A stretch of DNA of 45,428 bases, from positions 1-45,428 of the forward strand of contig JAIPJC010000009.1 of the NCBI GenBank assembly GCA_021734345.1, given 5' to 3'. The notes below the pieces were generated by a model. That model did no database searches and was not told the origin of the DNA. It worked only from the letters and a program-made list of their open reading frames with translations. Source of the stretch: Kiritimatiellales bacterium (GTDB lineage: Bacteria > Verrucomicrobiota > Kiritimatiellia > Kiritimatiellales > Pontiellaceae). The position numbers and the translations under genes are program-made. Positions 1 to 45,428 of the stretch are shown one piece after another (the first letter of the stretch is position 1; each line of letters begins with the position of its first letter).

Positions 1-810
1 CTGGCGGATGCCGATCGGCAGGCCGACCCGGAACGCGGCGGTGGAAAAGCGGTCGTCGACCAGTTTGGCGGCGGATTGCTTGTCGCCGAGGGTCGATGCC
101 AGTTCGATGACGGCCGAGGCCCGTCCCAGTCGGCTGATCTCCTGGACCGGCGTGCCTCCGAACGGGATGCGGTGGTAGTCGTCCCAGACAGGTCCGTCGA
201 GCGGGTCGGAATAGTCGGGCACGATCGTGAAGGGCATGCCGAAGCCGGTCAGGATTTCGCGCAGGTGGCGCAGGTCCGCCGGTGAAACCATGTTGGGGAA
301 AACCCCGATGAATTTTTCATTGGGGCCGTCGACCGCCAGCTGTTCGACGATCGCGCGGACCGCCCAGTGGTAGCCGTCGGCGTGCGATCCCGCATAGCTC
401 GGCGTCGAGACATGCAGCAGGTACGGGATGTTCATGGTGTCGCGGTTTTTGGCAATGAACTCCTTCACGTACATGCCGACATCGTCGCCGATGGTTTCGG
501 CCAGGCAGGTGGTGGCGATGCCGACCACCTTCGGGTGGTAGCCCTCGATCACATGCTTGAGTCCGTCGACCAGGTTTTGCTTCCCGCCGAACACCACGCT
601 CTCTTCGCCGAAGTTCGACGAGGCGATATCCATCGGTTCGCGGAAATGGCTGATCAGGTAGCGGCGGATGTAGGTGGCGCAGCCTTGCGATCCGTGGAGG
701 AAGGGGAGGCAGCCCTCGATTCCACGGAACGCAAGGCAGGCGCCGAGCGGGGCGCACAGCTTGCAGGCGTTGCGCGTCGCGGTGAAATGCTTTCCGGTGA
801 CGGCGCTCAT
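1..810 (-). CDS. nifN: Nitrogenase cofactor scaffold subunit NifN (C-terminus beyond window)
   Basis: NifN pairs with NifE to form the scaffold on which the iron-molybdenum cofactor is finished before it passes to NifD/NifK. The reading frame is open from an ATG at 810 to the window edge, giving 270 residues. The N-terminus shows the NifK/NifN pattern: an early CKLCAPLGA segment, then HGSQGCATYIRR, a VVFGG loop and TTCLAETIGDDV. The second half of the protein is outside the window. The start overlaps the nifE stop in an ATGA, so the two are translationally coupled. NifN is preferred over NifK because a full nifK lies with nifD and this gene follows nifE directly. Confidence 0.93.
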   Translation of the reverse strand, partial: MSAVTGKHFTATRNACKLCAPLGACLAFRGIEGCLPFLHGSQGCATYIRRYLISHFREPMDIASSNFGEESVVFGGKQNLVDGLKHVIEGYHPKVVGIATTCLAETIGDDVGMYVKEFIAKNRDTMNIPYLLHVSTPSYAGSHADGYHWAVRAIVEQLAVDGPNEKFIGVFPNMVSPADLRHLREILTGFGMPFTIVPDYSDPLDGPVWDDYHRIPFGGTPVQEISRLGRASAVIELASTLGDKQSAAKLVDDRFSTAAFRVGLPIGIRQ

Positions 811-2156
811 GTCCGGGCCCTCCTGGGTGCGAACTGCCAGACCGGGCTCATGACCGATGCGTGCACCTCCTTGGCGAAGTTGAGCATACCGATGAATCCG
901 GCCAGCGCTTCCTTGCGCTCGTGGTTGTGGTCGCAGAAGCCGACGCCGAGCTTGTAGGCGATGGGGCGTTCCTTCACGCCGCCGATGAAGAGGTCGACAT
1001 CCTTCTCCTTGATGAACTTGGCGAGCTCCAGCGGATTGGTGTCGTCGACGATCACCGTGCCCGGATCGCAGAGTTCGGACAGCAGCTTGTAGTCCTCCAC
1101 CGTGCCGGTCTGCGAGCCGGCCATCACCACGTCCATGCCGAGCGTCCGCAGCGAGCGCACCAGCGAAAAGACCTTGAAGGCACCGCCGGTGTAGACCGCG
1201 GCCTTTTTCCCTTTCAAGTCCTTCCGGTAGGGCGCGAGCTGCGGCATCAGCGCGGCGACCTCTTCCTGGATCACGCGCTGCGCAGCGGCGTGCATGGCGT
1301 CGTCGTCGAAAAAGTCGGCCACGTCGTAGAGCGCCTTCGACATGTCCTCGATGCCGAAATAGGAGGCGCGGATCATCGGCGTACCGTACTCGTGCTCCAG
1401 CATGCGGGCCAGGTTGCTGACCGAGCCGGAGCATTGCACGATGTTGAGCCGGGCGCGGTGCGCCTTGCGGATATCGTCCACCCGCCCGTCGCCGGAAACG
1501 GTGCAGACCACCTGCACGCCCATGCGCTCGTAGTAGTCCTTGATGATCCAGAGTTCACCGGCCAGGTTGAAGTCGCCGAGAATGTTGATGCTGTTGGGCA
1601 GCGTTTTCTTCACGCCGTCGGTGCCGACAATCTTGAAGAGCGCATCGCAGGCCGCCTTGTAGCCCTCCTTCTTCGAACCTTTGAATCCTTCGGAGTCGAC
1701 CGCGATGACCGGGATACCTTTCTCGGCCTGCACCTTTTTGCAGACGGCCTTCACGTCGTCGCCGATAACGCCGATGATGCAGGTGGCGTAGACAAAGGCG
1801 GCCTTGGGCTTGTACTCGTCGATCAGCTCGATGAGCGCGTGGTAGAGTTTTTTTTCGCCGCCATAGACGACGTCCCGCTCCTGCATGTCGGTCGAGAAGC
1901 TGAGGCGGTGCAGCTCCGGACCGGAGGAGAGCGAGCCGCGGATATCCCACGTGTAGGAGGCGCAGCCGATCGGGCCGTGCACGAGATGCAGCGCGTCGGC
2001 GATCGGATAGAGTACGACGCGCGATCCGCAAAAGCTGCACGAGCGCTGGCTAACGGAACCGGCGAGGCTCTGCTTCTCCGCCTCCATCGCAAACTCGCCG
2101 CCGGCATGCACCTGGCGCTTGCGCTTTTCGAGTAGGTTGATCGTCTCGTTGCTCAT
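807..2156 (-). CDS. nifE: Nitrogenase cofactor scaffold subunit NifE
   Basis: NifE is the alpha-like half of the NifEN scaffold for iron-molybdenum cofactor assembly. The 449-residue protein has cluster-type cysteines near residues 40, 43 and 65 (RSCSFCG and HGPIGCASY), the STDMQERDVVYGGEKKL loop and an ATCIIGVIGDDV segment, all typical of NifE. An upstream in-frame ATG at 2225 would add 23 residues read through low-complexity intergenic sequence, so I prefer the start at 2156, although its ribosome site is weak. The gene has its own sigma-54 promoter about 135 bp upstream and overlaps nifN by 4 bp. Confidence 0.93.
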   Translation of the reverse strand: MSNETINLLEKRKRQVHAGGEFAMEAEKQSLAGSVSQRSCSFCGSRVVLYPIADALHLVHGPIGCASYTWDIRGSLSSGPELHRLSFSTDMQERDVVYGGEKKLYHALIELIDEYKPKAAFVYATCIIGVIGDDVKAVCKKVQAEKGIPVIAVDSEGFKGSKKEGYKAACDALFKIVGTDGVKKTLPNSINILGDFNLAGELWIIKDYYERMGVQVVCTVSGDGRVDDIRKAHRARLNIVQCSGSVSNLARMLEHEYGTPMIRASYFGIEDMSKALYDVADFFDDDAMHAAAQRVIQEEVAALMPQLAPYRKDLKGKKAAVYTGGAFKVFSLVRSLRTLGMDVVMAGSQTGTVEDYKLLSELCDPGTVIVDDTNPLELAKFIKEKDVDLFIGGVKERPIAYKLGVGFCDHNHERKEALAGFIGMLNFAKEVHASVMSPVWQFAPRRART

Positions 2157-2290
2157 CTTGGTTAATGCTCTTGATTCAGAGGCTTCCCTCGCAGAGCCGC
2201 AGAGGACGCCGAGCTGGGTATGCATAGGTTTTCTCTGTCATCTGCCTTCCGCCTGCCCTCATGCCTAATGCCTTTTTCATGGCTGCCTTA

Positions 2291-2307
2291 TTGCAACAGG
2301 TGTGCCA
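2291..2307 (-). promoter_or_regulatory. Sigma-54 (-24/-12) promoter of nifEN
   Basis: On the minus strand this reads TGGCAC, five bases, TTGCA. This is a perfect match to the sigma-54 consensus with the invariant GG and GC ten bases apart. Transcription should start near 2279, leaving a leader of about 123 nt before nifE. The same 15-base core occurs upstream of nifH. Confidence 0.9.
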
Positions 2308-2410
2308 TCGCCCCCAAGCTTCGGGGCGATGGAGTCGCAAGTGTTTGTTTGCAAGCAGGTAACTAAAGTCCAAGGCCCAAAGGCTAAAGCCTTCCGTAGT
2401 GGGGTTCCTT

Positions 2411-2507
2411 CGGAAATAATTGTCGCTAGCTGTTTGACGGTGGGCCGGGGGCGTCTGCAACTGATCTAAAAACAACACCTTGCGAGTAATTCCGACGTTT
2501 ATTTCCG
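2411..2507. promoter_or_regulatory. Pair of upstream activator-type elements for nifEN
   Basis: Two copies of a 13-base element face each other: GGAAATAATTGTC beginning at 2412 on the plus strand, and GGAAATAAACGTC read from 2506 down to 2494 on the minus strand. Measured from the sigma-54 site edge at 2307, their landmarks lie 104 bp (2411) and 187 bp (2494) away. The same two distances and orientations occur upstream of nifH. Each copy is an imperfect palindrome, as expected for a Fis-type dimer. They do not match the classical NifA site (TGT-N10-ACA). Function as an enhancer is inferred. Confidence 0.75.
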
Positions 2508-3081
2508 CCGCCAAGGTTCCGCCGCATAATTTGTCGGGTAAAGTGCAGATCGTTTCAGGCAGGATCACTATCCTTCGCATGATGGCAACCTTGTTCGGGT
2601 TACCCTCGCCGTCAGTCACGCATGGATCGCCCGGAACAGGGAGTGTGCCGTCGGCATCCACCCAATACGCGTCCAACGCCTTCCGCTCTGCCGGCCACAA
2701 AAAGCTCTTTGCGCAGCGGCGGTAACCGGGCGCTGTCTGCAATGCAAGACGCGACGCCCCCGTCGCGTTGTTCATGCTTCGGCCGAGCTTCGTTATGTGG
2801 GGGACTCCCACACAAATCTGCTTCTACCTTACCTTAAATGTTTTACGCGGCGGCGAATGTCTGGAAAAATTTGCTAATTACGCACTAATTCCTTGTTATC
2901 ATTTGCCGCCCGTTTACTATCTCGGAAGCTGGAAAAGGGTTGGCTGCGGGTGCGGATAGGCAAGGGGAATGGTTGAAAGCGTAGCTTAGGGGAGCAGGCG
3001 ACACTAAGATCAAAGGACTGGCCCCTTTTCCAACAGTTTTTAGAATTGGGTCACGTCCGTTGTCAACAAGGAGTGGAAATC
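2508..3081. other. Intergenic stretch with no supported gene
   Basis: This stretch lies between the nifEN control region and the PEP-CTERM gene. A long open frame crosses it on the minus strand, but it runs through the nifE promoter and upstream elements and has no recognisable domain. Around 3012-3030 there is a degenerate copy of the dispersed repeat seen at 3876, 4105 and 14514. I see no clear promoter or RNA gene. Confidence 0.5.
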
Positions 3082-3774
3082 ATGCTAAAAGAAAAAAAGA
3101 ATATGATAAATTATATAGTACGCCACGCCATAAGCTTAACTATTATCGCATCATTGTCTTATGCTGCACACGCAACGCCCATTATGCTCGACAAGCCCCA
3201 GTTTTTAACGGCAACAAACGGGCTAGCCACGGTCATAGAAGATTTTGAAGCTTTTGATGTTGGCCTTATCGGAACCCCCTTTCCGCCTGCACCGACCATT
3301 ACGCTTGCCAACGCTTCGTACACATCAATCCAGCCGCAAATACGGTTGGATTCGCCAAACAACCCGACGAAAACACTTTTCGAGAATGGGCCGGATCTCG
3401 AGTCTGGCCGGGTATTCCATTCGTTTCTCCCAAACACGACTTTATTTGGAACCGACTTGAACGACATTGATTCCAACTCCGGCATTTTGGATATAAACGT
3501 CGTAGGTGTTAGCGGAACGGCCAACTTCCAAGCTTCGTTTGCTACATTGGATAGTTTTTTTGGGGTTAGCGACCCTCTCGGCTTGATCAGCGTGTCCTTC
3601 ATCAACCGCGGAGTCTGGGCTTGGGGCTTGGATAACGTCATAACCGCAAGTGCCATTCCAGAGCCAACCACAGTTTCTTTACTGGGGCTTGGGGCAATGG
3701 TGGCCATAATTTCAAAACGACAGAGACGAAAACGAGACACCACTAAACTACCCAAGCCTAAGTCAATGTCCTGA
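3082..3774 (+). CDS. PEP-CTERM anchor domain protein
   Basis: A secreted protein of 230 residues. It has an N-terminal signal peptide (basic start, hydrophobic run, ending near AAHA) and a C-terminal sorting signal made of IPEPTT, a hydrophobic helix and an Arg/Lys-rich tail. PEP-CTERM proteins are sorted by an exosortase and are usually exported to the surface or exopolysaccharide. The middle region has no recognised domain. The start at 3082 is chosen because AAGGAG lies 8 bases upstream; the longer frame from 3046 has none. It sits on the opposite strand inside the nif region, and no exosortase gene is in the window. The N-terminal part is AT-richer than its neighbours. Confidence 0.88.
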   Translation: MLKEKKNMINYIVRHAISLTIIASLSYAAHATPIMLDKPQFLTATNGLATVIEDFEAFDVGLIGTPFPPAPTITLANASYTSIQPQIRLDSPNNPTKTLFENGPDLESGRVFHSFLPNTTLFGTDLNDIDSNSGILDINVVGVSGTANFQASFATLDSFFGVSDPLGLISVSFINRGVWAWGLDNVITASAIPEPTTVSLLGLGAMVAIISKRQRRKRDTTKLPKPKSMS

Positions 3775-3925
3775 CCGCCAGAACCCTGATGTTCGCCGAG
3801 GATTGGACATAGCAAAGGAAATAAATGAGACGGTGTCGAGGGAGAATAAAATCTGGTGAGCGGGGAAAGGAAAGGGGAAAGAGGTCGGTCCTCGGATTTC
3901 AGTATGAAGGATTGGCGCAACGGGT

Positions 3926-3958
3926 GAAGGTCGGCTATTTGGCCGACCTTTTCTTTTT
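3926..3958 (+). terminator. Rho-independent terminator
   Basis: AAGGTCGGC and GCCGACCTT form a perfect 9-bp stem around a 6-base loop, followed by a T-rich tract on the plus strand. It lies about 150 bp after the PEP-CTERM gene. A decayed second copy occurs in the tandem duplicate at about 4156-4185. Confidence 0.6.
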
Positions 3959-3970
3959 ATGTTGCGGACA

Positions 3971-4102
3971 TTACGCAAACGCGAGGCTAAGCGTCTCATC
4001 TTCATTCTGGCTTACAGTGTACTTTCCGGAGGGGTGGGCGATGAAGCCGACTTTGTGGAAGGCAAGTACCATGTTGCAGGCCACGTCGTTCGCCTCCTTC
4101 TG
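3971..4102 (-). pseudogene. Duplicated C-terminal fragment of the 4197-4577 gene
   Basis: Within the first tandem copy the minus strand still encodes about 43 residues almost identical to the C-terminus of the neighbouring protein, differing at about two positions (KVGF for KAGF, LSLAFA for LNLAFA). It lacks the N-terminal part and a start of its own, so it is a leftover of the duplication and not a gene. Confidence 0.8.
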
Positions 4103-4196
4103 TCGGAAAGGGGTCGGTCCTCGGATTTCAGTATGAAGGATTGGCGCAACGGGTGAAGGCCGGCTATTTGGCCGATCTTTTTTTATGTTGCGGACA

Positions 4197-4577
4197 TTAC
4201 GCAAACGCGAGGTTAAGCGTCTCATCTTCATTCTGGCTTACAGTGTACTTTCCGGAGGGGTGGGCGATGAAGCCGGCTTTGTGGAAAGCAAGTACCATGT
4301 TGCAGGCCACGTCGTTCGCCTCCTTCTGATCGCATTCGGTGTTGGTGAAGAGTTTGAGATATTTCGGCTTGTCGGTGAACTGGAGCAGGAAGGCGCTGTG
4401 CTGCACGAAGACGAGGTCGTCGTAGGCGTAGGTCACTTCGAGGCCGAGGTCGGCCAGGATGGCGGTGATTTCCCCGAGCGGTCGCGCCGTGGCGAACGCC
4501 GATGGGCCGCATCCGCTGCTGCACGCCGCGCATCCGCCGCCGCTATTGCAGGAACTGGATAGGTAATCGTTGTTCAT
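4197..4577 (-). CDS. Small Cys-rich protein at the end of the nifHDK unit
   Basis: A 126-residue protein that I do not recognise. The N-terminal 25 residues are rich in Cys, Gly and Ser (CNSGGGCAACSSGC), which suggests metal or Fe-S binding; the remainder looks like a compact alpha/beta domain. GGAGG-type bases lie just before the ATG (AGGTTTTGAA-ATG). It follows nifK and the HEPN-like gene in the same direction, so a nitrogenase-related role is plausible by position only. Its 3' end has been tandemly duplicated downstream. Confidence 0.7.
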   Translation of the reverse strand: MNNDYLSSSCNSGGGCAACSSGCGPSAFATARPLGEITAILADLGLEVTYAYDDLVFVQHSAFLLQFTDKPKYLKLFTNTECDQKEANDVACNMVLAFHKAGFIAHPSGKYTVSQNEDETLNLAFA

Positions 4578-4852
4578 TTCAAAACCTCCAATGAATTGTT
4601 AACCACGAAAGGCACGAACCACGCGAAATGAATTAAACTGAACAGGAAACCGGAACGCTGATGTATTAACCACGGAATACACGGAAATGCGCAGAAATGA
4701 GATCGGCTCAGCGACAGGGGAATTGGACAATATCATTGTGTCGACCATGTTCATATGCAGTGCGGGCTATAGAAAAGCTTCTGTATGTTCTGCGGGTTCC
4801 GCGGTTTGTTCATATCCGTTTTAGTGTATTTGGTGTATTTCGCGGTGCGTAT
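4578..4852. repeat. Intergenic region with ACCACGGA-type degenerate repeats
   Basis: AACCACGAAAGGCACG and ACCACGGAATACACGG on the left, with the reverse-oriented GTGTATTTGGTGTATTTC on the right (4825-4845), form loose inverted copies of a low-complexity intergenic repeat. No gene is supported. Confidence 0.45.
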
Positions 4853-5245
4853 TTAGGCGGCGATCATGCGTTCGGCCCAGGCCTGGACGGCTTCGGCGGT
4901 GGCGATCATTTCGGGGATGGCGCCCGCAGGCAGCTCGGCGCGGTGGTAGCCGGCAAAGACGGGGCAGATGTTCTGGTAGGATTCGAACTTGCGCAGCTGG
5001 CTCGCGATGGCTGCGTCGATCTCTCCGACCTGCCTGGTGGCGTCGATGAGGTCGGTGAAGGTATGGTTGTCGGCTAGGGTGCCCTTGAAGATGAGCGCGG
5101 CCATGATGTGCTTTTCAATGGCAAGCCCAAGCAGGTTGTAGAGGATCTCGGCGGTGAAGATGGCTGGGCGCCGTGTGCCGCCGCGCGCCGCGTTGAGGTA
5201 TTGGTCGCCTTCGACCATGAAGGGGAGGTGTTTTTTCGTCGTCAT
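4853..5245 (-). CDS. HEPN-like helical protein linked to nif
   Basis: A 130-residue, mostly helical protein. The segment AIEKHIMAALIFKGTLADNH followed by TFTDLIDA resembles the second half of HEPN domains (hydrophobic helix, then an H-x-F-x-x-L motif), and a later CPVFAGYHRA may bind a metal. HEPN proteins often bind nucleotides or RNA, but I see neither a nucleotidyltransferase partner nor a complete RNase motif. The start at 5245 has AAAGGAG 7 bases upstream; the upstream ATG at 5281 lies in an inverted repeat. It follows nifK at 105 bp. The function in nitrogen fixation, if any, is unknown. Confidence 0.65.
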   Translation of the reverse strand: MTTKKHLPFMVEGDQYLNAARGGTRRPAIFTAEILYNLLGLAIEKHIMAALIFKGTLADNHTFTDLIDATRQVGEIDAAIASQLRKFESYQNICPVFAGYHRAELPAGAIPEMIATAEAVQAWAERMIAA

Positions 5246-5268
5246 GTCATGACTCCTTTTTGAGTTTC

Positions 5269-5341
5269 GAATATCGAACAAGGAACAGAGGAATGAAGAA
5301 GAGAACGACCTTCGAAATTCGACCTTCCTTGTTCGATATTC
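5269..5341. repeat. 17-bp perfect inverted repeat between nifK and the HEPN-like gene
   Basis: GAATATCGAACAAGGAA at 5269-5285 is exactly repeated in reverse complement at 5325-5341, with 39 bp between the arms. There is no T-tract, so it is more likely a dispersed intergenic palindrome than a classic terminator, though it could stabilise or attenuate the nif transcript. Confidence 0.8.
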
Positions 5342-5350
5342 TGCGGTTCA

Positions 5351-6733
5351 TTACATCACCAGTTCGAAGCCGGGCTCCGAAGCCTCGCGATCGATCTTGT
5401 CCATGATGACGCCTAGCATTTGTTCGAGCAGCCGGATGCCACCGGTAAAGCCCGCCGTGGGGAAGTAGCTGTGGCCGATGCGGTCAAGGATCGGGAAGCC
5501 GTGGCGCACAAACGGAATGTTTTCATCGCGGGCGATGTATTTCCCGTAGGTGTTGCCGATGAGCAGGTCGACGGGTTCGTTCTTGATCCACTGGTGCATC
5601 AGGAACATGTCGGCCTGCTGGCCGTTCTTGAGGTTGAGGTTCGGAATCCGGTCGCCGACGATCTCGCGGATGCGCTTCTCGAACTTCTTGCCGGGCGTGC
5701 CGCTGACGATGTGCATCGGTAGCATGTTGAGATCCAGCAGGAACTCGGTGAGCGGGATGAGCTGGTCGGGGTCGCCGTAGAGCGCGACCTTCTTGCCGTA
5801 GAGGTACTGCGACATGTCGGCGATGACGTCGACCAGCCGCCCGCGTTCGGCTATGAACGAATCCGGAACCTCCACCTTGGCCGCCGAAGCCAGCGCCTGC
5901 ACGAAGCGGTCGGTGGCCGAGAGGCCGATTGGCAGATCGAGCACTTCGTACGGAACCTTGAAGTCGATGTCGAGTTGCTTGGCACCGGCTTCGGATGCAA
6001 AGGACCCGAGCGCCAACGTCTTGATGCTGTCGCCGACCGTCGCCAGTTCGGCCTGCGTAACGCCGCCGTCCGGATACATTTTGAACTCGCCGGTCTGCGG
6101 GGTATCGACCACGTCGGAGGTGTCGGGGAACAGGACGATGTTGACGCCCATCTCCTTGGCGATGCGCTTGATTTCGCGCATGTCGGAGGGTTCGACCCAA
6201 CCGGGGATGATGTTGACCTGGTCCTTGGGCGTGCCGGTTTTCGCCGCCAGACCGCGGACGATGCCGGCAACCATGTTGGAGAACCCGGTTACGTGCGAGC
6301 CGACATAGCTCGGCGTGTTGCAGAAGATCACCTTCTTGCCTGCCGGAATCCTGCCGTCGTCGCCCGCCTTCTGCGCGATCTGGTTGAGGTCGTCGCCGAT
6401 GGTTTCGGACAGGCAGGTGGTGTGCACGGCAATGATGTCCGGATCGTAGATGGTGAACATGTTCGCAATGGCCGCGAGCAGGTTGGCCTGTCCGCCGAAG
6501 ACCGAGGAGCCTTCGGTGAATGAGCTGGTTCCCGCCATGATCGGTTCCTTGTAGTGGCGCGTGAGCGCACTGCGGTGGTATGAGCAGCAGCCCTGCGATC
6601 CGTGCGAGTGCGGCAGGCATCCATGGACGCCCAGTGCGGCGTACATCGCGCCGACCGGCTGGCAGGTTTTCGCCGGGTTGATCGTTACTCCGTGGCGTTC
6701 CGCAACTTCTTTTGGTGTGTGTCGTAAGAGCAT
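5351..6733 (-). CDS. nifK: Molybdenum-iron nitrogenase beta chain NifK
   Basis: The beta subunit of dinitrogenase; with NifD it holds the P-cluster. The 460 residues carry the P-cluster cysteines at about 24 (KTCQPVGA), 49 (HGSQGC) and 107 (TTCLSETIGDD). The short N-terminus and the GCCSYHR and SSFTEGSSVFGG segments place it with the anaerobe/Group III type and not with the long proteobacterial NifK or with AnfK/VnfK. The start at 6733 is preferred over 6757 because GGAGAAGG lies directly upstream. It follows nifD by 16 bp. Confidence 0.95.
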   Translation of the reverse strand: MLLRHTPKEVAERHGVTINPAKTCQPVGAMYAALGVHGCLPHSHGSQGCCSYHRSALTRHYKEPIMAGTSSFTEGSSVFGGQANLLAAIANMFTIYDPDIIAVHTTCLSETIGDDLNQIAQKAGDDGRIPAGKKVIFCNTPSYVGSHVTGFSNMVAGIVRGLAAKTGTPKDQVNIIPGWVEPSDMREIKRIAKEMGVNIVLFPDTSDVVDTPQTGEFKMYPDGGVTQAELATVGDSIKTLALGSFASEAGAKQLDIDFKVPYEVLDLPIGLSATDRFVQALASAAKVEVPDSFIAERGRLVDVIADMSQYLYGKKVALYGDPDQLIPLTEFLLDLNMLPMHIVSGTPGKKFEKRIREIVGDRIPNLNLKNGQQADMFLMHQWIKNEPVDLLIGNTYGKYIARDENIPFVRHGFPILDRIGHSYFPTAGFTGGIRLLEQMLGVIMDKIDREASEPGFELVM

Positions 6734-6749
6734 TTTCCTTCTCCTTTGT

Positions 6750-8381
6750 TTAGGCAACGTATTCCGCGCGGAGGCCTTCGCCGGTGTCCGCTTTCTTGAG
6801 CCACGGGGCTTTCAGCTTCTTCCAGATGACGGTCGAGACCATCTTGTCGATATCGGTGTAGAAGTTGACCGCCCCCTTGAATCCGGCATAGGGACCGCCA
6901 TAGTCGTAGCTATGCAGCTGCTTGAGCGGAATCCCGGATTTCTGGATCACGTACTTCTCCTTGATGCCGGCGCAGAAGATGTCGGGCTTGTAGAACTCGA
7001 CGAGCTTCTCGGCTTCCCAGTGGGAGATGTCGTCCACGATCAACGAATTGTCGTTCATGTCCGGTGCCATGCCGCGGTAGTCGCTCACCTCAAGCCCCTT
7101 GGCCTTCAGCGCTTCCATTTTTTCTTCGGACGCGCGCGGGTTGAAGCGTTCGGGGTCGGCTTCGACCTTGATCTCTTCAATGTTGCGGCTGTCGGCATCC
7201 ACTTTGATCGTCGGCAGAACTTTGCGGCCCTCGTAGTCGTCGCGGTGCCCGAATTCATACCCGGCGGACACGGTGGCCATGCCGAGTTCCCGGAAGAGTT
7301 CCTGGTAGTGGTGCGCGCGGGATCCCCCCACGAACAGCATCGCCAGCTTGCCTTCGGTGCGGGTGCGGATGTCGTCGATGACCGCCTTGACCGCAGGCAT
7401 CTCGGCGGCAATCACTTCTTCGATTTTCGCCGTGAGGCCTTCGTCTTCGAAGTATTCCCCGACCTTGCGCAGCGCCTTGGCGGTGGAGTCCGCGCCGATG
7501 AAGTTCACCTTGATCCACGGGATGCCGTACTTGGTTTCCATCATCTCGGCCATGTAGTTGATCGAGCGGTGGCACATCACCAGGTTCAAATCGGCGGTGT
7601 GCGATTTTTCAAACGCGCCGATGGTGGAGTTGCCGCTGAAGGTGCAGACCACGTTGATCCCGCAGAGCTTGAACAGGCGGTCGATCTCGAAGCCGTCCCC
7701 GCCAATGTTGTATTCGCCGAGCAGGTTGATGTTGAACTTGCCTTCGGGTTTGGTGTCGTCCAGGCCGACCACATGCTTGAAGAGCTGGTTGTTGGCGATG
7801 TGGTGGCCGGCCGACTGGCTGACGCCCTTGTAGCCTTCGCAGCTGAAGCCGAATACGTTGCAGTCGCCGAGCTTCTCTTTCATTTCCCGCGACACCGCAT
7901 GCACGTCGTCGCCGATCAGGCCGACGGGGCAGGTGGAGAACACGCCGATGGCCTTGGGTTTGAAGATGTCGTAGATTTCCTGGATGGCTTCCTTCAGCTT
8001 CTTTTCGCCGCCGAAGACGATGTTGTCGTCCTGCATGTCGGTCGAGAAGCAGTAGGTCATGAAGTTGTCCCCGTCGGCGCCGGCGTCGGTCTGGTTGCGG
8101 CGGGTCAGCCACGCATAGAAGCTGCAGCCGATCGGGCCGTGCACCAGGTTGACGATGTCGCGCGTCGGCCCCAGCACCACGCCCTTGCATCCGGCATACG
8201 CGCAGCCGCGCTGCGTGATGATGCCCGGAATCGTGCGCACGTTGGACTGGATTTCCTGGTCCAGCTTCGGGTCGTTGATGATGATCGACTTGTCGCGCTT
8301 GCGCGCCACCTTCGTCGGGTATTTCGCGAGGATCTCCTCTTTCAGTTTCGATGGATCGGGTAGTTTTCTTCCTGTGTTCAT
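6750..8381 (-). CDS. nifD: Molybdenum-iron nitrogenase alpha chain NifD
   Basis: The catalytic alpha subunit, 543 residues. P-cluster ligands are Cys60, Cys86 and Cys151; the cofactor ligands are Cys270 (VMCHRS) and His490 (QLHSYDY). The substrate-site Gln and His are kept at 189 and 193 (SQSAGHH). An extra segment of about 60 residues near 383-445 is the insertion typical of clostridial/Group III NifD. All key residues are present, so the enzyme should be active. The start overlaps the nifI2 stop (ATGA). Confidence 0.96.
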   Translation of the reverse strand: MNTGRKLPDPSKLKEEILAKYPTKVARKRDKSIIINDPKLDQEIQSNVRTIPGIITQRGCAYAGCKGVVLGPTRDIVNLVHGPIGCSFYAWLTRRNQTDAGADGDNFMTYCFSTDMQDDNIVFGGEKKLKEAIQEIYDIFKPKAIGVFSTCPVGLIGDDVHAVSREMKEKLGDCNVFGFSCEGYKGVSQSAGHHIANNQLFKHVVGLDDTKPEGKFNINLLGEYNIGGDGFEIDRLFKLCGINVVCTFSGNSTIGAFEKSHTADLNLVMCHRSINYMAEMMETKYGIPWIKVNFIGADSTAKALRKVGEYFEDEGLTAKIEEVIAAEMPAVKAVIDDIRTRTEGKLAMLFVGGSRAHHYQELFRELGMATVSAGYEFGHRDDYEGRKVLPTIKVDADSRNIEEIKVEADPERFNPRASEEKMEALKAKGLEVSDYRGMAPDMNDNSLIVDDISHWEAEKLVEFYKPDIFCAGIKEKYVIQKSGIPLKQLHSYDYGGPYAGFKGAVNFYTDIDKMVSTVIWKKLKAPWLKKADTGEGLRAEYVA

Positions 8382-8788
8382 TCCAAGCCTCCTGACGAAT
8401 CAAGTACGGTTCCGCCCGAGGAACCGGTTGCGGTCTCTCCGGTGCGGACGCGGGTTGCTTCCAGAATCGGCAGCACGAAGATTTTTCCGTCGCCCGCGTT
8501 GCCGGTCTGGTTGGTTTTAATGATCGCTTCCACGGTGCGTTCGACCCAGTCGTCGGACACTACCACCGTGATCAGCCGCTTCGGCACCAGTCGCGGGCCG
8601 TCGCCGAGCTGGGCGATCGCCTCCGGCGCGCCCGCTTCGGCGCCGTGCAGGATGCGGTAGTCGACCAGCCCCTTGCCGCGGCCCAGCACCCGCCCCGTGG
8701 CGGTGAACGATGTGATTCCGGCGGCGTTCAACGCCCGCTTCGTGTCGTTGATCTTGTTCATCCGGATTACAGCCATTACTTCTTTCAT
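8378..8788 (-). CDS. nifI2: PII-like nitrogenase regulator NifI2
   Basis: A GlnB-family protein of 136 residues encoded between nifH and nifD. In Group III organisms NifI1 and NifI2 form a complex that switches nitrogenase off after ammonium addition, relieved by 2-oxoglutarate. The N-terminal strand (MKEVMAVIRMNK), the T-loop region and the GDGKIFVLPI segment fit PII. A Gly/Ser/Thr-rich tail follows. It is coupled to nifD by a 4-bp overlap. Confidence 0.92.
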   Translation of the reverse strand: MKEVMAVIRMNKINDTKRALNAAGITSFTATGRVLGRGKGLVDYRILHGAEAGAPEAIAQLGDGPRLVPKRLITVVVSDDWVERTVEAIIKTNQTGNAGDGKIFVLPILEATRVRTGETATGSSGGTVLDSSGGLE

Positions 8789-8817
8789 TGGAATCTCCTT
8801 TTCGGTGGGGCGGCGGG

Positions 8818-9150
8818 TTACGCCTCTTTGACGCCGGAGCTGATCGTATAGATCTCATCGACCGGGGAGATGAAGATCTTGCCGTCGCCGTAGTTGCCCT
8901 TTTCACTGGTCTTGGCGATGCCGAGCACGGCCCGCACCACGAACTCCTTGTCGCCCGCCGGCACAACGGTCATCAGCATTTCCTTTGGCAGCTCGTCGTA
9001 GGTCACTTCGCCGACCTTCAGGCCGCGCTGCTTGCCGCGGCCGCAGACCGGAACCTTGGTGACCGCCGGATAGCCGGCTTCGAACAGCGCCTTCATCACG
9101 GCATCGGCCTTCTCCGGGCGGACAATGGAACGAATTAAAAGCATGGACAT
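8818..9150 (-). CDS. nifI1: PII-like nitrogenase regulator NifI1
   Basis: A 110-residue GlnB-family protein, partner of NifI2 in post-translational control of nitrogenase. The sequence runs from MSMLLIRSIVRP through the T-loop region to NYGDGKIFISPVDEIYTI, the conserved PII C-terminal signature. The start at 9150 has AAGGAG 7 bases upstream; the ATG at 9189 reads through the nifH stop region and is rejected. The order nifH-nifI1-nifI2-nifD-nifK is the classical Group II/III arrangement. Confidence 0.92.
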   Translation of the reverse strand: MSMLLIRSIVRPEKADAVMKALFEAGYPAVTKVPVCGRGKQRGLKVGEVTYDELPKEMLMTVVPAGDKEFVVRAVLGIAKTSEKGNYGDGKIFISPVDEIYTISSGVKEA

Positions 9151-9181
9151 GGTTTTTCTCCTTGTTGTTTGGTTGGGTTGC

Positions 9182-10036
<855 letters not shown>

Positions 10037-10059
10037 TCAAAAATGTGACAACCCCTAAC

Positions 10060-10074
10060 GCAACAGGTGTGCCA
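10060..10074 (-). promoter_or_regulatory. Sigma-54 (-24/-12) promoter of nifHI1I2DK
   Basis: On the minus strand TGGCAC, five bases, TTGC, with correct GG/GC spacing. The 15-base core is identical to that in front of nifE. The predicted transcription start is near 10048. Confidence 0.9.
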
Positions 10075-10177
10075 CCGGTGCTGATGGAGACCGGGCCGGT
10101 TCCGTAACGTGTTGGGGTAAAATAGATAGAAAAATTTGCTATGCGGACGGGCGAAGGGTTGCCGCTGCCGAACGGTT

Positions 10178-10304
10178 CGGAAATAAATGTCGTAGGTTTC
10201 CGCGATCCCGCAACTCCGCTTTCATAAAGCACGTTCCGCAAGTGGTATGTGGGAAATAGCGACAATTATTTCTACCTGAAATCCGGGCCGGACAATTATT
10301 TCCA
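10178..10304. promoter_or_regulatory. Three upstream activator-type elements for nifH
   Basis: GGAAATAAATGTC begins at 10179 on the plus strand. GACAATTATTTC-type reverse copies begin at 10261 and 10291. The first two landmarks lie 104 bp (10178) and 187 bp (10261) from the sigma-54 site edge at 10074, exactly the distances and orientations found for nifE. The third, at 217 bp, is an exact GGAAATAATTGTC in reverse and has no clean counterpart in front of nifE. All three also lie within 220 bp of the kinase gene start at 10399, so they may control that gene as well. Confidence 0.75.
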
Positions 10305-10398
10305 ACTTTGCTCCCGGATCTTTCCTTTCGTAGAATGCGACATGATGGCGCGGGATAAATGGGTTGAAAATGCTGCGACGTAATGGCACTCTTTGCGC

Positions 10399-11577
10399 AT
10401 GAAACCCGGATTTTTCGATAAACTCGTTGATCGGCTCGACCACTTGGATTCGGGCAGTCTACAAGCCTATTTCCTGCGGCTGGCCAAGGAAAAGGGGCTG
10501 ATGGAAACTATTTTCCAAGCCTTGGAAGAGGGCCTGATCGTGCTCGATCCGGAAGCGAAGATCAGCTACGCCAACCGGGCGGCCGAACAGTTCCTGGGCT
10601 TCAAGCTCGACACCGCGCAGGGCGTTCCGATCCAGCGCTACCTCAAGGACATCCATTGGGATCTGGTGCTCGACCTCGATGAATACGAGTGGAGTCGGCT
10701 GGTGCGGCGCGAGATTGAAATCACCTATCCCCAGCACCGCTTCATGGAATTCTATGTCGTACCGCTCGCGGCCGTCGACGAGAAGGAGGAAGGCGCGGTG
10801 GTGATCTTCCGCGACGTGACGCGCGAGCGCGAAACCACGGCAGAGTCGATCGAGTCCGAGCGGTTGCATGCGCTCAGTCTGCTGGCGGCCGGTGTTGCCC
10901 ACGAAATCGGCAATCCACTCAACTCGATCAATATCCACTTGCAGCTGCTCGACCGCGAGATCGGCTATTTGGAGAATGAAACCGCGAAAGCCGAGCTCAA
11001 GGAATTGGTCGATGTTTCGCGCAAGGAAGTGGCACGGCTCGATATCATCATCCGCCAGTTCCTCAAGGCCCTGCGGCCATCGTTGCCGGATCGCAAGCCG
11101 CACCGGCTGGCGACGCTCGCCGAGGAAACCCTGGACGTGATGAAGCACGAAATAAACGATCGCCGCATCCTGGTCGAAACCGATTTCCCGAAAGGCATTC
11201 CGGCGGTGGCCGTCGACGAAACCCAGGTCAAGCAGGTCTTCTTCAACGTCATAAAAAATGCGATGCAGGCGATGGACGACGGCGGCATCCTGAAGGTATC
11301 CACGCAAAACGGCGACCGCTTCATCAGTGCGGTGTTCGAGGACAACGGAACCGGCATCGATCCCGACAAGCTCGGGGCCATCTACGAGCCGTACCACACC
11401 ACCAAGGCCGAAGGAACCGGCCTCGGCATGATGATCGTCCAGCGCATCATGCGCGACCACGGCGGCGAGATCGAAATCAACTCCGAACTCAACCGCGGCA
11501 CGCGCCTGACCCTACGCTTCCCGCGCGAAGACGCCCGGATGAATCTGCTCGGTGCTCCGCACCGAAGTGACGAGTAA
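10399..11577 (+). CDS. NtrB-like cytoplasmic sensor histidine kinase
   Basis: A kinase of 392 residues with no membrane helix or signal peptide. It has a PAS domain at about 35-140 (ALEEGLIVLDPEAKISYANR), a HisKA domain with the phosphorylated His at about 168 (AAGVAHEIGNPLNS) and a HATPase domain with N, G1 and G2 boxes (VIKNAMQAMDD, DNGTGID, EGTGLGMMI). The architecture is that of NtrB and other kinases that partner sigma-54 activators. It is divergent from nifH, and its probable partner regulator begins at 12115. The start is 10393 or 10399; neither has a good ribosome site. The internal signal it senses is unknown. Confidence 0.88.
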   Translation: MKPGFFDKLVDRLDHLDSGSLQAYFLRLAKEKGLMETIFQALEEGLIVLDPEAKISYANRAAEQFLGFKLDTAQGVPIQRYLKDIHWDLVLDLDEYEWSRLVRREIEITYPQHRFMEFYVVPLAAVDEKEEGAVVIFRDVTRERETTAESIESERLHALSLLAAGVAHEIGNPLNSINIHLQLLDREIGYLENETAKAELKELVDVSRKEVARLDIIIRQFLKALRPSLPDRKPHRLATLAEETLDVMKHEINDRRILVETDFPKGIPAVAVDETQVKQVFFNVIKNAMQAMDDGGILKVSTQNGDRFISAVFEDNGTGIDPDKLGAIYEPYHTTKAEGTGLGMMIVQRIMRDHGGEIEINSELNRGTRLTLRFPREDARMNLLGAPHRSDE

Positions 11578-12110
11578 TTCGTACTGCGTAGTGCGTATTG
11601 CCCAACAGGAAATGACTATGAACTATGCGGAATGGGAAAAGAGTGTTCCCGAGGTTATTCGGAGAGATGTGCTCTGGAAGATGAAGGTCTATCGGCTTTC
11701 TCTTTTTCTTTCGGACATCTGCTGGGAGGATGTGACAACGTTGGCGAAGGACACGAGAACCAAGTCGCTAGCAAACCAGTTGTATCGGGCTGTTGGATCG
11801 GTCGCCGCGAACTTGGAGGAAGGCTACTCAAAGCAAAGCGCAAAAGGATCGGGCTTGGTTTTATGAGTATGCCTTGGGTTCAGCGCGGGAAAGCCGGGGT
11901 TGGTATTACCGTGGCCGGCATGTATTGGGAACTAAAGTGTTTGAACACCGCGCGTTGATGCTAACCGAAATCGTGAAGATGCTTTTAACCATTGTTCCAA
12001 TGGAACGAGGCTCCCGCATCAAGGAAGATTCTCCTGAATATAGGGTTGCAAGTCCTCTCGATAAGGAGATCCCTTTTTAGCAATACGCAATACGCAATAC
12101 GCAATACGAA
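11578..12110. mobile_element. Inverted-repeat unit carrying a broken four-helix-bundle gene
   Basis: The 24 bases at 11578-11601 match the reverse complement of 12087-12110 with two mismatches. The right arm is made of a 7-base unit (GCAATAC) repeated four times. The left arm starts directly after the kinase stop codon and the right arm ends 4 bases before the regulator ATG, so the unit sits exactly between the two partners. No transposase is present. Calling it mobile is inference; it may be a passive repeat-bounded cassette. Confidence 0.5.
11618..12080 (+). pseudogene. Frameshifted four-helix-bundle (23S rRNA IVS-type) protein
   Basis: The first frame encodes an N-terminus typical of the four-helix-bundle family (QLYRAVGSVAANLEEGYSKQ) and then stops early at 11866. 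The family's second half (DRAWFYEYALGSARES, then WYYRGR) continues in the +1-shifted frame to 12080. The two halves join if one A is removed from the AAAA run at about 11840. It is either a real frameshift or a sequencing error. Such proteins are found in 23S rRNA intervening sequences and as accessory genes, and their role is unclear. AGGA lies 7 bases before the ATG at 11618. Confidence 0.8.
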
Positions 12111-12114
12111 AATT

Positions 12115-13464
12115 ATGAATACAAAACCTGTAGTACTGATCGTCGACGATGAAAAGAGCGCGCGCGACGGGCTCGTGCGGGCGCTGCGGCGCGACTACCA
12201 TGTGCTGGCGGCGGAGAACGCGAAGGCGGCGCTGGAGGTGCTGGCAAACCAGTCCATCGATGTGCTGCTGAGCGATGTCCGCATGCCGGGCATGGACGGC
12301 ATCACGCTGATGCAGCGCGCGCTTGCGAACCATCCGGAGTTGACCTGCATCATCCTGACGGCCTATGGCGACGTTGACCTGGCGGTGGAGGCGATGAAGC
12401 AGGGCGCGACGGATTTCATGACCAAGCCGATCAACCTCGACAAGCTGGAACTGGTGCTCGGGCGGGTGCTGAAGGCCAAGAAGATCGAACTTGAAAACGT
12501 GCAGCTGCGCGTGCAGCTCGACAGCAAGTATGGGCTGGAAAACATCATAGGCCGGTCGGGGCCGATGCAGGAGGTGTTCGATATGATCCGGCAGGTGGCC
12601 AGCTCGCGCGCCACGGTGCTGATCCAAGGCGAAAGCGGCACGGGCAAGGAGCTGGTTGCCAAGGCGATCCATCAACTGGGTTCCCGCACCAAGGGACCGT
12701 TCGTGGCGGTGCACTGCGCGGCCCTCTCGCAGAACCTGCTCGAGAGCGAGTTGTTCGGCCATGAGAAGGGCGCGTTCACTGGAGCGATGGAACGGCGCAT
12801 CGGTCGCTTCGAGAAGGCCGATGGGGGATCGTTGTTCCTCGACGAAATCAGCGAGATCGACGCGTCGGTGCAAGTGAAGATCCTGCGGGCGCTGGAGGAG
12901 CGTCAGATCGAGCGCGTCGGCGGCGATACGCCGGTGGATGTCGACACGCGCCTGATCGCCGCGGCCAACCGCGACCTGAAGGGCATGGTCGAGAAGGGCG
13001 AGTTCCGCGAAGATCTATTCTATCGTCTCTACGTCGTTGTCATCACCCTGCCGCCACTGCGCGACCGGCAGGACGACGTCCTGCTGTTGCTGAGCCACTA
13101 CCTCGCCGTCTTCAATGCGGAGAACGGCAAGCAGATCGAAGGCTTTACACCGGCGGCAGTCGATGTGCTTTCGGCCTACGGCTGGCCGGGGAATATCCGC
13201 GAGCTACGCAACCTCGTCGAGCGCATGGTGGTGCTGTCGCGCGGGAAGCTGCTCGATGTGAAGGATATCCCCGTGCAGGTACGCGAGCAGGCGAGCGGCG
13301 GCGAAATCAAGATCGATGCCGACCTGACCGTCGACGAAATGGAAAAACGGATGATCGTCCAAGCTCTGGAAAAAACCGGAGGTAACCGGACAAAGGCGGC
13401 GGAAAAACTCGGCATGAGCCGCCGGACGCTGCACCGCAAATTAAACGAGTATGGATTGAATTAG
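12115..13464 (+). CDS. NtrC-family sigma-54 response regulator, candidate nif activator
   Basis: The 449 residues comprise a receiver domain (acidic pocket Asp11 and Asp12, phosphorylated Asp54), an AAA+ sigma-54 interaction domain with Walker A (GESGTGKE) and the GAFTGA loop that contacts sigma-54, and a C-terminal Fis-type helix-turn-helix (NRTKAAEKLGMSRRTLHRKL). It would bind upstream elements as an oligomer and open sigma-54 promoters. It follows the NtrB-like kinase, and two sigma-54 promoters with shared upstream elements lie in front of the adjacent nif units, so control of nif is a reasonable inference. It has no GAF domain and is not a classical NifA. Confidence 0.9.
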   Translation: MNTKPVVLIVDDEKSARDGLVRALRRDYHVLAAENAKAALEVLANQSIDVLLSDVRMPGMDGITLMQRALANHPELTCIILTAYGDVDLAVEAMKQGATDFMTKPINLDKLELVLGRVLKAKKIELENVQLRVQLDSKYGLENIIGRSGPMQEVFDMIRQVASSRATVLIQGESGTGKELVAKAIHQLGSRTKGPFVAVHCAALSQNLLESELFGHEKGAFTGAMERRIGRFEKADGGSLFLDEISEIDASVQVKILRALEERQIERVGGDTPVDVDTRLIAAANRDLKGMVEKGEFREDLFYRLYVVVITLPPLRDRQDDVLLLLSHYLAVFNAENGKQIEGFTPAAVDVLSAYGWPGNIRELRNLVERMVVLSRGKLLDVKDIPVQVREQASGGEIKIDADLTVDEMEKRMIVQALEKTGGNRTKAAEKLGMSRRTLHRKLNEYGLN

Positions 13465-13555
13465 CGCGTACTACGTATTGCTTGACCCGGTTCTGGCCGG
13501 GCGAAAAAATGTTCTACGCAATACGCAATACGCAATACGCAATACGCAATACGAA
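13465..13555. repeat. Second, cargo-free copy of the GCAATAC inverted-repeat unit
   Basis: A left arm at 13466-13481 matches the reverse complement of a right arm made of five GCAATAC units (13515-13555) with about two mismatches in 16. The 33 bases between hold a CCCGG/CCGGG hairpin. It has the same arms as the unit at 11578-12110 but no gene. Confidence 0.65.
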
Positions 13556-13564
13556 GGAGCATCT

Positions 13565-14104
13565 ATGTTGAAACGCGACGAAGCGGTTTTGTTGTTTATC
13601 GATGTGCAGGGCAAGCTGCACGAACTCATGCACGAAAAGGAGGTGCTCGACGGCAACCTTGAAAAGATGATCCGTTGCGCGCAGTTGCTGGAAGTGCCGA
13701 TTGTGGGAACCGAGCAGATTCCCGAAAAGCTTGGCCCGACCAACGAACCGTTCAAGTCGTTGCTCGAAGGTGTTCCCATGATGGGGAAATCGGCGTTCAG
13801 CTGCTGCGGCGAACCGGCGTTCATGGCGGCGTTCCAGGCATTGGGGAAAAGGCAGGCGATGCTCGTCGGCATCGAGTCGCACGTCTGTGTCTACCAGACC
13901 GCCATCGACCTGCTTGAGGCGGGTATCGAGGTGTTCGTGGTGGCCGATGCGGTATCGTCGCGCGTGCCCGAAAACAAGGCGCTCGCCCTACAGGCGATGC
14001 GCGATGCCGGGGCGAAAATCATTCCAACGGAAACCGCGCTGTTTGCCCTGCTGCGCGATGCCGCCGATCCGCGCTTCAAGACGCTGCTGAAGTTCATCAA
14101 ATAA
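13565..14104 (+). CDS. Isochorismatase-family cysteine hydrolase
   Basis: The 179 residues carry the family's catalytic Asp (LLFIDVQGKL) near the start, a Lys-containing EQIPEKLG segment and the nucleophilic Cys in VGIESHVCVYQTA. The family includes nicotinamidases, isochorismatases and hydrolases of unknown substrate of the YcaC type; the substrate cannot be told here. The start at 13565 has AAGGAG 7 bases upstream; longer frames read through the repeat. It is followed 14 bp later by the pterin dehydratase gene, so the two are probably co-transcribed. Confidence 0.85.
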   Translation: MLKRDEAVLLFIDVQGKLHELMHEKEVLDGNLEKMIRCAQLLEVPIVGTEQIPEKLGPTNEPFKSLLEGVPMMGKSAFSCCGEPAFMAAFQALGKRQAMLVGIESHVCVYQTAIDLLEAGIEVFVVADAVSSRVPENKALALQAMRDAGAKIIPTETALFALLRDAADPRFKTLLKFIK

Positions 14105-14118
14105 ACGGAGGAACGGAA

Positions 14119-14457
14119 ATGGATGCATGCAACCTGAACGACAAGCACTGCAAACCCTGCGAAGGCGGCGTGCCGCCGCTGAGTCCCGAAGACGCCGATG
14201 TGCTTTTGCAGCAGCTCGACGGCTGGGTGCGGATCGGAAATGAAATCTCGAAGACCTACACCTTCAAGAACTACTACCAAACCATGGCGTTCGTGAATGC
14301 CGCAGCCTACGTTGCGCACCGGGAGGACCACCACCCGGACATGCTGGTGGGCTACAAGACCTGCGCCGTGACCTACACCACCCACGCCATCGGCGGCCTC
14401 TCGGAGAACGACTTCATCTGTGCCGCCAAGCTCGACGCGCTATTGGCTCCCTGTTGA
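14119..14457 (+). CDS. phhB: Pterin-4a-carbinolamine dehydratase
   Basis: A 112-residue protein with the family motif EDHHPDM followed by Tyr, a Thr/His pair and a C-terminal Asp at the usual spacing. The enzyme dehydrates 4a-hydroxytetrahydrobiopterin; in bacteria without aromatic-amino-acid hydroxylase it may work in molybdopterin or folate metabolism. There is a short Cys-rich N-terminus (CNLNDKHCKPC). GGAGG precedes the ATG. No hydroxylase gene is nearby. Confidence 0.88.
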   Translation: MDACNLNDKHCKPCEGGVPPLSPEDADVLLQQLDGWVRIGNEISKTYTFKNYYQTMAFVNAAAYVAHREDHHPDMLVGYKTCAVTYTTHAIGGLSENDFICAAKLDALLAPC

Positions 14458-14509
14458 ACAGAGTAGGGGTCCTCGGAGACAAGTAAAAAGATCAATTGCA
14501 CTTAAATCC

Positions 14510-14594
14510 GAGGACTGACACCTTTCCGAGGGGTGACACCTTTCCCTGGGTGACACCTTTCCGAGGACTGACACCTTTCCCTGGGTGACACCTT
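14510..14594. repeat. Array of short TGACACCTTTCC repeats
   Basis: Five copies of TGACACCTTT(T/C)(C/A) alternate with GAGGAC, GGGG or CTGGG linkers. The sequence CCGAGGACTGACACCTTTCC is, in reverse complement, close to the flank of the tandem duplication at 3876 and 4105. It is a dispersed intergenic repeat and not CRISPR: the units are too short and there are no unique spacers. Confidence 0.75.
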
Positions 14595-15230
14595 TTACTC
14601 AGCAGAATCATTTTTAAATGCAGCATCTTCCATTGTATATATCAGTTCCTCACCCGCGCCGACAACGGCCACAGTACCGAATCCAACTGCTACAATTGGC
14701 ACCACAGCAGCGTCAAATGAAACCGTTAGGGGCGTAGCAACTATTTTTTTTACAGTATCGAGAGGTTTTGCTGGATGCTTAACATACACGATTCTTTGAT
14801 TATTCATTTTTACAAAGGGCAAGTTCCCCTCGATTTTGTATCTTTTACCGCTGAGTGTTGTTTCTAATTTATAATGCTTTCCGCCTCCCGATAATCCGAG
14901 GTTGCTAAAATAAGCATCATCTTCTTCAGTAAACCCATCTGACTGAACAAGGAACTCAATGTCCCCAGTAACTTCATTTTTTTCATCTACTGAAAAATCA
15001 ACATATAAAATGATCATATCCTTTGATTTATGATCTAGTAACAACCTTTCAAGGTTAGGCTCTATTTCAAAGGTGTATCCATATTTTTTTCCTGAAACGA
15101 GCAATAGGTCTTTGTCCTCTACAATATAATACCCTGTTATGGTTTCAGTATATGTAGGAGGGGATAGCCAAAGATGCGCTGTACATCCAGTTAATAGCAG
15201 TGAAACTGATAATATTAAAATTCTCATCAT
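14595..15230 (-). CDS. Predicted lipoprotein, unknown function, AT-rich
   Basis: A 211-residue protein with a lipoprotein signal peptide (LLLTGC lipobox, Cys at about 16). The mature part is rich in charged residues and predicted strands, and the last 50 residues contain two hydrophobic Ala/Val/Gly stretches (VSFDAAVVPIVAVGFGTVAV). I do not recognise a family. Its base composition is clearly more AT-rich than neighbouring genes, and it is bordered by repeat arrays on both sides, which suggests it was acquired by transfer. Confidence 0.65.
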   Translation of the reverse strand: MMRILILSVSLLLTGCTAHLWLSPPTYTETITGYYIVEDKDLLLVSGKKYGYTFEIEPNLERLLLDHKSKDMIILYVDFSVDEKNEVTGDIEFLVQSDGFTEEDDAYFSNLGLSGGGKHYKLETTLSGKRYKIEGNLPFVKMNNQRIVYVKHPAKPLDTVKKIVATPLTVSFDAAVVPIVAVGFGTVAVVGAGEELIYTMEDAAFKNDSAE

Positions 15231-15253
15231 ATTATTCTTATACCCTACAGTTG

Positions 15254-15556
15254 GTTAGGCAGAACGGTTTGCCGCTTCGCTGCTGTCTCTTCGCTCCAGC
15301 CCACTGCGTGTCTGCCTATCTATTTGCTTAACGGCCTTTTTGGACATGATAGGCAGAATAGATGGCTAAAGAATGAATGAAAAGATAAATGTCAAAGAAA
15401 GAGCTGGTATAAGAGGGAGTATGCGGAAAGCGCTTTGAAATAGGAGTTTCTGGGCTTAAACATGAACGATGTGAGTTGCTGATTCGTTGCCATTACCTCT
15501 GTTGCCGGCCTCGCTTCGTGTCTGCCTATCCCGATCCGTGCCTTGACGTGATAGGC
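15254..15556. repeat. Set of GATAGGCAGA/TCTGCCTATC inverted repeats
   Basis: Ten-base arms occur at about 15254 (GTTAGGCAGA), 15310, 15340, 15519 and 15547. The last two form a perfect 10-bp stem with a loop of about 18 bases; the 15310/15340 pair forms another. The context GCGTGTCTGCCTATC and TTCGTGTCTGCCTATC is shared, so these are related elements. The whole 15231-15584 gap holds only these repeats. The orientation of the arms is opposite to that of an integron attC site. Confidence 0.7.
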
Positions 15557-15584
15557 AGAAACGGTATTCCAATTGAACCATGCC

Positions 15585-16010
15585 CTATACGATGTATTTT
15601 TCGAGGTGATCTTCGTCGGCGAGGAATTCGGGGATGAGTTTTTTGCGGGCGGAGGCGCCGTGTTCGTGGACGGAGGCGGGGTTGCCTGTGATGAGGGGGT
15701 GCCAACCGGGCAGGGGTTTGCCTTCGTAGCGTAATCGATAGGCGCAGGTGTCGGGCATCCATGGGAAATATTCGGGGCGGTCGGCGGCGAGCACGGCGCA
15801 TTCGGTCACGAGGGCGTGGCGGTCGGGGTAGCCGGTGCAGCGGCAGGTGGATACATCGAGCAGGCGGCAGGCGATGCAGGTGTAGTGGACCATGCCGGTG
15901 TCTTCGTCCTCGAGCTTGTGGACGCAGCATTTGGCGCAGCCGTCGCAGAGGGATTCCCATTCGTCTTTGGTAAGCTCGTGGAGCTTCTTGGTTTGCCAGA
16001 AGGGTTGCAT
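15585..16010 (-). CDS. YcgN-like Cys-rich cluster-binding protein (UPF0260)
   Basis: A 141-residue protein with the family's cysteine pattern: CDGCAKCC, then YTCIACRLLD, CRCTGY and a later DTCAYRL with WHPL. These cysteines are thought to bind zinc or an Fe-S cluster; the biochemical role is not established. The start at 16010 lies one base past the stop of the hybrid kinase gene, so the two are probably translated from one message. The longer frame starting at 16091 overlaps the kinase and is not used. Confidence 0.85.
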   Translation of the reverse strand: MQPFWQTKKLHELTKDEWESLCDGCAKCCVHKLEDEDTGMVHYTCIACRLLDVSTCRCTGYPDRHALVTECAVLAADRPEYFPWMPDTCAYRLRYEGKPLPGWHPLITGNPASVHEHGASARKKLIPEFLADEDHLEKYIV

Positions 16011-16011
16011 G

Positions 16012-18498
16012 TCAGCTCGTGTGTTTGTTGATGAGCGACACGAGGGCCTGCCGGCTGACGGGCTTGGAGATGTAGTCGTCCATGCCGCCATCGAGGCATT
16101 TCTGCCGGTCGTCGCGCATGGCGTGGGCGGTGATGGCGATGATCGGGATTTTTGCCACGGCGCCGCTCATGGCGCGGATGCGGGCGGTGGCTTCGAATCC
16201 ATCCATGATGGGCATCTGGCAGTCCATCAGCACGAGATCATATTTTGCCCGGGAGATTTGCTGGATGGCATCCTGCCCGTTTTCGACGCCGTCCACGTGG
16301 CAACCGGCCTTGCGCAGGATGGCCATGGCGACCTTTTGGTTGACCTTGTTGTCTTCGACCAGAAGGATCTTCACGCCTTCCCTGACCTGGGTGGCCTCGG
16401 GTTTTTCAAGGGCTTCCGGTTTGGCCGGTTGGTCGGCTGGCGGCAGGGCGAGGTTGAAGAAGAAGGTCGATCCGCGTCCCGTGGAGCTGATGACGCCGAT
16501 TTTTCCGCCCATGAGTTCGATGAGTTTTTTGCTGATGGCCAGTCCCAGCCCGGTACCGCCGTACATGCGCTTGGCGGAACCATCGGCCTGGGTGAACTTT
16601 TCGAAGACGGTGGCTTGCTGGTCCTTTGAAATGCCGATGCCGGTGTCGATGACCTGGAAGTAGAGTTCGGATTCCCCGTTCGTCTTCGTATGGCTTTCGA
16701 TGTTCAGGGTCACGGAGCCCTTGTGCGTGAACTTGATGGCGTTGCCGACGAGATTGACCAGCACCTGCCTGATCAAGCCTTCGTCGCCCGTGACGTACAA
16801 CGGCACGTTGTCCGCGCACGCGCAGGTGAGCACGACGTTCTTTTCCTCGATCTGCGGGGCGAATAGATCGCGGATGTTGCCGCACATTCCACGCAGGTCG
16901 ACGGGCGATTTGCGGAGGTCCATCTGGCCGGCTTCGATCTTGGAGATGTCGAGCACGTGGTTGATGATGGTAAGCAGGCCGGCGGTCGATTGCAGGATGG
17001 TATCGGCGCAGTTTTTCTGTTCGCTGCTCAACGGGGTGTCGGCGAGGAGTTGGGCCATCCCGACGATTCCGTTGAGCGGGGTACGGATTTCGTGGCTCAT
17101 GTTGGCAAGGAACTCGCTTTTGGCCTGGCTGGCGTTTTCGGCCATTTCGCGGGATTGTTCGGCGAGTTCCTTGGCTTCCTCCGCCATTTGGCGGGCCGCG
17201 TGGAGTTTTTCTTCGGCTTCCTTGCGCAGGCTGATGTCGCGTGCGTGGAGCTGGAGCACGGTGCGTCCTCCGAGTTTCAACAGGGTGCCTGTCATTTCGA
17301 TGGGGGTTATGGTGCCGTTGGAGGACAGGCTTTCGCCTTCGCATTGATGGAGTTTTCCGGCAAACCACAGCGCCATGTTTTTCCGGACGTCGTCCTGCTG
17401 GTCGGCCGGAGCCAATTCGTAGATGGTTTTCGAGAGCAGTTCCTGCTTCTTCATCTGGACGGCGGCGCAGGCCTTCGAGTTGACGGCGACGACGGTGCCG
17501 CTTTCCTCGATCACAAACACGGCATCCGGCGAATGTTCGAAGAATTGGCGCAGGCGCTCTTCGCTCTCGGCGTATTGCCGGGTCCGTTCGTCGACCTTTT
17601 GCTGCAGTTTGCGGCTCCAAAGCAGAATCACCATGATGACGCAGGCCACCAGCAAAGCCGCGATCGAGGTCATCATCAGGTAGGTGCGCAGCGGAACATG
17701 GTGCTGGGAGTATTCCGATCCGAGCCATTTGCCTTGGATCTTGTAGAGGGTTCCGCTCGACTGGGCGTTTTCGATGCCTTTGTTGAGGATTCCGCGCAGG
17801 ATTTCGTTGTCCTTCCTGACGGCCATGCACAACCGGGCGGTGAAGAGCGGATCGCCGGCCATCTTGATATGGCTGGATTCGGTGGCATACATGAAATGCT
17901 GGATCACCAGTTCGTTGCCGATCACGGCATCGACCTGGCCATTCGCCAGCAGGTCGATGCATTCCTTCACGGTGGGTACGAACTTGATTTCGCACTGGAT
18001 ATTGTTGCGCTGGAGGATCTCCATGGCATGGCTTGATTCCATGATGGCGACGCGCCGGCCTTCCAGATCGTAGATGTCGGCAATGTCGTTCTGGTCGCTG
18101 CGCACAAACAAGGTGACGGGGGTGAGTTTGAGGGTTTGGGTATAGCCGAATTCTTCGCCCAGTTCCGGCGTGTAGAAGAGGCTGGTCATGGCGTCCGCTT
18201 CGCCTGTCCGGAGCATTTCGAGCGCCTTTTCGAGCGGGGCGGTTTCGAAGCGGATCTTGAAGCCGAGGTCCGCCGCCATCCATTGCGCCAGTTCGACGTT
18301 CATTCCGCCGACCTGCCTTTTTTGGACAAACTCGAAGGGGGCGTTGCCGGGTTGCGAGACAAAGACGATTTCGCCCTTGCGGGCCAGATAGGCCATATCC
18401 TTTGCGTTCAGCGGCGCCGCGGACAGGTGTCCGGCCAGCCACATCGGCAATATGAGAAAGAGGATTCTATGCAACACGGGTCTCATGGTCATGGGCAT
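16012..18498 (-). CDS. BvgS-like hybrid sensor kinase with periplasmic solute-binding domain
   Basis: The roughly 828 residues run in order: signal peptide, one periplasmic SBP_bac_3 (amino-acid-type) domain at about 30-270, a transmembrane helix near 280-300 (MMTSIAALLVACVIMVILLW), PAS, a coiled coil, HisKA (MSHEIRTPLNG), HATPase, and a C-terminal receiver domain (VLMDCQMPIMDG). It probably senses a small ligand in the periplasm and relays phosphate through its receiver. No HPt domain or separate output regulator is beside it. Starts at 18498, 18492 and 18486 are all possible. Confidence 0.88.
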   Translation of the reverse strand: MPMTMRPVLHRILFLILPMWLAGHLSAAPLNAKDMAYLARKGEIVFVSQPGNAPFEFVQKRQVGGMNVELAQWMAADLGFKIRFETAPLEKALEMLRTGEADAMTSLFYTPELGEEFGYTQTLKLTPVTLFVRSDQNDIADIYDLEGRRVAIMESSHAMEILQRNNIQCEIKFVPTVKECIDLLANGQVDAVIGNELVIQHFMYATESSHIKMAGDPLFTARLCMAVRKDNEILRGILNKGIENAQSSGTLYKIQGKWLGSEYSQHHVPLRTYLMMTSIAALLVACVIMVILLWSRKLQQKVDERTRQYAESEERLRQFFEHSPDAVFVIEESGTVVAVNSKACAAVQMKKQELLSKTIYELAPADQQDDVRKNMALWFAGKLHQCEGESLSSNGTITPIEMTGTLLKLGGRTVLQLHARDISLRKEAEEKLHAARQMAEEAKELAEQSREMAENASQAKSEFLANMSHEIRTPLNGIVGMAQLLADTPLSSEQKNCADTILQSTAGLLTIINHVLDISKIEAGQMDLRKSPVDLRGMCGNIRDLFAPQIEEKNVVLTCACADNVPLYVTGDEGLIRQVLVNLVGNAIKFTHKGSVTLNIESHTKTNGESELYFQVIDTGIGISKDQQATVFEKFTQADGSAKRMYGGTGLGLAISKKLIELMGGKIGVISSTGRGSTFFFNLALPPADQPAKPEALEKPEATQVREGVKILLVEDNKVNQKVAMAILRKAGCHVDGVENGQDAIQQISRAKYDLVLMDCQMPIMDGFEATARIRAMSGAVAKIPIIAITAHAMRDDRQKCLDGGMDDYISKPVSRQALVSLINKHTS

Positions 18499-18620
18499 CT
18501 CGTAAATTTGCGCACTATATGGATTCGACCCAAGGCGGTAAACAAAAACATGGGGATGAATCGCGGCGGGCAAAACTTAAACTTTCAAGCCGCGGGGCGA
18601 TCGACTAGTCTGCCCGGATC

Positions 18621-19871
18621 ATGGCAGGCAGAAGAAAAGTTGCGCAGGTGATGCGGCGGTTTACACCGGACAAATGGGGCGGCACCGAAAGCGTCGTCTT
18701 CAACCTTTCGCGCGAGTTGATCCGGCAGGGCATCGAAAGCCCCGTCTTCTGCACCGCCATGTTTTCCAAGCCGGGCGTCCAGTGTCTGGAAGAAGTTCCC
18801 GTGAAGCGCTACCGCTATGTTTTTCCATGGCTTGGACTTTCCCCGGAGGCGAAGGCGCAGCTTCGCCTCAAGGGCGGAAGCCCGCTTTCTCTTTCGCTTT
18901 TTTGGGGATTGCTCAAGGAGCGGAACCTATCGCTCATCCATGTCCACGTGCAGCATCGTCTCGGCGGCATGGCGCGCACGGTCGCCCGGCTCCGGGGCAT
19001 TCCCCTGGTGGTCAGCCTCCATGGCGGCCATTTCACCTTGCCGGCGGAACAGGTCGACAAGATGACCAAGCCCTTCCGCGGCAAGCTCGAATGGGGCAAG
19101 GCTTTTGGCCTCCTGTTTGGCGCGCGGCGGGTACTCAACGATGCCGACGCCGTAGTTTGCGTCGGCCAAAGCGAATACGACGAAGTGCACCAACGCTATC
19201 CGTTCAAGAACGTGTTCCATGTGCCCAACGGCGTGGACGTCGACCGGTTCGCTACCGCGGACGGTTCCGCTTTCCGATCGGCGTACGGATTCCAGCCGCC
19301 GGAAAAAATCGTGCTTTGCGTCTCGCGCATCGACTACCAGAAAAACCAGCTCGGCCTCGTTCGCGCCTTCGCCGCTTTCGCGCAGGACCTCCCCGACCAC
19401 CGGCTCGTCATCATCGGTCCTGTCACGGTCGAGGACTACCATGAACAGCTATTGGCCGAAATCGCCATGCGGAGAATCCAAAACCGCGTGCTGGTCATTC
19501 CGGGGTTCGCGCCCAACGACCCGCTGCTGCCAAGCGCCTACAAGGCCGCCGAAATGTTCGTGCTGCCGACGCGCCACGAGCCCTTCGGCATCGTCATCCT
19601 CGAAGCATGGGCTGCTGGATTGCCGGTCGTCGCCAACCGCATCGGCGGTATTCCCGGTTTCGCCACCGACCGCGAGAACATCCTGTTCGCCGAGCCCGAC
19701 AACGAGCGGGAGCTCGCCGACCGCATGGCGGAACTTGCAGCCGATGCAGCCTTGCGCAAGAGCCTTGCGGGAAACGCATTCAACGCGGCTGCATCGACCT
19801 ACGACTGGCCGATGGTGGCTCGGAAGGTGCTCGAAATCTATGGGCAACTTGCACAAAATTTGACCGATTAA
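18621..19871 (+). CDS. Glycosyltransferase family 4 protein
   Basis: The 416 residues form two Rossmann-like halves. The N-terminal part has the Gly-rich start seen in GT4 enzymes (KWGGTESVVFNLS); the C-terminal part has VSRIDYQKNQ and the nucleotide-sugar motif with two Glu residues (EPFGIVILEAWAAG). It is a retaining transferase, probably acting on a cell-surface polysaccharide or lipid-linked sugar. It is followed by a DUF4404 gene, UDP-glucose dehydrogenase and, further on, a flippase, which fits polysaccharide production. The start has no clear ribosome site. Confidence 0.88.
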   Translation: MAGRRKVAQVMRRFTPDKWGGTESVVFNLSRELIRQGIESPVFCTAMFSKPGVQCLEEVPVKRYRYVFPWLGLSPEAKAQLRLKGGSPLSLSLFWGLLKERNLSLIHVHVQHRLGGMARTVARLRGIPLVVSLHGGHFTLPAEQVDKMTKPFRGKLEWGKAFGLLFGARRVLNDADAVVCVGQSEYDEVHQRYPFKNVFHVPNGVDVDRFATADGSAFRSAYGFQPPEKIVLCVSRIDYQKNQLGLVRAFAAFAQDLPDHRLVIIGPVTVEDYHEQLLAEIAMRRIQNRVLVIPGFAPNDPLLPSAYKAAEMFVLPTRHEPFGIVILEAWAAGLPVVANRIGGIPGFATDRENILFAEPDNERELADRMAELAADAALRKSLAGNAFNAAASTYDWPMVARKVLEIYGQLAQNLTD

Positions 19872-19939
19872 AACTGGCGATGGACGGCGATTTCGACCAC
19901 TATGCGGGCTTTTAAACCACACATAACGCAGGGGACACC

Positions 19940-20191
19940 ATGCCGCATAATGAAGTGAAGCAGAGGATCGGCGAGCTCAAGAGCGAGTTGGAACAGACAC
20001 CGAAGGAAACAAGTTTTCTCGAAGAAAAGCTGGAGCAGGCCAAGGACGGGATCGAGCGCTACACCCCCGAAGCCATCCAGGATCTGGTCGAAACGCTCCA
20101 GCGCGAAGCCGGCGAATTCGAGGTCGAGCATCCCCGCATCACCGCGTTGATCAACCAGGTTACGACTGCGCTTAGCGATATTGGAATTTAA
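19940..20191 (+). CDS. DUF4404 family small helical protein
   Basis: An 83-residue protein, largely charged helices, ending in HPRITALINQVTTALSDIGI. This matches the C-terminal pattern of the DUF4404 family (His-Pro, then a helix ending in Gly-Ile). The function of the family is unknown. It lies 21 bp upstream of the UDP-glucose dehydrogenase gene and is probably co-transcribed with it. Confidence 0.75.
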   Translation: MPHNEVKQRIGELKSELEQTPKETSFLEEKLEQAKDGIERYTPEAIQDLVETLQREAGEFEVEHPRITALINQVTTALSDIGI

Positions 20192-20212
20192 ATAAAGAAG
20201 GAGAATCTTAAG

Positions 20213-21583
20213 ATGACCAAGATATGCTGCATCGGTGCCGGCTACGTCGGCGGACCCACCATGGCGATGATCGCCAAGAAATGCCCGGACGTACAGGTAA
20301 CCGTCGTCGACATCAACGCCAAGCGCATCGCCGCCTGGCAGTCCGACACCCTGCCGATCTACGAACCCGGCCTCGACGAAGTTGTCAAGGAAGCGCGCGG
20401 CCGCAACCTCTTCTTCTCGACCGATGTCGACCAGGGCATCCGCGACGCCGACATCGTGTTTGTAAGCGTCAACACCCCGACCAAGACCTTCGGCGAAGGT
20501 GCCGGCTGCGCGTCCGACCTCCAATACTGGGAACTCTGCGCGCGCCGCATCAAGGAGGTTTCCACCACCGACAAGATCATCGTCGAGAAGAGCACCTTGC
20601 CCGTCCGCACGGCCGAAGCGATGGATCGCGTGCTGCACAGCGGCCAGAAGAGCGTCCATTTCGAAGTCCTGTCCAATCCCGAGTTTTTGGCCGAAGGCAC
20701 CGCCGTCGCCGACCTGGAGAATCCCGACCGCGTGCTGATTGGCGGGCATGAAACCCCCAGCGGGCAGAAGGCCTTGAAAACCCTCGTCGACATCTATGCC
20801 ACCTGGATCCCGCGCGACCGCATCCTGACCGCCAACGTCTGGTCGGCCGAACTATCCAAGCTCACCGCCAACGCATTCCTTGCGCAGCGCGTCAGTTCCA
20901 TCAACGCCATCTCCGCGCTGTGCGAAGCCACCGAGGCCGACGTCGCCGAGATTTCCCGCGCCATCGGAACCGATAGCCGCATCGGGTCGAAGTTCCTCAA
21001 GGCCAGCATCGGCTTCGGCGGATCGTGCTTCAAGAAGGACATCCTCAACCTCGTCTACCTCTGCGAAAGCTATGGTTTGCAGGCTCCCGCCGACTACTGG
21101 CGGCAGGTCGTGCTGATGAACGAGTACCAGGAATTGCGCTTCGTGAAGACCATGCTCCGCAACATGTTCAACACCATTGCCGGCAAGCGCGTGGCCGTCT
21201 TCGGCTTCGCCTTCAAGGCCGATACCGGCGACACCCGCGAAAGCCCCGCGATCCGCGTCTGCCGCGCGCTGGCCGACGACCACGCCAAGGTGGTCGTCAC
21301 CGATCCCAAGGCCATCGAAAACGCCAAGATTGAAATGCCGGACCTGCTCGACCGGATCGAGTTCGAGAAGGATCCCTACAAGGCCGCCGCGGGTGCGCAT
21401 GCCATTGCGCTGCTCACCGAATGGAAGGAATACAAGACGCTCGACTACCAGCGCATCTTCGACTCCATGGCCAAGCCCGCCTTCATCTTCGATGGACGCA
21501 ACATGCTCGACCACAAGGCCCTCTTCGAAATCGGCTTCGAGGTCTACTCCATCGGCAAAGGCCTGCGGACGCATCTCAAATAG
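20213..21583 (+). CDS. ugd: UDP-glucose 6-dehydrogenase
   Basis: It oxidises UDP-glucose to UDP-glucuronate in two NAD-dependent steps. The 456 residues show the NAD-binding GAGYVGGP loop, the EKSTLPV and NPEFLAEGTA segments, and the catalytic Cys in GFGGSCFKKD. The sequence resembles the animal/plant-type enzyme more than short bacterial Ugd (ICCIGAGYVGGPT; FGFAFKADTGDTRES). AAGGAG lies 9 bases before the ATG. It supplies uronic acid precursor for the polysaccharide suggested by the neighbours. Confidence 0.93.
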   Translation: MTKICCIGAGYVGGPTMAMIAKKCPDVQVTVVDINAKRIAAWQSDTLPIYEPGLDEVVKEARGRNLFFSTDVDQGIRDADIVFVSVNTPTKTFGEGAGCASDLQYWELCARRIKEVSTTDKIIVEKSTLPVRTAEAMDRVLHSGQKSVHFEVLSNPEFLAEGTAVADLENPDRVLIGGHETPSGQKALKTLVDIYATWIPRDRILTANVWSAELSKLTANAFLAQRVSSINAISALCEATEADVAEISRAIGTDSRIGSKFLKASIGFGGSCFKKDILNLVYLCESYGLQAPADYWRQVVLMNEYQELRFVKTMLRNMFNTIAGKRVAVFGFAFKADTGDTRESPAIRVCRALADDHAKVVVTDPKAIENAKIEMPDLLDRIEFEKDPYKAAAGAHAIALLTEWKEYKTLDYQRIFDSMAKPAFIFDGRNMLDHKALFEIGFEVYSIGKGLRTHLK

Positions 21584-21607
21584 GTTGCGGTCACGGGGAA
21601 ATGCGAA

Positions 21608-21641
21608 GGGGCTTCCGGTGTTTGGGAGCCTCTTTTTTTTT
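21608..21641 (+). terminator. Rho-independent terminator after ugd
   Basis: GGCTTCC and GGGAGCC pair (one G-T) around a 7-base loop and are followed by a run of nine T, about 25 bp after the ugd stop codon. Confidence 0.85.
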
Positions 21642-21715
21642 GCAAACTACCCGTGGAGTCGCTCCCGATATCGGCTTGTGGTGGCGGGTTGTCTTAACTA
21701 GACTGCGCGCAAACC

Positions 21716-22792
21716 ATGAAGGAGTTTTTCACAAAGGCCATCCAGCAGGTAACGGCGGAACGCGATCCCATGCGCGACCGCTCTGTCGGATTGGTTGTCT
21801 TCGGTACGCTCGATATCCTATTCGGTATTTTCTGCTTTTCCATGGCCATGTTGCTGCTGATCAGCGTTTCCTCCCTGGGACTGGGAGGCATGAAGCCGGT
21901 GCATTACGAAATAGCGCTGCTTTTCCTTTTTTTCCTGACGGGGTGGTTCATTGTGGTCGGGCTGGGCAGCATCAAGGCGCGGCGTTGGGCTAGGGCGCTT
22001 CTTTTGGTCGGCGCGTGGGTGGCGGTGTTTTTTGGTACGCTGGTCTTGGCGGTCATCCTGTTCGTCTTGCCGGAAATGTACAACCTGGTGGCCGACAGTG
22101 CCCTGTTTCCGCCACGCGGGGCGCTTGATTTCCTTTCTTTGCTGATTTTTGTCCTGGTCTTGCTGCAGGTGGCTTTTCCCATGGTTGGAATCGCGTTCTA
22201 TGGTTCGCAAAGCGTGCAAGCCACCTGCGAGCGGTTGAACCCGGAGCCGAGTTGGACGGACCATTGCCCGCTGCCGCTGCTGGCCATGAGCTTCATTTCC
22301 ATTACCGGAAGCTTTTCCATTATTTTCGCGGGCACCACGAACTATACGGTATTCGTGTTCGGACGTGTGCTCAACGGGTTTCCGGGGGCGGTGGTTGTGG
22401 CGTTCATCTCGGCGGCCTGCGGCTATGTGGGGTGGGGGGCGTATACCCGCAAGATGCATGCGTGGTGGAGTGCCTATGCGCTCATCGTGCTGCTTTCGGC
22501 TTCGATGATGCTCACGTTTTCCGGGATGGACATGGCCACGATGTACGATTTGATGGGCTATACCGACGAGCAGAACCGGCATCTCCAGGAATTCTATCCA
22601 CTCAGCCCGTCGACGCTCACGTTCATGAGTTGCGCCTGGGGCATCATGGCCTGCATCTACCTCGTTTGGGTGCGCGACCGCTTCCGTCCCGAAAAGGATG
22701 ACGTCGAAGTCAAGTCCTACGAACGGCGACTGGCCGAGGAAAACGCCGCCAAGCCCGAGGAAGCGCCCCGGAACCGCATGCGGCTGGATTAA
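21716..22792 (+). CDS. Polytopic membrane protein of unknown function
   Basis: A 358-residue protein with about eight to nine hydrophobic segments spread from residue 22 to 320 and a charged, Pro/Glu-rich C-terminal tail of about 40 residues. I see no conserved catalytic motif and no family I can name. It stands alone after the ugd terminator and before parB. The ribosome site is weak. Confidence 0.7.
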   Translation: MKEFFTKAIQQVTAERDPMRDRSVGLVVFGTLDILFGIFCFSMAMLLLISVSSLGLGGMKPVHYEIALLFLFFLTGWFIVVGLGSIKARRWARALLLVGAWVAVFFGTLVLAVILFVLPEMYNLVADSALFPPRGALDFLSLLIFVLVLLQVAFPMVGIAFYGSQSVQATCERLNPEPSWTDHCPLPLLAMSFISITGSFSIIFAGTTNYTVFVFGRVLNGFPGAVVVAFISAACGYVGWGAYTRKMHAWWSAYALIVLLSASMMLTFSGMDMATMYDLMGYTDEQNRHLQEFYPLSPSTLTFMSCAWGIMACIYLVWVRDRFRPEKDDVEVKSYERRLAEENAAKPEEAPRNRMRLD

Positions 22793-22882
22793 CTTCCAAA
22801 GGCCGGGAAGTTTAGCCTTTTATTTTCAAGCGATTGGAGGAAATATGCCCCACTCACAGCAATTGGACAAACAGGAGCATCT

Positions 22883-23818
22883 ATGGCGGGAAAGCATATC
22901 GGATTGGGACGCGGCCTCGACGCACTGATCAAGGACGGAACGACAGCAAAGAACCAGGCCACCGCCAAGAAGGTAGCCGCTCCCGCGCCGGCCGAAACCC
23001 CGGCGGGCGGCGTGCGCGAAGTGCCGGTGGCCAAGGTGGTGGCCAGCCCTTGGCAGCCGCGCAGCACGTTCGATGCGGAGTCCCTTGCCGAACTGGTGCA
23101 ATCCGTCCAGGTGCACGGGGTTCTGCAACCCCTGCTCGTCCGCGAGGTCGGCAGCAAGTTCGAACTCATTGCCGGTGAGCGCCGCCTGCGTGCCGCCCGG
23201 ACGGCAATGCTTAAAACCGTTCCGGTGATCGTGGTCGAAGCCAGCGACGAAAAGGCGCTGGAGATCGCCCTGATCGAAAACCTGCAACGCGAAGACCTCA
23301 ACCCGATCGAGGAAGCCGAGGGCTACGCGCTGCTCCAGAAAAAATTCAACCTGACCCAGGATGCCATCGCCAAGCAGGTCGGCAAGGCCCGTGCTTCGGT
23401 GGCCAACGCCTTGCGCCTGCTGGAACTGCCCGACGGCATCCGGAAATACATCACCGAAGGTCTCTTGTCGGTCGGACACGCCAAGGTCTTGCTTTCGCTG
23501 GAAAGCGACAAGGAAAAAGCATTGCTGGCCAAGCGCGCCATCAAGGAGGGCCTCAGCGTCCGGGCCTTGGAAAAACTCGTCAAGAAGCTGACCCAGCCGC
23601 CGAAGAAGCCGCGCGCCGAACGGTCTGATCTGCCGGGCGACTATCTGCATACGTTGTCCGACGAACTGCACCAGTTCTTCGGCACCAGCGTGCGCATCAA
23701 CCCGTCGAAAACCTTGACCAACGGCCGCAAGGTTAAAGGCTCGCTGGAGATCGACTTCCACGACAACGATGAACTCGACCGCCTGCTGACGATCGTTGGC
23801 TATTCGAGCGACCTCTAG
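22883..23818 (+). CDS. parB: ParB/Spo0J-family partition protein
   Basis: A DNA-binding CTP-dependent clamp that marks parS sites for chromosome partition. The 311 residues start with the typical MAGKHIGLGRGLDALI; the ParB N-terminal domain includes the GERRLRAARTA motif (CTP-binding box) and ENLQREDLNPIEEAEGY, followed by an HTH region (KQVGKARASVANALRLL) and a C-terminal dimerisation part. No parA is adjacent, which is unusual. The start has GGAG about 6 bases upstream. It is followed at 2 bp by the M48 protease gene. Confidence 0.92.
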   Translation: MAGKHIGLGRGLDALIKDGTTAKNQATAKKVAAPAPAETPAGGVREVPVAKVVASPWQPRSTFDAESLAELVQSVQVHGVLQPLLVREVGSKFELIAGERRLRAARTAMLKTVPVIVVEASDEKALEIALIENLQREDLNPIEEAEGYALLQKKFNLTQDAIAKQVGKARASVANALRLLELPDGIRKYITEGLLSVGHAKVLLSLESDKEKALLAKRAIKEGLSVRALEKLVKKLTQPPKKPRAERSDLPGDYLHTLSDELHQFFGTSVRINPSKTLTNGRKVKGSLEIDFHDNDELDRLLTIVGYSSDL

Positions 23819-23820
23819 CG

Positions 23821-24942
23821 ATGAGCGATTCCGCCCCAACCCAACGCGAGCTGCTGGCCAAGGAATACGACGCCATCCACAACCGCCTGTTTGTCATCCA
23901 GATCCTGCTGGTGGCCATCCTGCTGGCGCTTTACCAATTCACCGGTGCCTCGGCGGCGCTGGCCAACGGGTTGTCTGCGCGGTTTGGCGAAAACCTTTGG
24001 TACGCCACCAACGCCGTCTACACGGTCGTCACCGTATTCGGGTTCGCCGCCTGCATGTTTCCGCTTTCCTTCTACAGCGGCCACGTGCTCGAACGCCACT
24101 ATGCGCTTTCCAACGAAACCTTCGGCGACTGGCTGGCCGACTTCGTCAAATCGCTCCTGATCGATCTTGCGCTGGCGACGGTGCTCTTCTCCGTCATCTA
24201 TGCGCTGCTGCGCTGGACGCCGGACTGGTGGTGGGTATCGGCCACGGCCTTCTACATCCTGTTTGCCGTCGTGCTTTCCACGCTGATGCCGGTGGTGATC
24301 ATGCCGCTGTTCCACAAGTTCGAACCGTTGGCCGAGGGCGAGTTGACCGCGGCGGTGCGCAAGATGATGGACGATGCGGGCATCAAGGTGGTCGGCGTAT
24401 ACAAATGGGGACTGGCGGAAAAGACCAACACGGCCAACGCCGCCTTCGCCGGCATCGGCCGTACCCGGCGCATTGTGCTCGGCGATACCCTGCTGTCCGG
24501 CTACTCGCAGGCCGAGATCCTCTCCATCCTCGCGCACGAAGTCGGGCACTACAAGAACCACGATACCCTGCGCCTGATGCTTACCGGATCCGGGCTGGCG
24601 CTCATCGGCTTCTACATCGCCCATCTCTGCCTGACCGGCCTGGCCGGCCTGCTGGGGTTCGCCGCGATCTACGATATTGGCGCGGCCCCGCTGTTCATCT
24701 TCAGCCTCTTTGTCTTTTCACTCGTCTCCATGCCGTTTGCCAACATGCACTCGCGCCGCCGCGAATTCGCGGCCGACGCCTATGCCATCGAAAAGATGGG
24801 ATCGCCCGACGCCTTGGTCTCGGCCTTCGAAAAGCTGGCCGACCAAAACCTCTCCAACAAAGAGCCGTCCAAGTGGATCGAATTCATGTTGCATAGCCAC
24901 CCCTCCATCGCGCGCCGCATCGCCCGCGCCCGGGAGCGCTAG
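23821..24942 (+). CDS. M48 (Ste24/CAAX-protease-like) membrane metalloprotease
   Basis: A 373-residue membrane zinc protease. The zinc site is HEVGH (in LAHEVGHYKNH) with a downstream third ligand in EFAADAYA. Several transmembrane helices surround it, and the N-terminus has the Ste24 CAAX-protease pattern (LYxF-like helix, LSNETFGDWLADF). In bacteria such proteases probably act in envelope quality control. It begins 2 bp after the parB stop and ends 17 bp before the flippase gene. Confidence 0.9.
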   Translation: MSDSAPTQRELLAKEYDAIHNRLFVIQILLVAILLALYQFTGASAALANGLSARFGENLWYATNAVYTVVTVFGFAACMFPLSFYSGHVLERHYALSNETFGDWLADFVKSLLIDLALATVLFSVIYALLRWTPDWWWVSATAFYILFAVVLSTLMPVVIMPLFHKFEPLAEGELTAAVRKMMDDAGIKVVGVYKWGLAEKTNTANAAFAGIGRTRRIVLGDTLLSGYSQAEILSILAHEVGHYKNHDTLRLMLTGSGLALIGFYIAHLCLTGLAGLLGFAAIYDIGAAPLFIFSLFVFSLVSMPFANMHSRRREFAADAYAIEKMGSPDALVSAFEKLADQNLSNKEPSKWIEFMLHSHPSIARRIARARER

Positions 24943-24959
24943 AGGACCGGTTCCGGGCC

Positions 24960-26564
24960 ATGACCGAGCATTCCCACAACGCAGCGGAGTCTCCGGGGAA
25001 AAGAACCTTTTTTTCACACGAGGCGGTGCGCGGCGTGCCGTGGATGCTGCTCAGCAAGCTGGTGCTCTTTTTCGTCTACTTCGGCGTGAGCGTGCTCACC
25101 GTCAACGGGCTGGGCAAGGACAAGTTCGGCGTGTTCAGCCTGATGACCAACATCTCCTCCTACCTGCTGGTGGTTTGCGGGCTCGGGCTGGGGGCGGCGC
25201 TGATGCGCTACGTGCCGGAGCTTGCCCTGCGCCAAAACCGCCGCGGACTCATCCACCTGCTCTGGAAATCCGCCCTGCTCCAATTGCTGGCCACCTCTGT
25301 CGCGACGATGGTGCTGCTTCACTTTTCCGATCCATTGCAACGGTTGTTCAATGCCGGGCATGTCGAGCGTTTCCGGTTCTATCTGGCCCTGGCCTGCGGA
25401 TTGGTCGGACTGTCGCTCCTCAAGGAGTTTATTGCAACGGTGTTCACCTCCGTGTTCAGGATGCGGATCGTCGCGATGCTTTCTACCCTTCAAGGCGTGG
25501 TTTGGCTGGTGGCCCTTCTGGTCGGATTGCGGATCAGTCCCGAAGTCGGCACGGTGTTCTACGTGCAGATGCTCTCGATCGGCCTGGTCTATTCTTTCGG
25601 GACGATCGCGCTCGTGCGCTTTGTACATCGGCTGCCGTGGCGAACGGATGAATTCGGCATCGGCAAGCGCCGCGCGCTGCAATTTTCCGGTTCCGCCATG
25701 CTGAGCGCCATCCTCCGCATGATGATGTTCAAATATTCCGAAATCTTCTTCCTGGCGGCGGTCGGCGGAACAACGCTGGCAGGCATGTACGATCTCGGCT
25801 ACAGCCTGCCCTATACCATCGTAACCTTCATCCCGCTGGCCTTGCTTTCGCTCTTCACCGCCGCTTTTGCCGAAGCCTACGTGCGGGACAACGACTGCCT
25901 CGGGCGGCTCATCGGCTCCTACTACAAGCTGCTCATCATGGTGTCGCTGCCCGTCGCCGTGCTCGGCGCGTTTTTCGCACCCGAAGCCTACCGCATCATC
26001 TACTCCGGCGAGATGGATGCAGCGGGGCGCATCGCCTCCGCCTTTTGTCTGGTGTTGCTCCTGCCCCTGCTTTCCATGCCGCTCTCGATGGCGCTCAAGG
26101 CGAAGGAGAAAGTACACAACATGCTGCCGATGATGATGCTGCAGATCGCCGTCAACCTAGTGCTCGATTGGCTGTTGATCGTACATCTGCGCTGGGGAGC
26201 AACAGGAGGCATCTGCGCCGTGCTCGGCACTTTTGTGCTGACCATTTCGCCGCGCCTCATGGTGGCCCGGCGGATTATTGGAGGCATCTACTTTCCCATG
26301 CGCTTTCTCCTGCGCATGACGGGTGTGCTTGCGCTGGATGCTGGCGCGTTCTACTGGATCGCGGTGCAGACCCGGTTGTTCGAGCGGTTCGCCAACAACT
26401 GGATCAACCTCGGATTGCTCTTCGCCGTTGCGGCCGCCTACCTCGTGGTCTTCCTTCTATGCGTACGCATGCTGCACCTCGTCCGGAAATCCGATATCGC
26501 CGACTTCCAAGCCTTGGAAATCGCCCCGCTCAACACCGCCCTGAAACTCCTTTTCGGGGTGTAG
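24960..26564 (+). CDS. Wzx-like polysaccharide flippase (MOP superfamily)
   Basis: A 534-residue integral membrane protein with about 12-14 predicted helices and the N-terminal pattern of polysaccharide exporters (VPWMLLSKLVLFFVYFGVSV). It probably moves lipid-linked oligosaccharide across the inner membrane. Together with the GT4 enzyme and ugd it points to exopolysaccharide or O-antigen production. It ends 14 bp from the convergent ettA gene. Confidence 0.85.
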   Translation: MTEHSHNAAESPGKRTFFSHEAVRGVPWMLLSKLVLFFVYFGVSVLTVNGLGKDKFGVFSLMTNISSYLLVVCGLGLGAALMRYVPELALRQNRRGLIHLLWKSALLQLLATSVATMVLLHFSDPLQRLFNAGHVERFRFYLALACGLVGLSLLKEFIATVFTSVFRMRIVAMLSTLQGVVWLVALLVGLRISPEVGTVFYVQMLSIGLVYSFGTIALVRFVHRLPWRTDEFGIGKRRALQFSGSAMLSAILRMMMFKYSEIFFLAAVGGTTLAGMYDLGYSLPYTIVTFIPLALLSLFTAAFAEAYVRDNDCLGRLIGSYYKLLIMVSLPVAVLGAFFAPEAYRIIYSGEMDAAGRIASAFCLVLLLPLLSMPLSMALKAKEKVHNMLPMMMLQIAVNLVLDWLLIVHLRWGATGGICAVLGTFVLTISPRLMVARRIIGGIYFPMRFLLRMTGVLALDAGAFYWIAVQTRLFERFANNWINLGLLFAVAAAYLVVFLLCVRMLHLVRKSDIADFQALEIAPLNTALKLLFGV

Positions 26565-26578
26565 GATCGGTAGGGACA

Positions 26579-28252
<1,674 letters not shown>

Positions 28253-28364
28253 TGGAAGCTCCTTTTGAAATTGATCGCTGGGTTTTACCTATCCGCGCGA
28301 AAAAGGCAAGCCGGATGGTTTGCTCTTTCCAAGGAAGTGTCTGGAGGATCTTGCGTGCTGGGTA

Positions 28365-28445
28365 TCAGGGCAGCAGGGCGCAAAGCTTGAACGCAACCAC
28401 CAAACTGGCACAGGCAATCAGGACAATCAGGATTACGAGTTTCAA
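28365..28445 (-). CDS. Possible 26-residue hydrophobic peptide
   Basis: A TTG-started frame begins 10 bases after the stop of the zinc-ribbon gene and encodes a single hydrophobic helix (KLVILIVLIACASLVVAF) ending in LCALLP. It may be a small membrane peptide translated by coupling. The start codon is non-standard and the ribosome site is weak, so support is slight. Confidence 0.25.
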   Translation of the reverse strand: MKLVILIVLIACASLVVAFKLCALLP

Positions 28446-28455
28446 GGGGATCCAC

Positions 28456-28671
28456 TCACAATTTGTTGTTAAACTCGTCGTGGTCACATCCGCAAGCGCC
28501 ACATACCCATTTGCCCATGTTGCGTTGCATCTGCCGGAAGAACAGGCGGGCGCCGCATAATGGGCAGGTCTTTGATGGTTGGCGTGCGGATGATTTATCG
28601 AATCCGTTTAGATAGGCCATCGCGCCCACAACGAGAATCAACACGGTCAAAGCATATAGGCCAAGCATCAT
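28456..28671 (-). CDS. Small membrane protein with a zinc ribbon
   Basis: A 71-residue protein: one N-terminal transmembrane helix (LGLYALTVLILVVGAMAYL), then a cytoplasmic zinc-ribbon-like part with CPLCG and CGACGC. GGGAGG lies 4 bases before the ATG at 28671; the upstream ATG at 28695 is not used. The start overlaps the stop of the preceding gene (ATGA), so the two are translated together. Function unknown. Confidence 0.65.
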   Translation of the reverse strand: MMLGLYALTVLILVVGAMAYLNGFDKSSARQPSKTCPLCGARLFFRQMQRNMGKWVCGACGCDHDEFNNKL

Positions 28672-28901
28672 AAAACCTCCCTGTTGCCTGAACATTCCTT
28701 ATGGTAGGTAATGAAGGCTGAAACTTGGTTTTGGGTCATGGACTTCACTAGCCTTATGCGATCACCGAGAGATTCTTTCCTGACGTGCTTGATAGGGCAC
28801 TCCGTCAATTCCTCCCCATGTGGACATGCGACCGAGAGTGAGAAAATTCCTGCTACGGAGTGCTCGAACTCTTCCAAATGGGTTTTTAGGTCATCATTCA
28901 T
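28668..28901 (-). CDS. Small hypothetical protein, coupled to the zinc-ribbon gene
   Basis: A 77-residue soluble protein with three cysteines (ACPHGEELTECPIKH, later KECSG). I do not recognise a family. A GGAG-like site lies 7 bases before the start, and the 3' end overlaps the next gene by 4 bp, which supports it being real. Confidence 0.6.
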   Translation of the reverse strand: MNDDLKTHLEEFEHSVAGIFSLSVACPHGEELTECPIKHVRKESLGDRIRLVKSMTQNQVSAFITYHKECSGNREVL

Positions 28902-29277
28902 AGGTTGGCTCCGGTGCCTGAATAAAGGTGAATATTCGCAAGGTATATGCCAAGCACCGGGAAGGGGTTAAAAAGAATTGGAATTAAAAATTAACTAATT
29001 ATTATGCAGTCACTTATGCATGGAAATATTTTCGCATAATCGCTCGGTCTGGTTGGATCGGATAGAGCTAATGCGAAAAAAGGGTGCGTTTTCTCAAATT
29101 CTAGAGACGAATTGCCAAATGGTAGCGCGATGTTTATCCGTTCATTCCGTTGCCGCATTGAAAGTGCAAACCAAGTCCATCCTTGCAGACGGGATATCAG
29201 ATCAAGGTTATATTCTTCTTGCGGGTTGTTGAATTAGCTTTAAAATGCGTATTCATACTAAGAGAATGGTGGGGCAT
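28902..29277. other. AT-rich intergenic region, no supported gene
   Basis: This separates divergent genes at 28901 and 29278 and should hold both promoters. It is markedly AT-rich near 28975-29030, with TTATGCA repeated at 29003 and 29015. A 70-codon open frame at 29020-29232 has no ribosome site or recognisable content. Confidence 0.4.
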
Positions 29278-30003
29278 ATGGATGTACGCAAAGGGTTTTC
29301 TTACCTGTCGGAATTGGATACGCGGGCGCAGTCGATGGTTGCCATTGTTTTGCTGGCGGTCATTCCTGCCTTGTCGCTGTTTTACATGGGTACGGTGATC
29401 GGGCAGGGTGCCTCCCAGTTTTCGCTCGGGGCAAAAAGCATCGTTTTCCTACTGACGGTTATTGTGGCCTCTTCGGGGTTCCTCGTTTTGCGGAAATATC
29501 CCGCCAACATTATTAAGCTCCGGCAATACATTGCGGAGATTGCCGCAGGGACGATTCCCGACCGCATTTCCCTTGTGGATACGAAGAATTCGGACGACAT
29601 CAAGTACATTGAAGAAAGCTTCAACAGCATATTGGAGGAGTTGCGGCAAAGGATTCAACTGGCGGAGGAAAACCTGCGCGTGGAGCATGAGCTGCGGGAG
29701 ACCATCGAACACCAGCAACATGCGCTGTTGGAGGCCGAGCGGCACCGCGCCATGATTCAAACCCTGGGTGCGGCCTGCCACCACATCGGCCAACCGGCTA
29801 CCGCTTTGCGGATGCGGCTGTATCTTTTACGCGACCTTGCGGCCAACCCGGAAGAGCTTCAGGAAATTGAACAATGCACCAAGGCCGTGCAAACCATCTC
29901 GGATGTACTCCAGACGTTGCGGGAGGTTGGTGAATTTAAGACCGAGCCGTATCTTCACGATGGGGGTTCTTGCTCGGATGAAGTTCTTGTAGTCGAGACA
30001 TGA
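29278..30003 (+). CDS. Kinase-like protein with HisKA region but no ATPase domain
   Basis: A 241-residue protein: two transmembrane helices (VAIVLLAVIPALSLFYMG; IVFLLTVIVASSGFLVL), a HAMP-like linker, a coiled coil near 115-160 and a HisKA-like helix pair with an H-box variant (AACHHIGQPATALRMRLYLL). It then ends, with no HATPase domain. It may act as a dimerisation or phosphotransfer partner, or be a remnant of a kinase. The H-box is intact, and a T-rich hairpin follows the stop, so it may be a genuine short form. The start could be 29245, 29266 or 29278. Confidence 0.7.
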   Translation: MDVRKGFSYLSELDTRAQSMVAIVLLAVIPALSLFYMGTVIGQGASQFSLGAKSIVFLLTVIVASSGFLVLRKYPANIIKLRQYIAEIAAGTIPDRISLVDTKNSDDIKYIEESFNSILEELRQRIQLAEENLRVEHELRETIEHQQHALLEAERHRAMIQTLGAACHHIGQPATALRMRLYLLRDLAANPEELQEIEQCTKAVQTISDVLQTLREVGEFKTEPYLHDGGSCSDEVLVVET

Positions 30004-30017
30004 TCTGGCATTAAACA

Positions 30018-30048
30018 GGGGTCCCTGACTCGGAACTCCGTTTTTTTT
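30018..30048 (+). terminator. Terminator between convergent genes
   Basis: GGGGTCC and GGAACTCC can pair with one bulged A and one G-T, followed by eight T on the plus strand. It lies 15 bp after the truncated kinase gene and just before the end of the convergent HEAT-repeat gene. Confidence 0.55.
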
Positions 30049-30053
30049 GTCCG

Positions 30054-31859
30054 TTATTGCGGCAGTTCGTCCGGCAGCCCGGGGGAAGGCTTCCAATCTC
30101 CGGCGGCGTTGCGGGCGAAGGTGACATCCATCTGGCCAAGATTGTCGGACTTGTCAACGTAGCCAAGGCGGTAGGTGATGGTTTGTCCGCTGTAGTCGCG
30201 CTTTTCCGCAACGTTGACGCGGATATTGGTATAGTGGCGCTCGAACACACGGAAGGCGCGTTCGGAGTCGGGCATGATCTTCAACAGAACCGGTTCGGCG
30301 GATGGGTCGTCCATTTTCTGGAGCGCGGCATAGAACGGCGAGTTTGTCAGTTCTTCACCCTTCGCCAGCTTCCCTTTGAGGATGCCGATGAGCGGATCAA
30401 GCGCACGGTGGTCGCCCATCTCGCCCAGTATGGCCGCGGCATGGCTGGCGATAAGGTTGTTGCGGTCGTAGAGGGCCGCGAGAAGCGGGAATACAGCTAG
30501 ATCACCTGCGGCGACGAGCCGTTCCTTGGCCATTTGCTGGTTGGCTTCCCCGCGGAACCGGTCGACGCTCCTTTTAATGACCGGCATGCCGGCCTCGTCA
30601 ACATCCGGCTGTTCCGGCGGTGGGACGGTTTCATCGCTGAGCAACCGGATGAGTAGGGGCGTGGTTTCGCGTGTTGGTGCGAAGTCGGGGGCGCTGATGA
30701 CCCGGAAGGCGGTGCGGCCTTGGGCTTGCAGGTTGGCTGCGGTGGCCTTGTCGAGCGCGTAGGCGGGATTGAGAGCCGTAAGAGCGCCCCATAGATCGAG
30801 GCGCCACGAAGGCGCTCCGCTCCAGGTGGAGCGTGCATTGAACCACATGCGACCCGCCGGACCGGCATGGCTCGTCGCGGCTGCCACGGCTTTTGCGGCA
30901 CAGGGCTGGCCGATATTTTCAAGCGCGCGAAAGGCATGGTTGCGGAAGGTGGAAACGTTGTGGCCGGCGGCTTCGAGCAGGGTGTCGACCGCATCGCCAT
31001 CCATGCGGGCGAGCTGGTCGACCAAAGCCATGTCAAGGTCGGTTTTATTGCCAACCGCCACACGGGCGAGTTCGTACCAGATCAGGTTTTCCCCCGAGGT
31101 CGGAATCGCGTTCAGGCCTTGCAGTACGGCAATCGCGCCTTGACGCATGGCTTCGTTGTCGTCCCTAAGGGCATCAAGTGCTGCCGGGACGGAAGGTGTT
31201 CCGATGGAAACGAGCGATGCGGTCACGGCTGTGCGCACAGTGTCGTTGTCGTCGGCCATGGCGCCAATGAGGCCCTTGATGGCGGCGGAACCTTTTGTGC
31301 TGCCAAGCGCCTGGGCGCAGGCCAAACGTAGCGTGGGCGAGGGAGCCTTTAGTTTTTCCGCCAGCGGTCCGCTGGCCTTTTCTTCGCCGATGGCGCCCAA
31401 CGAGGAGGCAACCGCGCATTGCACGGGTTCCGCGGAATCGTCGAGTGCGGCTATCAGCGCATCGACCGCATGGGTGGCATTCAGCGTTCCGAGTCCGGTT
31501 GCGGCGAGGGCGCGAGCATTGCTGTTCGTAAGCTGCAGGGCGCTGATTAGATGTCCGGTTGCCGGACCGTTGCCGATCGCCACCAAGGCGTCGATCGCTC
31601 TCAACCCAACTGAGCTTTCGGGATCGTTGAACAAGGCTGCGAGCGGCTCAACCGCCGCTTCGGCCTTTAGTTCGCCCAGTGCCGTTGCGGCTGCTTGGCG
31701 TATATTGGCCTTGGGATCCTGGAGCGCGCCGATCAGTTTTTCAACATTGCCCTTGGCTTTCCACTTGGCAATGTCGCTACTGGTGCGGCTGCAACCGACC
31801 AAGCCAAGCATTAGGATGGCGGCCATGGCCGCGAACGCTAGTTTCGTTGTTTTTTGCAT
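30054..31859 (-). CDS. HEAT-repeat lipoprotein
   Basis: A 601-residue lipoprotein: signal peptide with lipobox (LGLVGC), then many tandem HEAT/PBS-lyase-type helical repeats (for example NIRQAAATALGELKAEAAVE, and the later ALDPLIGIL). A C-terminal domain of about 70 residues follows (YTNIRVNVAEKRDYSGQ). HEAT repeats form a protein-binding scaffold; here it is probably anchored in an envelope membrane. The start at 31859 is chosen for the signal peptide; a longer frame to 32210 overlaps the regulator gene and is a shadow. Function unknown. Confidence 0.85.
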   Translation of the reverse strand: MQKTTKLAFAAMAAILMLGLVGCSRTSSDIAKWKAKGNVEKLIGALQDPKANIRQAAATALGELKAEAAVEPLAALFNDPESSVGLRAIDALVAIGNGPATGHLISALQLTNSNARALAATGLGTLNATHAVDALIAALDDSAEPVQCAVASSLGAIGEEKASGPLAEKLKAPSPTLRLACAQALGSTKGSAAIKGLIGAMADDNDTVRTAVTASLVSIGTPSVPAALDALRDDNEAMRQGAIAVLQGLNAIPTSGENLIWYELARVAVGNKTDLDMALVDQLARMDGDAVDTLLEAAGHNVSTFRNHAFRALENIGQPCAAKAVAAATSHAGPAGRMWFNARSTWSGAPSWRLDLWGALTALNPAYALDKATAANLQAQGRTAFRVISAPDFAPTRETTPLLIRLLSDETVPPPEQPDVDEAGMPVIKRSVDRFRGEANQQMAKERLVAAGDLAVFPLLAALYDRNNLIASHAAAILGEMGDHRALDPLIGILKGKLAKGEELTNSPFYAALQKMDDPSAEPVLLKIMPDSERAFRVFERHYTNIRVNVAEKRDYSGQTITYRLGYVDKSDNLGQMDVTFARNAAGDWKPSPGLPDELPQ

Positions 31860-31992
31860 CGTTTTATTTCCCCTTAGCCAACTCAACGCCCCAGCTTCCA
31901 ATGTTTGGACGGAGGGAACCCCTTTTGCCTTAAAAACATACACGTTCGTTTTACAACGTGCAAGAACCCGCCCTTTGTTAGAATGGAGTCGC

Positions 31993-33201
31993 TCAGGGGC
32001 GGAACGACTTGCGGTATTTTGCCGGCGTGATGCCCATTCCTTTGCGGAACTGCTTGATAAAGTAGCTCTGGTCGCCGAAGCCGGTTTCGTAGGCGATGTC
32101 GGTGCAGGACATTTCGCTGGTTTCGAGCAGGCGGCGGGCTTCCTGGATGCGGAGGTATTGGATGTTCTGCAGCGCGGTTTTCCCGGTGGATTCCTTGAGC
32201 AGATGGGCAATGCGGAAAGTACTGAGCCCGGCGGCGGCGGCCACGTTTTCGAGGGTGATGGGTTCGGTGTAGTTGGCGGCGATATAGTCCAGCGCCTTGC
32301 TCACGGCGGGGCTGACGGGGTTGACGCCTTGGAGAAAAATGCTGTTCATGAAGTCGTCGAGCGCTTCGAGCAGCACGTTGCAAAGGTCGTCGAAATCCTT
32401 GGTGTCGACAATCCGTTCGATCCACCCCATGTGCCGTTCGAGCAAGGGTTCCATCAAGGGGCTATCCTCGACGGCAGCACGCACGAGGTAGCCCATCATC
32501 TCGATGGCGCGCGCGCGCACGACGACTTGCTTCGGCGAATAGAGGAACATGGCGGCGAGCATCTTGTTGAAGATCTTGCGGGCTCCGGCGCGGTCGCCAA
32601 CCCGGATGAGGGAAAGCAGGATGCGCTCGTCGTCGTAGGGATAGGCGCGGTTCTGTTCGACCTTGCGCTGGTGGATCTCCTCGGCGATCTGCCGTTGCTG
32701 TATCATGCTTCCGCGGTTGCGCCGCAGCTGCACGGGGTTCCATCCGCTGTATTGGTAGAACAGCCGGAAAAGCTCGTCCGCCGCCTCGCGAATCCGTTCC
32801 TGTTCGAGGGCCGGCAGCTTCCGCACAAAGGCGTCCGCCTCCTTGCGGCTGGCACCTTCCGCCGAAAAATAATTCACGGCGGCATGGAGACTGGCCGGGT
32901 CGTCGTCGATCAGGATGGTGCCGCCGAGCAACCCGCCGCGCAGTTCGGAACCTTCGATCAGCGGCACGATCCAGCTCATCACCCCGGGGGCGACAAAGAA
33001 GGCCTGGGGTTCGCCCCACCGCACGCATTCCCCGAGGGCATGCGCCAAGGTGCGGTTTACGGCCGGCAGCTTCGCCACCGCGCCTACGGCCTCCGGCAGC
33101 TTCTGCACGCCTTGCGGATCCACCAGGCCGATGGAGAACCCATAGGCCGCACGGTAATCCTTGGCGACAGAATCAAAGAGGCGTTTTGACAAGATCGGCA
33201 T
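31993..33201 (-). CDS. PocR-domain AraC-family regulator of the one-carbon island
   Basis: A 402-residue regulator. The N-terminal part (about 1-170) resembles the PocR sensory domain (FSIGLVDPQGVQ; CVRWGEPQAFFVAPGVMSW), a fold used to sense small molecules, often hydrocarbon derivatives or methylated compounds. A helical linker follows, and the last 100 residues are an AraC double helix-turn-helix (ITLENVAAAAGLSTFRIAHL; CTDIAYETGFGDQSYFIKQF). The start at 33201 has GGAG 5 bases upstream. It is divergent from folD, whose promoter carries the first of four identical-layout elements. It is probably their activator. Confidence 0.88.
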   Translation of the reverse strand: MPILSKRLFDSVAKDYRAAYGFSIGLVDPQGVQKLPEAVGAVAKLPAVNRTLAHALGECVRWGEPQAFFVAPGVMSWIVPLIEGSELRGGLLGGTILIDDDPASLHAAVNYFSAEGASRKEADAFVRKLPALEQERIREAADELFRLFYQYSGWNPVQLRRNRGSMIQQRQIAEEIHQRKVEQNRAYPYDDERILLSLIRVGDRAGARKIFNKMLAAMFLYSPKQVVVRARAIEMMGYLVRAAVEDSPLMEPLLERHMGWIERIVDTKDFDDLCNVLLEALDDFMNSIFLQGVNPVSPAVSKALDYIAANYTEPITLENVAAAAGLSTFRIAHLLKESTGKTALQNIQYLRIQEARRLLETSEMSCTDIAYETGFGDQSYFIKQFRKGMGITPAKYRKSFRP

Positions 33202-33261
33202 ATCTACTCCATTGCTATGGCTTTTGAATATTAGGTTAAGCCGCATATTAATATCACAGAA

Positions 33262-33323
33262 CAGCAAGAACACAACAGTTCAAAGATTAAACATTCTATT
33301 GAAAACACGGTTGCGGACATAGG
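33262..33323 (+). promoter_or_regulatory. Regulon promoter element A (folD)
   Basis: CAGCAAGA at 33262, CA-G-TTC at 33276-33281 and TTCTATT at 33294-33300, then a -10-like CATAGG at 33318-33323. The same parts occur at the same spacings in elements B, C and D. TCTATT lies 17 bases before the -10, so it is the -35 region; the rest is just upstream, as for a class II activator site. Confidence 0.8.
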
Positions 33324-33381
33324 GTTTGCGCTCTCGAACGGAACGGGACTTGGCACGGAAGCCACTCAAGGAAATTCAAAG

Positions 33382-34281
33382 ATGCAACACTCCAATATCG
33401 ATGGCCGCGCAGTCGCGGAAAAGATGCTTGAGACCGTGCGGGCCGATGTGGCCGTGCTTAAAAAGGAGCACTGGTCGCCCACGCTGGTTTCCATCAAGAT
33501 CGGTGACAATCCGGCGGTGGACCGGTATGTGCGCAACCAAAAGCGCAATGCCGATCAGGTGGGAATCGAGTTTGTGGAGCGGCATTATCCGGCCGATATT
33601 TCGGCCGACGAGGTCAGTGCTGCAATCGTCCACCTCAATGTGGATCCCACCGTGACGGGTATCATTCTACAGCGGCCGGTTCCCGAACATATTCCGATCA
33701 AGGCCTTGCAGGAGACCATTCATCCGATGAAGGACGTCGAGGGGATGCATCCGAAATCCATCGGAAACATTGTCTACGGGGAGTTGGAGCTTGGCCCATG
33801 CACGGCGATGGCTTCGGTCGAGTTGCTGAAGAGCACCGGCCTTAAACTGAAAGGACTCGAAGCCACGGTGATCGGGCACTCCGAGATTGTCGGCAAACCG
33901 ATTGCCTTCCTGCTGATGGCCGAGGGCGCGACGGTGACCGTGTGCCACCACATGACACGCGAAGTGACGGTGCATTCGCGCCGTGCCGATGCGGTATTCG
34001 TTGCCGTTGGCAAGGCGGGGCTGCTCACCGGCGACATGATCAAGCCGGGGGCGGTGGTCATCGATATCGGTATCAACACGGTCGAGGGGGCGGACGGAAA
34101 ACCAAAGCTGGTTGGCGACTGCGACTATGAATCCTGCCTGAAAACCGCCGGCTGGATCACGCCCGTGCCCGGCGGTGTCGGGCCGGTAACGGTTGCCATC
34201 CTCATGCGCAATACCGTGATCGCCGCCCGCCGCCTGCAGCGGCAATACACGAAACAGTTCCAGGCCAATACGGTCGTCTAG
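33382..34281 (+). CDS. folD: FolD-like methylene-tetrahydrofolate dehydrogenase (variant active site)
   Basis: FolD oxidises methylene- to methenyl-tetrahydrofolate and normally hydrolyses it to formyl-tetrahydrofolate. The 299 residues cover the two FolD domains and end with the TPVPGGVGPVTVAILM signature. Variations stand out: the catalytic Lys of the Y-x-x-x-K motif is Gln53 (YVRNQKR), KDVDG is KDVEG (Glu120), PCTP is PCTA, and the cofactor loop GRS is GHS (residues 165-167). The conserved Gln97 is kept. It may be a dehydrogenase only, possibly NAD-linked; this is inference from family knowledge. It forms the first of four units sharing the same promoter element. Confidence 0.88.
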   Translation: MQHSNIDGRAVAEKMLETVRADVAVLKKEHWSPTLVSIKIGDNPAVDRYVRNQKRNADQVGIEFVERHYPADISADEVSAAIVHLNVDPTVTGIILQRPVPEHIPIKALQETIHPMKDVEGMHPKSIGNIVYGELELGPCTAMASVELLKSTGLKLKGLEATVIGHSEIVGKPIAFLLMAEGATVTVCHHMTREVTVHSRRADAVFVAVGKAGLLTGDMIKPGAVVIDIGINTVEGADGKPKLVGDCDYESCLKTAGWITPVPGGVGPVTVAILMRNTVIAARRLQRQYTKQFQANTVV

Positions 34282-34376
34282 GCTTGATCGGCGCATCACA
34301 TTGGCAAGATTGATATATCTCTGCTTCGGTTTCGGTGCGTTAATTAGGAATAAACAACCACATTATCCGTATAAAA

Positions 34377-34438
34377 CAGCAAGAACGCCACATTTCAAAA
34401 ACCAAACCTTCTATCGAAACCCCAGACCGCCACATAGG
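34377..34438 (+). promoter_or_regulatory. Regulon promoter element B (metF-fusion/focA/fhs)
   Basis: CAGCAAGA at 34377, CA-T-TTC at 34391-34396 and TTCTATC at 34409-34415, then CATAGG at 34433-34438. Spacing is identical to element A. The start codon follows 24 bases after the -10-like hexamer. Confidence 0.8.
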
Positions 34439-34462
34439 ATGTGGCACATAACTAGGAGAACC

Positions 34463-36904
34463 ATGAAGAGACTCAAGCAAGTATTGGCCGATGCATCCGG
34501 GTTTGCGGTTATCGCCGAATTAACGTCGGGGCCGGGCTATGACATGGCTCCCATCAAGCAGTTCCTTTCCACATACAGGGAAGCCGGCGCGGGAGCCATT
34601 CCGCTTGGGTTCGACTTTGCCGGCATCGCCCTGCCGCAGAATCCCGGCGGCGTTTCCAATCTCGATCCGTCGGATGTGCTGGCGCAGCTGGATGCCACCG
34701 GGCTGCTCGACAACCTCGACTATATCCCGCATCTCAGCTGCAAGGACCACAACAAGTCCGCTCTGAGCTCGATGCTGATCGGCTACAGGCAGCGCGGCGT
34801 TGAAAGCATTCTCGCGCTGACCGGCGACAAGCCCGTGTCCGCCAAGGGCGTGTTCGAAGTCGAGTCGGTCGGGCTGCTGCAAATGGTCTCCAAGATGAAC
34901 CGTGCCGAAATCCTGAAGGCCAGCCCGGCAACGCTCGGCAAGGTGGCGCAGTTTTTTGCCGGTGCGGCGGTCTCGCCGTTCAAGTACACCGAACCCTCGC
35001 TGATGCAGCAATACTACAAGATGGAGAAGAAGGTCGCCGTTGGCGCAAGGTTCCTCATCACGCAGGTGGGCTGGGACTGGCGGAAGTCGCTTGAACTGAT
35101 GACCTATCTCGACGAGGCGAAATTGACTGTGCCTGTGATCGGCAACGTCTTTTTCCTGAGCACCGCAAACCCCGCGCCGCGGTTGATGCACGACGGCAAG
35201 CTGCCGGGCTGCTACGTGAGCGACGCCTTGCTCGAAAAGCTCAAGTCCGAATCGTTCGCGGCGCAGGTAGAGCGTGCGGCGCAGCAGGTGGCGATGTACC
35301 GGTCGATCGGCGCGGCCGGCGTGGACATCGGCGGCGTGCATGATTTTGAAACCTTCAAAACCATTCTTGCGCGTGCCGCGGAGATCGGCGACCGCTGGAC
35401 GGATTTCAAGGACAACCTCTACTGGCCACCGGCAGACGCCTACTATCTCTACGACGACGAAGGCCGCCGGAACGAAACGCCGAAAAACCAGCCGACCGCG
35501 CACGACCGCCGGTTCAACTTCATGCACAACACCCTGCTCGATCCCGACCGCAAGGGTTTCCACCTGCTGGAAAAAACCATGGAGAAGGCCGGGGCGAAAA
35601 AAAATCCCAACGGGTTGGCGGGGCGTACGCTCTTCGCCATGGAGCGGGCGATCAAGCATGCCGCGTTCGAGTGCGAAGAGTGCGGCGACTGTTTCCTCGC
35701 GGAAAACTTCGGCTACTGCACGATGGGCGGCTGCGCCAAGGGATTGGCCAATGCGCCGTGCGGCGATGCCAAGGTCGACGGAACCTGCGGCAACGAGAAG
35801 GGCGTGGTTTGCCGGGGCGAGCAGATCTATCTGGCCGCGAAGGCGCAGGAGGGCGGACTGGCGCGGCTGCGGAAAACGATCAACAGTCCGCGCATCGCTT
35901 CGCTGGAGCATAGTTCATCCATCCTCAACTATTTATTTGGAAAGGACCACACCATGAAAAATGCAATCATCACGATCGGCGAAGACATCCATGCTTCCAT
36001 CCCGAAGAACGGTGCCGTCATGCGCGAGCTGCATGCCCTCGGTGCAGGGGCCTACGAAAAAGAGAGTCCGCAACTCGATTATGTCCGCGCGCTGATTGAA
36101 AACCAGGCGGCGGAAGGCGCGGACTATCTCGCCATCAACGTCGATGCCTTCGGCGAGTCCGATCCGCAGCTTGCCGTCGATATCATGGTGGAATACGTGA
36201 AGCTCGTCCGCCAGTGGGGCGGCACGGTTCCGGCCTGCATCGACAGCAGCAACAACAACGTGCTGATGGCCGGGCTGAAGGAGTGGTACAACACGACCGA
36301 TCCGGTGAAGCCGCCGTTGGTGAACTCGATCAAGGTGTACTCGGCCGACACCATGATGCCGCTGAAAAAGGAATACGACTTTTCGTTTGTGGGCCTGCTG
36401 ATGAGCGAAGGCGCGCCGACCGGGCCGGGCGGCTCGCATTCCGTCGAGGAGCTCTACGCCATTGCAGAAGAAATTTTCGACCAAGCCATACTGCATGGAT
36501 TCAAGCCGGAAGAAATCTTCTTCGACTCGACCGTGTATCCGCTCGCCATCGATATGCCGATGCAGCCGGGCGTTCCCGGCTACACCTACCGCGCCTTCCA
36601 AACCATGAAGGCCATCAGGAGCAATCCGAAAATGAAGGGTGTGCATTTCTCGATGGGCGTGAGCAACTGCTGCCGCGACCTGCCCGGACGGAAGGTTGGC
36701 ATCTGCCGCGCCTATGTGGAAAAGGCGATGGAGTATGGCTTGGATGCGGGCATCGTGAACGCCGCCCATAAATACGGCGCAACGCCGGCCGACCCCAGTC
36801 TGGTCAAGCTGGTGGCCGCCTATGCCGAAATGGATGGCGACATGGACAAGACCAACGATGCCATCGAACTCATGGGCGATTTCTGCGACAGCCTGCGCAA
36901 GTAG
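34463..36904 (+). CDS. Fusion of methylene-H4F reductase, MTHFR_C domain and methyl-H4F methyltransferase
   Basis: An 813-residue protein in three parts. Residues about 1-310 are a MetF-type TIM barrel (methylene-tetrahydrofolate reductase). Residues about 315-465 are the MTHFR_C domain with cysteines at 404, 407, 410, 419, 424, 433, 442 and 450, of the type found in MetV. Residues 498-813 are a pterin-binding (DHPS-like) barrel as in methyl-tetrahydrofolate:corrinoid methyltransferases such as AcsE (DYLAINVDAFGES; ACIDSSNNNVLMAGL; NSIKVYS; NCCRDLPGR). It would couple methyl transfer from corrinoid to folate with oxidation of the methyl group, or the reverse. A ribosome-site-like GGAAAGGA precedes Met498. 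The start at 34463 has AGGAG upstream. Confidence 0.88.
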   Translation: MKRLKQVLADASGFAVIAELTSGPGYDMAPIKQFLSTYREAGAGAIPLGFDFAGIALPQNPGGVSNLDPSDVLAQLDATGLLDNLDYIPHLSCKDHNKSALSSMLIGYRQRGVESILALTGDKPVSAKGVFEVESVGLLQMVSKMNRAEILKASPATLGKVAQFFAGAAVSPFKYTEPSLMQQYYKMEKKVAVGARFLITQVGWDWRKSLELMTYLDEAKLTVPVIGNVFFLSTANPAPRLMHDGKLPGCYVSDALLEKLKSESFAAQVERAAQQVAMYRSIGAAGVDIGGVHDFETFKTILARAAEIGDRWTDFKDNLYWPPADAYYLYDDEGRRNETPKNQPTAHDRRFNFMHNTLLDPDRKGFHLLEKTMEKAGAKKNPNGLAGRTLFAMERAIKHAAFECEECGDCFLAENFGYCTMGGCAKGLANAPCGDAKVDGTCGNEKGVVCRGEQIYLAAKAQEGGLARLRKTINSPRIASLEHSSSILNYLFGKDHTMKNAIITIGEDIHASIPKNGAVMRELHALGAGAYEKESPQLDYVRALIENQAAEGADYLAINVDAFGESDPQLAVDIMVEYVKLVRQWGGTVPACIDSSNNNVLMAGLKEWYNTTDPVKPPLVNSIKVYSADTMMPLKKEYDFSFVGLLMSEGAPTGPGGSHSVEELYAIAEEIFDQAILHGFKPEEIFFDSTVYPLAIDMPMQPGVPGYTYRAFQTMKAIRSNPKMKGVHFSMGVSNCCRDLPGRKVGICRAYVEKAMEYGLDAGIVNAAHKYGATPADPSLVKLVAAYAEMDGDMDKTNDAIELMGDFCDSLRK

Positions 36905-36928
36905 CATCGGACGAAAAGGGATCCAACC

Positions 36929-37780
36929 ATGGAAACAGCAATCACCGATGCATACATGCCGGCCGAGATGGCGAAACGGGCGGAAGCCTCGGCCATCCGG
37001 AAAGCCAACCGCAGCTTCATCGATTCGTTTTTCCTGGCCATCCAGGCCGGGTCGTTCATCGCCTTCGGCGCGGCGTTCTTCACGCTTACGATCCACGACT
37101 CGGCGCTGGGCGTCGGCCTGACCCGGTTGATTGGCGGCATGACGTTTTCGCTGGGGCTGATCTTCGTCATCATCGCGGGAGCCGATCTGTTTACCGGCGA
37201 TACGCTGATGGTGATGGCCTGCCTGAGCCGGAAGATCACGTGCCGCCAAATGCTGCGCAGCTGGGTGTTTGTGTTGTTTGGCAATCTGGCCGGGTCGCTG
37301 GTGATCGTATGGCTTATTTCACTGAGCGGCCATTGGCTGGGCCACGGCGGCGCGGTGGGCGCCGCGGCTTTGTCCATCGCCAACGACAAGGTCAACATGA
37401 CGTTTGTGCAGGCGCTCGCGAGCGGGATGCTGTGCAACATCCTGGTCTGCCTCGCCATTTGGCTCTGCTTCAGCAGCCGCTCGGTGACCGACAAGATCCT
37501 GTCGATCGTTCCGCCCATCACCGCGTTTGTGGCCCTGGGTCTCGAACATTCGATTGCCAACATGTATTTCATCCCGGCCGGACTCGTGTTGAAGCACAGC
37601 CCGCAGATTATCGCCCTGCTCAACGGGGCGGATCTGTCGAATCTCACGGTGCATGGTTTCGTGTTCAGGAACCTGGTTCCGGTCGTGATCGGCAACATGG
37701 TCGGTGGCGCGATATTTATTGGCTTAGTGTACTGGATTCTTTACCTTCGCAAACCTACTGAAAATGGAGACAACCCATGA
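36929..37780 (+). CDS. focA: Formate/nitrite-family channel (FocA-like)
   Basis: A 283-residue inner-membrane protein with six helices and the family signatures: the [12 protein letters not shown] loop and the [11 protein letters not shown] loop with the channel His (His209 in FocA). It moves formate, nitrite or hydrosulfide; beside formyl-tetrahydrofolate synthetase formate is most likely. It overlaps fhs by 4 bp (ATGA), so it is translationally coupled. In an oxidative pathway it would export formate; import is also possible. Confidence 0.9.
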
Positions 37781-39540
37781 AACTTGATCCAACCAAAATG
37801 GCGGACTGGCAGATTGCCGAAGCCGCCGAACAGAACATCAAACCGATCCAGGAAATTGCCGCCAAACTCGGATTGAAGCCGGGCGAGCTGATCCCCATGG
37901 GACGGAACGTCGCCAAGATCGATTACAACAAAACCTGGCAGCGCCTCAAAAACGCGCCCATCGGCAAGTATGTCGACGTCACCGCCATCACGCCCACTCC
38001 GCTCGGCGAAGGCAAGACCACCACAACCATGGGGCTCGTCGAAGGCCTCGGTGTGATCGGCAAGAGGCCGGTCGGGGCCATCCGCCAGCCCAGCAGCGGC
38101 CCGACCTTCAACATCAAAGGCTCCGCCGCCGGCGGCGGTCTAGCGCAGTGCATACCGCTCGCCCCGTTTTCGCTCGGGCTCACTGGCGATTTCGATGCCA
38201 TCACCAACGCGCACAATCTTGCGATGGTGGCGCTGACCGCCCGCATGCAACACGAAAGCAACTACGACGATGCGAAGCTGAAGCAGCTCGGCCTCAAGCG
38301 GCTGGATGTCGATCCCGAACGCGTACAGTTGAAGTGGGCGATGGACTTCTGCGCCCAGGCGCTGCGCAACATTACCATCGGCCAAGGCGGCCATATGGAC
38401 GGCTTCGAAATGCAGTCCGGCTTCCAGATCACCGTCTCCAGTGAAATCATGGCCATCCTGGCCGTGGCCAGCAGCTTGAAGGACATGCGCGAACGCATCG
38501 GCAAGATGGTGGTGGCCTACAGCCGCAGCGGTAAGGAAGTGACCACCGCCGACCTCGAAGTGGACGGCGCCATGACCGCCCTGATGGTCGACGCGCTCAA
38601 TCCCAATCTCGTGCAGACCATTGAAGGCAATCCGGTCCTCGTCCATGCCGGTCCCTTCGCCAACATTGCCATTGGCCAAAACTCGGTCATCGCCGACATG
38701 CTTGGCATCCGCATGGGCGACTACCTCGTAACGGAAAGCGGGTTTGCCGCCGACATCGGCTTTGAAAAATTCTGGAACCTGAAGTGCCGCTACTCCGGGC
38801 TAAAACCAGATGCTGTCGTGATTGTCGCCACGGTGCGCGCCCTTAAGATGCATGGCGGGGGGCCATCCGTAAAACCAGGCAAGCCGCTCGACTCCGCCTA
38901 CACGGAAGAAAACCTCGGACTGCTCGAAGAGGGTTGCGCCAATCTGGTTGCGCATATCAACATCGTCAAGCAAAGCGGGGTCAGTCCGGTGGTCTGCATC
39001 AACGGGTTCTACACCGACACCCAGGCCGAACACGATCTCGTCCGGCGCATCGCCGAACAAAACGGTGCGCGCTGCGCGGTATCCGAGCATTGGCTCAAGG
39101 GGGGTGAAGGCGCGGTCGAGTTGGCCGAGGCCGTCGTCGCCGCCTGCGAAGAGGAACACCATTTCGAATACCTCTATGATCTCGACATGCCGTTCAAGGA
39201 TCGCGTCTACACGATCGCCACCAAAATCTATGGTGCATCGGGCGTTGATTGGTCGGAGCTGGCCGAAAAGAAAATCGCACTTTACGAGGCCGACCCCGAA
39301 GTCAAAAAAATGGGTATGTGCATGGTGAAGACCCACCTCAGCCTGTCGCACAACCCGGACTTCAAGGGCGCGCCGAAAGACTGGATCCTGCCGATCCGCG
39401 ATGTGCTCATCTATAAGGGTGCAGGTTTTGTCGTGCCGGTTGCCGGCGACATCAAGCTGCTGCCGGGCACGGGATCGAATCCGGGATTCCGCCGGATCGA
39501 CGTGGATGTGGATACGGGCAAGGTGACAGGATTGTTCTAG
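37777..39540 (+). CDS. fhs: Formate-tetrahydrofolate ligase
   Basis: It interconverts formyl-tetrahydrofolate + ADP + phosphate with formate + tetrahydrofolate + ATP. The 587 residues carry the P-loop-like [16 protein letters not shown] and the [19 protein letters not shown] signature. The length is somewhat over the usual 555-560. Run towards formate, it makes ATP by substrate-level phosphorylation, as in methyl-oxidising anaerobes; run the other way, it fixes formate. The gene ends the metF-fusion/focA/fhs unit. Confidence 0.95.
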
Positions 39541-39597
39541 CCGTGGATTTGGAATGTATCAGGAATTGAATGGATTCCGCATTTGGTGTTACAAAAT

Positions 39598-39659
39598 CAG
39601 CAAGAATAGACCACTTCAGGGGATGTTCGTTCTATTTATGGGTTGGGTGTGTGTATTAA
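39598..39659 (+). promoter_or_regulatory. Regulon promoter element C (corrinoid protein/RACE/DUF1638)
   Basis: CAGCAAGA at 39598, CA-C-TTC at 39612-39617 and TTCTATT at 39630-39636, then a -10-like TATTAA at 39654-39659. Spacing is identical to elements A and B. Confidence 0.8.
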
Positions 39660-39701
39660 ATACGGAAGATGGAGTTGAACGTTTAAACGGAGGAAATGGT
39701 T

Positions 39702-40328
39702 ATGGCCAAAAATGAAGCATTGTTTGAAGCAGTACTAAAAGGCAAACGCAAGGATGTTGCCGAAATCGTCCAGCAGGAAGTGGACAAGGGAACCAACGTT
39801 GCCGAAATCCTGATGGGTTCCATGGTACCGGCGATGGCGGAGATCGGCGACCGCTTTTCACGCAACGAAGCCTATGTTCCGGAAATGCTGATTGCCGCAC
39901 GCGCCATGCAGGCGGGACTGAACATTCTCGATCCGCTGCTTACGCAGGCCGGCCACAAGCCGCTCGCCAAGGTCGCCATCGGAACCGTCAAGGGCGACCT
40001 GCACGACATCGGCAAGAACCTCGTCGGCATGATGCTCAAGGGTGCCGGGTTTGAAGTGATGGATCTGGGCGTCGACTGCGACATTGAAAAATACAAGGAA
40101 GCCGTCGAAAACGGTGCCCAATGCGTTCTGCTGAGCGCACTGCTCACCACCACCATGCCCTACATGAAGGAAGTCGTTTCCGGCTTGGCAGGCTGTGGTG
40201 CGAAGATCCTCATCGGCGGGGCTCCGGTCACGCAGCAGTATGCAGACGAGATCGGTGCGGACGGCTACTCCAACGATGCCAACACCGCGGTGAAGGCCAC
40301 CAAGGTTGTGCTGGGTCTTGCAGCCTGA
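39702..40328 (+). CDS. Methyltransferase corrinoid protein (MtaC/MtbC/MttC-like)
   Basis: A 208-residue carrier that shuttles the methyl group on cobalt. A helical cap of about 85 residues is followed by the B12-binding fold with the cobalt-ligating His101 in GDLHDIGKN, the SALLTTTM loop and GGAPVT. The start at 39702 has GGAGGA 8 bases upstream; the ATG at 39696 is too close to it. The next gene encodes its probable reactivase. The partner that loads it with methyl groups is not in the window. Confidence 0.93.
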   Translation: MAKNEALFEAVLKGKRKDVAEIVQQEVDKGTNVAEILMGSMVPAMAEIGDRFSRNEAYVPEMLIAARAMQAGLNILDPLLTQAGHKPLAKVAIGTVKGDLHDIGKNLVGMMLKGAGFEVMDLGVDCDIEKYKEAVENGAQCVLLSALLTTTMPYMKEVVSGLAGCGAKILIGGAPVTQQYADEIGADGYSNDANTAVKATKVVLGLAA

Positions 40329-40352
40329 CGCGTTGCATGCTAATCAATCCGC

Positions 40353-41993
40353 ATGTCCGTAATCTTCAACCTTGAAGGACGGTCGGTCGCTGTCGAATCC
40401 GACAGCGACCGTACTGTTTTGGAGCTGGCCCGCAAAGCCGGGTGGCACATCGATGCCAAGTGCGGCGGCAGGGGATCGTGCGCCAGCTGCAACGTGTTGC
40501 TCGGTGCCGGCCGCTACCGGGTCTTTGGCGAAGAAATCGAAGTGGCTCCCGACATGCGCCGCGAGGTGCTCTCCTGCCAAACCCGCATCCTTAGTGAAAC
40601 GGCTGAAATCTTCATTCCACGGGCCTCCATTCTTTCGTTCGACGGTGCGCGCATTGCCGATGAAATGGATATTCCCGAACACACCTTCAGTCCGCTTTTT
40701 CCGGACGGCTACGGCTTGGCCGTCGATATTGGAACCACCACCGTTGTCGCCGCCCTGATCGACCTGCGCGACGGAACCATCGTCAGCCGCGAATCGCTCT
40801 ACAACCAGCAGATCCTCAAGGCCGACGATGTTGTTTCACGCATCTCGCTTTGCAGCGAAGCGGGCAACCTCGAAGCACTGCAGGAGCTGGTGATTGCGCA
40901 CACGCTCAACCCGCTGGTCCACAAGCTATGCGACGGAACGGGCGTGGCCAGGGAACGCATCGTCCACTGCGCCGTATCCGGCAACACGGTGATGATGCAT
41001 ATCTTCTTCGGCGTGTCGCCCGTCAGCATCGGCGTAATTCCCTTCAAGCCCGTCAGCCGGACATTCGAGGCCAAGGCGCATGCGCTCCGTATCGACATCG
41101 GACCCGATGCCCGCGTCGAAGCCATCCCCGCCATTTCCGGCTACGTCGGCGGCGACATCACCTCCGATATCCTCGCTTCCAATCTCTGGAACCGCGATGG
41201 CCTGACCGTACTGATCGACATCGGCACCAACGGCGAAATGGTTGCTTGCCTCGACGGGCAAATGAGTGCTTGTGCCACCGCAGCCGGCCCGGCTTTCGAA
41301 GGTGCCGGACTGCTGCACGGTACGCGCGCCGCCAGCCGCGCCATCGATACCATCGCGTTCGACGAAAGCCTCGACTTCCAAATCACCGTCATTGGCGACC
41401 CCAATCCTATGGGGCTATGCGGCTCCGCCATCATTGACTTCATCGCCTGCGGCTTCCGCTGCGGACTGATCAATATGCTCGGCCGCTACGATGTCGAACT
41501 GCTCAAATCCAGAAGTTGCCACGAAACCGTTGCCGGCATGCACGCCTGCGTGCTGGTGCAGGCCGAAGATTCCGCCACCGGCGAAACGATCACGGTTACC
41601 GAATACGACATCGCCGAAATCCTAAAAGCCAAGGCCGCGATCTATTCCGGGCTAAAGACCCTGCTGGCCGAGCTTGGTAAAACCGTGCGCGACATCGACC
41701 GCGTCATTCTCGCTGGGGGATTCGCCAAGCACATCAACCTCGAAAACGCCATTTGCATCGGACTGCTTCCCGATATTGGAACCGGAAAATACGAAGTGAT
41801 CGGCAACGGTTCGCTCGCCGGGGCCTCCCTCGCGGTGCTCGACCGGTCCGCGGCGCAGACCTACCTCGAAATCATCGAACGGCCACAGATCGTCACGCTC
41901 AACAAAACCGCCACTTTCACCAACTATTTCCAGGAGGCGCTCGCCATTCCCAACCTTGACGAAGACGACTTTCCGAGCATCGTAAAACCATGA
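40353..41993 (+). CDS. Corrinoid-protein reductive activase, RACE/RamA-like (DUF4445)
   Basis: It restores inactive Co(II) corrinoid protein to Co(I) with ATP and an electron donor. The 546 residues have an N-terminal plant-type [2Fe-2S] domain with Cys37, Cys43, Cys46 and Cys75, a linker, and a large ASKHA ATPase-like domain (VDIGTTTVVAALI; LIDIGTNGEM; ILAGGFAKHI). This is the RACE type with [2Fe-2S], not the archaeal RamA with [4Fe-4S] clusters. It lies between the corrinoid protein and DUF1638 genes and overlaps the latter (ATGA). Confidence 0.92.
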   Translation: MSVIFNLEGRSVAVESDSDRTVLELARKAGWHIDAKCGGRGSCASCNVLLGAGRYRVFGEEIEVAPDMRREVLSCQTRILSETAEIFIPRASILSFDGARIADEMDIPEHTFSPLFPDGYGLAVDIGTTTVVAALIDLRDGTIVSRESLYNQQILKADDVVSRISLCSEAGNLEALQELVIAHTLNPLVHKLCDGTGVARERIVHCAVSGNTVMMHIFFGVSPVSIGVIPFKPVSRTFEAKAHALRIDIGPDARVEAIPAISGYVGGDITSDILASNLWNRDGLTVLIDIGTNGEMVACLDGQMSACATAAGPAFEGAGLLHGTRAASRAIDTIAFDESLDFQITVIGDPNPMGLCGSAIIDFIACGFRCGLINMLGRYDVELLKSRSCHETVAGMHACVLVQAEDSATGETITVTEYDIAEILKAKAAIYSGLKTLLAELGKTVRDIDRVILAGGFAKHINLENAICIGLLPDIGTGKYEVIGNGSLAGASLAVLDRSAAQTYLEIIERPQIVTLNKTATFTNYFQEALAIPNLDEDDFPSIVKP

Positions 41994-42736
41994 AATTCAA
42001 ATTGATCAGCTGCGAAATATTTTTCCGGGAGATGGAGTTCCTGTTGGAACAGTCGCCCCACAAGATCGACGTGGAGTTCATGCAGAAAGGGCTGCACGAT
42101 ATTCCCGCCGATGAAATGCTGAAGCGCTTGCAGGCGCAGGTCGATGCCGCGGCGGAGCAGGAGTACGACACGATCCTCCTCGGCTACGGACTCTGCAACA
42201 ATGGACTAAACGGACTGAAGTCGCGCGGCGTCCAGCTGGTGCTGCCGCGCGCCCACGATTGCATTACCCTGTTCCTCGGCAGCCGCGCGCGCTACCAGGA
42301 CTATTTCTTTTCGCATCCCGGCACCTACTTCAAAACCACCGGATGGATCGAGCGCGACAAGATCGCCGATGAGCTCAAGCAGCTCAGCATCCCGAACCAG
42401 ACGGGCATGGACATGAGCTACGCCGAACTCGTCGAGCAATACGGCGAAGACAACGCCGAGTATCTGTGGGAAGAACTCTGCAACACCGAAAAAAACTATT
42501 CGCAAATCACCTTCATAGAAATGGGCGTCGAGCCCGACGATTCGTTCGAAAAGATCGCCAAGGACGAGGCCGTTTCCAAACATTGGAATTTTGAAAAGGT
42601 TCCCGGCGACCTCGGCCTGCTCCGGCGGTTGCTTTCCGGAGACTGGAACCCCGACGACTTCCTTGTTGTTCCACCGCGCCGGGAAATTGCAGCCAACCAT
42701 ACCGAGCACATTGTCGAGCTCAAGTCCGGCAACTAA
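41990..42736 (+). CDS. DUF1638 protein
   Basis: A 248-residue protein with the family signature LLGYGLCNNGLNGL, PRAHDCITLFLGS and the PGTYFKTTGW segment. DUF1638 genes are commonly found beside corrinoid methyltransferase genes in methanogens and anaerobic bacteria; the biochemical role is unknown. Conserved Cys and His (AHDC) could bind a metal. It overlaps the RACE gene by 4 bp and ends this unit. Confidence 0.88.
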   Translation: MKFKLISCEIFFREMEFLLEQSPHKIDVEFMQKGLHDIPADEMLKRLQAQVDAAAEQEYDTILLGYGLCNNGLNGLKSRGVQLVLPRAHDCITLFLGSRARYQDYFFSHPGTYFKTTGWIERDKIADELKQLSIPNQTGMDMSYAELVEQYGEDNAEYLWEELCNTEKNYSQITFIEMGVEPDDSFEKIAKDEAVSKHWNFEKVPGDLGLLRRLLSGDWNPDDFLVVPPRREIAANHTEHIVELKSGN

Positions 42737-42747
42737 GCGCGCCGGTT

Positions 42748-42809
42748 CAGCAAGATCGAACCATCTCAAAGCTGATCCAATCTATTCCCTACAATAGGAC
42801 CCGTATATT
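42748..42809 (+). promoter_or_regulatory. Regulon promoter element D (MtaA-like/CobW/Hcy methyltransferase)
   Basis: CAGCAAGA at 42748, CA-T-CTC at 42762-42767 and TCTATT at 42781-42786, then a -10-like TATATT at 42804-42809. It differs from A-C only at T/C in CTC and A in place of the first T of TTCTATT. Confidence 0.75.
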
Positions 42810-42841
42810 CTGTCATCCTTTCACATACAGGAGACAGAAAC

Positions 42842-44218
42842 ATGACCGGGAAAAATCTACTTTTACAGGCAGTACAAGGAAAAGAAACCGAACGCCCCGC
42901 ATGGCTTCCCTTTGTCGGATGCCATGGCGGGTTCCTCATCGGCAAGACCGCGACGGAATATCTCCAGTCGGCGGAGTTGATGGTTGAGGGGCTGAAGAAA
43001 GCAAAAGCGTTATATAAACCGGATGGGCTTCCGGTGGCCTTCGACCTTCAGATCGAAGCCGAAATTCTCGGTTGCAAGCTCCATTGGGCGGACGAAGTCC
43101 CCCCGGCAGTAACCAGCCACCCGTTGGCGCTGGGCAAGAAGATTTCCGATCTGCCGGAACTCGATGAAACCAAGGGGCGCTTTCCGATCATTGTCCAGAC
43201 GCTTGAAGCCTTGAAAACCGAGATGGGCGGCGATACAGCGCTTTACGGTTTGATCTGCGGCCCATTCACCCTCGCGCTCCATCTGCTCGGCAACGACATC
43301 TTCCTCGATATGTACGATGAGGAGGACTACGTGCTCGAAGTGATCGACTACTGCGCCGACATTTGCATCAAGTCGTCCAACATCTATCTGGACCACGGCG
43401 CGGACGTGATCGGGGTGGTTGATCCGATGACCAGCCAGATTTCTCCAAGCCATTTCGAACAGTTCGTCACGCCGGCCATGAACAAGGTGTTCGACCACAT
43501 CCGCGCACGTGGCGGGATCTCCTCCATTTTCGTCTGCGGCGACGTGACCCGCAATCTAGAGGTGATGGCCAAGACCCGCGCCGACAACATTTCGGTCGAT
43601 GAACAGATCGACATGGCCCAACTGCGCGGACTTTGCGAGGCGGAGAAAAAGTCGTTCGGCGGCAATATCAAGTTGACCGCCGTGCTCCTGCTCGGCGACG
43701 AGGACGACGCGAAAATGGAAGTACTCGACATCATGGAAAAGAGCGGCAACAAGGGCTTCATTCTGGCTCCGGGCTGCGATCTGCCCTACGCGGTTCCTTC
43801 CCAAAACCTGGTTGCGGTTGCAAGCATGGTTCATGATCCCTATGCCCGCGAAGCTGCGAAGTCGCTTCAGACCAAGGCCTCCGACTCGTTCGACGATATC
43901 GAGCTTCCGGACTATCATGGCGCCCGCGCCGTGGTGGCCGATGTCATCACGCTCGACTCCACCTCCTGCGCGCCCTGTCAATATATGATGGAGGCGGTTC
44001 AAAAGGCGGCCGACAAGGCGATGGTCAAGGTCTGGATCAACGAACACAAGATCAAGGTGCGCGAAGGCATCGGCATGATGGTCAAACTGGGTGTGAAGAA
44101 CCTGCCGACCATCTGCATCAACGGCGAGCCGACCTTCGCATCGATCATTCCCGATCAGGCCACGTTGGTAAAAGCCATCGAGCAGGCCGCCCTGCCGAAA
44201 ATGTCGGTCACTTCCTAA
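42842..44218 (+). CDS. MtaA/uroporphyrinogen-decarboxylase-like protein fused to a thioredoxin-like domain
   Basis: A 458-residue protein. Residues about 1-345 form a URO-D barrel of the MtaA/CmuA methyltransferase type. Residues about 362-455 form a thioredoxin-like domain with Cys376 and Cys379 (STSCAPCQYM) and a cis-Pro-like NLPTICINGEP. Zinc-dependent MtaA proteins use H-x-C and a later Cys; here the first position is Phe230 (SIFVCGD) while Cys232 and Cys312 (APGCDLP) are kept. It may thus use another zinc ligand or be a non-classical methyltransferase. It heads the last unit and has GGAG upstream. The substrate is unknown. Confidence 0.85.
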   Translation: MTGKNLLLQAVQGKETERPAWLPFVGCHGGFLIGKTATEYLQSAELMVEGLKKAKALYKPDGLPVAFDLQIEAEILGCKLHWADEVPPAVTSHPLALGKKISDLPELDETKGRFPIIVQTLEALKTEMGGDTALYGLICGPFTLALHLLGNDIFLDMYDEEDYVLEVIDYCADICIKSSNIYLDHGADVIGVVDPMTSQISPSHFEQFVTPAMNKVFDHIRARGGISSIFVCGDVTRNLEVMAKTRADNISVDEQIDMAQLRGLCEAEKKSFGGNIKLTAVLLLGDEDDAKMEVLDIMEKSGNKGFILAPGCDLPYAVPSQNLVAVASMVHDPYAREAAKSLQTKASDSFDDIELPDYHGARAVVADVITLDSTSCAPCQYMMEAVQKAADKAMVKVWINEHKIKVREGIGMMVKLGVKNLPTICINGEPTFASIIPDQATLVKAIEQAALPKMSVTS

Positions 44219-44249
44219 AGCCCAAAGCCTATAGCCCAAGGTCTTCAGA

Positions 44250-45152
44250 ATGATTCCCATTTGCCTGATCACGGGTTTTCTAGGAACGGGTAAGACCACG
44301 CTGCTCAAGCGCATCGTGGCTGAAAACCGCGACCGGAAATGGATCTATCTGATCAACGAGTTTTCCGCGCTCGATGTGGACGGGGCGATTGTCTCGGAGG
44401 GGAATCCGGACGTGGTTTCCATCCCCGGCGGCAGCATCTTCTGCAAGTGCCTCGTGACCGAGTTCATCCGGCAGATGGCGCAGATCCGCTGGCAACATCC
44501 GGATGCCGAAGGCGTGGTGATCGAAGCGAGCGGCATGGCCGATCCGCGCGTGATCGCCGACATGCTGAAAGAGACAGGACTCGGCGACTATTTCGAATTG
44601 GCCAATATCGTCAGTATCGTCGAGCCGCGCAGTTTTCTGCGCCTCATCCACACGCTGCCGAATATTATCCATCAGGTTGAAGCGGCCGACATCGTTCTCT
44701 TGAACAAGTGCGACTTGTACGGCGGGGAAAAACTGGCGGAGATGGAAACGGCAATCCGCAACATAAAACCGGCGGCCAACATCGTCCGCTGCGTCCATGC
44801 TGAAGTCGATTTTCCAATCTTTGGCGGCGGAATCGACCACGGCATGCTGCACGGGGAATATGCCAAGTGCCGCGATCCTCGCTTCGCCTCCTTCTCGACC
44901 ATCTTCGACCATCCCGTCGATCCTGCGGTGGTTGAAAAACTCATTCTGGGAAACGAGGATTCGATCTATCGCGTCAAAGGCTATCTCCAAACCTTGGAAG
45001 GCCCTGTCTACTTCGACTATTCCAAGGCCGGATTTTCCATTTCCCCATCAGGGCCGAAAAAGGAATACGGACTGGCATGGGTCGTTCGAGGTGGAGCCGA
45101 AGAATATTTGAAACCAACAGAACTGTGCGCTATCCTGCGCGGCAACCATTAA
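44250..45152 (+). CDS. CobW/COG0523 G3E GTPase
   Basis: A metal-chaperone-type GTPase of 300 residues: Walker A GFLGTGKTT near the start, a variant of the metal-binding C-x-C-C motif (FCKCLV), the EASGMADP segment and the NKCD guanine-specificity motif. COG0523 proteins insert zinc or cobalt-type metals into target enzymes. Between an MtaA-like gene and a homocysteine methyltransferase gene, both families of zinc-site enzymes, loading one of these is plausible but inferred. A short C-terminal domain follows after residue 200. Confidence 0.85.
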   Translation: MIPICLITGFLGTGKTTLLKRIVAENRDRKWIYLINEFSALDVDGAIVSEGNPDVVSIPGGSIFCKCLVTEFIRQMAQIRWQHPDAEGVVIEASGMADPRVIADMLKETGLGDYFELANIVSIVEPRSFLRLIHTLPNIIHQVEAADIVLLNKCDLYGGEKLAEMETAIRNIKPAANIVRCVHAEVDFPIFGGGIDHGMLHGEYAKCRDPRFASFSTIFDHPVDPAVVEKLILGNEDSIYRVKGYLQTLEGPVYFDYSKAGFSISPSGPKKEYGLAWVVRGGAEEYLKPTELCAILRGNH

Positions 45153-45165
45153 TCAGGAGCGGCAA

Positions 45166-45428
45166 ATGCACGATACCATCGCGATGCTATTGAAAGAACG
45201 TCCGGTCATAATCGACGGAGCTTGGGGAACCGAACTTCAGAAACAAGGATTGAAGCCCGGCGAATCGCCGGAAGCGCTGAATCTGGAACGACCGGAACTC
45301 GTCGAAGCCGTCGCCGCGTCGTATGTGGCGGCCGGCAGCCCGATCATCATCACCAACACCTTTGGCCGGACCCGCTTCACGCTCGAACGCCACCGGCTGG
45401 CCGGCAACGTGGCCGAGGTGAACCGCAT
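45166..45428 (+). CDS. Homocysteine S-methyltransferase-family protein (5' part)
   Basis: The frame is open from an ATG at 45166 (AGGAG upstream) to the right edge, 87 complete codons. It begins like the Hcy-binding domain of MetH/BHMT (VIIDGAWGTELQKQGL; LNLERPELVEAVAASYVAAG; IITNTFGRTR). The zinc Cys residues would be beyond the edge. It may be a stand-alone methyl acceptor/donor enzyme for the corrinoid protein or the first domain of a larger one. Confidence 0.85.
   Translation, partial: MHDTIAMLLKERPVIIDGAWGTELQKQGLKPGESPEALNLERPELVEAVAASYVAAGSPIIITNTFGRTRFTLERHRLAGNVAEVNR

Follow-up and report, generated by a model that had tools for sequence, protein, structure and literature searches.

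A reductase-methyltransferase fusion of methyl-folate metabolism with a conserved putative internal start in Kiritimatiellales and Planctomycetota

We describe a single gene of a Kiritimatiellales bacterium that joins an enzyme predicted to make methyl-folate to one predicted to pass the methyl group to a B12 protein. The gene lies in a contig of 45,428 nucleotides, hereafter called the window. The fusion itself is confirmed, and the join is old and common to dozens of bacteria from water and sediment. Its frame contains a conserved second start at the first codon of the methyltransferase (MeTr) half, and we regard the locus as likely to be a gene within a gene, encoding the fusion and a free MeTr, with the internal start under nucleotide-level selection in two phyla and dropped where the MeTr active site has been lost. 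We further consider it probable that the fusion is a bifunctional enzyme feeding a split cobalamin-dependent methionine synthase; here the two activities, the direction of flux and the role in methionine synthesis of the window organism are predictions, while the fusion, the folds, the conserved residues, the gene set, the conservation of the internal start and its codon bias are observed. MTHFR, MTHFR_C, MeTr and split methionine synthase are each already known singly. No report of the three-part fusion or of its conserved internal start was found in the open-access literature that we searched.

Results

Three domains in one frame

The earlier note on this DNA had read the gene as one 813-codon frame with three domains in the order MTHFR, MTHFR_C and methyltransferase, and this reading was borne out (Table 1). 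Read on the plus strand, the frame runs uninterrupted for 813 codons up to its stop, and AGGAG lies 4 bases 5' of the main start, ATG 34463. The three expected Pfam matches were found in order, all above their curated cut-offs: MTHFR at residues 84-263 (PF02219, 66.8 bits, cut-off 24), DUF5981, the MTHFR C terminal, at 389-463 (PF12225, 48.8 bits, cut-off 23) and Pterin_bind at 539-736 (42.7 bits). An AlphaFold2 model, for which the input alignment held 50 proteins from the window and the loci described below, reached a mean pLDDT of 88.5 and a pTM of 0.87. When the model was compared with solved MTHFRs, residues 2-307 matched 1v93 (Z 24.2, 3.2 A); compared with solved MetH folate modules and MeTr proteins, residues 499-812 matched 3k13 (Z 28.2, 274 residues, 2.7 A).

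Table 1. Features of the fusion gene and its surroundings, in window coordinates
Feature	Position	Strand	Basis
PocR-domain AraC-type regulator, divergent from the operon	31993..33273	-	
FolD, methylene-THF dehydrogenase/cyclohydrolase	33382..34281	+	domain and family models
Fusion gene, 813 aa, MTHFR + MTHFR_C + predicted methyl-THF:corrinoid methyltransferase	34463..36904	+	frame, Pfam, model
MTHFR (MetF) barrel, residues 1-307	34463..35383	+	PF02219, fold match 1v93, conservation
MTHFR_C / MetV-type Cys-rich domain, residues 389-463	35627..35851	+	PF12225, invariant columns
Conserved junction SSILNYLFGKDHT	35915..35953	+	alignment with unfused homologues
Internal Shine-Dalgarno-like GGAAAGGA, 7 bases before ATG 35954	35939..35946	+	
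MeTr half, residues 498-813 (316 aa from internal ATG 35954)	35954..36904	+	Pterin_bind, fold 499-812
FocA-like formate transporter	36929..37780	+	domain and family models
Formate-THF ligase (Fhs)	37777..39540	+	NF010032, 1043 bits, above cut-off
Corrinoid protein, MtgC/MtbC-like (B12-binding cap + B12 domain)	39696..40328	+	domain and family models
RACo/RamA-type (Fer2 + RACo domains) ATP-dependent corrinoid reactivator	40353..41993	+	domain and family models
DUF1638 protein	41990..42736	+	domain model
UroD-superfamily (MtaA/CmuA-like) methyltransferase + C-terminal thioredoxin-like domain	42842..44218	+	domain and family models
CobW-family GTPase	44250..45152	+	domain and family models
Stand-alone homocysteine S-methyltransferase (PF02574), start only, ends with the contig	45166..45428	+	

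Within the MTHFR half, E19, D122 and Q201 are conserved; D122 and Q201 are invariant in the alignment of fusions and align with Asp120 and Gln183 of E. coli MetF (LTGDKP/LRGDLP and ITQVGWD/ITQFFFD). The MTHFR_C domain carries eight invariant cysteines (404, 407, 410, 419, 424, 433, 442 and 450). Two 4Fe-4S clusters have been predicted for the MetV of Clostridium ljungdahlii (PMC8760232), and two Fe-S clusters would suit the eight invariant cysteines found here.

The assignment of residues 498-813 to a methyltransferase held as well: this half has the methyl-THF methyltransferase fold and keeps the pterin-site residues of MeTr, N559, D594, N621, D688 and N735 aligning with MeTr N45, D75, N96, D160 and N199. 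The alignment included the structure of the N199A mutant, 2ogy; in the Moorella enzyme, as its structures establish, D75, N96, D160 and N199 bind the pterin and its N5. In fold and pterin-site residues the half thus resembles both AcsE/MeTr (1f6y, 2e7f) and the folate modules of MetH (3k13, 5von), and its Z scores against them, 26.7-28.2, are a near tie. The match of the model to the MetH folate modules covers 271-274 residues and runs to 809-812; the match to AcsE covers 232-236 residues and ends at 775. On a tree of MeTr halves, AcsE and the MetH folate module sit on long branches, which makes their placement unreliable. The best NCBIfam match is the generic PRK07535 (91.6 bits). The AcsE-like identity and acetogen context implied by the earlier note did not survive: the AcsE model NF040758 scored 55 bits, far below its cut-off of 370, and acetyl-CoA synthase (ACS, PF03598) was not found in the window's genome (G000, 84.8% complete) or in its genus mates G087 (95%) and G228 (94%).

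Distribution and origin of the join

A scan of 84,980 genomes for homologues recovered the same architecture at 70 loci in two phyla, at 48-78% identity. The junction is spanned in 67 of them, the remaining three being interrupted by contig ends, and none of the 70 has an internal stop. As these loci come from many independent MAG projects and include some complete chromosomes, a sequencing or assembly error that fused two genes is ruled out. Four loci belong to Kiritimatiellales (74-78% identity) and nearly all others are named Planctomycetota, mostly Phycisphaerae and Sedimentisphaerales (48-68%). Only 6 of 294 genomes in an even sample of Planctomycetota, the phylum of locus L030, carry the fusion, which is hence a lineage trait and not universal. 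Among Verrucomicrobiota, the phylum of the window, it occurs in two genus mates (75 and 70%), and distant fusions are present at 35-41%, those of a few distant genomes at 38-41%. The Kiritimatiellales fusion is nested within those of Planctomycetota on the tree, suggesting that the gene passed between the phyla.

In Verrucomicrobiota, MTHFR-MTHFR_C proteins that are not fused terminate in the motif S.WANxFLGRDH; the fusions retain it as SSILNYLFGKDHT and then continue into MeTr. At loci L088, L089, L092, L093, L095 and L097, an unfused MTHFR-MTHFR_C gene has a MeTr gene as its immediate downstream neighbour in the same orientation (domains of the L097 pair were checked by Pfam). The shared end motif and these adjacent pairs indicate that two neighbouring genes probably became joined end to start, and the pairs lend Rosetta-stone support to a functional pairing of the two enzymes.

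A conserved putative start inside the fusion

The earlier note was right that the junction is fused and overlooked a putative start at Met498. The MeTr half opens with ATG 35954, which is preceded by a Shine-Dalgarno (SD)-like sequence (Table 1). Among the aligned fusions, 53 of 68 retain this ATG, and 43 of the 53 also have the SD core. The other internal Met columns of the window's protein, which share the same genes and the same phylogeny, served as control: the five-base core is present at 70% in the Met498 column and at no more than 4% in every other. The mean pairing energy of the internal start (-5.7) compares with that of the best main-start candidates (-5.8). Met column 428 is similarly low (-5.4) but lacks the SD core, and column 628 has a four-base core in 48% and the five-base core never.

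The SD is supplied by a Lys or Arg codon at position 494. Where the residue is Lys, AAG accounts for 89% (the highest of 41 Lys columns, which average 58%), and where it is Arg, AGG or AGA is used in 15 of 15 (rank 1 of 34 Lys/Arg columns, mean 29%); CGN is found at this codon only in rows without the internal ATG. Overall, an SD is observed at 81% of internal starts, against 40% under a codon-usage null whose highest value among 300 draws was 60%. A six-codon scan for synonymous constraint along the whole gene gave no signal at the junction, windows from codons 489-494 ranking 84-245 of about 800; since the signal is that of codon 494 alone, the case for an SD rests on the codon-specific and Met-column tests. 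RNA structure near the internal start is weak (z +1.34), which is compatible with an open site and no proof of one.

Along the tree, the internal ATG switches between present and absent about six times. It is missing from the distant fusions and from the basal row L044, so that it looks gained after the fusion and not left over from separate genes. Genome G640 carries a 317-aa stand-alone MeTr gene (locus L173), 56% identical, that begins exactly at the equivalent of Met498 with its own AAGGGAG upstream; the N half of the fusion was not found in this genome at E 1e-60 or better, and the gene is placed inside the fused group with support 92.

Loss of the ATG goes together with decay of the methyltransferase. 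Ten rows (L051, L055-L061, L063 and L064) lack N621, and all of them but L056 lack N735 too; the internal ATG is absent from 10 of 10, while N621 and N735 are retained in every ATG-bearing row that reaches those positions. Of 67 aligned loci, 13 are in genomes with ACS; the ATG is missing from 10 of these 13 versus 5 of the 54 in genomes where no ACS was found, counts that follow shared ancestry. The decayed MeTr halves remain fused and full length, most of them in genomes with ACS, and may have a structural or folate-binding role; their lineage is a natural control. Two genomes have two different copies of the fusion: G317 (L046 and L070/L155) and G340 (L036 and L051), where one copy is intact with the ATG and the other decayed without it.

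We infer that a free MeTr initiated at Met498 is very probably produced besides the fusion. The competing explanation, that only the full-length protein is made and that the SD and ATG are a relic of two once separate genes or follow incidentally from a conserved Lys-Asp pair, seems to us the less likely one, though it has substance: the GKDHT motif is kept at the protein level even in rows without the ATG, the unfused homologues terminate in that motif too, and the synonymous-constraint scan is silent at the junction. Shared ancestry could also account for part of the codon bias, but the within-gene controls share that ancestry; in both tests no column of its class is as extreme as codon 494, and the SD frequency lies beyond every null draw. 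The joint loss of the ATG and the MeTr catalytic residues and the stand-alone gene that starts exactly at Met498 also speak against the competing explanation, and the lack of the ATG in distant fusions and basal L044 makes gain after fusion likelier than a relic. Two products would allow one MeTr to be tethered to the reductase and others to act as free subunits, and an internal start would be a means by which a fusion retains a free copy of one partner.

Gene neighbourhood

The operon around the fusion (Table 1) has a close counterpart at L162. Both contain the fusion, formate-THF ligase, the MtgC-like protein, RACo, DUF1638, the UroD-thioredoxin protein, CobW and homocysteine methyltransferase, the last being complete at L162 (296 aa from the first ATG); FolD and FocA are in the window operon and not in that of L162. 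The pairing of a UroD-superfamily domain with a thioredoxin-like domain is unusual. A PocR-type regulator also stands beside the fusion in L001-L004 and L110. On the Planctomycetota contig of L070/L155, such a regulator, homocysteine methyltransferase and DUF1638 are on one strand, and the corrinoid protein, formate-THF ligase, FolD and the fusion on the opposite one. Orthologues of the corrinoid protein in Planctomycetota carriers are 48-56% identical. In most Planctomycetota the neighbours of the fusion (ThiE, TrkH, glycosidases, heme genes) are uninformative for function. In L046 and L059, both Planctomycetota, NuoF-like and formate dehydrogenase alpha-like genes come after formate-THF ligase and the fusion (domain search for L046), an arrangement that amounts to a compact formate-to-methyl module.

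Candidate parts of a split methionine synthase

A split methionine synthase of five parts was identified in Phaeobacter inhibens by mutant fitness, namely corrinoid, pterin and homocysteine proteins, a RamA-like activator and a DUF1638 relative needed by the system (PMC5764234), and mutants of Ruegeria pomeroyi confirm the corrinoid and pterin genes (PMC12478193). The window operon and L162 likewise encode the corrinoid protein, homocysteine methyltransferase, RamA-like activator and DUF1638 as separate genes, while the pterin methyltransferase, unlike in that definition, is not a gene of its own in the window and is fused to MTHFR. A B12-binding_2 protein is present in 32 of 32 carriers, a PF02574 gene, in many cases stand-alone, in 31 of 32, and RACo in 44 of 48. 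The MetH activation domain was not found in 34 of 48 carrier genomes searched, nor MetE in 27 of 32; many of these genomes are incomplete MAGs, in which single absences are weak. The complete chromosome of G311 has the fusion, one PF02574 gene (291 aa), one MtgC-like protein and RACo, and neither a MetH activation domain nor MetE was found on it, leaving the separate parts as its sole candidates. Several carriers lack both MetH and MetE, and for Phycisphaerae genomes without a detected copy of either the fusion offers a candidate methionine synthase part. MetE, MetH, or PF02574 frames as long as PRK08645 proteins occur in several other carriers. Contig C139 of the window's own genome (L072/L073) encodes a complete MetH (1257-aa frame) followed by a PRK08645-like homocysteine methyltransferase/MTHFR frame, so this genome has two parallel sets of methionine-related genes and the fusion operon would not be its sole methionine route. 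The case for methionine synthesis is weaker here, and the operon of this organism may work in a different methyl economy, such as one linked to formate.

Discussion

In the scheme that we favour, the MTHFR barrel would reduce methylene-THF to methyl-THF, with electrons probably arriving via the Cys-rich MTHFR_C domain, and the MeTr barrel would transfer the methyl group to the MtgC-like corrinoid protein, whose gene lies 2.8 kb downstream; the acceptor there would be Co(I), kept reduced by RACo. In Planctomycetota the methyl group would go on to homocysteine on a separate homocysteine methyltransferase, completing a split cobalamin-dependent methionine synthase in which the folate module and the enzyme that supplies its methyl-folate form one chain. 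In the window operon, FolD, formate-THF ligase and the formate channel could link formate to the methyl level. Channelling between the fused active sites, the main proposal of the earlier note, is a plausible candidate property, of which fusion alone is no demonstration; consecutive enzymes of methyl-group synthesis in one chain offer a direct test bed for methyl-folate channelling.

Known systems share parts of this scheme. The separate corrinoid protein, homocysteine methyltransferase, RamA/RACo activator and DUF1638 recall the Phaeobacter and Ruegeria systems (MtgC, MtgD, MtgE, RamA-like DUF4445 and DUF1638; PMC5764234, PMC12478193), in which a pterin methyltransferase feeds a corrinoid protein. 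MtgD is separate there, whereas here it is fused behind MTHFR-MTHFR_C, and the operon adds FolD, formate-THF ligase and FocA. Homocysteine S-methyltransferase/MTHFR proteins of the PRK08645 (YitJ) type also fuse MTHFR to a methionine-synthase-like module, but in those MTHFR sits behind the homocysteine module and here in front of the folate module; PRK08645 scored 92.2 bits against the fusion, below its cut-off of 453, the MTHFR part alone matching. The MTHFR barrel with a Cys-rich MTHFR_C resembles acetogen MetVF of types II-IV, in which, by contrast, MetV and MetF are separate subunits and a MeTr domain is not described (PMC8760232). Unlike in the AcsE system, the operon partner of the fusion is an MtgC-like protein and not a corrinoid iron-sulphur protein.

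Two other functions have to be weighed against a role in methionine synthesis. The operon might run in reverse as a methyl-catabolic route, in which the UroD-family or another donor enzyme loads the corrinoid protein, MeTr passes the methyl group to THF, MTHFR oxidises methyl-THF, FolD and formate-THF ligase yield formate and ATP, and FocA exports the formate. A UroD/MtaA-like gene, a formate channel, formate-THF ligase, FolD and a PocR-type sensor regulator in one stretch fit such catabolism to formate too, as does the complete MetH elsewhere in the genome. The methionine scheme itself has the weakness that in most Planctomycetota the pieces of the split synthase are scattered, and their putative partnership rests on co-occurrence. 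We nevertheless hold the reverse route to be rather improbable. The homocysteine methyltransferase inside the operon points to methionine, the UroD gene does not adjoin the operon in G228, and a search of the window's genome and its genus mates found no MttB-type methyl-donor methyltransferase (PF06253). Oxidation of methyl-THF by MTHFR is, besides, uphill when a suitable acceptor is lacking.

The other alternative places the fusion in the methyl branch of the Wood-Ljungdahl pathway, with the MeTr half feeding a corrinoid iron-sulphur protein and thence ACS. It draws on the MetV-type C-terminal domain, on the ACS-bearing genomes among the aligned loci and on L059, where the fusion lies in a Wood-Ljungdahl cluster with AcsD. 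That very cluster has a separate AcsE-like gene, and the MeTr half fused there lacks the equivalents of N96, D160 and N199; the AcsE cut-off is missed widely, and ACS was found neither in the window's genome nor in genus mates that are 94-95% complete. This reading is therefore highly improbable, and acetogenesis is rejected for the window's genome.

Elsewhere in the window, the minus strand of positions 807-10006 carries nitrogenase genes: a NifH-type gene at 9182-10006, a component-1-type gene at 5351-6757 and two more, at 6750-8381 and 807-2225, that by eye are probably nitrogenase genes too.

Follow-up and report, generated by a model that had tools for sequence, protein, structure and literature searches.

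UroD-Trx, a conserved variant of UroD-type corrinoid methyltransferases with a fused thioredoxin-like domain

Described methyltransferase systems and the present gene cluster

The protein considered here, UroD-Trx, joins a methyltransferase barrel of the URO-D/MtaA type to a thioredoxin-like domain. The methyltransferases MtaA and MtbA (structure 4ay7) resemble it in the barrel fold (Z 42, rmsd 1.9), in the two ligand cysteines, which are both kept, and in a corrinoid protein encoded nearby, whereas UroD-Trx has Phe for the first His, Asp for Glu, and one or more additional thioredoxin domains. To our knowledge, coenzyme M is not to be expected in these bacteria. A further likeness is the COG0523-type gene nearby, as in methanogens according to the available part of PMC2770081, in which the motif CXCC is said to mark COG0523 and COG0523 subfamily 13 to co-localise with corrinoid methyltransferases.

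The Mlps of type 1 mlp clusters (Kountz and Balskus, PMC10418091, in its accessible text) likewise belong to the UroD superfamily and to the S/Se type, occur in anaerobes, and have a corrinoid protein and RACE adjacent. In contrast, the Mlps almost invariably carry His-Cys-Cys, some Mlps1 excepted, where UroD-Trx has Phe230; the same text mentions no thioredoxin fusion, whereas UroD-Trx is fused; and the type 1 clusters are presented there without a folate methyltransferase, which the operon studied here contains.

The split methionine synthase and MtgBCDE systems, as far as the available parts of PMC5764234 and PMC12478193 describe them, share with the present locus an MtgC-like corrinoid protein, RACE/RamA, DUF1638, and the pterin and homocysteine modules. 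Their donor module is MTTB (PF06253), whereas MTTB was not found here and UroD-Trx and a CobW-like protein are additional. In those parts, the DUF4445 (RACE-like) and DUF1638 genes of Phaeobacter inhibens are required for methionine synthesis, with B12 reactivation as their presumed task (PMC5764234), and in Ruegeria modules of this kind take part in the demethylation of glycine betaine (PMC12478193). The UroD-type MT1 enzymes (CdmB, O-demethylases) share the superfamily and corrinoid use; CdmB is zinc-free with an aromatic cavity in the portion of PMC13222342 available, whereas UroD-Trx keeps both cysteines. Finally, the small archaeal thioredoxins 1nho and 1fo5 match UroD-Trx by profile at residues 364–448 and 367–448 (E 1.6e-6 and 1.9e-6, respectively), with the difference that in UroD-Trx the thioredoxin is fused to a methyltransferase barrel.

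The window, that is, the whole stretch of 45,428 nucleotides analysed from a Kiritimatiellales bacterium, carries the gene order FolD, MTHFR/MeTr fusion, FocA, Fhs, MtxC, RACE, DUF1638, UroD-Trx, CobW-like and MetH-N. The run from FolD to MetH-N is an apparent operon, and the contig ends at 45428.

33382–34281, + strand: FolD (profile search)
34301–36904, + strand: fusion of MTHFR, the MTHFR C-terminal domain and a pterin-binding methyltransferase (profile search)
36929–37780, + strand: FocA-type formate channel (profile search)
37777–39540, + strand: formate-tetrahydrofolate ligase, Fhs (by eye from the translation, not by the family library; homologues at other loci)
39696–40328, + strand: MtgC/MtbC-like corrinoid protein, named MtxC here (profile search)
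40353–41993, + strand: RACE-type reductive activase, Fer2 plus RACo/DUF4445 (profile search)
41990–42736, + strand: DUF1638 protein (profile search), tied to B12 reactivation in the available part of PMC5764234
42842–44218, + strand: UroD-Trx gene (ATG start, 458 aa)
44250–45152, + strand: CobW-like G3E GTPase with C-x-C for CXCC (cobW, 3.4e-35)
45166–45426, + strand: protein with the N-terminal (homocysteine S-methyltransferase) domain of MetH, incomplete because the contig stops here (S-methyl_trans, 2.9e-14)

The protein encoded at 34301–36904 is a single chain of 867 aa uniting the MTHFR, MTHFR C-terminal (DUF5981) and pterin-binding methyltransferase domains. Among the 20 window ORFs scanned up to the contig end, one URO-D match was obtained; for a type 1 mlp cluster the minimum is an Mlp2 and an Mlp3. 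Most of the operon is present again at the homologous locus L007. Elsewhere in this genome there is a 1257-aa frame of MetH size with the B12-binding cap, and given this frame, methionine supply is unlikely as the operon's sole role. Upstream, the ORF at 31147–33189 (+) is probably not a gene, because it has no family match and overlaps the ORF at 30054–32210 (-), which has strong HEAT repeats.

Domain make-up and predicted metal site of UroD-Trx

A GGAGA sequence lies a short way upstream of the start codon of UroD-Trx. The features of the encoded protein are as follows.

42842–43840, + strand: URO-D/MtaA-type (beta/alpha)8 barrel, residues 1–333 (URO-D, E 8.6e-58; fold match 4ay8/4ay7)
42923–42925, + strand: His28, a candidate ligand in place of His230, located in the loop that follows strand 1 and invariant (80/80 and 37/37 rows; His at 28 in 0/14 MtaA-type paralogues)
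43529–43537, + strand: Phe230-Val231-Cys232, where MtaA has H-x-C (alignments, conservation)
43598–43603, + strand: Asp253-Glu254, aligned with VEE of MtaA (80/80 and alignment)
43775–43777, + strand: Cys312, aligned with the third MtaA ligand, Cys (80/80 and alignments)
43931–44206, + strand: thioredoxin-like domain, residues 364–455 (Pfam, profile alignment, model)
43967–43978, + strand: CAPC redox motif, residues 376–379 (both Cys kept in 80/80)

The preliminary description of this gene had proposed an MtaA-type barrel followed by a C-terminal thioredoxin-like domain with CAPC, and both domains were recovered. Pfam URO-D covers residues 4–332, and the AlphaFold model of the whole protein has a pLDDT of 92.8 and a pTM of 0.88. 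Among the 50 entries listed, the best fold matches of this model were the M. mazei MtaA structures 4ay8 (Z 42.2) and 4ay7 (Z 42.1), with an rmsd of 1.9 over 326 aligned residues; the 24% identity to MtaA comes from this structural alignment only, the criterion for Mlps being >25% to a characterised SCMT. Human UROD (Z 36.6), ApcE (27.4) and methionine synthases of the MetE kind (about 19–24) were lower in the same 50 entries; the comparison used the whole model, and families outside the listed matches are possible. UroD-Trx lies below all curated NCBIfam cut-offs (MtaA, 137 bits versus 400; MtbA, 143 versus 600; mtaA_cmuA, 160 versus 235), and an identity as HemE was ruled out by score (75 versus 303 bits) and by fold.

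For the C-terminal part, Pfam Thioredoxin_3 covers residues 373–445 (E 1.6e-5) at 25.3 bits versus a cut-off of 24.8, a score that is marginal for the window protein taken alone, and the same family scores 34 to 54 bits in four scanned relatives. In addition to passing the Pfam cut-off, UroD-Trx has the CxxC and the Pro before the third strand expected of Thioredoxin_3 (Pro422 in 79 of 80 rows, with one gap). This part of the model has the normal thioredoxin-like order of strands and helices, with CAPC opening the first helix.

In the alignment to M. mazei MtaA (4ay7), HICG faces FVCG (residues 230–233), and the APGC of the third-ligand region is kept as Cys312. The zinc ligands of MtaA, which we take to be His240, Cys242 and Cys319, agree in spacing with this alignment. 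The loss of the H-x-C histidine had been pointed out from the single sequence, and it holds throughout the relatives aligned: Phe230 is invariant in all rows of two sets. The first comprised 80 rows (the window and 79 relatives, L046 being left out for its broken frame), in which His28, Asp68, Gln70, Glu72, Glu74, Cys78, His93, Arg113, His147, Asp194, Phe230, Val231, Cys232, Gly233, Asp253, Glu254, Cys312, Asp313, Cys376 and Cys379 are invariant, among others. In a second draw of 37 rows, sharing some genomes with the first, the 15 positions checked, including His28, Phe230, Cys232, Asp253, Glu254, Cys312 and both CAPC cysteines, were all invariant. The site is not simply damaged, since both cysteines are kept and an invariant candidate histidine is at hand. 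As a case for an ordinary MtaA-type enzyme, and so against the preliminary interpretation, this counts at most by half: a complete site is predicted, through His28, but no characterised homologue was found.

Position 28 was compared in an alignment of short single-domain paralogues, in which 40 rows were reduced to 39 because L046 is a broken UroD-Trx. The 14 MtaA-type paralogues, which have H-x-C-G and Cys at 312, have Phe (9), Met (2), Pro (2) or Trp (1) at this position, and never His, so that the pairing of Phe28 with His230 is not universal; in the profile alignment, the corresponding residue of MtaA itself is Gly. L121, a short and highly divergent paralogue that is without H-x-C, does have His at position 28. 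Most glycan-type paralogues have H-S/T-C/D-G with His at the third ligand place, and in these position 28 is unreliable in the alignment. The profile alignment also places position 28 near the QAGRY stretch of UROD, which is presumably part of the active site. Judged from these alignments, His and Phe seem to have traded places, one position lying in the loop that follows strand 1 and the other at the end of strand 5. This looks like a relocated metal site, in which His28 may stand in for His230 as a metal ligand.

Its conservation marks UroD-Trx as a variant in its own right; the gene is not broken. The marginal thioredoxin score of the window protein would be expected if a degenerate or mis-assembled MtaA paralogue had acquired the domain by chance fusion, but the same fusion and the same residues occur in 80/80 and 37/37 rows from several phyla; decay, chimera and mis-assembly are ruled out on this ground, and we consider such an origin to have a negligible probability.

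A second reading of the same residues dispenses with the metal: Phe230 would belong to a hydrophobic pocket for the donor, on the pattern of CdmB, with His28 acting in catalysis and not as a ligand. The UroD-type methyltransferase (MTI) CdmB, which works without zinc and has an aromatic cavity (PMC13222342, in the portion available), sets a precedent. The invariant Cys232, Cys312 and Asp253 and the linked CobW-like GTPase argue instead for a metal, and we regard a zinc-free enzyme as quite unlikely.

Family extent and linkage to RACE

The genome scan gave 353 relatives of UroD-Trx among 405 candidate stretches, and the best 80 of the 353 were taken further. These come from Kiritimatiellota (including Pontiella sulfatireligans), Lentisphaerota, Planctomycetota and Bacteroidota, as well as from MAGs labelled Chlamydiae, Spirochaetes, Clostridia and others. 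A length near 545 aa is common among the homologues; of these longer proteins L041, L049 and L067 were scanned, and each carries two Thioredoxin_3 stretches. An apparent giant fusion in L130 (a 1373-aa frame) was rejected, because the available part looks to be an extended open frame of a GC-rich contig and not a fusion.

Within the phylum, 35 of 387 genomes have a match at E <= 1e-60; every full-length match exceeds 637 bits and spans both the barrel and the thioredoxin domain, the remainder being pieces. Since the other UroDs of a panel of 58 related genomes reach at most 162 bits, barring the contig-edge piece of one UroD-Trx, the family is discrete. In the tree, UroD-Trx forms a single clade (100/99), joined weakly to MtaA and two H-x-C paralogues (89/94); the placement beside MtaA is unsure because two long branches, MtaA and L121, come together at this point. 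An open-access literature search returned no paper on uroporphyrinogen decarboxylase with a thioredoxin domain and corrinoid, on methylated sugars with demethylation, corrinoid and anaerobic, or on Pontiella with methyl and corrinoid. UroD-Trx is a conserved variant of the UroD-type corrinoid methyltransferases of which the open-access literature searched gave no description.

Neighbouring genes were compared in 81 sources (the window and 80 loci, many on short contigs): CobW was found in 63, a corrinoid protein in 29, MetH-N in 14, a Met_synt_B12-like gene in 12, RACE in 9 and DUF1638 in 8. Homologues of the MTHFR/MeTr fusion are nearby in 6 of the 81 and Fhs in 3; the formate branch is therefore not general. 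A CobW-like gene starts within 600 nt downstream of UroD-Trx in 55 of the 72 sources with at least 1 kb there, and is absent downstream in 13 of the 72. Nearly all of 59 homologues of this neighbour (L003–L082) have C-x-C without the last Cys, followed by Leu, Thr, Ile or others. It is notable that an altered metal site adjoins an altered metallochaperone motif.

The preliminary description had suggested looking for the fusion near RACE genes, and the fusion proved to be widespread and to go with RACE. In the 58-genome panel, UroD-Trx is present in 19 genomes (18 full length and a contig-edge piece in G013) and RACE in 26, namely in all 19 carriers versus 7 of the 39 non-carriers (Fisher 7e-10, with the kinship of the genomes ignored). 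Within the genus, UroD-Trx and RACE occur in exactly the same 11 of 28 genomes. B12-binding_2 says nothing on linkage, because it is present in 56 of the 58 genomes. Across several phyla, RACE was found in 40 of 50 carrier genomes, which cover 50 of the 80 loci, and was not found in the other 10; in five of these (L027, L037, L071, L072 and L082), the locus includes a Met_synt_B12-like gene (L027, Pfam 1.7e-7).

The number of URO-D matches follows the same pattern. URO-D matches per panel genome have a median of 9 (4–22) in UroD-Trx carriers and 1 (0–29) in the others; the carriers are larger genomes overall, and size may explain part of this difference. Genomes without RACE have 0–7 matches, with 0 or 1 in 28 of 32, and those with RACE have 2–29. 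These counts, tracking the presence of RACE, suggest that the UroD paralogues are corrinoid-dependent. One genome (G017, 76% complete) has 7 URO-D matches and two frames of the size of small corrinoid proteins, and neither RACE nor UroD-Trx was found in it.

These distributions bear on two further readings. UroD-Trx could be an accessory factor with no metabolite of its own, maintaining a reduced, metallated state of the cysteines either in the other UroD methyltransferases or in the corrinoid protein. Such a task would suit a protein that occurs as a single full-length copy per panel carrier, tied to CobW and RACE and always in genomes with other UroDs. The many invariant barrel positions, all candidate ligands among them, are as for an enzyme, however, and seven RACE genomes with 2–29 URO-D matches manage without UroD-Trx, so that we hold this role to be very unlikely.

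Alternatively, UroD-Trx would be a stand-alone MT1 that loads the corrinoid protein with the methyl group of one small donor, a methyl thioether or methyl ether, and the part of the MT2s would fall to the folate and homocysteine enzymes. It is the sole donor-type enzyme in the window operon, beside a pterin-binding and a homocysteine MT2. Moreover, MTTB, the other methyl-donor family tested, was found in 3 of the 58 genomes, all with RACE and none with UroD-Trx; it was not found in this genome (85% complete) or in the other 18 panel carriers. Against this, UroD-Trx is never alone in the panel, since all 19 carriers have at least 4 URO-D matches, and among the 50 entries listed its nearest solved relative is MtaA, an MT2. 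We regard this possibility as somewhat unlikely.

Proposed function and implications

We propose, at about even chances, that UroD-Trx is a core corrinoid methyltransferase subunit with a thiol partner, in which the metal is bound through His28 for the lost His230 and the thioredoxin domain acts as a redox partner. Its methyl exchange would be with MtxC, the corrinoid protein encoded nearby, whose active reduced state would be maintained by RACE and DUF1638. The metal, most likely zinc, would be held by Cys232, Cys312, Asp253 and His28, and would be inserted by the dedicated CobW-like GTPase. His-Cys-Cys sites favour S/Se according to the accessible text of PMC10418091, and by the same reasoning the two Cys ligands would point to a thiol (or selenol) partner. 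The preliminary description had raised a thiol acceptor, redox control or a new reaction; as read from the protein sequences, the kept cysteines together with the thioredoxin domain would favour thiol chemistry for UroD-Trx, and the fused domain would most likely serve to keep either the thiol partner or the cysteines of the metal site in reduced form. In this genome, the next acceptor of the methyl group might be tetrahydrofolate, with formate as the end product (MeTr/MTHFR fusion, FolD, Fhs and FocA), or else homocysteine (MetH-N). The substrate, the direction of transfer and the role as MT1 or MT2 are likewise put forward tentatively. A common subunit of the corrinoid:thiol type is mildly preferred to a donor enzyme for a single substrate, because MtaA is the closest fold among the 50 entries listed, because of the linkage to corrinoid activation, and because other UroDs are present in every panel carrier.

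Some neighbourhoods contain sugar genes, which may hint at methyl sugars. A LacI regulator, a xylose-isomerase-like gene and an FGGY kinase adjoin UroD-Trx in L068, and a rhamnose isomerase and a rhamnosidase are near it in L026, there being no control for neighbours in either case. Short UroD genes directly adjoin GH29 alpha-L-fucosidases at L115:6595–9302, L116:6104–8703 and L123:6801–9343; the UroDs of L116 and L123 are near-identical in two species, and this adjacency, likewise without a control, is suggestive at most. According to the available part of PMC7356697, L-fucose and fucoidans support growth of Pontiella, but methanol does not. Sulfatases near UroD paralogues were set aside as evidence for methyl sugars, having no control in genomes that are sulfatase-rich (PMC7356697). 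Fatty-acid-desaturase-like proteins occur near UroD paralogues of anaerobes at L118:7419–8840 (a Rieske fusion) and L005:13623–14651.

A more speculative and, in our estimate, unlikely extension is a new system of anoxic glycan demethylation, in which many short UroDs, some of them adjoining the sugar genes named above, would strip O-methyl groups from sugars onto one corrinoid protein and UroD-Trx, with its His ligand moved to another strand, would be the common second methyltransferase to a thiol, the thioredoxin domains serving as a relay. A metal ligand shifted on the barrel of an enzyme that is conserved across several phyla would offer a clean natural experiment on partner choice in zinc methyltransferases. 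The close association of UroD families with RACE points to a corrinoid methyltransferase role for the large and mostly unexplained UroD families found in glycan-degrading anaerobes; this, if true, would provide an anoxic route for the methyl groups of polysaccharides.
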